47,643 bases of DNA, taken from contig NZ_JABXYK010000027.1 in the NCBI RefSeq assembly GCF_013378445.1, forward strand, positions 1 to 47,643, in the 5' to 3' direction. Every line of letters begins with the position of its first letter. Within the stretch, counting starts at the first letter, position 1. The notes beneath the pieces are model-generated. The model was not told the origin of the DNA. It was given only the letters and a program-made list of their open reading frames with translations, and did no database searches. The DNA comes from Mycoplana rhizolycopersici (GTDB taxonomy: Bacteria > Pseudomonadota > Alphaproteobacteria > Rhizobiales > Rhizobiaceae). The position numbers and the translations under genes are program-made. Positions 1 through 47,643 of the stretch are shown here, piece after piece.

Positions 1-1855
1 GCCTGTTGCCGGAAAGCTTGAACAGGCCGCCGGCATTGTCGGTCAGCGTGTAGGTCAGCGCCTTGCCTTCCGGATCCTTGGCCGAGAGCGTGCCGACCGT
101 GGTGCCGACGGCGACGTTCTCCTTGACGGTCGACTTCGACAGGGCAAGCGACGTCGGGGCTTCGTTGACGTCCTCGATGGCGACGGTGAAGGTCTTGGAA
201 GTCGTGTTGCCGCCGAGGTCGGTCACAAGAACGGTGACCGAATGGCTCTTGGCCGTCTCGTAGTCGACCGACTTGGCCAGTTGCAGGCTGTTGCCCGAAA
301 GCTTGAAAATGCCGCCCGGATTGGACGGCAGGCTGTAGAAGACCTCTCCGCCTTCCGGATCCTTGGCCGAAAGCTTGCCGACCGTGGTGCCGGCCTTGCT
401 GTTCTCGGCGACCGAAGTCTTGGACAGCGAAACCGCCGTCGGCGCCTCGTCCACGTCCGTCACCTTGATGGTCAGCGCCTTGCTGATGCTGTTGCCGGCG
501 CTGTCCTTCGCCATGACGGTGATCGCATGCGACTTGACCGTCTCGTAGTCGACCGCCTTGGCGAGTTGCAGCTTGTTGTCGACGATCTTGAAAATTCCGC
601 CCGGATTGGACGACAGGCTGTAGGTGATCTTGTCTCCTTCGGGATCGGTTGCCGAAAGCAGGCCGATCGTCGTGCCGACCTTGGCATCCTCCACGATCGT
701 GCTCTTGCTGAGGGCGGGGCCGGCCGGCGCCTCGTTCACGTCCTGCACGCCGATCGTGAACTGCTTCTCGAAGGTGTTGCCGCGATCATCCGTCACCTTG
801 ATCTTGATGACGTGGCTCTTGGCGGTTTCGTAGTCGAGGCCCTTGGCCACCTGAAGGCTGTCGCCGACGATCTTGAAGGCACCGCCGGCGTCGTTCACCA
901 GCGCATAGGTGAAGATATCGCTGTCCGCATCGATGGCCGTCAGCTTCGCCACCTGCGTCCCCACGGCCGCGGTTTCCTTCACCGATGACGAAGAGAGCCC
1001 GATATCGGTCGGGGCTTCGCCGGTGACGGTCTCCGTCCCCTCGCTCAGGTCGATGATGCTGGTGTCGAACCGCGCAAACTCGACATTGTGCAGGAGCGTC
1101 GTCGCCCCGCTTGCCGTGTCGAGGATCGCTACACTGCCGTTCGCGTTGTTGGTGATCGTGTAGCCGCTGCTCGCCCCGGCGAAAATGATCGTGTCGTCAC
1201 CGAGACCGCCGTCGATGATATCGTTGCCGCCCCTGCCCTCGATCGTATCGTTGAAGCGGGTCCCGACATAGACGTCGTCGCCGGTCGAACCGATGAAATG
1301 CTGGGCATACTGGTCGAGCTGGTCGGCGAACAGGTTCTGCCGGCCTTGATCACCGTCCGGCCCGTACATATGGCCAATCGCGAAGTTGTGAACCTCGCCG
1401 GTCGACTCGATCTCGGCTTCTTCGGTGCTGTTCGACGGTACCGCGTTGTAGAGGTCGAGGCCGGTGATGCGCAGCAGCGCGTTGCCGCCCACGAAATATC
1501 CATTGCTGTCGTAGCTGCCCGTCCCGCGCGTGCCGTATTCGATCGTGTTGATGGTGCCGGCAACCGTGTGGGTGTCGAACCGATATTCAAGATCGCCGTG
1601 AGCGAGCACGTATTTGGAGGTGCTGGTGCTGCCGTAGCCCATCAGCATCTCGGCGCCGCTGAACTGGCCGCCATTGTCGAAGACCGGCATTCCGATGCCG
1701 CCGATCACACCGGCATCGGCCAGGAACCCGCCGCGCAGGAATGCTTCCAGATCCATGCCGCTCGAGCCGGATGCATCGATCGTGATCGTTCCCCTCGGCT
1801 CGGAAGCCTGTGACGCGTTCAAGGAATTGCTATTGGCTATGACGGAATCGGACAT
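1..1855 (-). CDS. Secreted HasA-like/cadherin-repeat protein, 3' end cut off by window edge
   Basis: This is the N-terminal 618 codons of a large protein read leftward from ATG at 1855 and still open at base 1. It has no classical signal peptide, as expected for type I secretion. Residues about 15-190 resemble the HasA haemophore fold: a GDLEYRFDTHTVAG-like strand, then a GEVHNFAIGHMYG-like stretch. A short RTX-like segment follows at about 190-215 (GRGGNDIIDGGLGDDTI), the glycine/aspartate type that binds calcium. After that come at least four tandem cadherin-like repeats of about 100 residues, each with an 'EAP', 'ATDPEGD'/'AKDPEG', 'LDYETAKSH' and 'VTDVDEAP' type pattern. Such proteins are usually exported by a dedicated ABC/MFP/TolC exporter and act in adhesion or biofilm. 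The HasA assignment rests on remembered pattern only. No secretion genes lie in the window; they may be to the left. Confidence 0.75.
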   Translation of the reverse strand, partial: MSDSVIANSNSLNASQASEPRGTITIDASGSSGMDLEAFLRGGFLADAGVIGGIGMPVFDNGGQFSGAEMLMGYGSTSTSKYVLAHGDLEYRFDTHTVAGTINTIEYGTRGTGSYDSNGYFVGGNALLRITGLDLYNAVPSNSTEEAEIESTGEVHNFAIGHMYGPDGDQGRQNLFADQLDQYAQHFIGSTGDDVYVGTRFNDTIEGRGGNDIIDGGLGDDTIIFAGASSGYTITNNANGSVAILDTASGATTLLHNVEFARFDTSIIDLSEGTETVTGEAPTDIGLSSSSVKETAAVGTQVAKLTAIDADSDIFTYALVNDAGGAFKIVGDSLQVAKGLDYETAKSHVIKIKVTDDRGNTFEKQFTIGVQDVNEAPAGPALSKSTIVEDAKVGTTIGLLSATDPEGDKITYSLSSNPGGIFKIVDNKLQLAKAVDYETVKSHAITVMAKDSAGNSISKALTIKVTDVDEAPTAVSLSKTSVAENSKAGTTVGKLSAKDPEGGEVFYSLPSNPGGIFKLSGNSLQLAKSVDYETAKSHSVTVLVTDLGGNTTSKTFTVAIEDVNEAPTSLALSKSTVKENVAVGTTVGTLSAKDPEGKALTYTLTDNAGGLFKLSGNR

Positions 1856-2823
1856 CTTTGGCTCTTCATCGAAAAGGGCTGGTGGCGGTTGCGATCGCCG
1901 CGCCCCAGCCGCGGCGACGATGCTCAAGGTTGCTCTGCCGAATGAACGGGCTGCTGCCGATGCCGCCCGGCGAAGCGGCTATCGACAATCGAAAAGCAAT
2001 CTAAGACCTTGGAAAGGAACTCTCATTCGCCTGCCCTAAAAGTGCGTCGAAGCCAAAGCTTCGCCATCCGATACGCAATGAGCGATCGGCAAAGACCTGA
2101 AATTCGCATGTATGCTTCGATGGCAGCGCTTCAGAAAACGTTCCGTGGCCGAACGTCCCTGCGCAACGCGCCTCTCCGACCCCGAGAGCGAGCAATTCTC
2201 GAAATTGCGCACCACCGGAACCGAAACAACCATTAGTTATCATGAATTTTCTAGTCAAGTATCAATTCAGGCGGAACGGCATTTGTTCATCGGGAGTTGA
2301 AGCGCAGATCACGCGGCCCGGAAACGGAGGCAGTTGAAGCGGCGATGTGGCGAAAAAGCATCAGACCTTTCGCCGACGCGGTTTTCACCGCAAGGTGCGA
2401 ATTTAAAGTAAACAATTGAATATCTAGGACTTTCTCAAGAATAAACCTGGCGCCTCCCGCCTGCACGCCATAGCTGACGCGGCAAAAGCTTGGCGGAAAT
2501 GCGACCGCGGTATTGACGTTGCGCAATTGTGGCCCCTACCTGTAGCGAGGTCGTCGAGCGCTGCCGATGAACCGAGGGACAACCGCTCGTGGCGGTGCTG
2601 TGGCCCGGGATGGTCTATCCCGCGTGCAGCCGGATCGCAACGCCGCTCGGGTGACAGTGACGATGATGCCGTATCCCGCCTGCCGGCGTCGTTGCCGGGG
2701 CCGGATCGACGATACGCCTGCGAATTCTGAGACACCATTTTTATGACGAATGCGCTGCCGCAATCGCGGCCACGCCCCTGTCGCACCGCTATTCCGTGAA
2801 GTTCCTCAAGACGAGGCAAGCCC
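1856..2823. other. Long intergenic region between divergent genes
   Basis: About 970 bases separate the repeat protein (leftward) from the efflux operon (rightward). Several short open frames exist on both strands. None has a convincing ribosome binding site, a recognisable domain or a natural amino-acid composition. AT-richer pockets near 2230-2260 and 2395-2440 could hold promoters, but I could not pick out a clear pair of boxes. No TetR-type repressor of the kind often found beside RND operons is present. Confidence 0.5.
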
Positions 2824-3993
2824 ATGACGAAGCCTTTCGTATCCGCCACCGTCCTGATTGCACTGGCTGCCCTCCTCCCGGCCAGCGCTTTCGCCCAGAA
2901 TGCGCCGCCTTCCGTGACCGTCGCCAAGCCGATCGTGCGCGAAGTCATCGACAACGATGAATTCATCGGCCGTTTTCGCGCCGTCGACGAGGTCGCCGTC
3001 CGCTCCCGGGTCGGCGGCTACCTGCAGGAGGTTCACTTCAAGGACGGCACGATCGTCAAGAAGGGCGATCTCCTCTTCGTCATCGACCAGCGGCCGTTCC
3101 AGACTGCGCTCAACGAAGCCAATGCCGCCCTCGAGGTTGCACGCTCTACGCTCACCTTCGCCGAGGCCCAGTTCAAGCGTGCCGATGCCCTGGTCAAGAG
3201 CGGCAGCCAGGCCATCCAGACACTTGACGACCGCCGGCGCGAATTCGCTTCTGCCGAAGCCAATGTGCGCGGCGCTGAAGCCGCCGTCGAACGCGCCAAG
3301 CTCGACCTGGAATACACCAACATCACCGCGCCGATCTCCGGCCGCGTGGACCGGCGTCTGATTTCGCCGGGAAGCCTGGTGCAGACGGACCAGACGGTGC
3401 TGACGACGATCGTCAGCCTCGATCCGATCGACTTCTACTTCGACGTCGACGAGCGCCGCCTGCTCTCCTACGCCGACACGGCGCGTGCGGCGGGAACCCA
3501 ATTGCAGGAAGGCGGAAGCGAGTTGCCGGTGACCGTGGCCATCGGCGACTTCCAGCATTCTACCTTCGACGGCAAGCTGAACTTTGCCGAAAACCGGGTC
3601 GACGACCAGACCGGCACCATGCGCATCCGCGCCCGCTTGCCAAATCCGGATTACATCCTGCAGCCCGGCCTGTTCGGCCGCATCCAGATCGGAGGATCGC
3701 TGCCCTACCGCGCGATCCTGGTACCCGACGAGGCCATCGGATCGGACCAGAACGAGCGCGTCGTCTACGTCCTCGCCGAAGACGGCAGCGTCAGCACCAA
3801 GCCGATCCGCACCGGCCCCCGCCTGTACGGCTATCGCGTCATCCGAGACGGCATGACCGGCGACGAGACGATCGTGGTCAACGGGCTGATGCGCATCCGC
3901 CCCGGCATCAAGGTCGCCGCCGAGAGCATCACCCTTCCGCCCGAACGCCAGGACGACGTTCCCGAAACGATCAGCGCGGAGCAGCTCCAGTGA
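2824..3993 (+). CDS. RND efflux periplasmic adaptor subunit (AcrA/MexA/BepD type)
   Basis: This 389-residue membrane fusion protein bridges the inner-membrane RND pump and an outer-membrane channel. A signal peptide is visible at residues 1-24 (hydrophobic VLIALAALLPASAFA, cleavage before QNAPP). A barrel-sandwich half with GGYLQEVHFKDGTIVKKGDLLF follows at about 60-85. Next comes a helical hairpin with EVARSTLTFAEAQFKRADAL, the second lipoyl half (LEYTNITAPISGRVDRRLIS) and beta-barrel/membrane-proximal domains. A GAGG-type ribosome site precedes ATG 2824. The stop overlaps the GTG start of the pump gene, so the two are translationally coupled. Length is normal for the family. The substrate range cannot be read from the sequence. 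Confidence 0.93.
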   Translation: MTKPFVSATVLIALAALLPASAFAQNAPPSVTVAKPIVREVIDNDEFIGRFRAVDEVAVRSRVGGYLQEVHFKDGTIVKKGDLLFVIDQRPFQTALNEANAALEVARSTLTFAEAQFKRADALVKSGSQAIQTLDDRRREFASAEANVRGAEAAVERAKLDLEYTNITAPISGRVDRRLISPGSLVQTDQTVLTTIVSLDPIDFYFDVDERRLLSYADTARAAGTQLQEGGSELPVTVAIGDFQHSTFDGKLNFAENRVDDQTGTMRIRARLPNPDYILQPGLFGRIQIGGSLPYRAILVPDEAIGSDQNERVVYVLAEDGSVSTKPIRTGPRLYGYRVIRDGMTGDETIVVNGLMRIRPGIKVAAESITLPPERQDDVPETISAEQLQ

Positions 3994-6900
3994 GATTTGC
4001 CCATTTCTTCGTGGACCGCCCGATCTTCGCTTCGGTCCTCTCCATCGTGCTGCTCATCATCGGCAGCATCGCCTACTTCCAACTGCCCGTGGCGCAATAT
4101 CCCGAAATCGCGCCGCCGACGATCGTCGTCCGGACGTCCTATCCGGGTGCCGACGCCCAGACGATCGCCGACACAGTGGCCACGCCCATCGAGCAGGAAA
4201 TCAACGGCGTCGAGAACATGCTCTACATGTCCTCCTACTCCACCGCCGACGGCTCGATGGCGCTGACGATCACCTTCAAGCTCGGCACCAATCTCGATCA
4301 GGCGCAGGTGCTGGTGCAGAACCGCGTCGCGATCGCCGAGCCCCGGCTCCCCGAAGAGGTCCGCCGCATCGGCATCACCACGGCGAAAAGCTCGCCGGAC
4401 CTGATGATGGTGGTCCACCTGCTGTCGCCGAACGACCGCTACGACCAGCTCTACATCTCCAACTACGCCAAGTCGCGGATCCGCGACCGCCTGGTGCGCC
4501 TCGACGGCGTCGGCGACGTCACCCTGTTCGGCGAACGCGAATATGCGCTTCGCATCTGGCTGGACCCCGAAAAGCTCGGCGCCTACGGCATGACTGCCAG
4601 CGACGTGGTCCAGGCGCTGCGTGACCAGAACGTGCAGGTCTCCGGCGGCGCCATCGGCGGGCCGCCGACCTCGGGCACGAACGCCTTCCAGTACACGGTC
4701 ACGACCGAGGGCCGGTTCTCCGATCCGCGCCAGTTCCGCTACGTCATCGTCAAGTCCACCGAGGCCGGGCGCCTGGTGCAGTTGCAGGACGTCGCCCGCA
4801 TCGAGCTTGGCGCCAAGGACTACGTCTCCAACAGCTATCTCGACGGCAAGCCCGCCGTCGCCATCGGCATCTTCGCACGTCCCGGCACGAATGCGCTGGA
4901 GGCGGCCGCCTCCATCCAGACGGTCATGGACGAGGTTTCGCCGAATTTCCCGCCGGGCCTCGAATACCGCATCGTCTACAATCCGACCGAGTTCATCTCC
5001 GAATCGATCAACGAGGTCTACAAGACGATCATCGAGGCGGCCATTCTCGTCGCCATCGTCGTGCTCGTCTTCCTGCAGTCCTGGCGCACGGCGCTCATTC
5101 CGATCATCGCGATCCCCGTGTCGCTGATCGGAACCTTCGCCTTCCTCCTCGCTTTCGGCTTCTCGCTCAACATGCTGACGCTGTTCGGCCTGGTGCTCGC
5201 CATTGGCATCGTCGTCGACGACGCGATCGTCGTCGTTGAGAACGTGGAACGCAACCTCGCGCTCGGCATGACGCCGAAGGAGGCAGCACACGTGACGATG
5301 AACGAGGTCGGCGCCGCCGTCATCGCGATCTCGCTGGTGCTGATCGCGGTCTTCGTACCGACCGCTTTCATCCCCGGCATTTCGGGACAGTTCTACCAGC
5401 AATTCGCCGTCACCATCGCGGTCGCGACCGCGATCTCGGCGCTGAACTCGCTGACGCTGTCACCCGCGCTGGCCGGTATGCTGCTGCGACCGCATTCCCA
5501 GGAAAAGCACAGCAGCAATCCGCTGACGCGCGTCGTCCGCAAGCTCTCCGACGGCTTCAACCATGGCTTCGACAGGCTCAGCGAAGGCTATTCCTGGATC
5601 GTGCGCCATCTCGTCAAGAGCTGGACTGCGATCGCAGCCAGCCTGCTCGTCTTTGCGGGCCTGCTCTATGCGACCTGGCACATGGGCCAGGTGGTGCCGC
5701 GCGGCTTCATCCCCACCATGGACCAGGGCTATGCGATCGTCGTCGTGCAACTGCCCGAAGGCGCCTCGCTAGCGCGCACCGATGCCGTGGTACAGCGCGC
5801 ATCCGCGATCATCCAGAAGACGCCGGGCGTGAAGAACGCCGTCGCCTTCTCCGGCTTTTCCGGAGCGACCTTCACCAATGCCTCCAACGCGGGCGTGATC
5901 TTCGCAAGCTTTGCGAGCTTCGAGGAGCGGCTGAAGAATGGCGAGGATGCCAACCGGATCATCGGCGAGCTCTACGGCAGCCTGCAGAGCATCCAGGAAG
6001 CCTTCATCATCGCCGTCCCGCCGCCGTCGATCCGTGGCATCGGCAATTCCGGCGGCTTCAAGATGCAGCTGCTCGATCTGGAAAGCGCCGACATGCGCCG
6101 CGTTCTGGGTCTCGCCTACCAGATGATGGGGGCGGCGAACCAGACCGAGGGGCTGACCGCCGTCTTCACGACCTTCTCCGCCTCGAGCCCGCAATATTTC
6201 CTCAACATCGACCGCGACAAGGCGCGGGCCCTGAATGTGCCGATCCCGAACATCTTCGAGACGCTGTCGATCAACCTCGGCACGTCCTACGTCAACGACT
6301 TCAACGCCTTCGGCCGTGTCTATCAGGTCCGGGCGCAGGCAGACCAGCAGTTCCGCCTGGACCAGGCCGACATCCTGGCGCTGAAGGTGCGGTCGGCGAC
6401 CGGCGCGCTGGTCCCGCTCGGAACGCTGGTCGACATTCGCGATGCCAGCGGGCCGACGCTCGTCCAGCGCTACAACATGTACGTGTCGGTGCCGCTGCAG
6501 GGCAATCCCGCCCCCGGCGTCTCGACAGGCACCGCGCTGGACAAGATGGAGGCGCTGGCCAAGGAAATGCTGCCGGCCGGCACCTCGTTCGAGTGGACGG
6601 AACTCGCATTCCAGGAGCGGGCAACCGGCAACACGGCGGTCTACATCTTCGCCCTGTCCGTCATCTTCGTCTTCCTCGCGCTTGCGGCACAGTATGAAAG
6701 CTGGGTGCTGCCGCTGGCGATCATCCTGATCGTGCCGCTGGCGGTGCTGGCAGCGCTGATCGGCGTGCACCTGCGCGGGATGGACAACAACATCCTGACC
6801 CAGATCGGCCTGATCGTGCTGATCGGTCTGGCAGCGAAGAACGCGATCCTGATCGTCGAATTCGCCCGGCAGGCCCAACGCGAAGGAAAGACGGCGGTCG

Positions 6901-7181
6901 AGGCGGCGGTCGAGGCGACAAGGCTTCGCCTTCGCCCGATCCTGATGACCGCGTTCGCGTTCATCTTCGGGGTGGTGCCCCTGATGATCGCAACCGGCCC
7001 CGGTGCGGAAATGCGCCAGTCGCTCGGCACCGCCGTCTTCTCCGGCATGCTGGGCGTGACCTTTTTCGGCCTGTTCCTGACGCCGGTGTTCTTCGTCGCG
7101 TTGCGCTCGCTGGGCCGCCACAAGGCCGAGGCAGTGGCAGAACGACGCAAGGACGCGGCACTGGAAGCAGCAGACCTTTGA
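3990..7181 (+). CDS. RND multidrug efflux pump, inner-membrane subunit (AcrB/MexB/BepE type)
   Basis: This is a 1063-residue hydrophobe/amphiphile efflux transporter driven by proton entry. It starts at GTG 3990, giving a GTGA overlap with the adaptor gene. The N-terminus (MRFAHFFVDRPIFASVLSIV) is the family's first transmembrane segment. The proton-relay acidic pair is present at D410/D411 in VDDAIVVVEN, and the relay lysine at about K950 in GLAAKNAILIVEFA. Two large periplasmic loops and about 12 membrane helices give the normal length. No outer-membrane channel gene follows, so the pump probably uses a TolC-like protein encoded elsewhere. A strong inverted repeat 8 bases after the stop may end the transcript. 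Confidence 0.95.
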   Translation: MRFAHFFVDRPIFASVLSIVLLIIGSIAYFQLPVAQYPEIAPPTIVVRTSYPGADAQTIADTVATPIEQEINGVENMLYMSSYSTADGSMALTITFKLGTNLDQAQVLVQNRVAIAEPRLPEEVRRIGITTAKSSPDLMMVVHLLSPNDRYDQLYISNYAKSRIRDRLVRLDGVGDVTLFGEREYALRIWLDPEKLGAYGMTASDVVQALRDQNVQVSGGAIGGPPTSGTNAFQYTVTTEGRFSDPRQFRYVIVKSTEAGRLVQLQDVARIELGAKDYVSNSYLDGKPAVAIGIFARPGTNALEAAASIQTVMDEVSPNFPPGLEYRIVYNPTEFISESINEVYKTIIEAAILVAIVVLVFLQSWRTALIPIIAIPVSLIGTFAFLLAFGFSLNMLTLFGLVLAIGIVVDDAIVVVENVERNLALGMTPKEAAHVTMNEVGAAVIAISLVLIAVFVPTAFIPGISGQFYQQFAVTIAVATAISALNSLTLSPALAGMLLRPHSQEKHSSNPLTRVVRKLSDGFNHGFDRLSEGYSWIVRHLVKSWTAIAASLLVFAGLLYATWHMGQVVPRGFIPTMDQGYAIVVVQLPEGASLARTDAVVQRASAIIQKTPGVKNAVAFSGFSGATFTNASNAGVIFASFASFEERLKNGEDANRIIGELYGSLQSIQEAFIIAVPPPSIRGIGNSGGFKMQLLDLESADMRRVLGLAYQMMGAANQTEGLTAVFTTFSASSPQYFLNIDRDKARALNVPIPNIFETLSINLGTSYVNDFNAFGRVYQVRAQADQQFRLDQADILALKVRSATGALVPLGTLVDIRDASGPTLVQRYNMYVSVPLQGNPAPGVSTGTALDKMEALAKEMLPAGTSFEWTELAFQERATGNTAVYIFALSVIFVFLALAAQYESWVLPLAIILIVPLAVLAALIGVHLRGMDNNILTQIGLIVLIGLAAKNAILIVEFARQAQREGKTAVEAAVEATRLRLRPILMTAFAFIFGVVPLMIATGPGAEMRQSLGTAVFSGMLGVTFFGLFLTPVFFVALRSLGRHKAEAVAERRKDAALEAADL

Positions 7182-7188
7182 CACTGGC

Positions 7189-7213
7189 GCGGCGCCGGAG
7201 CTTCCGGCGCCGC
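7189..7213. terminator. Strong hairpin between convergent genes
   Basis: A perfect 11-base stem (GCGGCGCCGGA) with a three-base loop lies between the efflux operon stop and the convergent GntR stop. There is no clean T tract on either side, so it may be a bidirectional weak intrinsic terminator or a 3'-end stabilising structure. Confidence 0.55.
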
Positions 7214-7305
7214 CTGCTTACGGCCGCCTCTTCGCCACGCGCCTTGGGCCGCGAACTCGCCCGCCAGGTTCAGGCAAACCCGCCAGCGCACCGCCACCGC
7301 GGGAG

Positions 7306-8004
7306 TTAACTGCGATGGGTGCCAGCGAACTCCTGCGCCGCCGTCTCCAGAAACTGCGCGCGTCCGATATCGCCTGCCCCGTCCTGAATATCGGCCGCGA
7401 TTGCCGCCTTCAATGCTGCGGGATCCTCAGTCCTGATCGCTTCAAGCGCTTCGGCATGGCGGTCGACCAGATAGTGCTCGTGGAGGTTTTCCGCGGCAAG
7501 CCGCATGAACGGACCGAGCCGCAGCCACAGGGATTCGATCAGCGGTAGCAGCACCGCGCTGGAGCGCGCCTCGTAGAGGCAGCGGTGGAAGTCGAAATTG
7601 GCGGCAATTCCGCCTTCTATATCCCCCCGCCCATAGGCCTCGTCGACAAGGCGGTCGAGGTGCTGCAGATGGGCGAGCCGGATAAAATCGATATGCGCCA
7701 GTGCCCGCTCGGCGGCGACGGTCTCGAGCGCGATGCGGGCTGAAAGGATCTCGTCGAATTTGTCGGGATCGATCAGAGGAACGCGGACGCGCCGGTTGTC
7801 CAGAAGCTCGATCGCGCCGTCGGCAACGAGGAACTGCAGCGCTTCCCGCACCGGCATGGCGCTGACATCGAGCATTTCGGCAAGTCCGTTGATGGTCAGC
7901 GGATGCCCGGGCCTGAAGCGGCCTGTCATAATCGCATGACGTAGCGTGCGATACACCCACTGCTTGATGGATTCCGTCGCCTGCCGCCCTTCGATCACCA
8001 TCAT
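7306..8004 (-). CDS. GntR-family transcriptional regulator with FCD domain
   Basis: This 232-residue repressor or activator is transcribed away from the transport operon that begins at 8256. Residues about 12-75 form the winged helix-turn-helix (WVYRTLRHAIMTGRFRPGHP and SAMPVREALQFLVADG, the typical 'PVREAL' recognition helix). Residues about 85-215 form an all-helical FCD ligand-binding domain, with a conserved FDFHRCLYEA segment and a later DRHAEALEAI segment that supply the metal/ligand-binding Asp and His residues of this class. Two adjacent ATG codons (8004 and 8001) could start it. By position it most likely controls the divergent Pot-type operon and responds to its substrate or a breakdown product. 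Confidence 0.88.
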   Translation of the reverse strand: MMVIEGRQATESIKQWVYRTLRHAIMTGRFRPGHPLTINGLAEMLDVSAMPVREALQFLVADGAIELLDNRRVRVPLIDPDKFDEILSARIALETVAAERALAHIDFIRLAHLQHLDRLVDEAYGRGDIEGGIAANFDFHRCLYEARSSAVLLPLIESLWLRLGPFMRLAAENLHEHYLVDRHAEALEAIRTEDPAALKAAIAADIQDGAGDIGRAQFLETAAQEFAGTHRS

Positions 8005-8255
8005 GTGGATGCCCCCTCTTGCAACGCAAGCCTGCAGACGATCTAGTGAAGTTCCAGAGCTGAAGGCGCGCTATCCCCTGACTATTTTTCACGCATGCAC
8101 AATATTTGCCCTTTGCAGTTTTGATCAAATTATGTTTTGTTGTGATCATATTCAAGAAAAGACTATCACAACATCGAAAAGAGCCGCAGAAGCGGCCCGA
8201 TGCCACCACCGGACGACGGCGAGGAAACCGCAGTCCGGATGAGACAGGGGATCAG
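8005..8255. promoter_or_regulatory. Divergent promoter region with paired TGATCA palindromes
   Basis: This 251-base region separates the GntR gene from the transport operon. It is clearly AT-richer than its surroundings around 8085-8165. Two copies of the palindrome TGATCA lie at 8122-8127 and 8143-8148, 21 bases centre to centre (two helical turns). The first sits in a perfect 10-base palindrome, TTTGATCAAA (8120-8129). This spacing is what a dimeric regulator binding one face of DNA would use, so it is a candidate operator for the GntR protein. That assignment is inference. Confidence 0.4.
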
Positions 8256-9356
8256 ATGGACCAGTCCAGCGCGACTGCATCCCATGGCGGCGCCATTGGA
8301 ATGCACGGCATCAAGAAATGGTTCGGCAACTTCCAGGCCGTCAATGATGTGAGCCTGGAAATCCGGTCGAACGAGTTCTTCACCCTCCTTGGCCCCTCCG
8401 GCTGCGGCAAGACCACGCTCCTGCGGATGATCGCGGGCTTCGAGATGCCCTCGGAAGGCAGCATCAGGCTGGATGGAGCCGAAATCGCGCACCTCCTGCC
8501 CAACCAGCGCCCGGTCAACACCGTCTTCCAGAACTACGCGCTTTTCCCGCACCTGACGGTGTCCGACAACATCGGCTTCGGATTGAAGATGCTGGGAAAG
8601 CCAAAGGCGGAGATCGACGCGGTCGTCGCAGAGATGCTGAAGCTCGTGCATCTGGAAGCACGCGGCAACAATCTCGTCACCCAGCTTTCCGGCGGCCAGC
8701 AGCAGCGCGTGGCACTGGCCCGTGCACTTGCGCCGCGGCCGAAGGTGCTGCTGCTCGACGAGCCGCTGTCGGCGCTCGATCTCAAGCTCAGGAAATCGAT
8801 GCAGATCGAGCTGAAGCGCCTGCAGGCCGAAACCGGCATCACCTTCGTCTTCGTCACCCATGACCAGGAAGAAGCCCTGACGATGTCGGACCGTATCGCG
8901 GTCATGTCGCAGGGGCAGGTCCGCCAGGTGGGCGCGCCCTGGGAAATATACGATCGCCCGGCCGAGCGCTTCGTCGCCGACTTCATCGGCGAGACCAATT
9001 TCCTCGATGTCGACGTCGTCGACGTCGGGGCCGACCGGGCGCGCGTACGCCTGCCCTCCGGCGCCGAGATCCCGGCGACCTTCCCGGCCGGAACGCAGCC
9101 GAGCGGAAAGGTCACGATCGTCATCCGTCCGGAGCACGCCCGCGCCACGGCATCGACGGCGGTCACACCGCTGAGCGGCACCATTCACGACATCGTCTAT
9201 CTCGGCACGGATACGCACCTGCACGTTCGCCTCGCCGATGGCAGCAGTTTCATGATCCGCCTGCAGAATGCCCGCAGCGGTCCATGCGGATATTCCGTCG
9301 GCGAGGAGGTCGGTATCGAAATCAGCGACGACGTCGCCCAGATCCTGAGGGACTGA
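8256..9356 (+). CDS. ABC transporter ATP-binding protein, PotA/PotG type
   Basis: This 366-residue ATPase belongs to a spermidine/putrescine-type importer. The Walker A motif GPSGCGKT is at residues 46-53, the signature [15 protein letters not shown] follows, and Walker B reads [14 protein letters not shown]-terminal TOBE domain spans roughly residues 270-360. I chose ATG 8256 because GGGG lies 5-8 bases upstream and the alignable domain begins at [11 protein letters not shown]. The frame extends upstream to 8106, but that extension runs through the divergent promoter region and has no homology signal. The permease gene starts one base after the stop. Confidence 0.92.
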
Positions 9357-9357
9357 C

Positions 9358-10284
9358 ATGAGCGTCGACGCGGCGGAGCTGAATGAAAAACTGCACAGGA
9401 AAGACATTCGCGATCGCTGGTTTCTGAGCGCTCCGGCCCTTATCCTCATCGGGGTCGCCAGCGTCGGACCGTTGCTGATCGTGCTCCTCTATTCGTTTCT
9501 GGCGCCCGGCAATTACGGCGACGTCAAATGGGCGTTCTCGACGGACGGCTGGTTCAACGTCTTCTTCTCCCGCGACATCTTCGACGACACCGTCTCGCTT
9601 GCCGATGCTCATTTTACGATCTTCTGGCGATCGATCCGGCTTGCGCTGGCAACCACCGTCCTGTGCCTGATCTTCGGCTTCCCGACGGCCTATTTCATCG
9701 CCACGCGCGCGCCGCAAAACCGTTCGATCTGGCTGTTTCTGATCACCATTCCGTTCTGGACGAACATGCTGATCCGCGCCTTCGCGATCCAGGAAGTGAT
9801 CCGTAGCGAAGGCCTGATCAACACGATTCTGATCAAGCTCGGCATCATCCAGGCGCCGATCCAGATGCTCTTCACCGATTTCGCCATCCTGCTCGGCATG
9901 ACCTACGTGCATCTGCCGCTGATGGTGCTGCCGCTCTATGCAAGCCTCGAGAAGCTCGATTTCCGGCTGATCGAGGCGGCCTACGATCTGTACGCTTCCC
10001 GCTTCAACGTGTTGATGAAGGTCATCGTGCCGCTGGTGAAGCCGGGCATCATCGCAGGCTCTATCCTGGTCTTCATCCCCGCGCTCTCGTCCTACGTCAT
10101 TCCCCGTGTCCTCGGCGGCGGCAAGAACCTGATGATCGGCAACCTTATCGAATTGCAGTTCGGACAGGGACGAAACTGGCCGCTCGGCGCCGCGCTCTCG
10201 GTAACGCTGGTCGTGATCGTGCTGTTCGCGATGCTCTACTACGTCCGAAACGCCGGAAAGAACGGAGGCAGCGCCCATGGCTAA
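9358..10284 (+). CDS. ABC transporter permease, PotB type
   Basis: This 308-residue inner-membrane permease has about six transmembrane helices. Its first membrane segment is FLSAPALILIGVASVGPLLIVLLYSFL. The EAA-type loop that contacts the ATPase is in EAAYDLYASRFNVLMKVIVPLVKPGI. It starts at ATG 9358, one base after the ATPase stop, and its end overlaps the next permease by 8 bases. With PotC it forms the heterodimeric channel of a polyamine-type importer. Confidence 0.92.
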   Translation: MSVDAAELNEKLHRKDIRDRWFLSAPALILIGVASVGPLLIVLLYSFLAPGNYGDVKWAFSTDGWFNVFFSRDIFDDTVSLADAHFTIFWRSIRLALATTVLCLIFGFPTAYFIATRAPQNRSIWLFLITIPFWTNMLIRAFAIQEVIRSEGLINTILIKLGIIQAPIQMLFTDFAILLGMTYVHLPLMVLPLYASLEKLDFRLIEAAYDLYASRFNVLMKVIVPLVKPGIIAGSILVFIPALSSYVIPRVLGGGKNLMIGNLIELQFGQGRNWPLGAALSVTLVVIVLFAMLYYVRNAGKNGGSAHG

Positions 10285-11089
10285 GCGCTTCTCCATCCGA
10301 CGGCAGCCGGGCTTCGCCACGATCGCGATGTTCAGCTTTTTCGTCCTCTACCTGCCGATCGCGACGCTGGTGGTCTACGCCTTCAACTCCGGCACCTCGA
10401 TCGCCACCTGGGAAGGCTTCTCGCTGCGCTGGTTCCAGAGCGCATGGCAGAACCAGCAGGTCATCGAGGCGTCGATCCGCTCGCTGCAGATCGCTTCGAT
10501 CGCCGCGGTGATCGCCACCGTCTGCGCCACGCTTGCGGCGCTCGCAACGACGCGCACCGCTCCCTACCGCGGCCTGACGTTCAAGTACTCCATGGTCAAC
10601 ATGCCGCTGCTGGTCCCCGAGATCGTCACCGCGGTCGCCCTTCTCATCCTGTTCTCCCGGATCAAGGTGTGGACCGGATATTCAGGGCTTGGCTACCTCA
10701 TCCTCGCCCACTCCGCCTTCTGCGTTCCCTTCGCCTACCTCCCCATCCGCGCGCGACTGGAGAGCATGGACCTGTCGCTGGAGCGTGCGGCGGCGGATCT
10801 CTACGCCAACGCCTTCCAGACCTTCCGCTATGTCACGCTGCCCCTGTTGTGGCCGGGCATCCTCGCCGGACTGATGCTCGCCTTCGTCATTTCCCTGGAC
10901 GACGTCGTCATCACCGAATTCGTCAAGTCCGGCGGCCAGGACACGCTGCCGACCTACATGCTCGGCCAGTTGCGCCGCGTGGTCACGCCGGAAATGAACG
11001 CGATTTCGACCGTTTTCCTGATGCTGTCGCTCGCCATCGTCACGGTCTTCTTCTTCCTCAGCCGAAATCCGCAGAAAGACGACAAATAA
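10277..11089 (+). CDS. ABC transporter permease, PotC type
   Basis: This 270-residue permease is the partner of the PotB-type subunit. The first membrane segment is [23 protein letters not shown]. The EAA-like coupling loop is present as [27 protein letters not shown]. The [12 protein letters not shown] segment near residue 210 is characteristic of PotC-like proteins. The start overlaps the upstream permease by 8 bases, so the two are translationally coupled. The binding-protein gene follows 22 bases downstream with its own AGGAG site. Confidence 0.92.
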
Positions 11090-11111
11090 CAACGCACGAC
11101 AGGAGAACAGC

Positions 11112-12146
11112 ATGAAGTTGAAACTGGGAATTGCCGCCTTCGCCGCCGGGCTGATGGCTTCCACCGCCATCGCGCACGCGGCCGGCGAACTGAACATCTT
11201 CAACTGGGGCAACTACACCAGCCCCGAGATGATCAAGAAGTTCGAGCAGGCCTACGACGTGAAGGTGACGATCACCGACTACGATTCGAACGACACGGCA
11301 TTGGCGAAGGTCCGCCAGGGTGGCCACGGCTTCGACATCGTCGTTCCCTCCGCAAGCGTCATGCCGATCTGGATCTCCGAAGGGCTGCTGATGGAATCGC
11401 GCCCCGACCAGATGGAGAACTTCAAGAACGTCGATCCGCAGTGGGTGGACGTCCCCTTCGATCAGGGTCGCAAATATTCCGTTCCGTGGCAGTGGGGTAC
11501 GACGGGCGTAACCGTCAACAAGTCGGTCTATTCCGGAGACGTCAACACCTCGGCCATCTTCATGGACCCGCCGCCGGAGCTCGTCGGCAAGGTCAACGTG
11601 CTGCCTGAAATGTCCGACGTCATGCACATGGTCGTGACCTATGCCGGCGGCGAGCCCTGCACCGGCGACCTGACCGTGCTGAAGAAGGCACGCGACATGC
11701 TGATAGCCGCAAAGCCCAAGTGGCTTTCGATGGACTACGGCAACATCGAGAAATACGCCAAGGGCGACATTGCGGCCGGTACCAACTGGAACGGCGCATC
11801 CTTCCGCTCCCGCCTGCAGAACCCGGACGTCGTCTACGGCTATCCGAAGGAAGGCTACCCGATCTGGATGGACAACGCCGCCATCCTCGCTGACGCAAAG
11901 AACGTCGACAACGCCAAGCTTTTCCTGAATTTCGTCATGGATCCGGAAAACGCAGCGATGCTGTCCTCCTTCGCCCGCTATGCCAACGGCATCAAGGGTT
12001 CCGAAGCCTTCATGCCCGAAGACATGAAGACCGCCCCCGAGATCGTCATCCCCGAGGAATTCAAGGCCGCCGGCAAGTTCAACCTCGCTTGCGCGCCGGA
12101 AGTCCAGGAACTCTACACGAAGATCTGGACCGAACTGCAGAAGTAA
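11112..12146 (+). CDS. Periplasmic polyamine-type substrate-binding protein, PotD/PotF family
   Basis: This 344-residue solute-binding protein has a signal peptide (residues 1-23, ending TAIAHA before AGELNIF). The mature start, [19 protein letters not shown], is the hallmark of PotD/PotF proteins. AGGAG lies about 7 bases before ATG 11112. Conserved binding-site-type segments include [25 protein letters not shown] and [10 protein letters not shown]. The gene is last of the four transport genes, and a large hairpin follows it, as often seen when the binding protein is made in excess. The exact ligand (putrescine, spermidine or a conjugate) cannot be read. The downstream enzymes favour a carbamoyl or amide derivative. 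Confidence 0.92.
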
Positions 12147-12155
12147 GGAACACTT

Positions 12156-12187
12156 CCGCACCCCCGGAATTCCAACCGGGGGTGCGG
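12156..12187 (+). terminator. Large hairpin after the binding-protein gene
   Basis: A perfect 12-base stem (CCGCACCCCCGG) with an 8-base loop begins 10 bases after the binding-protein stop. There is no T tract. It may be a partial terminator or an RNA-stabilising structure that lets the transporter genes be expressed more than the downstream enzyme genes. Confidence 0.55.
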
Positions 12188-12289
12188 CAATATCAATCTG
12201 TCGCAGCGCCCGTCGCTTCACGCGATGCAACGGTGCTGCCGTGAGGAGGAACGCCGGCGGCGCGGTCAGTCCGCAAGGGCCGGCGCATA

Positions 12290-13477
12290 TTGAAAATGAC
12301 CCCCACCTTCAAGGACGAGAACGGCTTCGCCCGTCGTGACGTTACACTCGCCAACTGGCGAACCGCCCCCTACAGCCGATGGGCGTTCCACAATCTCCGA
12401 AACCTCGTTCCGACTGCCGAGATACGCTGCGTGAGCACGGAGCGGGAAGTGGCGCTGGAAAGCCACCACCTGCTTGCGACGAAGATCAAGACCGACGTCG
12501 AAGGCGTCGACACGATCAGGGGCATGCTGGAGCACGCCCACACCAACGGCTTCGTGGTCATGCGGGAGGGCCGCGTCGTCTGCGAATACTATGCGCCGCA
12601 TTCCGACGTGAACGACCGCCACATCGTCTTTTCCGTGTCCAAGTCCCTCACGGCCATCGTTTCCGGCATTCTGGAGGCCGAGGGCGTCATCGACCCGGAC
12701 CGTCCGGTGACCGACTACCTGCCGGAAGCCAAGGGCAGCGTCTACGGCGACTGCACCTATCGCGACGTGCTGGACATGCGCGTCAGCCTCGATTTCGAGG
12801 AAGCCTACCTTGATCCGAAGGGCGCCTTCGCCCGCTATCGGCGCGCCATGCTCTGGAATCCGCCGGAGCCGGGCGAACAGCCGGAAAACCTCGCAGACTT
12901 CCTGCTGACGCTGCAAAAGGCAGACCGGCCGCATGGCGGCCCCTTCTATTATGCCTCGCCCAATTCGGACCTGCTCGGCGTCATCATCGACCGGGTCACC
13001 GGCCGCCCCTTCCCTGAACTGATGTCGGAGCTGCTCTGGCGCCCGATGGGCGCGAAGAACGACGCCTATGTCGCGGTGGATGCCATCGGCACCGCGCGCA
13101 CCGCCGGCGGCATCTGTGTCACCGCACGCGACCTCGCCCGTGTCGGCGAGATGCTGCGCCAGGGCGGCAGGGTCGATGGCCGCCCGATCGTTTCGGCGGC
13201 CTGGATCGACGACATGGCCGCAAACGGCGACCGCGATGCGTGGCAGGCCGGACGCAACGTCGACCTGCCCAATGGCCGTTATCGCAGCCAGTGGTACCAG
13301 TCCGGCGAGGCCGACGGCGCTTTCTGCGCGATCGGCATCCACGGCCAGTGGCTCTATGTCGACCCTTCGACAGCGACCGTGATCGTCAAGCTTTCCTCGC
13401 AGCCCGACCCGCTTGGCGACGAGACCAACCAGGACAGCTTCGGCTTCTTCCGAACAATATGCCAGATGGCGTTCTGA
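12290..13477 (+). CDS. Serine hydrolase of the class C beta-lactamase/NylB type
   Basis: This 395-residue enzyme has the beta-lactamase/transpeptidase fold. The SxxK catalytic pair is in VFSVSKSL (Ser115 and Lys118 counted from the TTG). A FYYASPNSDLLG segment supplies the Tyr/Asn motif, and IHGQWLYVDP stands where KTG occurs in other members. Length and the position of the catalytic Ser are close to those of 6-aminohexanoate-dimer hydrolase (NylB), which cuts amide bonds of amino-alkyl acids. There is no signal peptide, so it acts in the cytoplasm. The start is either TTG 12290 (AAGGG about 11 bases upstream) or ATG 12296. Its place in a polyamine-type operon suggests it opens an imported amide. 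The substrate is not known. Confidence 0.8.
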   Translation: MKMTPTFKDENGFARRDVTLANWRTAPYSRWAFHNLRNLVPTAEIRCVSTEREVALESHHLLATKIKTDVEGVDTIRGMLEHAHTNGFVVMREGRVVCEYYAPHSDVNDRHIVFSVSKSLTAIVSGILEAEGVIDPDRPVTDYLPEAKGSVYGDCTYRDVLDMRVSLDFEEAYLDPKGAFARYRRAMLWNPPEPGEQPENLADFLLTLQKADRPHGGPFYYASPNSDLLGVIIDRVTGRPFPELMSELLWRPMGAKNDAYVAVDAIGTARTAGGICVTARDLARVGEMLRQGGRVDGRPIVSAAWIDDMAANGDRDAWQAGRNVDLPNGRYRSQWYQSGEADGAFCAIGIHGQWLYVDPSTATVIVKLSSQPDPLGDETNQDSFGFFRTICQMAF

Positions 13478-13496
13478 GAGACAGGACCAGGAAACC

Positions 13497-15167
13497 ATGC
13501 AGAAAGAAGCAAGCTTCATCATCCGCAATGCGCGCATCCTCACCATGGACGAGGCCAACCCGCGCGCCGAAGCGATCGCGCTTTCCGGAAACCGCATCCT
13601 TGCGGTCGGCTCCGAGGCGCAGATCGATCCCTTTTCCGGTCCTGACACGCATGTGATCGACGCGCGTGGCGCAACCGTGCTGCCCGGCTTCAACGAGGCG
13701 CACATGCACATCTTCGGCGGATCGGTCGAACTGACCGAACTGTCGCTCTATCGCGTCAAGGGCTTCGAAGCGCTGGAAAAGGCGGTGAAGGCCTACGCCG
13801 CCGCCAATCCCGATCGCCGCCTGCTGATCGCCCAGCATGCCGACTACACCATCCTGTCCGACGAGGAACGGCTGACCCGCCATCATCTCGACCGGATCCT
13901 GCCCGATCGCCCGCTGCTGATCGTTGCGCCCGACCATCATGTCGCCTGGGCCAACACGATCGCGCTGAAGCAGGCGGGCATCCTCGAAGGCCGCGATGTC
14001 GGCGTCGGCAACGAGATCGTCATGGGCGAGGACGGCCTTGCGAACGGCGAGCTTCGCGAAAGCAACGCCATCCGTCCGGTCTCCGCACTGGGTGAAACGG
14101 GCGGGCGAGAAATGCTGGGCGTCGGCACCGGCGGCGAGCCGGAGAACGTGACGCCTGAAGAGCGGGCCGGCGACATCGAGGTTCTGAAGCAGGGGCTTGC
14201 CTATTGCGCTTCGCTGGGCATCACCTCCATCCAGAACATGGACGGGAACCTCTACCAGCTCGAAATGCTGGACGAGATCGAAAAAACCTCCGGGCTTCCG
14301 GTGCGCGTGCGCATGCCCTACCACATGAAGAACTTCATGCCTCTCTCCGACCTGGAGCAGAAGGCGGCGAAATGGCATGAGCGCTTCACCGGCGACCGGC
14401 TGCGCTGCGACTTCGTCAAGATGTTCATGGACGGCGTGACCGAAGGCGAGACCGCCGTCTTCGTCGACGACTACAGCCACAAGCCCGGCTGGAAGGGCGA
14501 TCCGCTGTTCAGCCAGGAGCATTTCGACAGCATCGCCATTGAGGCCGACCGGCTCGGCCTGCCCGTCGCCGTCCACGCGATCGGCGACGGCGCCGTGCGC
14601 ATGGTGCTGAACGGCTACGAGGCTGCGATCACCGCGAACGGAAAGCGCGATAGCCGCAACCGCATCGAGCACATCGAGGTCGTCCATCCCGACGATATTC
14701 CGCGTTTTGCCTCCCTTGGCACGGTGGCATCCATGCAGCCGACGCATCCGCCGGGCAGCGCCGGCCTGCCGCTCGAGCCTTACCTGTCCTTCATCGGCGA
14801 GGAGCGCTGGCCCTACGCCTTTGCATGGAAGACGCTTGTCGACGCCGGCGCCGAGATCGTCTTCGCCACCGACTGGCCCGTCTCTCCGCTCGATCCGATG
14901 GGCTGCATCCGCGATGCGATGTCGCGCAAGCCATGGAAGGAGGGGCTTCCCGACCAGCGACTGTCGCTGGAGGAAACGCTCGCCGCCTATACCAGAACGA
15001 GCGCCTGGCTCGAATTCATGGAAGACCGGAAAGGTGTGCTCAAGGCCGGATATCTGGCAGACGTCGTCGTGCTGTCGGGCGACGTCGAAGCGTCGGCGAG
15101 CCAGGATCTCGCCGCCATCCGCCCGGTCACGACGATCTGCGACGGCCGCGTCACCTATCAGGCGTGA
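13497..15167 (+). CDS. Metal-dependent amidohydrolase, YtcJ-like (amidohydrolase 3 family)
   Basis: This 556-residue cytoplasmic enzyme begins with the usual small beta domain (SFIIRNARILTMDEANPRAEAIAL, residues 5-28). The metal-binding HxH motif follows in GFNEAHMHIFGG. Further metal ligands are expected in the VHAIGDGAV and RIEHIEVV segments, and an ATDWPVSPLDPM segment carries the catalytic Asp region. I took ATG 13497 with GGA upstream. An earlier in-frame start would lie within the preceding hydrolase gene. YtcJ-like proteins cut varied amides, imidic rings or formamides, so the reaction here is open. The stop is 11 bases before the next gene. Confidence 0.85.
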   Translation: MQKEASFIIRNARILTMDEANPRAEAIALSGNRILAVGSEAQIDPFSGPDTHVIDARGATVLPGFNEAHMHIFGGSVELTELSLYRVKGFEALEKAVKAYAAANPDRRLLIAQHADYTILSDEERLTRHHLDRILPDRPLLIVAPDHHVAWANTIALKQAGILEGRDVGVGNEIVMGEDGLANGELRESNAIRPVSALGETGGREMLGVGTGGEPENVTPEERAGDIEVLKQGLAYCASLGITSIQNMDGNLYQLEMLDEIEKTSGLPVRVRMPYHMKNFMPLSDLEQKAAKWHERFTGDRLRCDFVKMFMDGVTEGETAVFVDDYSHKPGWKGDPLFSQEHFDSIAIEADRLGLPVAVHAIGDGAVRMVLNGYEAAITANGKRDSRNRIEHIEVVHPDDIPRFASLGTVASMQPTHPPGSAGLPLEPYLSFIGEERWPYAFAWKTLVDAGAEIVFATDWPVSPLDPMGCIRDAMSRKPWKEGLPDQRLSLEETLAAYTRTSAWLEFMEDRKGVLKAGYLADVVVLSGDVEASASQDLAAIRPVTTICDGRVTYQA

Positions 15168-15178
15168 GGGCGAGCACG

Positions 15179-16051
15179 ATGCGGAACGTTACCGTCGCAG
15201 CCACGCAGATGGCCTGCACCTGGGACACGGATAGAAACATCGCCCTGGCGGACAGTCTTGTCCGCCAGGCGGCTGACAAAGGCGCGAACGTCGTCCTCAT
15301 ACAGGAACTGTTCGAGACGCCCTATTTCTGCCAGGACCAGAATGCCGACTTCTTCGAACTGGCCCATCCCTTCGAGAATAACGCCCTCATCGGCCATTTC
15401 TCGCGTCTGGCGGCAGAACTCGGCGTCGTCCTGCCCGTCAGCTACTTCGAGAAGGCGGGGCGCGCTTTTTTCAACTCGCTCGCCGTGATCGATGCCGACG
15501 GGCAGGTTCTCGGTAACTACCGCAAGAGCCATATCCCCGATGGCCCCGGCTATACGGAAAAGTTCTACTTCTCGCCCGGTGACACCGGCTTCAAGGTCTG
15601 GAACACGCGGTTCGGCGCCATCGGATGCGGCATCTGCTGGGACCAGTGGTTTCCCGAAGCCGCCCGCAGCATGGCGCTGATGGGCGCCGAGATCCTGCTC
15701 TATCCGACGGCCATCGGCAGCGAGCCGCACGACGCCACCATCGACAGCGCCGCGCACTGGCAGCGGGCGATGCAGGGCCACGCCGCCGCCAACATGATAC
15801 CGGTCGTCGCGTCGAACCGCATCGGCAGGGAGGACGGGCTCAACGGCACGTCCCTCACCTTCTACGGCTCCTCCTTCATCGCCGACCAGACGGGAGCAAA
15901 GGTCGCCGAGGCCGATCGCGCCGGCGAAAGCGTGATCACCGCCACCTTCGATCTCGATGCGCTGGAGCGGCAGCGGGCCGCATGGGGCCTCTATCGCGAC
16001 AGAAGGCCGAACCTCTATACGCCGATTTCGTCGCTGGAAGGCAGGCACTGA
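15179..16051 (+). CDS. aguB: Carbon-nitrogen hydrolase, N-carbamoylputrescine amidase-like (AguB)
   Basis: This 290-residue nitrilase-superfamily enzyme would convert N-carbamoylputrescine to putrescine, CO2 and ammonia. The Glu-Lys-Cys triad is visible: Glu in VVLIQELFETPYF, Lys in GNYRKSHIPDGPGY, and Cys in GCGICWDQWFPEAAR. The GYTEKFYFSPGDTGFKVW and ANMIPVVASNRIG segments and the overall length match AguB. The start is ATG 15179, 11 bases after the amidohydrolase stop. It is last in the operon and converges on the exopolysaccharide operon, with 16 bases between the stops. The match supports a polyamine or agmatine-derived substrate for the whole operon. Confidence 0.85.
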   Translation: MRNVTVAATQMACTWDTDRNIALADSLVRQAADKGANVVLIQELFETPYFCQDQNADFFELAHPFENNALIGHFSRLAAELGVVLPVSYFEKAGRAFFNSLAVIDADGQVLGNYRKSHIPDGPGYTEKFYFSPGDTGFKVWNTRFGAIGCGICWDQWFPEAARSMALMGAEILLYPTAIGSEPHDATIDSAAHWQRAMQGHAAANMIPVVASNRIGREDGLNGTSLTFYGSSFIADQTGAKVAEADRAGESVITATFDLDALERQRAAWGLYRDRRPNLYTPISSLEGRH

Positions 16052-16072
16052 CCCTGCGTGACGGCGGTCAGT
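16047..16072. terminator. Weak hairpin at the junction of two convergent operons
   Basis: A 7-base inverted repeat (ACTGACC/GGTCAGT) with a 12-base loop spans the two closely facing stop codons. There is no T tract. It is a possible but weak terminator. Confidence 0.25.
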
Positions 16073-17291
16073 TGCTGTCGGGCGCAAGCATCATTTGCTC
16101 CGGCCGAAGCGTAACCTCGACCACGTCGTCCGGCAGGATCTCGGTATCTTCGTCCGCCTGGATTCCGGTCAGCGCGCCGTCGACCTTTCGGTGGAGCACC
16201 ACGCTCAGGCCGGAATTGTCATCGCGGAGCTGCGCCTTGATGGCTCCGGTATAAAGCAGCTTCTCGCCCGAGGCGCGCAGCCGGCTGGAAAGCTTTTCCT
16301 TCTCGATCGTCGCCTCCCGCAGCCGCTCGTTCAGCTGGGCACGGTGCTGCTCCTTCTGCAGCTCGATATTGCGGGTGAGTTCGGCGCGCGCGCGCTGCGC
16401 CATGACCAGCCGCGACTGGATGTCCACCTGCTGGCCGCGCAGTTCGGCGAGCGTCTGCCGCTCGTCGTCGACGCGGCTGACCATCACCAGCCCCTTGGTG
16501 GCAGATCCTTCCATCCGGTCGACGGCAGCCTGCTGCAGAATAAGCGCCTGCGCATTATGCTTGCGGCTTTCCGCAAGCGTCGCCAGCTCATCATCGACGC
16601 GCCTGAGCGAGCTCTCCAGGAACGCCCTCTGGGTGACGAAAGCGGACCTGCGCATGGAGAAATCACGGCGTTCGAAATCCGCAAGCTCGTCGATCGTTTT
16701 GCGTGAAAGCGGCGCCGAATAGGCGGGAGACAGATCGAACGTGTCCTGATCGGAGAGCTCCGCGCTCAGGCTGATGGCGCGCGCCTCCTGACGCACGAGG
16801 TCGATCCACAGCTCTTCGTTCTCGTTTTTCAGATCGGGTGCGGTCATCAGGGGATTTTCGGCGCGAAAGCGAAGGGCGTCGAAACCGCCGGCGAGCGCCA
16901 CGGCATGGCGCACCGTCAGCCCCGGCCTGTAGGGCACGGCACCCGGCCGAGACACGTCGCCGGCAATGTAGAAGGGCCGGTACTCCAGAAGCTCGACCGT
17001 GACGTCGGCGGCCTCGATACGGCCGTCCTTTATCAGCCTGTTGCCCAGCGATTGACGCAGGTCGCGAATGGTCAACCCCTCGGCTTCGACTTCACCCAGG
17101 AAGGGCACCGAGATGTCGCCATCGACGTTGACCGTGACCCGCCGTCCGAAATCGGCAACGCCGAAGACGCCGATCTGAAGGATATCCCCCGGCGCCAGCC
17201 GGTAAGGCGCCCGCTCCGCGGCTGCGGCACAGAGGGGCATCGCGGCCAGCATCGTCGCCAGGCTGAGGGCGCAAAAGGCGATCGGCTTCAT
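16068..17291 (-). CDS. Polysaccharide export protein, ExoF/Wza-like
   Basis: This 407-residue periplasmic/outer-membrane export protein is the last gene of the minus-strand polysaccharide operon. A signal peptide occupies residues 1-24 (LSLATMLAAMPLCAAAA). The polysaccharide export domain follows: YRLAPGDILQIGVFGVADF, DGDISVPFLGEVEAEGLTI, then a SLBB-type segment (RPFYIAGDVSRPGAVPYRPG). The middle to C-terminal part (about 200-340) is rich in charged helices and likely coiled coil, as in rhizobial ExoF. No lipobox cysteine is seen, unlike Wza. ATG 17291 overlaps the stop of the flippase-GH16 gene (ATGA). Confidence 0.85.
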   Translation of the reverse strand: MKPIAFCALSLATMLAAMPLCAAAAERAPYRLAPGDILQIGVFGVADFGRRVTVNVDGDISVPFLGEVEAEGLTIRDLRQSLGNRLIKDGRIEAADVTVELLEYRPFYIAGDVSRPGAVPYRPGLTVRHAVALAGGFDALRFRAENPLMTAPDLKNENEELWIDLVRQEARAISLSAELSDQDTFDLSPAYSAPLSRKTIDELADFERRDFSMRRSAFVTQRAFLESSLRRVDDELATLAESRKHNAQALILQQAAVDRMEGSATKGLVMVSRVDDERQTLAELRGQQVDIQSRLVMAQRARAELTRNIELQKEQHRAQLNERLREATIEKEKLSSRLRASGEKLLYTGAIKAQLRDDNSGLSVVLHRKVDGALTGIQADEDTEILPDDVVEVTLRPEQMMLAPDSN

Positions 17292-19558
17292 GGCTTGTTC
17301 TCCAATTCAGCTTTCGGAATTTCGGACCCCGGCTGACGCACCCGGATCCAGTCGACGTAGAAGGTCGCCGGAAAGGCCGTCATTGCATCCGGCGACCCGG
17401 GCCAGTTGCCCCCGACCGCGAGATTGACCAGCGGGAACATCGGCTTGTGAAGGTCCTGCGGCGTCGGCGTCTCGAAGACCGCCTGCCCGTCGAACGTCCA
17501 GACCAGCCTGTCCGCGGTCCAGATCAGGCCGTAGACGTGGAAATCCTCCGACAAATCAACCGTTGGCACCGCAGCACCCGTTCGCGCGGATTTGTCGCCG
17601 GCGGGGATGCCGAGGCCGCTGTGCGCGGTGACATGCAGGGTGTGGGTGTCGTGTCCCAGCACCTCGAGCACATCCAGCTCCGGCGGCCAGGTCCGGTCGG
17701 AGGGAAGCAGCCAGAAGGCAGGCCACAGGCCGCGCCCGCGCGGCACCTTCGCGCGGATTTCGACCGCGCCGTAAAGGAAACTCAGCCGATTGGAGGGCGT
17801 CAGCAGGCCGGATGCGTAGGCATATCCGCCGCTCCTTGCCCGCAAGGCGTCGGGAACTTTGCTCGCGCGGATTTCCAGCACGCCGTCCACGACGCGGTAA
17901 GGCTCCAGCGCCTGGATGTCGGAGCTGTCGCCGGCCGGTCGCGGATCGACGTAATATTGCAGCTCGTTGTTGCCGGAATTGCTCCGCCCGCCGCCGGGAT
18001 AGTACGGCAGCCAGGTGCCGACATCGCCGAGTTGCAGATCGAGCCGATCGAAATCGTCCTGAAAGATGACCTTCCAGCCTTCGGTCACGATGGGGACTGC
18101 CGCCGTCTGGGCCCTTGCCGGGGCCGGCGAGGCGATGGCGACGATCAACGCGAGCACACCCAGCACCATCGCCTGCACACCGATGATCCGGCACAGCACC
18201 CGCCAGCCCAGCATGCCGAGCCGGAACATGATCAGCGCCATTGCGACCAAAAGACCGAAGGCCGCCGCAGCATTGCCCCACGCCTGCCCCTCGATCCCGG
18301 AGAGCCGATCGCCCGCGATCATCGCCAGCACCAGCGACAGGAAGCCGACGGCTGCGAGCATGGCGGCGTCGGCCATCGGCCGGTGCGACCGCACGACGAT
18401 CATCGGCACCATCCAAGTCATCACGCCGAGCGGCACGCAGGCGGCCGCAAATGCGATGGTCGAGGGCGTCGCTTCCGTAAAGGCCGGGAAGGCAAAGCCG
18501 ATGACCGGTCCGGCAAACAGGATCGCCGCAAGCGCAATGGCTGCAAGAAGCCCGGTCAAAGCCAGCAATTCCCTTTCCACCATCGCACCGGCCCCGGGTG
18601 TACCGATCCCGGCTGTGCTGGCGCCAATGGTGCTGGACCGCCCTTCCCCGGCCTGCCCCATCTGCACGAGCAGCTTCGGATATCGCACCTGCGCGATCGT
18701 CGACAAAAGGCCGATGCCGATCATCGCCAGGCTGGCGCCGAAGGAGAACAGGCCGAGATCGTGCGGCGAAGAGAGGACGGACGCGATCCACCGGTTCGCG
18801 CCGAGATAGAAGACCCAGCAGGCGGTGAAGGCAAAGAGCGGCAACGACAACCGCGCCATAGCCACGAGCGCCTTCAGGCTCGGCAGAGACGACACGGGCC
18901 GCGCGAAGAGCACCGCCAGGATCGCATAGTAGACCGCAAGCACGGCGAAGGTTCCGGTCACGCCGCCATAGAGGAGACCGGCAAGGCGCGGCGCCGTCAT
19001 CCCGAGTTGCAGGATCAGGGCCAGCGCCGTGAATTCCCAGAGCCGCGAGGCGGCCCGGTAAACCGTCACCGGGCCGTTCGCGATCATGGCCATCACCCCG
19101 CCGCCGACCGCAAGGACGGTATCGAGCGGCGAAAACGAGACCTCCGCCCCCGCCAGCAGCAGTGCGACCGGCACCGTGACTGCCATCGCAAGAAGGCCGA
19201 CGAGCCAGAGCGCGCCGAGGATGTCGCGCGCGGCCTTCGTCGCCGCTGGCCCGCCTCTGCCCACGATCTGCTTGTCGGCCAGTTGCGACAGGCCGAGATC
19301 GACCCGGCCCGCATAGGTGAAAAGCGTCGTCAGCAGCGCGAACCGGCCGAAATCGACCGGCCCCAGCAGCCTCGGCGCCATCAGGGTCGTGCCGCAGCCG
19401 AGAACGGTCAGCACGAGCGCGCCCAGCGCATAGGTGGACGGCCGCCCGATCCAGGCGGCCCTTTGCAAGCCGCTCAGCCACGTCATCGCAGCGGACGCCC
19501 GCCCGGCCACAAACTGCGGCGGTCCGACGGCACGGCAGGTGTCCGGTGGCGCGCTCAT
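17288..19558 (-). CDS. Polysaccharide flippase fused to a GH16 endoglycanase
   Basis: This is one continuous frame of 756 residues. Residues about 20-455 are a multi-helix membrane protein of the Wzx/oligosaccharide translocase type (early LLGPVDFGRFALLTTLFTYAG motif, 12 or so helices). A further hydrophobic helix follows at about 458-480, ending in ARA-QT at 481-485, a good signal-peptidase I site. From about 490 a GH16 domain follows (KVIFQDDFDRLDLQ, GNNELQYYVDP), with the intact catalytic motif ELDVLE at 627-632. In succinoglycan systems, the flippase (ExoT) and the GH16 glycanase (ExoK) are separate proteins. Here the glycanase would face the periplasm and could be cut free. ATG 19558 overlaps the upstream stop (ATGA), and its own stop overlaps ExoF. 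A start at 19648 would lie within the upstream gene. Confidence 0.85.
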   Translation of the reverse strand: MSAPPDTCRAVGPPQFVAGRASAAMTWLSGLQRAAWIGRPSTYALGALVLTVLGCGTTLMAPRLLGPVDFGRFALLTTLFTYAGRVDLGLSQLADKQIVGRGGPAATKAARDILGALWLVGLLAMAVTVPVALLLAGAEVSFSPLDTVLAVGGGVMAMIANGPVTVYRAASRLWEFTALALILQLGMTAPRLAGLLYGGVTGTFAVLAVYYAILAVLFARPVSSLPSLKALVAMARLSLPLFAFTACWVFYLGANRWIASVLSSPHDLGLFSFGASLAMIGIGLLSTIAQVRYPKLLVQMGQAGEGRSSTIGASTAGIGTPGAGAMVERELLALTGLLAAIALAAILFAGPVIGFAFPAFTEATPSTIAFAAACVPLGVMTWMVPMIVVRSHRPMADAAMLAAVGFLSLVLAMIAGDRLSGIEGQAWGNAAAAFGLLVAMALIMFRLGMLGWRVLCRIIGVQAMVLGVLALIVAIASPAPARAQTAAVPIVTEGWKVIFQDDFDRLDLQLGDVGTWLPYYPGGGRSNSGNNELQYYVDPRPAGDSSDIQALEPYRVVDGVLEIRASKVPDALRARSGGYAYASGLLTPSNRLSFLYGAVEIRAKVPRGRGLWPAFWLLPSDRTWPPELDVLEVLGHDTHTLHVTAHSGLGIPAGDKSARTGAAVPTVDLSEDFHVYGLIWTADRLVWTFDGQAVFETPTPQDLHKPMFPLVNLAVGGNWPGSPDAMTAFPATFYVDWIRVRQPGSEIPKAELENKP

Positions 19559-20652
19559 GGGTTCACCGACACGATGCGGGGGCGCGCGGCCGGCATCGGT
19601 GCGGCTGCGTATCGATCCAAGGCGTCCGTCGAGCGGATGATGCCGCATTGCAGAAGATCGCCGCTGGAGCGATAGCGCCTGCTGTTCTCGTACATGAACG
19701 ACACGCTCGCGCGCTTCTCATGCAAGGCGACATAGCGACGATATTCAACGCCTGCGTCCCAATGCTCGCCGCGGCTGACCTCGCTGCGCGCCTTTTCGTC
19801 GAAGGTCGAAAACAGCTTGAAATGCAAAAGCGCGCCGGTGACGGGCGCGATCGCCAGCGGTTCTGTCCGGTGGTTCGTCGCCCAGCGGCGCCCGGGTTTT
19901 CCGCGCATCAATGGCACCTTGGTGATATCAGGCGGCAGCGACCCGAGGCTGGAACGCTGCATGCCGATCATCTTGCCCAGGCGATGCTGCCGAAGGTTGC
20001 GCATCGCCCGGGCGACCGCCATCTCCCAGATGTTCATCCGGTGATAGCGCGGATAGAACACCCGAAGCCGCGGCCCGCCGACGGCTTCGACGTCGAGAAA
20101 GCGATTGGAGAATGGCAGGCTGGCCTTCTGCCGGACGACATAGTCCGCGTCGAAATAGGGGCAGGTCTCGACGAACGGCGTCCCGCGGACATAGACGGCA
20201 TCGGCGACCGGACCATCGGCATACATGTCCACCATCGTGGCGAACATGCCCTCATGGCCGGATTTCTCCAGAAACCGGCAGAACTGTCCGAGGCCGACCT
20301 TTTCGGCATGCGGATAGACCAAGAGTTCGTCTGCGTCGATGAACAGGCACCAGCCGCTCTCGCCGTGGCGGGCCACCATCGCGTTGATCCAGTTCATGCC
20401 GCAGCCGGCTTCCCCGAAGGATTCCGCGGTGTGGTAGACGACGCAATCGCCCTGCGAGAGCAGAAAATCCGTGGAGCCGTCGTCCGAGCCGTTGTCGCAG
20501 ACGAAGAACCGCTCGACGCCGAGGCGGCGGTGATAGTCGAGAAGATGCGGCAGCCGGTCGCCCTCGTTGCGGACGACGAGATAGGCGCCGATCACACCGC
20601 CTCCGTCGTGTGACTGCCGCCCGTCGATGCGCGCAAGCCTGGGCTTCTCCAT
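19555..20652 (-). CDS. Glycosyltransferase, GT2/GT92-like
   Basis: This 365-residue predicted cytoplasmic glycosyltransferase has the GT-A fold. It shows GAYLVVRNEGDRLPHLLDYH, DNGSDDGSTDFL, and the metal/nucleotide-sugar site FIDADELLVYP near residue 105. This arrangement matches the 'Glyco_tranf_2_4' group, which also covers GT92-like enzymes. It would add a sugar to the lipid-linked repeat unit. The ATG at 20652 overlaps the polymerase stop (ATGA). An extra TTG one codon earlier is less likely. Donor and acceptor are unknown. Confidence 0.82.
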   Translation of the reverse strand: MEKPRLARIDGRQSHDGGGVIGAYLVVRNEGDRLPHLLDYHRRLGVERFFVCDNGSDDGSTDFLLSQGDCVVYHTAESFGEAGCGMNWINAMVARHGESGWCLFIDADELLVYPHAEKVGLGQFCRFLEKSGHEGMFATMVDMYADGPVADAVYVRGTPFVETCPYFDADYVVRQKASLPFSNRFLDVEAVGGPRLRVFYPRYHRMNIWEMAVARAMRNLRQHRLGKMIGMQRSSLGSLPPDITKVPLMRGKPGRRWATNHRTEPLAIAPVTGALLHFKLFSTFDEKARSEVSRGEHWDAGVEYRRYVALHEKRASVSFMYENSRRYRSSGDLLQCGIIRSTDALDRYAAAPMPAARPRIVSVNP

Positions 20653-22082
20653 CAAGCTGTCCTCATCTCTTTCGGCCCCGACGACAAAACGCCTTCGCCA
20701 GCAACGTCAGGCCGCGCCTCACGGGCGAGAACTAGGAAGAAGGTGAAGGTCAAAAGGACCGGCAATGCGAGGATGCTGACTTCGGTCAGCCCCATCACCA
20801 TCATCAGCAGAACGGGCTGGTCGCGTATCGCATCCGGCCTCGTCCACATCCGCGTCACGAGAACGCCAAGAAGGGTGAGGATCGGCAACGCACCCAGAAA
20901 GCCAAGATTGAAGATCGCCTGGATATACATGTTGTGGGCGTTGACCGGAGCCCCCTGGAACGTGCGCCCGACGCTTTCAATCAAGAGTGCCTCTGTTCCA
21001 CCAAATCCCCAGCCGAGAAGCGGCTTTTGCGCGATCAGCTCTCCGGAAACGACCCAGAGTTCGGTTCGCCCGGTCAGCGTGACGACCTCGCTGATGGATC
21101 CGGTCCGCGCCAGCGGTCCGAGGAGGAATGTCAGGTCGGGAAACTCTCCGACCGCGATCAACGCCACCGCCAGGATCATCCCGACACCGCCGAGCGCCGC
21201 CATCGGGCCCAACAGCTTCCGCTCGCGCAGCGAGATCACGACCCACACGACAATCGTCGCGGCGAGCATCGTGCGGCTGTCGGCGGCGATGATCGCAGCG
21301 AACCCCACCAACAGTGCGGGGAGAAACAGCATCGCGGGCAGCAGCCGGCGCCGTCTAAGCACCACTGCGAACGTGACCAGCAGGGCGGCCTGCGCCCCCA
21401 GAACGTTGGGATGTCCGGAGAAGCCGCGTAGACGATAGACGCTTTCCTCTGTCGAAGGCGGCAGCCATGCAATGTCCGGCAGTGCGATGCCCGATATCAA
21501 CCCGATCGTCAGGAAGACGAGCAGCGTCAGCGTCAGCAGGCGCATCGTCGCCGCCGCCCCCAGGACTGAGACGACGATACATGCCAGGATAATGTAGGAG
21601 ATCAGGCCGAGCGAATTGGCAGCGGTATAGGCGGGGATCAGCGACCAGGCGGAGGAAGCAAAGGCCACACCTCCATAGATCAGTGCCAGCACGATGGTCT
21701 TCTCGCGCAGGAACGGTGCAAGTCGCCGGATATGAAACGGGAAGATCAGAAAGACCAGCAGCCAGGCGACGAGTTTCGTCATGTTCTGCCAGTCCATGCC
21801 GCCCGTGCGGGCATAGCCATCCATGCGCATGCCGAAACTCAATCCGAAGAATGCGAAGACGAAGAGCAGGGTGATCGCCCATTTCCGTCCGCCGGCGGCC
21901 GCGACCACGGCAACCGAACCGAAGGCGGCCGTACCGAGCGCAAAGGGAAGCACCGCCGCGATCGACTGGTTTGCCGAAAGCTGCGCCAGAAAGAACACCG
22001 GAAAGACACTCAGCAGCAGCGTGCCCAACACGAAGTTGGTGACACTCCGCTCCGCTCCGCCGCCGTATCCGGTTGCGTTCAT
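20652..22082 (-). CDS. O-antigen ligase/polymerase-like membrane protein (ExoQ/Wzy type)
   Basis: This 476-residue membrane protein has about ten to twelve hydrophobic segments and a large periplasmic loop. The loop contains the Wzy/WaaL-type features RLRGFSGHPNVLGAQAALL and GWGFGGTEALLIE, followed by NAHNMYIQAIFNLG, with the conserved His/Asn typical of this superfamily. It probably polymerises the repeat units in the periplasm. The gene overlaps its neighbours by ATGA on both sides, consistent with one tightly coupled operon. Confidence 0.86.
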   Translation of the reverse strand: MNATGYGGGAERSVTNFVLGTLLLSVFPVFFLAQLSANQSIAAVLPFALGTAAFGSVAVVAAAGGRKWAITLLFVFAFFGLSFGMRMDGYARTGGMDWQNMTKLVAWLLVFLIFPFHIRRLAPFLREKTIVLALIYGGVAFASSAWSLIPAYTAANSLGLISYIILACIVVSVLGAAATMRLLTLTLLVFLTIGLISGIALPDIAWLPPSTEESVYRLRGFSGHPNVLGAQAALLVTFAVVLRRRRLLPAMLFLPALLVGFAAIIAADSRTMLAATIVVWVVISLRERKLLGPMAALGGVGMILAVALIAVGEFPDLTFLLGPLARTGSISEVVTLTGRTELWVVSGELIAQKPLLGWGFGGTEALLIESVGRTFQGAPVNAHNMYIQAIFNLGFLGALPILTLLGVLVTRMWTRPDAIRDQPVLLMMVMGLTEVSILALPVLLTFTFFLVLAREARPDVAGEGVLSSGPKEMRTA

Positions 22083-23545
22083 GATTTCATCAGCCTGGTC
22101 AGGTCGCGCCGGATCGCCGAGGCGTTCATGGCGGCGCCTGCTAGTCCGGCCAGCCCCATAGACCCGATGCCATAGAGGATCACGTTCGGAAACACCGCCT
22201 TATCGGGCGCAATCGGCTGCGAAATGACCTCGGCATCCGGCTTCAGCGCACCCGTGGCCATGGCCCGGGCGGCCGCACGCGTATGGGCGTCGTTCAGCAG
22301 TTCCGCATCGATGCTAGCCTGGCGCCGAAGCTGTTCCAGTTGCAGCGTCGACTTCTCGCGTTCGACCATCGCACGACGGATCCGCGCGACTTCGCTGACG
22401 AGGCGGCTTTCCCTTTCGACCCAGTTGTCCGCCTCCACACGCGCGCTTCGAACGATGCGATCGCGCTCGTCGGCGGCCTGCTTGAGAATGTTGCGGGACT
22501 CCGTCGACATCACGGCGAGCCGCGACATGCTCTCCGTGAGGCTCTGGTTGAGCCGCTGGATCGTGGGCGAAGCAAGCACCTCCGGCGCGCTCTCCAGCGT
22601 GTTGGCCGCCTGCATCCGCGCCAGCGAGTTCGCCCTCGTCTGCGCATCGATGAGGCGGGCCTGTGCCGTGGCGAGCTCGTCGCTGAGAGCACGCAATTGC
22701 GCCTCGAGCGCGATCTGCTCGCCCTGATCGATCAGGCCGGAGCTGATCATGAATTGCTCCACCGCCGCCGACGAGCGGTCGGCCTCGCGCTGCGCCTCGT
22801 CGATGCGATCCTTCAGCAGTCCCTTCATCGCGTCGGCATTCTGCGCCTTGCGCTCGACCTGCGAGGCCAGGAAGGCGTGCACGAGCGTGTTCGTCATCGC
22901 GGCGGCCTTTTCCGGATCGTTCGAACGGAAGCCGACGCGAACGGTGTAGGACTGCCGGTCGCGGCGAAGCACCATCTTGTCCAGGAGCTTTTCCTTTACG
23001 CCTATCAGGGTAACCTCGCCGCCCGAGCGGTCGGTTTCAACCAGCCGCACCTTCGGGTCTTCCCGGGCGATGCTTTCGGTGACCAGGTTCCCGAACAGGC
23101 CGGAAGCAAGCCCTGCGACCTTCGTCGCAACGCCGGGCTTGGACATGAATTCGTCATCGAAGGCCAGGCGATGGGTGTTGACCACAGCATCCGAGATGGC
23201 CTCCGAACGGAAGACATCGAGCTCGGACAGGATGAAGCTTTCGTCAAGCGGCTGTCGCACGGCCAGCGGATAGTTTGCCTGCCCCTCCATGTCCGTCGGC
23301 CTCAACACCAGCGTCGCGGTCGATTCGAAGACCGGCGGCAGGAAGGGCCAGGCGACCGCGGCCATCACCAGCACGGAGGCCGCCCCGTCGAAGAACCGCC
23401 GGACGGAATATCGCGGCCCCGCCTCGGCGGGCTCAGTTACCGCAGGCTCAGGCGGCAAAAGCATCGGCGCGGAAAGCTCCGGTAGCGGCCCGGTGTCTTC
23501 CTGAGGGGCAGCCTCGCTTGCGGATTTTCGGGTTCGCCTTTCCAT
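22079..23545 (-). CDS. Chain-length determinant-like protein (Wzz/ExoP N-terminal type), no kinase domain
   Basis: This 488-residue inner-membrane protein has a first membrane helix at about residues 55-75 (FFDGAASVLVMAAVAWPFLPPVF). A Wzz-type periplasmic domain begins STATLVLRPTDMEGQ, followed by a long coiled-coil region (about 225-410, many E/R/Q/A heptads) and a second helix near residue 460 (FPNVILYGIGSMGLAGLAGAA). It ends after only about 15 cytoplasmic residues. The BY-kinase domain with Walker motifs that completes rhizobial ExoP is absent. It should set chain length with the polymerase. Any tyrosine-kinase control would need a separate protein, which is not in this window. Confidence 0.84.
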   Translation of the reverse strand: MERRTRKSASEAAPQEDTGPLPELSAPMLLPPEPAVTEPAEAGPRYSVRRFFDGAASVLVMAAVAWPFLPPVFESTATLVLRPTDMEGQANYPLAVRQPLDESFILSELDVFRSEAISDAVVNTHRLAFDDEFMSKPGVATKVAGLASGLFGNLVTESIAREDPKVRLVETDRSGGEVTLIGVKEKLLDKMVLRRDRQSYTVRVGFRSNDPEKAAAMTNTLVHAFLASQVERKAQNADAMKGLLKDRIDEAQREADRSSAAVEQFMISSGLIDQGEQIALEAQLRALSDELATAQARLIDAQTRANSLARMQAANTLESAPEVLASPTIQRLNQSLTESMSRLAVMSTESRNILKQAADERDRIVRSARVEADNWVERESRLVSEVARIRRAMVEREKSTLQLEQLRRQASIDAELLNDAHTRAAARAMATGALKPDAEVISQPIAPDKAVFPNVILYGIGSMGLAGLAGAAMNASAIRRDLTRLMKS

Positions 23546-23555
23546 GGCAGTCCCC

Positions 23556-24464
23556 TCACGGTTTGCTTCTTACGAGTGCATAAAGCCTGCTTCGCATCGG
23601 CCCTGAGATGAGCCGGAACCCGGAGTAGAGCGTCGTCACCATCAGGAATTCGCCCAGCGTCAGGAAGCCGGCCCTGAAGACGTGCGCACGGAAGCGGACG
23701 TCGTTGACCAGATAGCGAAAGCCGCCTCGCCGGTCGTTTAAGCCGGCGCCGGCGCGCGCGCGCACCAGAACCTTCGGAATGATGTGGAACTGCGCGCCGG
23801 CAAGTGCCAGCCGGATCCAGAGATCATAGTCTTCCAGGAGGCCGAAGCGCGAGCTGTAGCCCCCGACGGAGCGCAGCAGATCGGCCCGGACCGCCACCGA
23901 CTGGTGAACGATGACGTTGCGCCACCGTAGCGCCTTGATGATCGCATCATGCACGGTGGGCGCGATGCGAAGCCGCACCGCCGGGCTTTCGTCGTCGAAC
24001 TCTTCGGCCCAGGCGGCGACGATGTGCACCTCCGGATGGGCGTCGAGGTAGCGGTACTCGAGCTCGATGCGATCCGGCAGGCAGATGTCGTCGCTGTCCA
24101 TGCGCATGATCACCGGCATCGTGCAGGCTTTCAGGCCCGCATTCAGCGCGGCGGCCAACCCGCCGTTCTTCGAAAGCCGCACGACGCGGAGTTCCCATGC
24201 ATTTCCGGTTGTGGCAAATGCGTCGATCACCTGCTCCTGGTCGGCACCGATCGGACCGTCCACGACGAGGACGATCTGCGCAGGCGGCAGCGTCTGTGCC
24301 CCCAGACTGTCCAGGCAGGCGGCCAGATTGGCCGCCTTTTCCTTCACATAGGTGGCGATCAGGACGGAGACCGCTGCAGTAACGATGGCGGAGCTGTTGG
24401 CATGATGTCTGCCGGAGGCGCATCCGCCCTCCTCCTCCGGCTGTTCGGGAAGGTTCCTGTGCAT
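23556..24464 (-). CDS. Family 2 glycosyltransferase
   Basis: This 302-residue GT-A glycosyltransferase has VSVLIATYVKEKAANLAACL, QIVLVVDGPIG and the metal-binding MRMDSDDICLPDRIE. A later LLEDYDLWIRLALAG gives the acceptor-side ED motif. These features place it among ExoM/WcaA-like enzymes. A hydrophobic/amphipathic C-terminus may hold it at the membrane. I prefer ATG 24464, just inside the end region of the ExoY-like gene. A GTG at 24479 overlaps that gene by 11 bases and has its Shine-Dalgarno too close. The next gene starts 10 bases after its stop. Confidence 0.84.
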   Translation of the reverse strand: MHRNLPEQPEEEGGCASGRHHANSSAIVTAAVSVLIATYVKEKAANLAACLDSLGAQTLPPAQIVLVVDGPIGADQEQVIDAFATTGNAWELRVVRLSKNGGLAAALNAGLKACTMPVIMRMDSDDICLPDRIELEYRYLDAHPEVHIVAAWAEEFDDESPAVRLRIAPTVHDAIIKALRWRNVIVHQSVAVRADLLRSVGGYSSRFGLLEDYDLWIRLALAGAQFHIIPKVLVRARAGAGLNDRRGGFRYLVNDVRFRAHVFRAGFLTLGEFLMVTTLYSGFRLISGPMRSRLYALVRSKP

Positions 24465-24468
24465 GAGC

Positions 24469-25143
24469 TCACTCAGCACCCCTGCGAGACCAGACCACGC
24501 CCGGCGTCCTGAGAAGGATCTTCAGATCCAGCAGGATCGAGCGCATCTTCACATACTCCCGGTCGTATTCGACACGACGGTCGTAGCTGACGTCGTTGCG
24601 CCCGCTGACCTGCCATAGGCCGGTTATCCCGGGCAGAACGCTCGCATATTCGCCGACGTGCTGCTTGTAGTGCGCCAGTTCCGCCTTGGTCACCGGCCGC
24701 GGCCCAACCAGACTCATCTCACCCCGCAACACGTTGAAGATCTGAGGTATCTCGTCTAGGCTGGTCGATCGAAGAAATTTGCCGATCGGCGTGATGCGCG
24801 GATCAAAGCCGAGCTTCTGGCGCTCCTTCCACTCGAAACGTGCGTCGGGATGGTGGAAGAGATATTCCTGGAGGCACTCTTCAGCGCCCACGATCATGGT
24901 CCGGAACTTGAGGCAGCCAAACGGCTTCGTCTGCTTTCCGATCCTTGTATGTCTGAACAGTACAGGGCCGCCGTCAAGCGCCACGAGCATGGCGATCAGG
25001 ACGAAGAGCGGGGCAAGCAGGACCATAAGAAATCCGGCGACGGCCACATCGAGCGTACGCTTGAAGGCCTGGCCCGCAGTCTCAAGGAAACCGGCGTTTC
25101 GCCATGCCGGCGTCGCATAAGCGAGTTTTCTCAGCTCGTTCAA
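24469..25143 (-). CDS. Undecaprenyl-phosphate sugar-1-phosphate transferase, ExoY-like
   Basis: This 224-residue priming enzyme loads the first sugar onto undecaprenyl phosphate and starts repeat-unit synthesis. Features are RTLDVAVAGFLMVLLAPLFVLIAML (single membrane hairpin), GPVLFRHTRIGKQ, CLKFRTMIVGA, RSTSLDEIPQIFNVLRGEMS, LVGPRPV and GLWQVSGRNDVSYD, all standard for the ExoY/WbaP core. I place the start at TTG 25143. It has a strong GGGGAGG five bases upstream and gives almost the length of S. meliloti ExoY (226). The frame continues open to 25344 but looks non-natural there. It is the first gene of the operon, next to the AT-rich control region. Confidence 0.85.
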   Translation of the reverse strand: MNELRKLAYATPAWRNAGFLETAGQAFKRTLDVAVAGFLMVLLAPLFVLIAMLVALDGGPVLFRHTRIGKQTKPFGCLKFRTMIVGAEECLQEYLFHHPDARFEWKERQKLGFDPRITPIGKFLRSTSLDEIPQIFNVLRGEMSLVGPRPVTKAELAHYKQHVGEYASVLPGITGLWQVSGRNDVSYDRRVEYDREYVKMRSILLDLKILLRTPGVVWSRRGAE

Positions 25144-25704
25144 AGCACCCTCCCCTTCTTGTTTTTCAAGCGGTACTGCGGAGATGCGTCTCCGCGTTCG
25201 AGCGCCACAAGGACACCATTCGCGCCTGTCGCTTTGCAAGGAAACAGAAGGGCTACCCCTTGGGAGGGGAGCGGGAGATATACTTATTTCGGGCCATAGC
25301 CAGTTAGAGGACTGCAGCACGGACAATCTCGTCCGAAACCTCAACCAAAGCAGTATGGCATGGCGTGTGGCTCCGCCGAATTCATGGAACGGCCTTTACC
25401 ACTCGCCGAGCCCCTGTCACCCTTAGGTATATCTTCGAAAGGAAATTGAGGGACGACGCCCTACTCAATACATTAGGAAAAAACAATTGATGACGAAATG
25501 GGCACATGCTATAAATAATTTTCTAAACACAAATAGAAATGCCAGAAATAGGTATCCACAAAGTTTGTTATTTAGTATATTTTTGACTATATATAAATTC
25601 AAAGGAATTTAAATTCTCTCGTTAACAATATCGTTCTGCGTTTGACTTCGAGAGGCCTCGCGCCAGCGAACATCGCGCCATCCGTGACAATCTTGGAGAA
25701 ACGC
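25144..25704. promoter_or_regulatory. AT-rich divergent control region of the polysaccharide operon
   Basis: This 561-base gap between the ExoY-like gene (leftward) and the LuxR-type regulator (rightward) is strikingly AT-rich between about 25430 and 25635, against a GC-rich background. A possible -35 box TTGACT at 25583-25588 points rightward, with an A/T-rich -10-like stretch about 17 bases later; this is weak evidence. The region contains long A/T runs suited to bending and to silencer-type proteins (MucR/Ros, H-NS-like), which commonly regulate exopolysaccharide genes in rhizobia. No gene is seen in it. Confidence 0.45.
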
Positions 25705-26493
25705 ATGACGCATAATATTTATCTGCTTGAATCCTGCCGATTATTTCGGGAAGGAACGCGCATTCTGCTCGATTCTTTCGCATTCAATGTCGTCGGCGTG
25801 GGAGAGTCGCTAGCCGACATCAGCAAGTTGCCGGATGCCGGCACATCCCTTTTATTCATCGTGGGTACGATCGAAGGCGCGACTGCATCGGATGCCATAA
25901 TGGCCATTCTGGATGTCAATCCACGTGCCAGGATCGTCGTTCTCGCGGACAACTACGATGCGGAGGCGGCCGATACGGCCGTCACGCTCGGGGCCAAGGG
26001 CTACCTGCACAAGGGCCTGTCGGCTGACAACTTCATCAAGGCCCTGCAGCTCGTCGCGGACGAATGTTCGGTCGTCTCGGGCAGCACGGCGGGTAGCAGG
26101 AACATCGCCACGGAGGCGGACGTAAGGGTTGAGGCGACATTGCCGCCTGCGGCCGGCTCCCCCATCGCAACTGCGCTGGACGACGGCTTCGCACTGCAGG
26201 CCGATGTTGGCGCCGCACCGCAACACCCCCATGTTCCGCTTGCTCCGGTAACGTTTGGCGATGGCCGCGGCGGCCTGTCTCCGCGCCAAAAGGCGATCCT
26301 GAAGCTTGTGACCGCGGGCGCCTCTAACAAGGAGATCGCGCGCAATCTCGACATCAGCGAAGGCACCGTCAAGGTGCACATCAAGGCGATCCTGCGCAGG
26401 ATCGCTGTGAAAAACCGCACGCAGGCCGCGATCTGGGCGCTGGCTGCAAAGGATGCCCTCGGCATCGCTGACACGCGAAAGGGCCAGGCGTAA
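25705..26493 (+). CDS. LuxR/NarL-type regulator with atypical receiver domain
   Basis: This 262-residue protein has a receiver-like domain (about 1-120), a low-complexity Ala/Pro-rich linker (about 130-195) and a C-terminal LuxR helix-turn-helix (about 200-255: LSPRQKAILKLVTAGASNKE, then ISEGTVKVHIKAILRRI). GGAG precedes ATG 25705. The receiver lacks key residues. The acidic pair expected after the first strand reads LLESCRLF, and the phospho-acceptor strand reads SLLFIVGTIEG with no Asp. The conserved Lys (YLHKGLS) is kept. It is therefore probably not controlled by ordinary phosphorylation. Its position suggests it regulates the divergent polysaccharide operon, itself, or both. Confidence 0.85.
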   Translation: MTHNIYLLESCRLFREGTRILLDSFAFNVVGVGESLADISKLPDAGTSLLFIVGTIEGATASDAIMAILDVNPRARIVVLADNYDAEAADTAVTLGAKGYLHKGLSADNFIKALQLVADECSVVSGSTAGSRNIATEADVRVEATLPPAAGSPIATALDDGFALQADVGAAPQHPHVPLAPVTFGDGRGGLSPRQKAILKLVTAGASNKEIARNLDISEGTVKVHIKAILRRIAVKNRTQAAIWALAAKDALGIADTRKGQA

Positions 26494-26520
26494 TCGCTCC
26501 CGCTGCGATGCCCGGCTGGC

Positions 26521-27249
26521 TCAGCGCTTCAGGCAGAGCGCGGCGCGGGGAACGCCTGAGACGTCGAACACGAACCGGGCACTGGAATAGCCGGCGGTCC
26601 GCGTGACCAGCGCCAGGGTCTGGCGTTCCTGCCCTTCTCCGAATTCGAAGGCCAGTGCGCCACCGGGGCGCAGAAAATCTAGCGCGTCATAGATCAGGCG
26701 CTGGTGGATCGCGATGCCGTAGGGGCCGCCGTCGAAAGCCTCCCGCGGTTCGTGCTCCAACAGGTGAGCGCGATCGGCCGTCAACCGCCCGCTGGAAATA
26801 TAGGGCGGGTTGCAGACGACCATGTCGACCATGCCTTCAAGGCCCTGATTGCGGATGTTCTCGAACAGATCGCCCTGTACGACCGTGACCCGGTCCCCCA
26901 GAGAGAAACGGCCGACGTTGCGGCGCGCGACCTCCACCGTTTCCGGCGTCAGATCGCAGGCGTAGACCCGCGCTCCCTCGATGTTGCGGGCGATCGCAAT
27001 GCCGAGATTGCCGCTTCCGCAGCACATGTCGATCACGACGGGCTCGGCCACCCCGTGCGCCAGGTGCTCCACGCAGACCTTGCCCAAAAGCTCCGTTTCC
27101 TCGCGCGGCGCCAGAACGTTCGGCCCGAGCTCGAAATCCATCTCCATGAACCGGACCAGGCCTGAACCGGCGTCGACTGCGCCGAGCGGAACTCCGGCGC
27201 CTGCGCCCGCGCCTGCCGGCCCGGTATCGATCGTGTGATGTGACGTCAT
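26521..27249 (-). CDS. SAM-dependent methyltransferase, PrmC/HemK-like
   Basis: This 242-residue class I methyltransferase carries the SAM motif I VIDMCCGSGNLGIAIA and the NPPY motif (VCNPPYISSGRL). The NPPY motif is typical of enzymes that methylate amide or amino nitrogen, such as the glutamine of release factors. I use ATG 27249 because AGGAGG lies seven bases upstream. The frame extends beyond to 27666 but only through the divergent promoter. The N-terminal helical domain of true PrmC is largely missing and replaced by a short Gly/Ala-rich segment, so this is probably a pathway-specific relative. It is divergent from the asparagine synthase cluster and may modify that pathway's product. 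Confidence 0.78.
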   Translation of the reverse strand: MTSHHTIDTGPAGAGAGAGVPLGAVDAGSGLVRFMEMDFELGPNVLAPREETELLGKVCVEHLAHGVAEPVVIDMCCGSGNLGIAIARNIEGARVYACDLTPETVEVARRNVGRFSLGDRVTVVQGDLFENIRNQGLEGMVDMVVCNPPYISSGRLTADRAHLLEHEPREAFDGGPYGIAIHQRLIYDALDFLRPGGALAFEFGEGQERQTLALVTRTAGYSSARFVFDVSGVPRAALCLKR

Positions 27250-27595
27250 GTACAATCCTCCTGATGCCAGCTTTCTGGCGGCGGGGCTTGCCGGATTGCT
27301 GCCCGGTTTCCTGCGACGGTCCATGTGAGACAGGCATCCGGCGCCAGCCCGATGTTCATACCGGCCATCACGAGCGTAAAGACGGCCGCGCCGGGGCATC
27401 AGGGTTAACCCGCCCGGAACGGCATCGCTCTCAGTGGGTAGCCCGTTTGCGTCGTTGCCTCGAACAGGTGGCATCGACAACACTTGAGCGCCAGGCGTGG
27501 TTCCATCTGCGAGGGCACCTGAAGCTGGAACTGCGCCGGAACGTCGAGCCCACAACGCCGGGCGTTGCCAATGCAATTTGCATGAAGGGACCGCT
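27250..27595. promoter_or_regulatory. Divergent promoter region of the asnB-type cluster
   Basis: This 346-base gap holds the promoters of the methyltransferase and the five-gene cluster. A palindrome CAACGCC-G-GGCGTTG lies at 27553-27567, 28 bases before the asparagine synthase ATG, where an operator or a leader hairpin would act. No clear -35/-10 pair could be fixed by eye. Confidence 0.35.
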
Positions 27596-29572
27596 ATGTG
27601 CGGAGTGATCGGATATTTCGGCGGTGAAGTGCCGACCCAAAAGGCAAGGCATCTCCTGCATCGCATGGCCGAGTCCGTCCAGCACCGGGGGCCTGACGAT
27701 GCCGGGCTCTATATTGGCGACGGCATCGGCCTCGCCCACCGGCGGCTCTCCATCGTCGGTCTTGCCGACGGTCATCAACCCATGGCGAATGGTGAGGGAT
27801 CGCTCGTCGTCTGTTTCAACGGCGAAATCTTCAACTATGTCGAACTGCGGTCAACGCTGGAAAGCCGCGGTCATCGCTTCCGCACAACGTCGGACACGGA
27901 AGTGATCCTGCACCTCTATGCCGACAGGGGTGACGAATGCGTCGGCCAACTCAATGGCGACTTCGCCTTTGCCCTCTGGGACGGATTGCGCCGCCGCCTG
28001 CTGATCGCGCGAGACCGGATGGGCGTCCGCCCGCTGTTCTATACCCGGCGCGAAAATACGCTTTTCTTTGCCTCGGAGGTGAAGGCACTGCTTGGCGTTC
28101 CAGGCTTGAGCGCAGAAATGGATCCCTTCGCCCTGGATCAGGTCTTCACCTTCTGGGCCCCCGTCCCGCCCCGGACGATCTTCAAGGACATTTCGGAACT
28201 GCCCGCCGGCCACATCCTCACAGTCGACGATGGCGGGATGGCGGTACGGCCCTACTGGGATCTCGCCTTCCCCGACGCGGCGGACCGGGAGGCAGGTCGC
28301 TCGGAGGCCGATGTCGCAGACGAAGTGCTGGCCCTGCTCGACGATGCCACGGCGATCCGCATGCGGGCCGACGTGCCGGTGGGCGCCTATCTCTCCGGCG
28401 GTCTCGATTCCTCCATCACCTGCGCGCTTGCCAAGCCCTATGCAAAAAGCGGTCTGCGCACCTTCTCGGTGACCTTCGGTTCGCAGGAGCACGACGAGAG
28501 CGCCTTCCAGCACGAAATGGTGCGTGCGCTCGGCACCGAACATTCCGCAATCTTCTGCGGCCCGGACGAGATCGCCGAAGCCTTTCCCTCCGTCGTTCTG
28601 CACACGGAAAAGCCGGTGGTCCGCACGGCACCTGCCCCGCTCTATCTCCTCTCCCGCCACGTCCGGGACGAGGCGATGAAGGTGGTCCTGACCGGCGAAG
28701 GCGCAGACGAGGTCTTTGCCGGCTACGACATATTCAAGGAGGCAAGGGTCCGCCACTTCTGCGCCCGACAGCCCGGCTCGCAGCGACGCTGGCAGCTCTT
28801 TCGCCGCCTCTATCCCTACCTGCCGGGTCTGCAGCAGCAATCTCCGGATGCTCTTGCCGCCTATTTCGGCGCACATGCCGACGACCCCGCCGACCCGCTG
28901 TTCTCGCACCGGCCGCGTTTTCGCAGCACGGGCGCAGCGAAGATCTTCTTCTCCGCAGCGCTTCGCGAGGAGCTTGCCGGCTACGATGCGGCAGAGGAAC
29001 TGCTTTCGCGCCTTCCCGCCGATTTCTCCCGCTGGCACCCGCTGCACCAGGCACAGTATCTGGAAACCAAGTTTCTCCTGCCGGACTACATCCTGTCGAG
29101 CCAGGGGGATCGCATGGCGATGGCGCATGGCGTCGAGGGGCGCTTCCCGTTCCTCGATCACAGGCTCGTAGAGCTTGCCGCCCGGATCCCGCCTGTGATG
29201 AAGCTCAAGGGCTTCGTGGAGAAGAGCATCCTGCGCAAGGCGACGGCGGGCCTGCTGCCGCCATCTATCAACAAGCGCGTCAAGCAGCCCTACCGCGCAC
29301 CGGACAGCGCCTCCTTCTTCACCGGCACCGAGCCGGACTATGTCGGCCGTCTCCTCAACCGGACGGCGATCGAGAAGACGGGACTGTTCAATTCGCTCGC
29401 CACCGAAAAGCTGCTTTCCAAGTGCCGGCGGCAGGCCAACGGCTTCCGCGACAATACCGCCTTCGTCGGCATCCTCTCGACGCAGCTCTGGCACGAAGCC
29501 TTCACGAAACGGTCTGCCTGGCAGCCCGGCCACCACGAACCGTCACGAACAATCCAATATGGAGACGCATGA
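27596..29572 (+). CDS. Asparagine synthase (glutamine-hydrolysing) family amidotransferase
   Basis: This 658-residue two-domain enzyme has an N-terminal class II glutaminase with the catalytic Cys2 directly after Met (MCGVIGYFGG), plus HRGPDDAGLY, HRRLSIVGL and CFNGEIFNYVELR. The C-terminal synthetase domain shows the PP-loop YLSGGLDSSITCALA and LTGEGADEVFAGYD. It activates a carboxylate with ATP and transfers glutamine-derived ammonia to make an amide. AAGGGA precedes ATG 27596. It is the first gene of a cluster with an acyl carrier protein and an AMP-forming ligase, so the substrate is probably not free aspartate but a pathway intermediate. Similar AsnB-like enzymes occur in exosortase and polysaccharide clusters. 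Confidence 0.88.
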   Translation: MCGVIGYFGGEVPTQKARHLLHRMAESVQHRGPDDAGLYIGDGIGLAHRRLSIVGLADGHQPMANGEGSLVVCFNGEIFNYVELRSTLESRGHRFRTTSDTEVILHLYADRGDECVGQLNGDFAFALWDGLRRRLLIARDRMGVRPLFYTRRENTLFFASEVKALLGVPGLSAEMDPFALDQVFTFWAPVPPRTIFKDISELPAGHILTVDDGGMAVRPYWDLAFPDAADREAGRSEADVADEVLALLDDATAIRMRADVPVGAYLSGGLDSSITCALAKPYAKSGLRTFSVTFGSQEHDESAFQHEMVRALGTEHSAIFCGPDEIAEAFPSVVLHTEKPVVRTAPAPLYLLSRHVRDEAMKVVLTGEGADEVFAGYDIFKEARVRHFCARQPGSQRRWQLFRRLYPYLPGLQQQSPDALAAYFGAHADDPADPLFSHRPRFRSTGAAKIFFSAALREELAGYDAAEELLSRLPADFSRWHPLHQAQYLETKFLLPDYILSSQGDRMAMAHGVEGRFPFLDHRLVELAARIPPVMKLKGFVEKSILRKATAGLLPPSINKRVKQPYRAPDSASFFTGTEPDYVGRLLNRTAIEKTGLFNSLATEKLLSKCRRQANGFRDNTAFVGILSTQLWHEAFTKRSAWQPGHHEPSRTIQYGDA

Positions 29573-29844
29573 TGGCGACCCTGAATGAAGAAATCCGAGC
29601 GTTCATCGTCGAGAGCTTCCTCTTCGGCGACACGTCCCGAACACCGGGCGACGACGATTCCCTGATCGAGAACGACGTGGTGGATTCGACCGGCATCCTC
29701 GAACTGGTCGCCTTCGTCGAAGACAATCTCGGCATTCCTGTCGCCGATGCGGAGATCCTGCCGGCCAACTTCGATTCGATCGCCAAGCTCGCAGCCTTCG
29801 TCGCGTCCAAGCGAGGCGGGCTCCAGCAGGACGACGCCGCCTGA
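29572..29844 (+). CDS. Acyl carrier protein
   Basis: This 90-residue carrier protein has the phosphopantetheine-attachment serine in VVDSTGILELVAFVED (Ser39 from the second ATG). The DS motif followed by a hydrophobic helix is diagnostic. Two consecutive ATG codons, 29569 and 29572, could start it. The first overlaps the amidotransferase stop, and the second is better spaced (seven bases) from GGAG. It lacks the usual DSL triad (DST instead), as in stand-alone carriers of specialised pathways. The partner is likely the AMP-forming ligase just downstream, and the cargo is unknown. Confidence 0.88.
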   Translation: MATLNEEIRAFIVESFLFGDTSRTPGDDDSLIENDVVDSTGILELVAFVEDNLGIPVADAEILPANFDSIAKLAAFVASKRGGLQQDDAA

Positions 29845-29914
29845 ACGAGGCATCCGCCGCCGAACACATCCGCTCGGCGGCTGCCCGAAACCTAAAGCTT
29901 TGCGAGGATCAGGC

Positions 29915-31468
29915 ATGCGCGTCGAAGACTTCCTGCGCAACAGCGCCCGCCTTCATGGCGAGAAGACCGCCCTGGTCGCCGGCGCCAACAGGTTGAGCTT
30001 TCGCGAGCTTGACTCACGTTCCGACCGCCTTGCCGCAGCGCTGCAGCGAGCCGGTCTGGAGCCCGGCGACCGCGCTCTGGTCTTCATGGACAATTGCTGG
30101 GAGGCGGTGGTCTCCATCTTCGCAATCCTGAAGGCCGGCTGCGTCTTCAGCCCGATCAATTCCTCCACCAAACCGGACAGGCTTTCCTACATCTTGCGCA
30201 ACTGCCGCGCCCGCGCCGTGATCACTCAAGCGAAACTGACAGGCATCGTCGAGGCGGCAAGGCCGGGCTCGAACGTCGATTGCGTCATTGTGGCCGGCGC
30301 CGGTGGCGAAGGCGGCGAAAACACCCTGCGCTTTTCGGACTGCATCGCAGAACCTGCGGCTGCGCCCCGTCATGGCGGCATCGATATCGATCTCGCCATG
30401 TTGATCTACACGTCCGGTTCCACCGGGCGGCCGAAAGGGGTCATGATGACCCATCGCAACGTCGAGGCGGCGGCGACCTCGATCACCACCTATCTGGAGA
30501 ACACGCCGAACGACATCGTCCTCAACGTGCTGCCGATCGCCTTTGACTACGGCCTCTACCAGGTCCTGATGGCAGCAAAGGTCGGCGCCACGATCGTTCT
30601 CGAAAACTCCTTCGCCTTCCCGCAGGCGATCTTCGATACGATCCTGCGCGAAAAGGTCACGGGTTTTCCGCTCGTACCGACGATGGCGGCGATGATCCTG
30701 AACATGCGCGATTTGCGCCCGGGCTTCCTGCCGGGCCTTCGCTACATCACCAACACGGCCGCCGCCCTGCCGGTGGAGCATATCGGCCGCCTGCGCCGGC
30801 TCTTTCCCGGCGTCACGCTCTATTCCATGTACGGGCTGACCGAGTGCAAGCGCTGTACCTGGCTGCCGCCGTCGCAGCTCGACATCAGGCCCGGCTCCGT
30901 CGGCATCGCCATTCCCAACACCGAGGCCTATGTGGTCGACGACGAAGGCCGCAAGGTCGGTGCGGACGTGGTAGGCGAACTCGTCATCCGCGGGCCGCAC
31001 GTCATGCAGGGCTACTGGGAGGACGAACAGGCGACCGCACGGGTGCTCCGCCCCGGCCCCCATCCATGGGAGCGCGTGCTCCATACCGGCGACCTCTTTC
31101 GCACCGATGTCGACGGCTTTCTCTATTTCGTCGGCCGCAAGGACGACATCATCAAGTCGCGTGGCGAGAAGGTGGCACCCAAGGAGGTGGAGGCAGCGCT
31201 GCACGCCTGCCCCGGCGTCTCCGAGGCGATCGTCTTCGGCATTCCCGATCCGGTTCTGGGACAGGCCGTGCATGCCGTCGTCGTGGTGAACGATCCCACC
31301 CTGAGCGAGCAGGCGGTCATCCGTCACTGCCAGAAGAACCTCGAGGATTTCATGGTTCCCCGCTCGGTTTCCTTCACGCAGGAACTGCCGAGAACTGACA
31401 CTGGCAAGCTGAGTCGCCGGCTGGCGGCAGACGAATTCAACAGACAAGAAACGGAGATGGCGAGATGA
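29915..31468 (+). CDS. AMP-forming acyl-CoA/acyl-ACP ligase
   Basis: This 517-residue member of the adenylating superfamily activates a carboxylic acid as acyl-AMP and passes it to CoA or the neighbouring carrier protein. The phosphate-binding motif YTSGSTGRPKG is at residues 165-175, then YSMYGLTECKR, HTGDLFRTDVDGFLYFVGR and the C-terminal hinge KDDIIKSRGEKVAPKEVE. The final catalytic lysine lies in PRTDTGKLSRR. I chose ATG 29915, in line with the natural N-terminus MRVEDFLRNSARLHGEK; the open frame to 29747 overlaps the carrier gene. It resembles ligases of exosortase-A-type and other polysaccharide-linked clusters. The stop overlaps the next gene by ATGA. Confidence 0.88.
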   Translation: MRVEDFLRNSARLHGEKTALVAGANRLSFRELDSRSDRLAAALQRAGLEPGDRALVFMDNCWEAVVSIFAILKAGCVFSPINSSTKPDRLSYILRNCRARAVITQAKLTGIVEAARPGSNVDCVIVAGAGGEGGENTLRFSDCIAEPAAAPRHGGIDIDLAMLIYTSGSTGRPKGVMMTHRNVEAAATSITTYLENTPNDIVLNVLPIAFDYGLYQVLMAAKVGATIVLENSFAFPQAIFDTILREKVTGFPLVPTMAAMILNMRDLRPGFLPGLRYITNTAAALPVEHIGRLRRLFPGVTLYSMYGLTECKRCTWLPPSQLDIRPGSVGIAIPNTEAYVVDDEGRKVGADVVGELVIRGPHVMQGYWEDEQATARVLRPGPHPWERVLHTGDLFRTDVDGFLYFVGRKDDIIKSRGEKVAPKEVEAALHACPGVSEAIVFGIPDPVLGQAVHAVVVVNDPTLSEQAVIRHCQKNLEDFMVPRSVSFTQELPRTDTGKLSRRLAADEFNRQETEMAR

Positions 31469-32460
31469 GACCGGATGCACGCATTGACGCTGCCTTCTCC
31501 GCCGAAGCGCTGAAGCTCGACCCGGCCCGCGAGGTGGCTCGCATAGCAGAAGCGTTGCGCGACCAGGTCCGCACGCAGATGCGCCGCCGGGGGCTGGTGC
31601 TCGGCCTTTCCGGCGGCGTCGATTCCAGCGTCTGCGCAGCGCTCGCCGTACACGCGCTCGGCGCGAAAAACGTCTTTGCGCTCTATATGCCCGAACGCGA
31701 TTCCGATCCCGAAAGCCTGTCGATCGCGCGCGAGGTCGCCGACACCTACGGCATTGCCGGAGAGGTGGAGGACATCGGCCCGACGCTCGATGCCATGGGC
31801 TGCTACCGCCGCCGCGACGCCTTCATCCGCGAGGTCGAGCCTGCCTACGGCCCCGGCTGGGCCTGCAAGGTCTCGATATCGAGCCCGCTCGAAAGCGATC
31901 ACTTCGCGATCTCGACCCTCGTGCTGCAGGCGCCCGACGGCTCCATCCACCGCAAGCGCATGCCAGCCTCGGTCTATCTCGGTATCGTGGCCGCCACGAA
32001 CATGAAGCAGCGCACCCGCAAGCAGATGGAATACTATCACGCCGACCGTTTGAACTATGCGGTTTTGGGTACCCCCAACCGGCTCGAATACGATCAGGGC
32101 TTCTTCGTCAAAAACGGCGACGGTGCCGCCGACGTGAAGCCGATCGCCCATCTCTACAAGTCGCAGGTCTATCAGCTCGCCGAATATCTCGACGTGCCCG
32201 CGCGCGTCGTCGCCCGTCCGCCAACGACCGACACCTGGTCGCTCGCCCAGACGCAGGAGGAATTCTATTTCGCCCTGCCCTATGACCGGATGGACCTTTG
32301 CCTCTTTGCCTTCAACGAAAACATCTCGGCGCAGGAAACAGTGGAAGCCGTGGGCCTTTCTCCCGAGCAGGTCGAACGCGTATGGCAGGACATCCGGTCG
32401 AAGCGCAAGACGACCCGGCCGCTGCATCTGGCCCCGCTCCTCGTGGAAAAGGTCTTCTGA
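31465..32460 (+). CDS. NadE-like (NAD synthase family) ATP-dependent amide synthetase
   Basis: This 331-residue N-type ATP pyrophosphatase has the PP-loop SGGVDSS at residues 49-55. It carries NadE-like segments AVLGTPNRLEYDQGFFVKNG, then GAADVKPIAHLYKSQVYQLA. No glutaminase domain is attached, so it would use free ammonia or ammonia from a partner. It is longer than the usual ammonia-dependent NadE (about 275) because of an insertion near residues 110-170. Its place between an AMP ligase and a thioesterase, overlapping the ligase by ATGA, suggests a specialised amidation or adenylation step rather than housekeeping NAD synthesis. That reading is inference. Confidence 0.83.
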   Translation: MRPDARIDAAFSAEALKLDPAREVARIAEALRDQVRTQMRRRGLVLGLSGGVDSSVCAALAVHALGAKNVFALYMPERDSDPESLSIAREVADTYGIAGEVEDIGPTLDAMGCYRRRDAFIREVEPAYGPGWACKVSISSPLESDHFAISTLVLQAPDGSIHRKRMPASVYLGIVAATNMKQRTRKQMEYYHADRLNYAVLGTPNRLEYDQGFFVKNGDGAADVKPIAHLYKSQVYQLAEYLDVPARVVARPPTTDTWSLAQTQEEFYFALPYDRMDLCLFAFNENISAQETVEAVGLSPEQVERVWQDIRSKRKTTRPLHLAPLLVEKVF

Positions 32461-33450
32461 ATGCCCGGGAGCGACGCCGCGATGAACGAGAAGGTCGAAA
32501 ACGAGAACCCGGACGAAAAGCGGGCCCGCCGCCTCGAAAAGCTCAGGCACTGGCGCAAGGCCTGCGCCGACGAAAGCCCTGAACTGCAGTCCTACAATCT
32601 CGCGCCCGGCTGCAATCCGCTGCTTCTGTTCCACGGCGACTTCGACATGGGCGGCGTCTATGTGCGAAAGCTTGCCAACGACTGCGCCCATCCCCTCGTC
32701 GCCTTCGCGCCGCACGGCATGAATGGCGACAACGTCAAGCCCAGCATCGAGTGGATGGCCCGCGAGCGCCTTGCCGACATCTTCGCGGTGCGCCCGACCG
32801 GCCCCTATCGCCTTGCCGGTTACTGCAACGGCGCGCTGGTGGCCTATGAATGTGCCCGCCTGCTGCAGGAGCGCGGCTGCGAGGTAGAGTTCGTCATCAT
32901 GATCGAACCCTCATCCCTCAATGCGCGTCCGGGCTACCGGTTGATCCATCGCGCGCTGTCGTCCTTCTTCGCCCCGCCGGCCGAGCGCTCGGAAAAGGCG
33001 CAGGAACGGCTCGGCGTGATCATGCGCAAGGTCTGGAACGTAGGCCGCGTCGCCCATCTGTCGCCGGCCGAGATCACCCATCTCGCCCGCACCATGAAGG
33101 AGCGGCGGCTCAAGGAGCGCCAGCGCCTGGCCGAAGACCTGCAGTCGAAAAGCTCGAGCGAAAAGCAGCTCCAGGCGCGCTATGCCGGGCTGATCCACGT
33201 CTATACGGCAGCGCTTGCCTCCTATGTCCCCCAGCCGTCCACTGTCCCGGTAGTGGTCCTTTCCACCGGGCGCGACGGCCAGGGCCGGCAATGCGGACTA
33301 TACGACGGCAAACAATGGGGCAGGCTCGCGCGCAATTTCCGCCATATCCAGATGCCGGGCCACCACTCGACCTGCCTCTCGGTCCATGCCGGAGAACTGG
33401 TCACCAACCTGCGCACGATCCTCGCCGCCCATCCGGCGGAAGCCGGCTGA
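32461..33450 (+). CDS. Alpha/beta-hydrolase thioesterase with Cys nucleophile
   Basis: This 329-residue protein resembles the stand-alone or terminal thioesterases of peptide/polyketide pathways: NPLLLFHGDFDMGGVYVRKL, then PTGPYRLAGYCNGALVAYECA, and a C-terminal PGHHSTCLSVHAG with the catalytic His (301 or 302). The nucleophile elbow is G-Y-C-N-G (Cys122), where most relatives have G-x-S-x-G. A charged helical insert at about 180-245 forms the lid. It starts directly after the NadE-like stop, so it is the last gene of the cluster and probably releases or transfers the product from the carrier protein. An internal ATG (32482) is a possible alternative start. Confidence 0.82.
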   Translation: MPGSDAAMNEKVENENPDEKRARRLEKLRHWRKACADESPELQSYNLAPGCNPLLLFHGDFDMGGVYVRKLANDCAHPLVAFAPHGMNGDNVKPSIEWMARERLADIFAVRPTGPYRLAGYCNGALVAYECARLLQERGCEVEFVIMIEPSSLNARPGYRLIHRALSSFFAPPAERSEKAQERLGVIMRKVWNVGRVAHLSPAEITHLARTMKERRLKERQRLAEDLQSKSSSEKQLQARYAGLIHVYTAALASYVPQPSTVPVVVLSTGRDGQGRQCGLYDGKQWGRLARNFRHIQMPGHHSTCLSVHAGELVTNLRTILAAHPAEAG

Positions 33451-33592
33451 ACCGAGGAAAGCCTTCATCCGCGGCATTTGCCGGCACCGGTTGCACAATT
33501 CAGTCATCCAGGCCTTCAGTCATTCGCCCCAACCGGTCCTGTCGAGGCCGTCACCGCCGCGAGTCGCGGCAGGTCAATAGACGCGACATGCT

Positions 33593-34075
33593 CTAGGAGA
33601 TGTCGATAATCTCGATTTCGCTATCCCCGAGGCTCATCACGTCGCCAACAGCCTTTCCCAGGACGATGTTCGCCACCGGCGATACATAGGAAATCGACCC
33701 CGTTTTGGGATCGGCTTCGTCCTCCCCCACGATGCGATATTTCTGGATGCGCCCGTCGTCGCGGCTGAATGTGACCGTGCTTCCGAACGCCACGGTATCG
33801 CACGAAGCCGGATCTGGGACGAGCTGGGCCGTGCGCACCCTTTCGGCAAAGTAACGCACATCGCGCAACGGTCCCGCCACCTGCCGCCGTCGTTCGTTCA
33901 CGTCTTCCACGACATTTGCGGCCTCATAGGCCGCGCGCGCCTGTTGCAGCTCGCGCTCCAGTGCGCTCAATCCCGTTTGCGTCACAAGGTTGGGATGGGG
34001 CGAAATCGGACGGTCCGGCAGAATGGTTTCCGCAGCCGTTTCGGCACTCTCTTCCTTGACAAAGGCAACGCTCAA
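33593..34075 (-). CDS. GreA/GreB-family transcription elongation factor
   Basis: This 160-residue protein has the GreA/B layout: an N-terminal helical hairpin (about 35-75) and a C-terminal FKBP-like globular domain with VAFGSTVTF, YRIVGEDEADPKTGSISYVS and ANIVLGKAVGDVM. Gre factors rescue back-tracked RNA polymerase. The start is TTG 34075 with AAGGAG well spaced upstream. The coiled-coil is shorter than in canonical GreA and lacks a clear pair of acidic tip residues, so it may be an Rnk-like or regulatory relative. Rhizobia commonly carry several such paralogues. It converges on the thioesterase cluster. Confidence 0.8.
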   Translation of the reverse strand: MSVAFVKEESAETAAETILPDRPISPHPNLVTQTGLSALERELQQARAAYEAANVVEDVNERRRQVAGPLRDVRYFAERVRTAQLVPDPASCDTVAFGSTVTFSRDDGRIQKYRIVGEDEADPKTGSISYVSPVANIVLGKAVGDVMSLGDSEIEIIDIS

Positions 34076-34228
34076 TCCCTGGCTCCTTCAGAATGACGGC
34101 ATGCACCAGCTTCTGTGGCGGGCCGATAGATAAACTGGGGCTTAGAGAGGACGATGTCCAGTTTGCTTGCCACACGAAGCCACGAAGCGCGCCGGGACGC
34201 GCCGCAAAAACTGGCCAAACGCGAGTGG

Positions 34229-35725
34229 CTACCGCGCCGTTGACGCCGCCCGAGCCGGTGGTGTCTGCCCTGGAGACGAAGCCTCGGCCTCGGATGCGAA
34301 TGCAAGCGAAGCGCCCGCCATCGCCAAGGCAATCAATCCGGATGTGACCCTTTTGCGGACATCGGTCCACGCAGCCCCCGCCTTGCTTTTCAGGGGAACG
34401 TTCTGCGCGACGAATTGCCGAAATTCGGGGAACCGCGCGTCCCCATCGAACATGTCCGCAAACAACCTCGCCTGTGCCTCCACGAAATGACGACCCAGCA
34501 GCCTGTCGGTTTCAACGCCGAACTGGTGAAATCCTCCCGGGCGCGGAGAAAATTCGCCAAAAACCAGACCATCCTCCGAACGGTAGAAATCTATCCGGAT
34601 GAAGGGAGCAGGGATCTTGCGACTGATGTTGCCGGCAAACTCCAGCAATTCCCTGTCGATCGGCGATGCGGCAAGAACGGTATCGTCATATTTGCCCGTC
34701 CTGACCGGGGCACCCTTGCCGTCATACCAATAGCGGACGTTCTGGCGACCGGTTCGGATGACTTCGAGCACGAGCGGCACTTCGCCATAGAAGCAGTAGA
34801 ACTTCAGATCGCTCGCAGGCTCCTCATTGGGGCCATAGACGATCTCCTCAGTGTTCCAGCGGTCCTTCTCCTTCTTCTGTGCGACAAAGGCGGCCGCCTC
34901 GGTGCGCAGCTCGGCAATGGACGAGATCACGCTCTTGTCGCGAACCGAAAAGATCCTGTCTTCCGAATGGATCAGAAAAACACCGCGTGCGCCGGCCGCG
35001 TTGCTGGGCTTCACTGCCAACCCCGGCCGAAGCTCCAGCTTTTCCAGCGGCTGGTTGAACTGGGGCGTTGCCGGACACCGCATGCCGAGAAAACGCGCAA
35101 ATTCCTTCCCCCGCTGCTTGTCCGCCAGAATGTCCTCCGGCGCGTAGCCGATGCGGGCCGATTGCTTTTTCCGGATAAGGGTCTGGGTCCACATGGACGA
35201 AGAGAAGGAAGCGACGGCATCCTGTGTGCGAATGCCGGGGAATTGCAGCAGGCGCTGGCTGATAAACTCCGACGGCACCTTTTCCACAAGCCGCCTCAAC
35301 CTGTCGTCATCAGCCTTCCAGGCGACCCGGACCATGGTGCTGACAACCTCTCCGAACTGGCGCCGCAGGAACGGGATGGTGTTTTCGAGCGAGGAAACCA
35401 ACGAATTGTGCGGCCGCTGCTGGCCGGCGGAGGAAAGGAAGAACTCCGTGTAACCATGGCATGCGACATTGGCGATATGAACGTGGGCGAGCTCTCCGAT
35501 GAGCCTGCCGGAAAGCAAGCTGTCGACAAAGGTTCTGATTCGTTCGGGCTCGCCTTCGACGTGAATCTGCAAGCTCGCTCCGGACGCAAGATCGCGAACC
35601 CAGCCGGACAGTTCCAAAGAATTGACCGTTGCGGCAACGGCACCGCGCGAGGCCGCCCCGTCAAAATCACCCTCGCATGTAATGACCCGCGCCACCTTTG
35701 TCGCCAGATGAAAACCCTCGCGCAT
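34229..35725 (-). CDS. Acylphosphatase-like domain fused to TupA-type ATP-grasp ligase, with C-terminal helix
   Basis: This protein has 498 residues. Residues about 10-85 look like an acylphosphatase fold (LSGWVRDLASGASLQIHVEG), but the catalytic Asn of GWVRN is Asp here, so this domain may be inactive. Residues about 170-440 fit the ATP-grasp 'TupA' group, named for teichuronopeptide synthesis: LAVKPSNAAGARGVFLIHSE for the nucleotide loop and FIRIDFYRSEDGLVFGEFSP for the metal-binding region. A hydrophobic segment near 470-485 (SGLIALAMAGASLAFA) may anchor it. An amide-forming or polymer-modifying role at the envelope is possible. I have not seen this combination described. ATG 35725 has only a weak G-rich site upstream. 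Confidence 0.65.
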   Translation of the reverse strand: MREGFHLATKVARVITCEGDFDGAASRGAVAATVNSLELSGWVRDLASGASLQIHVEGEPERIRTFVDSLLSGRLIGELAHVHIANVACHGYTEFFLSSAGQQRPHNSLVSSLENTIPFLRRQFGEVVSTMVRVAWKADDDRLRRLVEKVPSEFISQRLLQFPGIRTQDAVASFSSSMWTQTLIRKKQSARIGYAPEDILADKQRGKEFARFLGMRCPATPQFNQPLEKLELRPGLAVKPSNAAGARGVFLIHSEDRIFSVRDKSVISSIAELRTEAAAFVAQKKEKDRWNTEEIVYGPNEEPASDLKFYCFYGEVPLVLEVIRTGRQNVRYWYDGKGAPVRTGKYDDTVLAASPIDRELLEFAGNISRKIPAPFIRIDFYRSEDGLVFGEFSPRPGGFHQFGVETDRLLGRHFVEAQARLFADMFDGDARFPEFRQFVAQNVPLKSKAGAAWTDVRKRVTSGLIALAMAGASLAFASEAEASSPGQTPPARAASTAR

Positions 35726-36046
35726 GGAATACCCCCGAAATGCCTTTGATCTGCAATATCAGAAGTTGCAGTTTTAGCCAGAGGGTGAGTTAAGGACGTA
35801 TAGAGATAGTTGCAGATATCCCTCCACGACCAGCAGGCCCGAAGACATAAGTGCGGGGCGGCCGAAGGCCTTCGGTCGGAAGCGCAACGCAGGGATTGCC
35901 CGGTGTATCGGTAGCAGCGAGGCACGGTGGCCGCCCAAGAGGCGGCGTCCGCAAGAGCAGCCGAAAGGAGTGTGCGCCTGTACCGCACGGCCACTTGGGA
36001 ATGGCCGCAATCGCCCTACATTCTTCCGAAGTCAAAGGAGGTGCCC
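35726..36046. other. Intergenic region with perfect palindrome
   Basis: This 321-base gap lies between divergent genes. It contains a 14-base perfect palindrome (CCGAAGGCCTTCGG, 35862-35875) and some AT-rich sequence next to the ATP-grasp gene. No credible gene was found before the small membrane peptide. Confidence 0.4.
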
Positions 36047-36127
36047 ATGGCCGAGGATCTACCGATGTTCCTGCTGCAGGCGGCAGTTCTCACCCTGTTG
36101 GCGGGCGTATTTTTTATTCGTCTGTAG
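36047..36127 (+). CDS. Very small single-helix membrane peptide (26 aa)
   Basis: This 26-codon ORF is preceded by an ideal ribosome binding site (AAAGGAGGTGCCC then ATG 36047). The peptide starts MAEDLP, followed by a continuous hydrophobic helix (MFLLQAAVLTLLAGVFFI) and ends RL. It has acidic residues outside the helix at the N-terminus and one Arg at the C-terminus. Small stress-linked membrane peptides of this sort are often missed in annotation. It lies in the stress-gene stretch. Function unknown. Confidence 0.6.
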   Translation: MAEDLPMFLLQAAVLTLLAGVFFIRL

Positions 36128-36310
36128 ACTGCCCGTAGCATGCCGACGCGCTGCGATCGCAACCGACGCTCCGGGCATTTGCGCCACCGGTCATTCTCTC
36201 ATGGCCACAGCTCCAAGGCCCAAGTTTTTAAATGTGCTCTGTCGGAAGGCGCCGTCCGGATGCCATTTGCGACCATCCGGCCGGGCTTCGCCTAAAAACA
36301 TCTTCCGCCC

Positions 36311-36493
36311 TCAATGGGCGCGCGGCTCGCGTGTAACGTTGTATCGAAGTTCGCATTCCGTCGCATAGCGGCCGAACAGACGGAGCAGCTTCGCCTCCTC
36401 CGGCTTTGCGATCTTGTATTCCTTGCAGAAATCCACGACCGACAGCACGCGCGTGGCCGAAGCGGCGATCGCCAAATGGTTGATCTGATGCAT
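36311..36493 (-). CDS. Small conserved-looking hypothetical protein (60 aa)
   Basis: This 60-residue protein starts at ATG 36493 (MHQINHLAIA) with a strong GGGAGGA about five bases upstream. Its sequence, with CKEYKIAKPEEAKLLRLFGRYAT, is helical and resembles small DUF-type proteins in rhizobia that may bind nucleic acid or protein. I do not recognise the family. The frame extends further upstream, but without a better ribosome site. Confidence 0.6.
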   Translation of the reverse strand: MHQINHLAIAASATRVLSVVDFCKEYKIAKPEEAKLLRLFGRYATECELRYNVTREPRAH

Positions 36494-36595
36494 ACTTGTC
36501 CTCCCTGACCCGAGCACTAATACCAAAGTCTAAATTAGGGGGCTATAAATTCTGACATGTCGCTTTTTCCAAACACCGGCGTTTGCGATCGATTG

Positions 36596-37021
36596 TCAGT
36601 TTCCGTGTGCGGAGGGGAATTTGTCGATCAGTTCCAGAAGGTAGCCGACGGCGATAGGCTGAGTGGTCCGCATCCTGACCAGACCGTCCGCGCCAAGCAG
36701 CACCGCCTCGAATTTGTCCGCGGCGGGGCCGCCGAGTTCCGAACGGATCGCGTCCGGATCCATGTCATCGCGGGGACGAAGTTCCTGGAAGACGCCCGTT
36801 GCCGCAACGCGGATGATGGCAACGTTGTGCCTCTGCAACGCGTCCTGCTTCTCGGCGATGAGATACTCCTGAACCTCCGCCTTCCCGCTCGAAAGCTCTT
36901 CAAAGACGACGAGGACACGGCACTTGCCACGGAATTCGCGCAGTGTTTTCGATGCAGCCGTCGTGCCGATGCCGAGCTCTGCCCCGAGTGCCTGAAGAGT
37001 GCTTCTGTCGCCGTTGCTCAT
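36596..37021 (-). CDS. DUF4174-domain protein, probably leaderless mRNA
   Basis: This 141-residue protein shows the DUF4174 pattern REFRGKCRVLVVFEE at about 29-43, then AEVQEYLIAEKQD, NVAIIRVAA, GADGLVRMRTTQPIAVGYLL and a C-terminal LIDKFP. The fold is predicted thioredoxin-like, and family members are linked to stress or envelope functions. ATG 37021 has no Shine-Dalgarno. An EcfG-like promoter (37031-37055) ends only nine bases before it, which fits a leaderless transcript. An in-frame GTG at 37096 lies upstream of that promoter and is unlikely. Confidence 0.75.
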   Translation of the reverse strand: MSNGDRSTLQALGAELGIGTTAASKTLREFRGKCRVLVVFEELSSGKAEVQEYLIAEKQDALQRHNVAIIRVAATGVFQELRPRDDMDPDAIRSELGGPAADKFEAVLLGADGLVRMRTTQPIAVGYLLELIDKFPSAHGN

Positions 37022-37030
37022 GTCTTGGGA

Positions 37031-37055
37031 AACAGAAGATGGGTCGATTTGTTCC
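37031..37055 (-). promoter_or_regulatory. EcfG-like promoter of the DUF4174 gene
   Basis: Reading leftward: GGAAC (37055-37051), a 16-base spacer, then TGTT (37034-37031). The alphaproteobacterial general stress sigma consensus is GGAAC-N16/17-CGTT. Eighteen bases here (37038-37055) recur with one change at 38228-38245, upstream of the DUF3008 gene. Confidence 0.6.
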
Positions 37056-37114
37056 CTCGCCAGCAGCCGGCGTGGCCAACGACTTGTCCCACCCACGCAA
37101 GGCGGTGATCGACC

Positions 37115-37567
37115 CTAGCGAGGCTCGGATGCGCTTACCTTGCCCTCGCCGCGGTCATCGCATTCATCCGGCCCGTTTCTTGACTGTTCTGCCGCCCCTG
37201 CAAGACGCTTTGCCTGCGACGCCAGCATTCGGCTCAGTTCGCGCAGATCTTCCTCTTCCAGGTCCTCGATACCGACGAATTTGTTCTGTGCGTGCGACGA
37301 CAGGATGAGTTCGTCCAGCTTTGCCTGCAGCGCCCGCCCCTCGCGCGTCTGCGAATTCTGGAGGATGAACACCATCAGGAACGTGATGATGGTCGTTCCG
37401 GTATTGATCACAAGCTGCCAAGTCTCCGAAAAGCCGAAGAGTGGCCCGGAAATTCCCCAGATCAGCACCAATGCGACCGCACCGACGAAGGCGGTCGGAT
37501 GCCCCGCCCAATCGGCAAACCGCGTGGCGAATTTCGTGAATACACCTGCTTCAGATTGCGCGTTCAT
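37115..37567 (-). CDS. Low-affinity iron permease family protein
   Basis: This 150-residue membrane protein starts with FTKFATRFADWAGHPTAFVG, then the two membrane segments VALVLIWGISGPLFGF and WQLVINTGTTIITFLMVFILQ, and QNSQTREGRALQAKLDELIL. This is the signature order of the low-affinity iron permease family. A charged C-terminal helix (EDLEEEDLRELSRML) follows. ATG 37567 has AAGGAAGGAG upstream. An EcfG-like site lies at 37593-37617. In rhizobia it is typically a general-stress gene; iron transport by bacterial members is not established. Confidence 0.85.
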   Translation of the reverse strand: MNAQSEAGVFTKFATRFADWAGHPTAFVGAVALVLIWGISGPLFGFSETWQLVINTGTTIITFLMVFILQNSQTREGRALQAKLDELILSSHAQNKFVGIEDLEEEDLRELSRMLASQAKRLAGAAEQSRNGPDECDDRGEGKVSASEPR

Positions 37568-37592
37568 GGCTGGCTCCTTCCTTGCGAGCATG

Positions 37593-37617
37593 AACTGCGA
37601 TGAAGCCGTGAGGTTCC
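37593..37617 (-). promoter_or_regulatory. EcfG-like promoter of the iron permease-family gene
   Basis: Reading leftward: GGAAC (37617-37613), a 16-base spacer, and AGTT (37596-37593). It lies 26 bases from the start codon. One mismatch from the CGTT -10 consensus. Confidence 0.5.
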
Positions 37618-37721
37618 ACACGGGTCCACGCGCACCAGAATGGAGGTAGCCTGATTATCGCTTTGGTTGGTTGCCGCCAGCTCTTTGGAGGAGCAAACTC
37701 GTCCGTTGGGAGGATAATAGG

Positions 37722-37979
37722 ATGTCTGACTTCCCCTGCTCACCCGCCTCCGCAAGGCCAGACGATCTCGCCCGGCTGCAGGAACTGTTCGACACGCTTT
37801 GCCTGAAAGGACATATTTCGCGCCATTCCGCCGTGGCCGACGAGGTCGCCAGACGCATCATGCTGCTCTATCAGGCCGGCGTGCGCGACAAGGCCACATA
37901 TCTAGCGATCATCGCCACCGAGCGGAAAGGCGCCGACCATTCGATGGATATCTGCAGACGCGGCAGCGTGCTGCACTGA
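37722..37979 (+). CDS. Small hypothetical protein (85 aa)
   Basis: This 85-residue protein starts at ATG 37722 (MSDFPCSPASARPDDL) with GGAGG upstream. It is mostly helical: LARLQELFDTLCLKGHISRH, then AVADEVARRIMLLYQAGVRD. No domain is recognised. It lies divergent from the iron permease-family gene and converges on DUF3008, in a cluster of apparent stress genes. Confidence 0.6.
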   Translation: MSDFPCSPASARPDDLARLQELFDTLCLKGHISRHSAVADEVARRIMLLYQAGVRDKATYLAIIATERKGADHSMDICRRGSVLH

Positions 37980-38006
37980 GGGATGGAACATAACCTTTAA
38001 CGCCGC

Positions 38007-38189
38007 TCAATTGACGTGATCCGGCTTGCCCTTTTGCTTGCCCGTGGCAAAGTCGCGAAGCTCTTTCTCGGTCATGGATTTCTCCATCTCCTTCGAAGCG
38101 CCCTTCAACTGGCTCTTTTTCATCTCACCCCGTTTGGCGGCGAGCGCCGCACCGGCAGCCTTCTGCTGCGCCTTGGACTTCGCTGGCAT
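38007..38189 (-). CDS. DUF3008 family protein (60 aa)
   Basis: This 60-residue, very lysine-rich protein has the DUF3008 pattern MPAKSKAQQKAAGAALAAKR at its start, then ASKEMEKSMTEKELRDFAT and a GKPDHV ending. AGGAG lies eight bases upstream of ATG 38189. Members are common in rhizobia and other proteobacteria and are induced by stress. Their function is unknown, though composition suggests nucleic acid or acidic partner binding. An 18-base block shared with the DUF4174 promoter lies upstream (38228-38245), followed by ACTT 16 bases after GGAAC, a weaker -10. Confidence 0.85.
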   Translation of the reverse strand: MPAKSKAQQKAAGAALAAKRGEMKKSQLKGASKEMEKSMTEKELRDFATGKQKGKPDHVN

Positions 38190-38263
38190 GGCATCGCTCC
38201 TGTTCAAGCGAAAAAGCAAAAAGTCTCGATGGGACGATTTGTTCCGGCACGATCACGAAACTT

Positions 38264-38288
38264 GGAACCATGGCCGAGCCTGTCGGTT
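38264..38288 (+). promoter_or_regulatory. EcfG-like promoter of the 164-residue protein gene
   Basis: GGAAC (38264-38268), a 16-base spacer, and GGTT (38285-38288), 69 bases before ATG 38358. One mismatch from CGTT. Confidence 0.45.
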
Positions 38289-38357
38289 GTCCATCGAAAG
38301 GCAGCGGGCGCGTCGCGCCACGGAACGAGACGAGACGAGACGAGGAAAGGAGATCAC

Positions 38358-38852
38358 ATGCCGGCCGAACTGACGTCAATTGAGGGCAGGCTGAATGCCC
38401 ACCGAAAGCTTCTGGTGTCGATCGTCGATCTGCTGGCGGATATGCCCGCAGCGCGCTCGGCACTTCAGCGTGTGCAACGGGACCATGAGGTGCATCGGGA
38501 CCATGAAGAGGATCCGGGAATCGATCCGGACACGATGTATGCCGTTCAGCGCATTGCCAGCGCCGAGATCACAGCCATCATTCAGGCCGGCATGGCGCGC
38601 AACGCCGCAAATCATGGTCCCGCCTCCAAACCAGACGGCGAGACGAACACGCAGCCGGCTGCGGAACGCGACGCAGCGCCGCAATTCCGGCAAACGCGCC
38701 ACGGTGCAACGAACGACGGCGTTTCCAGCGCAAAACCGCGCGTGATCACCGGCAGCGACGATGCCACCGTCAACAGGGACCCGCCGGGAACGAAGCGCTC
38801 CAGCGACTGGTCGATCGGGTTTGACGAAACGCAACCGGCGGCGGACAAGTAA
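38358..38852 (+). CDS. Hypothetical protein (164 aa) with disordered tail
   Basis: This 164-residue protein starts at ATG 38358 (MPAELTSIEGRLNAHRKLLV) with AAGGAG seven bases upstream. Residues about 5-85 are helical (SIVDLLADMPAARSALQRVQ and AVQRIASAEITAIIQAGMAR). Residues 90-164 are polar and disorder-prone. No known domain is recognised. The longer open frame upstream runs antisense through DUF3008 and is not real. It lies in the stress stretch, with an EcfG-like promoter. Confidence 0.65.
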   Translation: MPAELTSIEGRLNAHRKLLVSIVDLLADMPAARSALQRVQRDHEVHRDHEEDPGIDPDTMYAVQRIASAEITAIIQAGMARNAANHGPASKPDGETNTQPAAERDAAPQFRQTRHGATNDGVSSAKPRVITGSDDATVNRDPPGTKRSSDWSIGFDETQPAADK

Positions 38853-38921
38853 CGGGCTAACGCAGGCGCTCCGGCGCCCGCATTACGGCTACGGGGCTTT
38901 GCGCTCCGGCGTCAATTGCAT

Positions 38922-38946
38922 GGAACTGCCGGCATGGCGGATCGTT
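38922..38946 (+). promoter_or_regulatory. EcfG-like promoter with perfect consensus
   Basis: GGAAC (38922-38926), a 16-base spacer, and CGTT (38943-38946), 37 bases before ATG 38984. This is an exact match to the general stress sigma factor consensus and the best of the sites in this stretch. It probably also serves the glutathione S-transferase gene downstream. Confidence 0.65.
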
Positions 38947-38983
38947 CTCTCCTGGTGTTCAACGTTCCATCGGGAGATTTGAT

Positions 38984-39232
38984 ATGAGCTACGCGCTGAA
39001 AGACCTGGAGGCTGCAGAGGTCTCCTGGCTCAAACGATTGGCCGACGGCCGTGTCCATGTGGTCCCCACGGCCATGGCCGAACGCCTGCAATCGCTGGGC
39101 CTCGCGCAGAAGGCATCTCCAGACCTGGAAGACCCGGCGATTTCCGAACAGGAACAAGGATCGCCCGGCACCCGTATACTCGGCACCCGCATCAATGACG
39201 ACGGGCTGCGGCTCCTCGATGAGGAGGAGTAA
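38984..39232 (+). CDS. Hypothetical protein (82 aa)
   Basis: This 82-residue acidic protein starts at ATG 38984 with GGGAG upstream. It has a short helical N-terminal part, with VSWLKRLADGRVHVVPTAMA resembling a small winged-helix-like unit, and an acidic C-terminus (LRLLDEEE). Family unknown. It lies directly behind a perfect EcfG-like promoter and 53 bases before the GST gene, so it is likely cotranscribed with it. Confidence 0.6.
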   Translation: MSYALKDLEAAEVSWLKRLADGRVHVVPTAMAERLQSLGLAQKASPDLEDPAISEQEQGSPGTRILGTRINDDGLRLLDEEE

Positions 39233-39285
39233 GACAGCAGACACCGCCAGGACGACGCGTCTCGAACCGCATCGTGGAGGACCAG

Positions 39286-40011
39286 ATGACCTACGAGCTT
39301 TATTATTGGGACGGCATCCAGGGACGTGGAGAATTCGTGCGACTGGCGCTCGAGGAGGCAGGCGCCGACTATGTCGATGTCGCACGCGTCCCGGGGCGCG
39401 GCAACCGGGAGATGATGGAGCTTGTCGACGACACGCGCACGCTGCTGATCCCCTTTGCCCCGCCTTTTCTGAGAGACGGCGACCAGATCGTCTCGCATGT
39501 GGCAAATATCCTGTTCTACCTCGGCCCGAAGCTTGGTCTTGCGCCGAAGGATGAGACCTTGCGCTGGTTCGCCAACGGCCTGCAGCTTACCGTGACGGAC
39601 TTCGTCACGGAAGCGCACGACACGCATCACCCGATTGCGGTCTCGAAATATTACGAGGATCAGAAGGACGCCGCGAAGGCGCGGTCGCGCGAGTTCGTCA
39701 CCAACCGCATTCCGAAATTTCTCGGCTATTTCGAGCGGGTTCTGAGGCAAAACCCGGCTCAAGACGGCCATGTGGTGGGCGACGGCCTGACCTATGTCGA
39801 TCTTTCGCTGTTCCAGATGATCGAGGGCCTGAGCTATGCCTTTCCCGCCGCGATGAAACGCTATCGAGCGCGATTTCCGGAACTGACGCGACTTCATGGT
39901 GTGGTCGCCAAAAGATCGGCAATCGCAACCTACCTCGCCTCACCGCGTCGCCTCCCCTTCAACGAAAGCGGCATTTTCCGCCACTATCCAGAACTGGACA
40001 TCGACGTTTGA
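39286..40011 (+). CDS. Glutathione S-transferase
   Basis: This 241-residue enzyme has a thioredoxin-fold N-domain (YELYYWDGIQGRGEFVRLAL) and a helical C-domain. The YYW...GRGEFVRLAL region is of the sigma/alpha-like type, with Tyr as the likely catalytic residue. I chose ATG 39286, with GGAGG five bases upstream, over a GTG at 39274. It conjugates glutathione to electrophiles, fitting a stress role. It is the last gene before the foreign-looking region. Confidence 0.85.
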   Translation: MTYELYYWDGIQGRGEFVRLALEEAGADYVDVARVPGRGNREMMELVDDTRTLLIPFAPPFLRDGDQIVSHVANILFYLGPKLGLAPKDETLRWFANGLQLTVTDFVTEAHDTHHPIAVSKYYEDQKDAAKARSREFVTNRIPKFLGYFERVLRQNPAQDGHVVGDGLTYVDLSLFQMIEGLSYAFPAAMKRYRARFPELTRLHGVVAKRSAIATYLASPRRLPFNESGIFRHYPELDIDV

Positions 40012-40248
40012 ACACCGACAGCATGCAAACAGGATAAATCAAGCCCGGCCCACACCCTGCGGCTCCAAAGGCAACGAGGCGAACAGATCGGCTAACCTTG
40101 CTGGCTAGCCGCCATGCAAGTTATTGATGATAAAAAGATGGAGTGGTGGGCCCGGAGGGGCGTATTAATCATTGAAATCATTGAGGTTTTTGGGATTTTT
40201 GTAGGCCGATACCGTCAAAAATACCGTCGTCTGGATGCGAATGTTTTC
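40012..40248. other. Junction between core and AT-rich accessory region
   Basis: These 237 bases follow the GST stop. Base composition changes here to more A/T. The stretch includes the first copy of a 16-base direct repeat (40144-40159) and short sequences such as GATACCGTC that echo bases near 41950. No gene is seen. Confidence 0.45.
40144..40159 (+). repeat. Direct repeat copy 1, tRNA 3'-end-like (possible att site)
   Basis: TGGTGGGCCCGGAGGG; its complement ends GGGCCCACCA, as a tRNA 3' end with CCA would. An exact copy is at 42031-42046 in the same orientation. Integrases often use such sequences as crossover sites, so it may mark an element boundary. No tRNA body is present next to it. 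Confidence 0.5.
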
Positions 40249-41292
40249 CTACCATGGTTTTGGTATCTCGCCATTGATAAGACCATAAATTACCGCTGCC
40301 ACCAAGGCCGAGGTGAATGCCAGCCCCCACGACAGGACTGTGGGTAAGGCGCGCCCGACCGCCCCCGGCTTCCGAGGACTGAGATAGATCATTGTGTTCG
40401 GGATCATTCTCTTGTGCATCTGCACGACCACGGCTGCGATGAGCACAACGGCTGCCAGAAACGCGATGCGCCCCCAAAAATCCAAGTCGGGGATCAAGGC
40501 GACTACGAACAGCAGCATCAGCCCATTCACATTCAAGCCGAACTTTCGCACCGACGTTGCCAGTGGCTTTTCAAAACTTTTCATATGCGCGACGAGTGAC
40601 TCGGCTTTCCCCGTGACCCAACTCTCCTGCGCACCTTGCACACGAATTTCGTTTTCACCTTCGGCATTCAGTTCGATCACGACCATCTTGTTCACGCCGT
40701 AGAGGTCGGGCTCTTGGATATAGAGCCGAAGGTAACGGTGCTCACCCAGCCTTTCGCTCTCGTTGAGGAAGTCGGCTGCATACATGTTCGTCTCGATGCG
40801 CCGTTCGCGGAAGCTGACCGTGACGGTCTTGTGACCAAAGTCACTGGCGATGAACTGAATCAAATGGCGCACGTCTTCCGCGTAAAGCCGAACAGCGCCA
40901 ATCTGTCGAACAGCGGTATGCAACTGCTCTGGCGATGGCCCCTGTTTGGTCGCCGAATTATCTTGGTCGTGTGGATGCAGGATGAACGTTCCGCCCGTTC
41001 CGAGCGTCGATGACCACCGGCCCCGGATCTGCCCATTCTCGGTGAGGGTTCCATTGACTTCGATGTCGCCCGCAGCCACGCCTTCCGCTACTTGACGTGC
41101 AGCCCCACTAAGCGCGAGCGTCTTTCCGTCGAATGTTCCAGCGACATCATACAGGGCAAGTCCGAACAGGTGGTCTTGCAACCTGATCAGACCCTTCAGG
41201 TCGTCCTGCTCGCTAGTTTCGAGTTCGACAAACACGTTGCCTGTGTTCGTCCCGTAAACGTTCCCTGCCCAAAGCCGACTCAGCGCACTCAT
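40249..41292 (-). CDS. Unknown membrane protein with soluble N-terminal region
   Basis: This 347-residue protein starts at ATG 41292 (MSALSRLWAGNVYGTNTGNV) with GGAG five bases upstream. Residues 1-240 look soluble and beta-rich (GLALYDVAGTFDGKTLALSG; later TVTVSFRERRIETNMYAADF). Three membrane helices occupy about 255-345 (GLMLLFVVALIP; AFLAAVVLIAAVVVQ; LAFTSALVAAVIYGLI). No signal peptide is seen. I do not recognise the family. It lies between the two copies of the direct repeat, in AT-richer DNA, near a broken methyltransferase and a STAND NTPase, so an accessory or defence-linked role is possible but unproven. Confidence 0.65.
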   Translation of the reverse strand: MSALSRLWAGNVYGTNTGNVFVELETSEQDDLKGLIRLQDHLFGLALYDVAGTFDGKTLALSGAARQVAEGVAAGDIEVNGTLTENGQIRGRWSSTLGTGGTFILHPHDQDNSATKQGPSPEQLHTAVRQIGAVRLYAEDVRHLIQFIASDFGHKTVTVSFRERRIETNMYAADFLNESERLGEHRYLRLYIQEPDLYGVNKMVVIELNAEGENEIRVQGAQESWVTGKAESLVAHMKSFEKPLATSVRKFGLNVNGLMLLFVVALIPDLDFWGRIAFLAAVVLIAAVVVQMHKRMIPNTMIYLSPRKPGAVGRALPTVLSWGLAFTSALVAAVIYGLINGEIPKPW

Positions 41293-41478
41293 GAAGTCTC
41301 CGCATTGTTTGAGCGAGGGTATCAAACGCTGCGACCACAACGAAGTTCAGGCAGCAATAATACTGCGGATAAGCCTTTCCCACGGGCTTTGGTTATTATC
41401 GCTTAGGGGGGGGGGTGCCGCATAAAACATAGACTGCACCTGTCGTAACCCGATGGAAATGACCGACTAATATCGGGA

Positions 41479-41697
41479 TCAAGCCATTGTCAAAGAGATA
41501 TCGGCGTACCAATTGTCTAGGTTACGCAGGCCGCTGCTAGCGCGATTTACCTCACCATAGGGGATATCCGTCAGCGTTAGATCGACAGACCCGTCTGGGA
41601 TCTCACACATCCGCTCAATGCAATCTCCAATAAGCAAGTGCGGCCCGCCAGTGTCCGCGATTCGCATACCGATCACACTCAACATAATGTAGACCAA
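41479..41697 (-). pseudogene. Truncated DNA methyltransferase (N4/N6 type) fragment
   Basis: This 72-residue fragment holds the N-terminal part of a type II-like methyltransferase: HLLIGDCIERMCEIPDGSVD, then the catalytic TDIPYGEVNR (the DPPY-type motif as DIPY) and ASSGLRNLDN. The frame then stops after an unrelated-looking tail. The SAM-binding FxG region and target-recognition part are missing, so it cannot be active alone. It suggests an older restriction-modification gene cut by a deletion near 41500. AT-rich inverted repeats (AAACTAT/ATAGTTT, 41742-41762) just upstream may be its former control site. Confidence 0.6.
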
Positions 41698-42030
41698 ACC
41701 CTATACATGATGAATGGACCGTTCAACAAATAGTTGATCGCAAACTATACCATAAATAGTTTCAGGACTCGCACCTGCAACGTATCGGACACGAACCCGC
41801 AACCGTCATGTCTCTACACATGCTTCGGACTTAACACCTGACCGCACTAGACTGGAACAGATAAGCCGTTGAGAGTCATGATTGAATCGCTCTGACTAAT
41901 GCCGTCAGCGATACTGTTGAACTGAGCGACGGTATTTGCGTCTCAGGATACCGTCAGAATGGCATTTCAGCCGATTTCCGGTTTTCTAACTTATTGATTT
42001 TGTTGATGAATTTTTCCGCACAAAAGCGGT

Positions 42031-42046
42031 TGGTGGGCCCGGAGGG
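42031..42046 (+). repeat. Direct repeat copy 2, tRNA 3'-end-like (possible att site)
   Basis: Same 16 bases and orientation as 40144-40159, starts 1887 bases apart. The bases just outside differ, except that TTATTGAT occurs shortly before both. This suggests a small inserted unit or tandem integration. Confidence 0.5.
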
Positions 42047-42236
42047 CCAGTAAATATCCATATAAATTCATCGGTTAACCGTGAGGTTAGCCAGACGAGT
42101 TTTCTGCCTGTTCCCGATGTTAGCCAGCCTCGCCTTCGAAACAGCCAATACTGCAAACCGGGCGGCCTACATCAGGCCCCTTGGGACATCGGGGGCGATT
42201 GAATAACGAAGGACGCCGCCGAGAAGGAGGTACCCC

Positions 42237-42272
42237 TTGCGTTACAACCGACAAGAACTTCTATCTTGTTGA
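42237..42272 (+). CDS. Possible 11-residue leader peptide
   Basis: TTG 42237 follows GAAGGAGG with six bases between, and encodes MRYNRQELLSC before TGA. It is 33 bases before the NTPase start. It may be a leader peptide, or the ribosome site may be a remnant of a lost gene. Very tentative. Confidence 0.2.
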   Translation: MRYNRQELLSC

Positions 42273-42305
42273 AGTTAATTGAGTTTCTGAAAACCTAGAT
42301 GGCGC

Positions 42306-45300
42306 ATGGGCTACACTGCTGATACTATCCCCCAACGGGTATCGGGGGTTACGGTGAACAGCAGCCAGTACGTTTCTTTGTCACGACGCTTCGTCGAAAT
42401 CTATTCCGCAGACTTTGACGACGAACCGGATAGCATTTGGGCTAGTCTCGCGACCAGAGAGACAGGGAAAACGTGGGAAGAAATTCTAACGAATGATGTG
42501 TCTATTCTCCTTGGCACAGCTGGATCAGGTAAAACAACTGAAGTTCGTCAGCAAGTGAAGCGCCTCGTTGAGGCAGGACAAGACGCGTTCCTGATGCGCT
42601 TGGAAGCGTTGCAAGACGGGACCTTGCCGGATTCATTCGACTTCGAATTGGAAAATCAAGGCGAGCGGTTTGAAAAATGGAAACGAACAAGAAAAGGCGC
42701 GTTTCTGTTTTTTGACGCTCTCGACGAGGCACGCTTACCGTCTTCACGCAACGAAAGTGCGCTGGACAAGGCACTCAACATTGTCTCACGAGAGGTCGGG
42801 CGACGACAGCAGCCCCTGCGTGTTCTGGTTACCAGTCGCCCAAGCGAGTGGCTTGGTGATGGCGATGTGAGACGTCTAGATCGTTTCATACGACAGACAC
42901 GAAATGCCGAACAGGACTTGGGAGCAGACGCCCCGATCCACAAGATTTACCGCCTCGCACCGCTAGTGACTGGGGACATTGAGAAACTTGCTATTTCTCG
43001 TGATGTGAAGCCCTCGGACTTTATCAGCGCTGTGAACGCCCATCTTTCTACAGGCCTAATCCAACAACCGCTGGACGCGCATCTATTTTTAGATGTCTGG
43101 AAAAAGGCGGTTAATGAGGGCCGTTCCCCCGAGGACGTCTTCAAATCAAGACTCCAAATCATGCGCGATTTGGTTACGTGGCGGCTCTTCGGGCGATCTG
43201 AAAGCGAAGATCGCTTGAATGTCGACATTAACCGCGCACGTAAGGCCGTAGCGAAACTTGCAGCCTTCGTGATTTTGTCCGGTAGACAGGATTTTTCTGT
43301 CCTTCCGTTGGCGGCAGGCGATGCCACGAATGCTGCGAATATCCTGTCTACAGATGCGGAGGCTTGGACAAATACAGAGGTGCGTCAACTGCTCGCGTGC
43401 GGGCTGTTTCAGCCATCTGTAGGGGGGCGTATCAGGTTCGCACATCGGGAGATACGGGACTTCCTCGCAGCTGAGCATTTCGACGAGAGCTTGCGAGCTA
43501 GAGCACATTCTGAAAAGACAATCGCACCGCTTTTTGCTGAGGGACTAGGACGGCGATCGATCCCGCAGTCGACAGAGCACCTCATGGGCTGGTTGGCCGC
43601 CTTGAACAGCTCTGCAAAGGCAGTTGTAGCAAATGTCAGACCTGCGCTTCTCATAGAGACTGGTGATCCAAAATCATTATCTGTCGGCGATAGGGAGATC
43701 GCACTCCGCAACCAAGCGCGTCTTTACGACAACCTCCGTTACAGAGGCGAGTGGTTCTATCATGATGATGTGAAGCGCTTCTCACACGCTGACTTATGGC
43801 CTTTAGTCGATGAACTCCTAGATAAATCCAGCTCTCCTGAGCTGACCGCGTTTTTAGTTGAGATCGCTAGATTTGGTAAAATGAAGCCACTCGCTTCAAA
43901 ACTGGCGACCTATGTGGGAGATGCAGAAATTGGGTATCGAATAAAAGCGGAAGCATGCACTGCGCTCGATGAGATAGGGGATCAAACTTTCCGCGCCGAT
44001 GTACTGGCAGCAGCCCTGACGGCTACACCACCAGACGCCGAGGATTCCGACTCTGCTCCGAACTGGAACATGTTCCAGCTGAAGGCGTTGAAATACGGCT
44101 CTGGCGAGGCCACTCTGCTCGACGGGATTAACATTCTTTCGAGTATTCAAAGAGAGCGCTCAAACTACTCATCCGCGACATCTAGGTATTTGATCGAAAT
44201 ACTCGAAGACTTGCCAAAGGCGCAAAAGCAGATTTGGCTGTCAATTTTGCTGCGCTTTGCATTTTCCGGCCGTTCTGAGAACCGGTACCGAATGCCCAAC
44301 GCTTCGGCTCGGTACTCAAGGTTCGTGCCTGCCATAATCCACATAGCGTCGGAACTATTGCTTGATAAGGATATGCCTCCAGACGACGATGACTTGCTCA
44401 ACGCCATTGAGATGGCGATGGGCAAGGGCCGCAGGATTGACGTATTCGGTCGCAAGGCACCAACACAGCAATTGGCGAATGGCCTGCGCGCACGACCCAA
44501 CGTCAAACACGCTCTTGTTCAACGAAGAGTGGCCCTTTTCTCTGATAACGTGCAGGGGCACCGGGTCCCGTTCGGAGTAATCCACCCTCTAGAGTTTAAT
44601 GATGAAGAGGGACATGGAGACATCTTCGATCGGTCCGATGTGTCCCACTTTTGCGAGCTTGCGTCAAAGGCCAACGATAAATGCCAGCGGGCATTTCTGC
44701 TCGACTTAGCCCAAACGATTCTTACCAAACTCCGGGGTGCAGATCACAATATTGCAGTGGATGTGCTCAGAAAGCATCTCAAGAAATACGGGACCGTGAA
44801 TCAACGGCGGCATCTCGGCATCCGCGGCTGGTTTCTTCGAATGAAATTACGCTTCCAGCATCAATACCGCTATAATATATCGAGACAGTTTCTGAGCAAG
44901 AAGGAAACTATTCAGGCCTGGGGAACCGCACGAAAAAATAGAAAGTTCTTCGAGAGTAGACGCAGGGAGATTTCCGCTGGTGAGTTCGATAACAACAACG
45001 CCATCTGGCTCTTTGAACAATCTCCAGATGATCTCGGAAATGGAACTATTCGCGCGATCAAGGAGCAGTATGGGGCGGGGATCGCCAAACTTTTTAGTAA
45101 TGGCTTGCGAAAATACTGGAAGATCAATGATACGAGCTACGCTGACCGGCGAACATACCTAGGCCACATAGGCCTAGCAGGCGTTAATCTCGATTACTCA
45201 TTTGGAGAACCCCCGTCTGACGCCGGCCTTGCGCGAAAGGCCTTCCGTTACGCTTTCCACGAATTGAACGGCTTTCCCCAATGGGTTGAGGAATTAGCAA

Positions 45301-46727
45301 ACAATTTCCCAAGCCAATTTTGCTCTGAGATCAAGGGGGCTTTGCTGGCAGACTTCAGCTCTGGTCGAGGTGACGATGACCTCCACGCGTCGGATTGCAT
45401 AAGCAAGATCGCCTACTCTAGTGTCGGAATTAGAAACCTGGTGGCTCCGATGCTTCTTCGGATGCTAATGTGTACTCTTCCAGGAAACCGTCTCGACAGA
45501 TTGCTCTGCCTAGACGTCGTTGCTCGCGCGCCGACTGTCGAGCGAGACCGCCTTTCCAGGTTTCTTATCTCGGGCTATCGGGCGTCATGGACCCGTTTTG
45601 ATTTCCGCGAGGCATGGGTGTGGCTTGATGGTCTAATGAACTCGAACTCAAGTGCCGCTAAAAATGTGTTGGTCACGACTTTTGGCGATCTGCACAGCGT
45701 CGGGCAGAGGGCGCTCTTTCTCGAATATTTGGGTCGAGAAGGACACAAGCCTGCTCTGGACGAAGGTTCGAGCCAAGTCCGAGTGGAGTACAAGCAAGAT
45801 GCAATTCTTCTAGAGTGGCTGGTTCAGGCATCATACCTGGCATGGCCACCTGAGAAGGATGTGAAGCACGAGAATGTCTACTCGCCGGGAAAAGAAGACC
45901 ATGCGGAGAGCAACAGGCGAAACTACACCAAGATGTTGGCGATGTTTCAAACGCCCGATGCTGTCAGCGCATTTGAAAGACTGGCCAAATCAATGGTGCT
46001 TTCGAGCTACCGAGATACGTTTTTGTACGAGATCGAGCTCATGAAACAAGGAGCGGGGAGAAGGCCCGAGTTCTCACTTGATGAGGCAATTCGGTTTCTT
46101 AACGATCACTCCAAGCCACCAGCGACTGTGGAAGAGTTCAGGCAGCTCTGCCAAATGCATGTACAGACGCTCCTCGAAAGGCTGCACACTTCCGACGATG
46201 ATGAAAGCGCATTCTTCCGGCGCGGCGACGCGAAAGAGGGCGATCTTAGGAATTGGCTCGCTGCTCGCCTAAGAGACGCGGGAGAGCGCTACTACACAGT
46301 AGTAAGGGAGCAGGAAGTCGCGGGCGAAAAGCGACCCGACCTCAGGCTGCATTCGAGAGTAGACGCTTTGGGGAAGGTGTCCGTTGAGATCAAACTTGCG
46401 GATATGGATCATTGGACAGGAGATCAGCTGGTCAACACTCCGGGTGAACAGCTTTCAAAGCAATATTTGTTTGAGCCTTCATCTCACACAGGGATCTATG
46501 TTCTCGTCAATGCCGCTCGTCCAAGGCTACTCGAGGAAGACAAGAAGACCAAGAATGTTAAGAGAAGCGCCTTCCAAAAGACTGTCGCTGGCAAAGCGGT
46601 GAACTTCGAAGAACTCGTTGCCCTCGTGGGACAGAAGTGTACAGCAGTAAATGAGGGCCTCGCTGAAGGTAAGATGGTGGTCGCAGTGACGCGCGACATC
46701 TCTGAGAAACCTTCGGAGACCCTTTGA
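42306..46727 (+). CDS. STAND/NACHT-like NTPase with C-terminal PD-(D/E)xK nuclease domain
   Basis: This 1473-residue protein has an N-terminal P-loop: Walker A GTAGSGKTT at 70-78, and Walker B FLFFDALDEA with D137 and the NACHT-like D140-E141. A sensor-type VLVTSRPSEW comes near 176-185, and FAHREIRDFLAAEHF around H380 is the helical-domain motif of STAND ATPases. A very long alpha-helical region (about 450-1290) follows, probably repeat-like and suited to target recognition. The C-terminus (about 1320-1430) has GEKRPDLRL (D1345) and VSVEIKLAD (E1361, K1363): D-x15-ExK, the PD-(D/E)xK nuclease core. This fits a phage-sensing nuclease of the Avs kind, but with the nuclease at the C-terminus. 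It lies in AT-rich accessory DNA. The start ATG 42306 has a poor ribosome site; a nearby downstream GTG is possible. Confidence 0.82.
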   Translation: MGYTADTIPQRVSGVTVNSSQYVSLSRRFVEIYSADFDDEPDSIWASLATRETGKTWEEILTNDVSILLGTAGSGKTTEVRQQVKRLVEAGQDAFLMRLEALQDGTLPDSFDFELENQGERFEKWKRTRKGAFLFFDALDEARLPSSRNESALDKALNIVSREVGRRQQPLRVLVTSRPSEWLGDGDVRRLDRFIRQTRNAEQDLGADAPIHKIYRLAPLVTGDIEKLAISRDVKPSDFISAVNAHLSTGLIQQPLDAHLFLDVWKKAVNEGRSPEDVFKSRLQIMRDLVTWRLFGRSESEDRLNVDINRARKAVAKLAAFVILSGRQDFSVLPLAAGDATNAANILSTDAEAWTNTEVRQLLACGLFQPSVGGRIRFAHREIRDFLAAEHFDESLRARAHSEKTIAPLFAEGLGRRSIPQSTEHLMGWLAALNSSAKAVVANVRPALLIETGDPKSLSVGDREIALRNQARLYDNLRYRGEWFYHDDVKRFSHADLWPLVDELLDKSSSPELTAFLVEIARFGKMKPLASKLATYVGDAEIGYRIKAEACTALDEIGDQTFRADVLAAALTATPPDAEDSDSAPNWNMFQLKALKYGSGEATLLDGINILSSIQRERSNYSSATSRYLIEILEDLPKAQKQIWLSILLRFAFSGRSENRYRMPNASARYSRFVPAIIHIASELLLDKDMPPDDDDLLNAIEMAMGKGRRIDVFGRKAPTQQLANGLRARPNVKHALVQRRVALFSDNVQGHRVPFGVIHPLEFNDEEGHGDIFDRSDVSHFCELASKANDKCQRAFLLDLAQTILTKLRGADHNIAVDVLRKHLKKYGTVNQRRHLGIRGWFLRMKLRFQHQYRYNISRQFLSKKETIQAWGTARKNRKFFESRRREISAGEFDNNNAIWLFEQSPDDLGNGTIRAIKEQYGAGIAKLFSNGLRKYWKINDTSYADRRTYLGHIGLAGVNLDYSFGEPPSDAGLARKAFRYAFHELNGFPQWVEELANNFPSQFCSEIKGALLADFSSGRGDDDLHASDCISKIAYSSVGIRNLVAPMLLRMLMCTLPGNRLDRLLCLDVVARAPTVERDRLSRFLISGYRASWTRFDFREAWVWLDGLMNSNSSAAKNVLVTTFGDLHSVGQRALFLEYLGREGHKPALDEGSSQVRVEYKQDAILLEWLVQASYLAWPPEKDVKHENVYSPGKEDHAESNRRNYTKMLAMFQTPDAVSAFERLAKSMVLSSYRDTFLYEIELMKQGAGRRPEFSLDEAIRFLNDHSKPPATVEEFRQLCQMHVQTLLERLHTSDDDESAFFRRGDAKEGDLRNWLAARLRDAGERYYTVVREQEVAGEKRPDLRLHSRVDALGKVSVEIKLADMDHWTGDQLVNTPGEQLSKQYLFEPSSHTGIYVLVNAARPRLLEEDKKTKNVKRSAFQKTVAGKAVNFEELVALVGQKCTAVNEGLAEGKMVVAVTRDISEKPSETL

Positions 46728-46898
46728 GAGTACGATCCGAGGAAAATGTCCGCTTTCCGCCCTTAGCAACCCTAGACCCTACCGATACCGCGTCTGACGC
46801 AGAGGGCAGATGAGGGTCGAACTCGGACCGCATCGCGAGATGCCCGGATATCCGCTCTCGCCATTCGCAATCCAATTTCGGACGGTCTGCTCGCGGTC
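46728..46898. other. Gap between NTPase and remnant gene
   Basis: These 171 bases return to higher GC. Frames on the minus strand continue from the remnant to the right but show no recognisable domain. No terminator hairpin was identified. Confidence 0.35.
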
Positions 46899-47129
46899 TC
46901 AAAACAGCGTCCGCTCGCCTTCGAGCGAATAGATATGATTTCCGCAGGTCCAGCGCCCAGATGAGCGGGCAACGGAGACCAGATCGTCCGACAAACTGCT
47001 GGACGTCCAGCAAGAGCTGCGAATGTCCATAGGCTCCGCGGCGTAAAGTGGTGCTGCGCCGAGAGATGCAAGCATCACGAAACTCAGCACAGTTGTCACG
47101 AGTACTTTTCGGAGGTCATTCCACCACAT
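46899..47129 (-). pseudogene. N-terminal remnant of a membrane signalling protein (possible diguanylate cyclase)
   Basis: This is a 76-residue open frame with a clear signal peptide or first membrane helix (VLVTTVLSFVMLASLGAAPLYAAEP). A segment with two cysteines and GRWTCGNHIYSLEGERTL follows, reminding me of the periplasmic start of certain rhizobial GGDEF proteins. The frame then stops. I cannot follow homology in any frame beyond, so it may be truncated by the accessory insertion. No good ribosome site precedes ATG 47129. It could instead be a small secreted protein. Confidence 0.4.
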
Positions 47130-47412
47130 TGGTTGCAGCTACACATCAAACATTGACGTGCGGTTACAGGGGGATGATTTTGGTCCAAAGCGTCCCAATT
47201 CGCCTGCCGGTTTTACCGGTGAGTAAGGGGCGGCTCTTCCTTAAGCGGCGACAGGACTTCCGCTATGCACCGCGGTAGCCGTGCTCGCGGAGGTGAAGCG
47301 GGCGCGAAAAAAACACTGACCCGTTCGGAGGCCGATGCCGGTCTGACGATGATGCGCGTTGACATCGACCCCAAATGAGAACATTTATAGAACAAACTAA
47401 GGAGCAGCAGCG
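47130..47412. other. Intergenic region
   Basis: These 283 bases have no recognised gene. The frames present are short and show no domain or good ribosome site. Confidence 0.35.
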
Positions 47413-47541
47413 ATGGCAATGGCTGAGAAATATATCGTCCTTCCGTACAGGCGGGTCCGCGGACGTTTGGCGCCTGGCGAAATGCGCGCTGCATCAACAG
47501 CCGCGGGCGCTGAGAAGATGATGTCCCAGGGAGTGGTGTAG
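47413..47541 (+). CDS. Small hypothetical ORF (42 aa) with good ribosome site
   Basis: ATG 47413 follows AAGGAG by eight bases. The peptide begins MAMAEKYIVLPYRRVRG and ends QGVV. The start is reminiscent of the N-terminus of some subtilase-like proteins (KYIVLP), so it may be the broken front end of a larger gene that continued to the right. It may equally be a genuine small protein. Confidence 0.35.
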   Translation: MAMAEKYIVLPYRRVRGRLAPGEMRAASTAAGAEKMMSQGVV

Positions 47542-47643
47542 CTCGGGCGATCCTCGAGCTTTCCGGACAGGGCCGGGAACGGGTCAACTTGCAGCAGGCA
47601 AGTTGATGAGCTGATCATCACTCATTGTGGCGATCGTCTCAAG

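What the first reader, a model, noticed from the sequence alone, without database searches (positions are those of the whole stretch)
42306..46727. Very large STAND NTPase with a C-terminal PD-(D/E)xK nuclease: candidate anti-phage system
Seen: Walker A (G70-T78), NACHT-like Walker B (D137, D140-E141), the FAHREIRDFLAAEHF helical-domain motif, a roughly 800-residue helical middle, and a D1345/E1361-x-K1363 nuclease core at the end. Known: Avs-type STAND defence proteins sense phage proteins and activate nucleases, but the well-known ones carry the nuclease at the N-terminus. Inference: a single-gene defence system with reversed domain order, in AT-rich accessory DNA beside a broken methyltransferase.
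Basis: partly seen in the sequence, partly recalled or inferred. Interest (0 to 1): 0.88.

Follow-up and report, generated by a model that had tools for sequence, protein, structure and literature searches.

The report
NLR-like phage-defence receptor ending in nuclease
This single large bacterial gene looks like an immune receptor built like animal NOD-like receptors, with a DNA-cutting domain at its far end; it is a new branch beside two named anti-phage proteins and seems to move between bacteria as one gene.

Summary
The 1473-codon ORF (probable start GTG 42354, 1457 aa) is predicted to fold as a NACHT/NLR module (residues ~55-450), a helical solenoid (~450-1180) and a C-terminal PD-(D/E)xK nuclease (~1300-1473). 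Only 21 residues are invariant in 35 aligned rows (window plus 34 homologues); they include K76, D137, D140, E141 and E1311, E1335, D1345, E1361, K1363, Q1382, Y1387. There is little room for an N-terminal effector.

The architecture is not unprecedented. NCBIfam already holds the full-length anti-phage family HyoA (553.6 bits here, cut-off 1200) and EruA; rows of both clades carry the same tail. The window protein and its close relatives form a third, well-supported clade; the 8 of its 11 rows that I scored miss the cut-offs. The gene was not found in 40 relatives, shares DNA with nine homologous loci only in the gene plus about 100 nt, and in two relatives lies between a tRNA gene and a copy of its 3' end. 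Selection is purifying (dN/dS 0.12-0.16).

Best reading: a single-gene NLR-like phage sensor that switches on its C-terminal DNase. Defence is inferred, not tested.

The parts
42354..46727 (+). NACHT-solenoid-nuclease gene with its most likely start (GTG, 1457 aa)
   Evidence: First start codon of the frame in six of eight relatives gives 1456-1457 aa; GGGGG before the GTG in the window
42306..46727 (+). The ORF as listed (ATG start, 1473 aa); residue numbers in this report follow it
42468..42959 (+). NACHT nucleotide-binding domain, residues about 55-218: Walker A G70-T77, Walker B D137/D140/E141, R178
   Evidence: G75, K76, D137, D140, E141, R178 invariant in 35 of 35 rows; predicted fold aligned to NLRP7, NLRP3, NLRC4, NOD2
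42960..43655 (+). Rest of the NLR-like module (helical and winged-helix-like parts), residues about 219-450, with the LAA motif 387-389
43656..45845 (+). All-helical solenoid, residues about 451-1180; candidate sensor, with 561-920 among the least conserved stretches against HyoA
   Evidence: Model; HEAT-like solenoids among the structural matches; conservation profile
46203..46724 (+). PD-(D/E)xK nuclease, residues about 1300-1473: E1311, E1335, D1345, E1361, K1363, Q1382, Y1387
   Evidence: Invariant in 35 of 35 rows; model pLDDT 70-96 per block of ten here except the last block, 46; structural matches led by restriction and related nucleases
42031..42046 (+). 16-nt copy of the 3' end of a tRNA-Met gene (possible attachment-site scar)
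40144..40159 (+). Second 16-nt copy of the same tRNA-Met 3' end, near the GC step
41479..41697 (-). Fragment (72 aa) of a DNA methyltransferase

Best explanation
A single-gene, NLR-like anti-phage (or anti-mobile-element) receptor with the effector at the C-terminus. The NACHT module at the front is the nucleotide switch; the helical solenoid (perhaps its divergent part, 561-920) binds an infection signal; binding opens the NACHT module, the proteins oligomerise, and the C-terminal PD-(D/E)xK domains are brought together and cut DNA, stopping the phage or killing the infected cell. Shown here by computation: the two enzyme cores, their predicted folds and order, their invariance, purifying selection, full-length homology to HyoA, patchy spread as one gene. 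Inferred: defence function, the trigger, oligomerisation, DNA as the substrate.
Confidence: 0.72

Rival explanations
1. Restriction-like action: the C-terminal domain itself recognises invading DNA (for example by lack of a modification) and the NACHT part only licenses or powers cleavage.
For: Several of the best structural matches of the tail are Type II restriction enzymes; a DNA methyltransferase fragment lies 0.6 kb upstream; two relatives have a Mrr-type nuclease gene directly upstream.
Against: The front module matches NLR structures. The methyltransferase is a fragment, and DNA homology with relatives stops at the gene except for the Mrr pair, so no shared modification partner was seen.
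Confidence: 0.15
2. Anti-plasmid or inter-element conflict gene: cargo of mobile islands that keeps out competing elements, phage defence being secondary.
For: Relatives in tRNA-bounded elements, on plasmids and on viral contigs.
Against: The nearest named families are curated as anti-phage; many phage-defence genes also ride on such elements (recalled).
Confidence: 0.2
3. Cell-regulatory STAND protein with no defence role.
For: STAND proteins also act in regulation (the structural list includes an entry on negative regulation of the maltose system, rank 44).
Against: Not found in 6 same-genus and 34 other related genomes; rows from different families are interleaved in the tree; carries a nuclease with an intact site.
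Confidence: 0.04

Closest known systems
HyoA (NCBIfam NF058534, NACHT domain-containing antiphage protein)
   Same: Aligned end to end (window residues 25-1444 to profile 1-1406 of 1430); same order NACHT, middle, PD-(D/E)xK tail; same invariant catalytic residues in the 19 rows of the HyoA clade, 15 of them over the cut-off.
   Different: 553.6 bits against a cut-off of 1200; 19-21% identity to the eight members over the cut-off that were aligned; separate clade with full support; stretch 561-920 only 8-14% identical across the clades.
EruA (NCBIfam NF058535)
   Same: NACHT plus the same C-terminal nuclease residues in the 5 rows of its clade; two of the five were scored and pass the EruA cut-off (L019, L045).
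   Different: 140.9 bits against a cut-off of 1000; more distant than HyoA.
Nuclease-bearing bacterial NACHT proteins, e.g. bNACHT25/32 (PMC12169576, passages read)
   Same: NACHT switch coupled to a PD-(D/E)xK DNase.
   Different: There the DNase is N-terminal; here the nuclease follows the helical middle at the C-terminus.
Avs (AVAST) proteins (PMC12724215, passages read on Avs2)
   Same: STAND switch; effector activated on sensing a viral target.
   Different: N-terminal effector, C-terminal sensor; no Avs profile listed.

Membership tests
HyoA (NF058534) | Whole-protein score at or above the curated cut-off of 1200 bits | tested here: not met
   553.6 bits; 7 of the other 10 rows of its clade scored, 565-605 bits; L008, L009 and L021 not scored
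HyoA (NF058534) | Full-length alignment to the profile | tested here: met
   Residues 25-1444 to positions 1-1406 of 1430 in one stretch
HyoA (NF058534) | Falls inside the HyoA clade | tested here: not met
   Window clade of 11 rows (support 100) and HyoA clade of 19 rows (support 99) are separate; quick tree, midpoint root, some long branches
HyoA (NF058534) | Demonstrated anti-phage activity | not testable with these tools
   No experiment possible; source paper not found
EruA (NF058535) | Whole-protein score at or above 1000 bits | tested here: not met
   140.9 bits
NACHT / NLR-like STAND NTPases | Walker A and NACHT-type Walker B residues | tested here: met
   K76, D137, D140, E141 invariant in 35 of 35 rows
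NACHT / NLR-like STAND NTPases | NLR module fold (nucleotide-binding, helical, winged-helix domains) | tested here: met
Pfam NACHT (PF05729) | Score at or above the gathering cut-off of 26.7 bits | tested here: not met
   13.1 bits; nSTAND3 19.0 of 27.2
PD-(D/E)xK nuclease superfamily | Active-site residues E, D, (D/E)xK and the QxxxY helix (definition recalled) | tested here: met
   E1311, E1335, D1345, E1361, K1363, Q1382, Y1387 invariant in 35 of 35 rows
PD-(D/E)xK nuclease superfamily | Core fold | tested here: met
PD-(D/E)xK nuclease superfamily | Metal-dependent DNA cleavage | not testable with these tools
   -
Avs (AVAST) | Effector domain N-terminal to the STAND NTPase | tested here: not met
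   69 residues before Walker A in the long ORF, 53 from the probable start; nuclease at about 1300-1473
Avs (AVAST) | Match to PADLOC Avs models | tested here: inconclusive
   None listed; only weak PDC-S68 matches, best E = 0.0017
bNACHT proteins with N-terminal DNase (clade 6) | N-terminal PD-(D/E)xK effector | tested here: not met
   As for Avs; definition from passages of PMC12169576

The most novel reading that the evidence does not exclude
HyoA, EruA and this clade are one large class of bacterial NLR-like receptors built receptor-first, effector-last, in which the C-terminal nuclease also contacts the invader's DNA, so that cleavage needs two signals: a protein trigger read by the solenoid and a DNA signal read by the tail. 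The window clade would be a third, alphaproteobacterial branch that travels as a naked single gene.
Probability: 0.15. Interest if true: 0.7.

Novelty: new member of a known kind. Interest (0 to 1): 0.45.

Why it matters
It shows that the receptor-first, nuclease-last NLR plan is not an oddity of one gene: seven nuclease residues and the NACHT core are invariant across three deep clades. That makes a simple question testable in laboratory E. coli: how does a NACHT switch activate an effector from the far end of the solenoid? The clade's tight conservation (70-81% identity to homologues in other genera and families) with unrelated flanking DNA also makes it a clean example of a defence-like gene moving alone.

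Tried and rejected
Reversed order as a new architecture: rejected, because NCBIfam HyoA already covers the protein end to end. Avs membership: rejected on domain order; PADLOC listed no Avs model. Pfam and PADLOC gave only sub-threshold or weak hits; PDB by single sequence gave none. A PDB profile search with 18 sequences gave mainly designed alphaRep repeats at about 530-610 plus one NLR (NOD2 entry) at E 1.2; with the tail alone it gave 6 hits, best E 0.11, none a nuclease. Tail profile against the Mrr-type neighbour of two relatives: no detectable similarity (thin profiles).

Shared neighbour gene or defence island: one search picked 128 neighbouring ORFs in eight loci, mechanically, not by a gene finder; 70 of the 128 were scanned. 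Pfam matched 77 families, of which 25 were shown, among them 3 integrases and 2 Mrr_cat. PADLOC matched 14 families, none in more than 3 members (mad3 and mad8 in 3, AriA and ATPase-Toprim in 2; best E 3.1e-32). Some of these may be real defence genes; I did not place them and claim no enrichment either way.

Empty site: downstream flanks of tRNA-Met from five same-genus genomes (4.6, 7.3 and three of 19.9 kb) gave no tblastx match to window 25000-40143 and one blastn match, 85 nt at the tRNA end, so the junction between contig C17 (tRNA-Met plus integrase) and the window's contig is not shown. Window 38000-40143 itself matched only in short pieces in related genomes.

Literature: HyoA and EruA not found in the held library (the EruA paper listed is about an E. 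coli regulator). Searches on NACHT or STAND defence and islands listed no paper that I recognised as theirs; listings and abstract starts only. DefensePredictor (PMC13092281, passages) has 0 occurrences of words beginning Hyo or Eru in the main text.

Foldseek 'pdb' and 'viral' searches never ran; only the VIA-align second look did. Rows left out of the 35-row tree: loci that were cut off, partial, duplicate or not needed (L001, L018, L020, L024, L030, L032, L035, L044, L048, L050-L052, L063), the relics L022, L025, L026, and the plasmid hits that were not fetched.
Full report
WHAT IS THERE. The window is a complete contig, C27, of a 5.6-Mb draft genome. The ORF at 42306-46727 is open and unbroken. 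In six of eight relatives the frame's first start codon lies at the equivalent of residue 17, GTG 42354; a G-rich stretch stands before it in the window and in three of the six. The protein probably has 1457 residues. Residue numbers here follow the longer ORF.

CONSERVATION. In 35 aligned rows, the window's included, 21 window residues never change. Seven are the nuclease site (E1311, E1335, D1345, E1361, K1363, Q1382, Y1387) and five are Walker A and B residues (G75, K76, D137, D140, E141). The D-E-x-K spacing occurs once among invariant positions. The gene is under purifying selection against eight relatives (dN/dS 0.12-0.16; nuclease part 0.03-0.12; NG86, with dS above 1 in several pairs). 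Between the window clade and the HyoA clade the stretch 561-920 is least conserved (8-14% identity per 60-residue block), but 1041-1160 (14%) is close; inside the window clade 801-860 is lowest (61%). The sensor is therefore only a guess.

WHO ITS RELATIVES ARE. NCBIfam 20.0 names two full-length families: HyoA (553.6 bits, cut-off 1200) and EruA (140.9, cut-off 1000). Six close relatives score 575-605 for HyoA and the rhizobial plasmid one 565. The tree has three blocks: EruA 5 rows (two scored, both over its cut-off), HyoA 19 (15 over its cut-off), window clade 11, with supports of 99-100 (quick method, midpoint root, four long branches and eleven rows of unusual composition flagged). So the protein is a homologue of HyoA, not HyoA by the curators' rule. 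One viral-contig HyoA relative outside the tree, L032, aligns only to profile positions 1-1247 and so seems to lack the tail.

DISTRIBUTION. The protein was found in 1 of 41 genomes of the kinship sample, the own one. One scan of the species-genome collection found 8 relatives at 70-81% identity, by exact peptide patterns and hence incompletely: Rhodobacter, Mameliella, Maritalea, Litoreibacter, two Maricaulis, Pseudochrobactrum and Sinirhodobacter. Plasmids: 64 records with some match, 5 covering at least 80% of the query. Phage records: 2, weak, N-terminal third only. The HyoA model rings at E <= 1e-20 in 11 of 385 class genomes (8 over cut-off) and 22 of 398 phylum genomes (7 over cut-off), the own genome and two others counted in both, and in 0 of 14 controls. 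Viral contigs: 6 loci, two of them perhaps one sequence; two of the four scored are over the HyoA cut-off.

MOBILITY. Against nine relatives, window DNA similarity (query 38000-47643) begins at 42260-42369 and ends at 46714-46728: the gene and almost nothing else. Some loci hold little flank on one side (about 0.7-1 kb in L002, L004, L005). Among the 36 pairs of relatives the clear exceptions are L002-L005, which share an upstream Mrr-type nuclease gene, and L008-L021, which extend about 175 nt upstream of the start and 85 nt downstream; the rest go no further than about 100 nt. In Pseudochrobactrum (L007) the gene lies between a tRNA-Met gene and an 18-nt copy of its 3' end, beside an ORF with DUF6538 (integrase-like by recall); in Maricaulis (L009) between a tRNA-Thr gene and a copy of at least 30 nt, with a tyrosine integrase. 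In the tree Brucellaceae pairs with Maricaulaceae (support 92) and Devosiaceae with Roseobacteraceae and others (99), which suggests transfer. In the window two 16-nt copies of a tRNA-Met 3' end stand at 40144 and 42031; the assembly's only other exact copy is the intact gene on contig C17, followed 58 nt later by an integrase ORF. This suggests old integrations upstream of the gene. It does not prove that the gene came with them, and the junction could not be shown.

MECHANISM. Most likely a nucleotide-switched receptor: trigger on the solenoid, NACHT opening and oligomerisation, pairing of the C-terminal nucleases, DNA cleavage. The first two steps rest on the NLR fold and on what is known of STAND proteins (PMC12169576 and PMC12724215, passages read). 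The third rests on the intact active site and, for pairing, on analogy. Nothing here shows the trigger, the oligomer or the substrate. Restriction-like DNA recognition by the tail and an anti-plasmid role remain open.

VERDICT. A real, probably functional NLR-like defence protein of a new clade next to HyoA. The architecture is already represented in a curated anti-phage family, hence 'new member of a known kind'.

Noticed in passing
L002:399-983 and L005:9369-9947: A Mrr_cat nuclease gene, 66% identical between the two loci, sits directly upstream of the homologue; among the eight loci scanned Mrr_cat matched two ORFs, these. A possible second effector or a two-gene version.
   Followed up: partly
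window 40144-40159 and 42031-42046; G000 contig C17 (L064:8011-9356): Two 16-nt copies of a tRNA-Met 3' end in the window; the intact tRNA-Met on another contig is followed by a tyrosine integrase ORF, and one same-genus genome (G005) has an 86% identical stretch (408 aa, tblastx) behind its tRNA-Met.
   Followed up: partly
L007:3642-16640: A tRNA-Met-bounded element of about 13 kb; an ORF at 7836-9107 has a HVHLH stretch like mobilisation relaxases (motif recalled; no Pfam hit).
   Followed up: partly
L022:10001-10450 and L026:8001-8481: Two Roseibium plasmids match only a piece of the nuclease tail (80-83% identical within residues 1253-1407): probably remains of a lost homologue.
   Followed up: no
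L024 and L025 (Sinorhizobium plasmids): Residues 54-1228 (37%) match on one plasmid of S. fredii CCBAU 45436 (and on L024 of S. sojae); the tail 1221-1468 (50%) matches on another plasmid of that strain, behind an 'AAA family ATPase': a split or decayed system.
   Followed up: no
L032:5974-9939: A viral-contig HyoA relative (1322 aa) that aligns only to profile positions 1-1247 of 1430, so apparently without the nuclease tail: truncation or another effector.
   Followed up: no
window 47513-47643: The contig ends in DNA similar to IS256-family transposase genes of rhizobial plasmids, which probably explains the break.
   Followed up: no
window 40249-41340 (-): ORF of 363 aa between the two tRNA-Met copies; only a sub-threshold Pfam hit.
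   Followed up: no
H11 and H12: Plasmids of 246,192 and 246,197 bp with the same distant homologue are filed under Dysgonomonadaceae and Martelella, both cold seep: perhaps one plasmid from a mixed culture.
   Followed up: no
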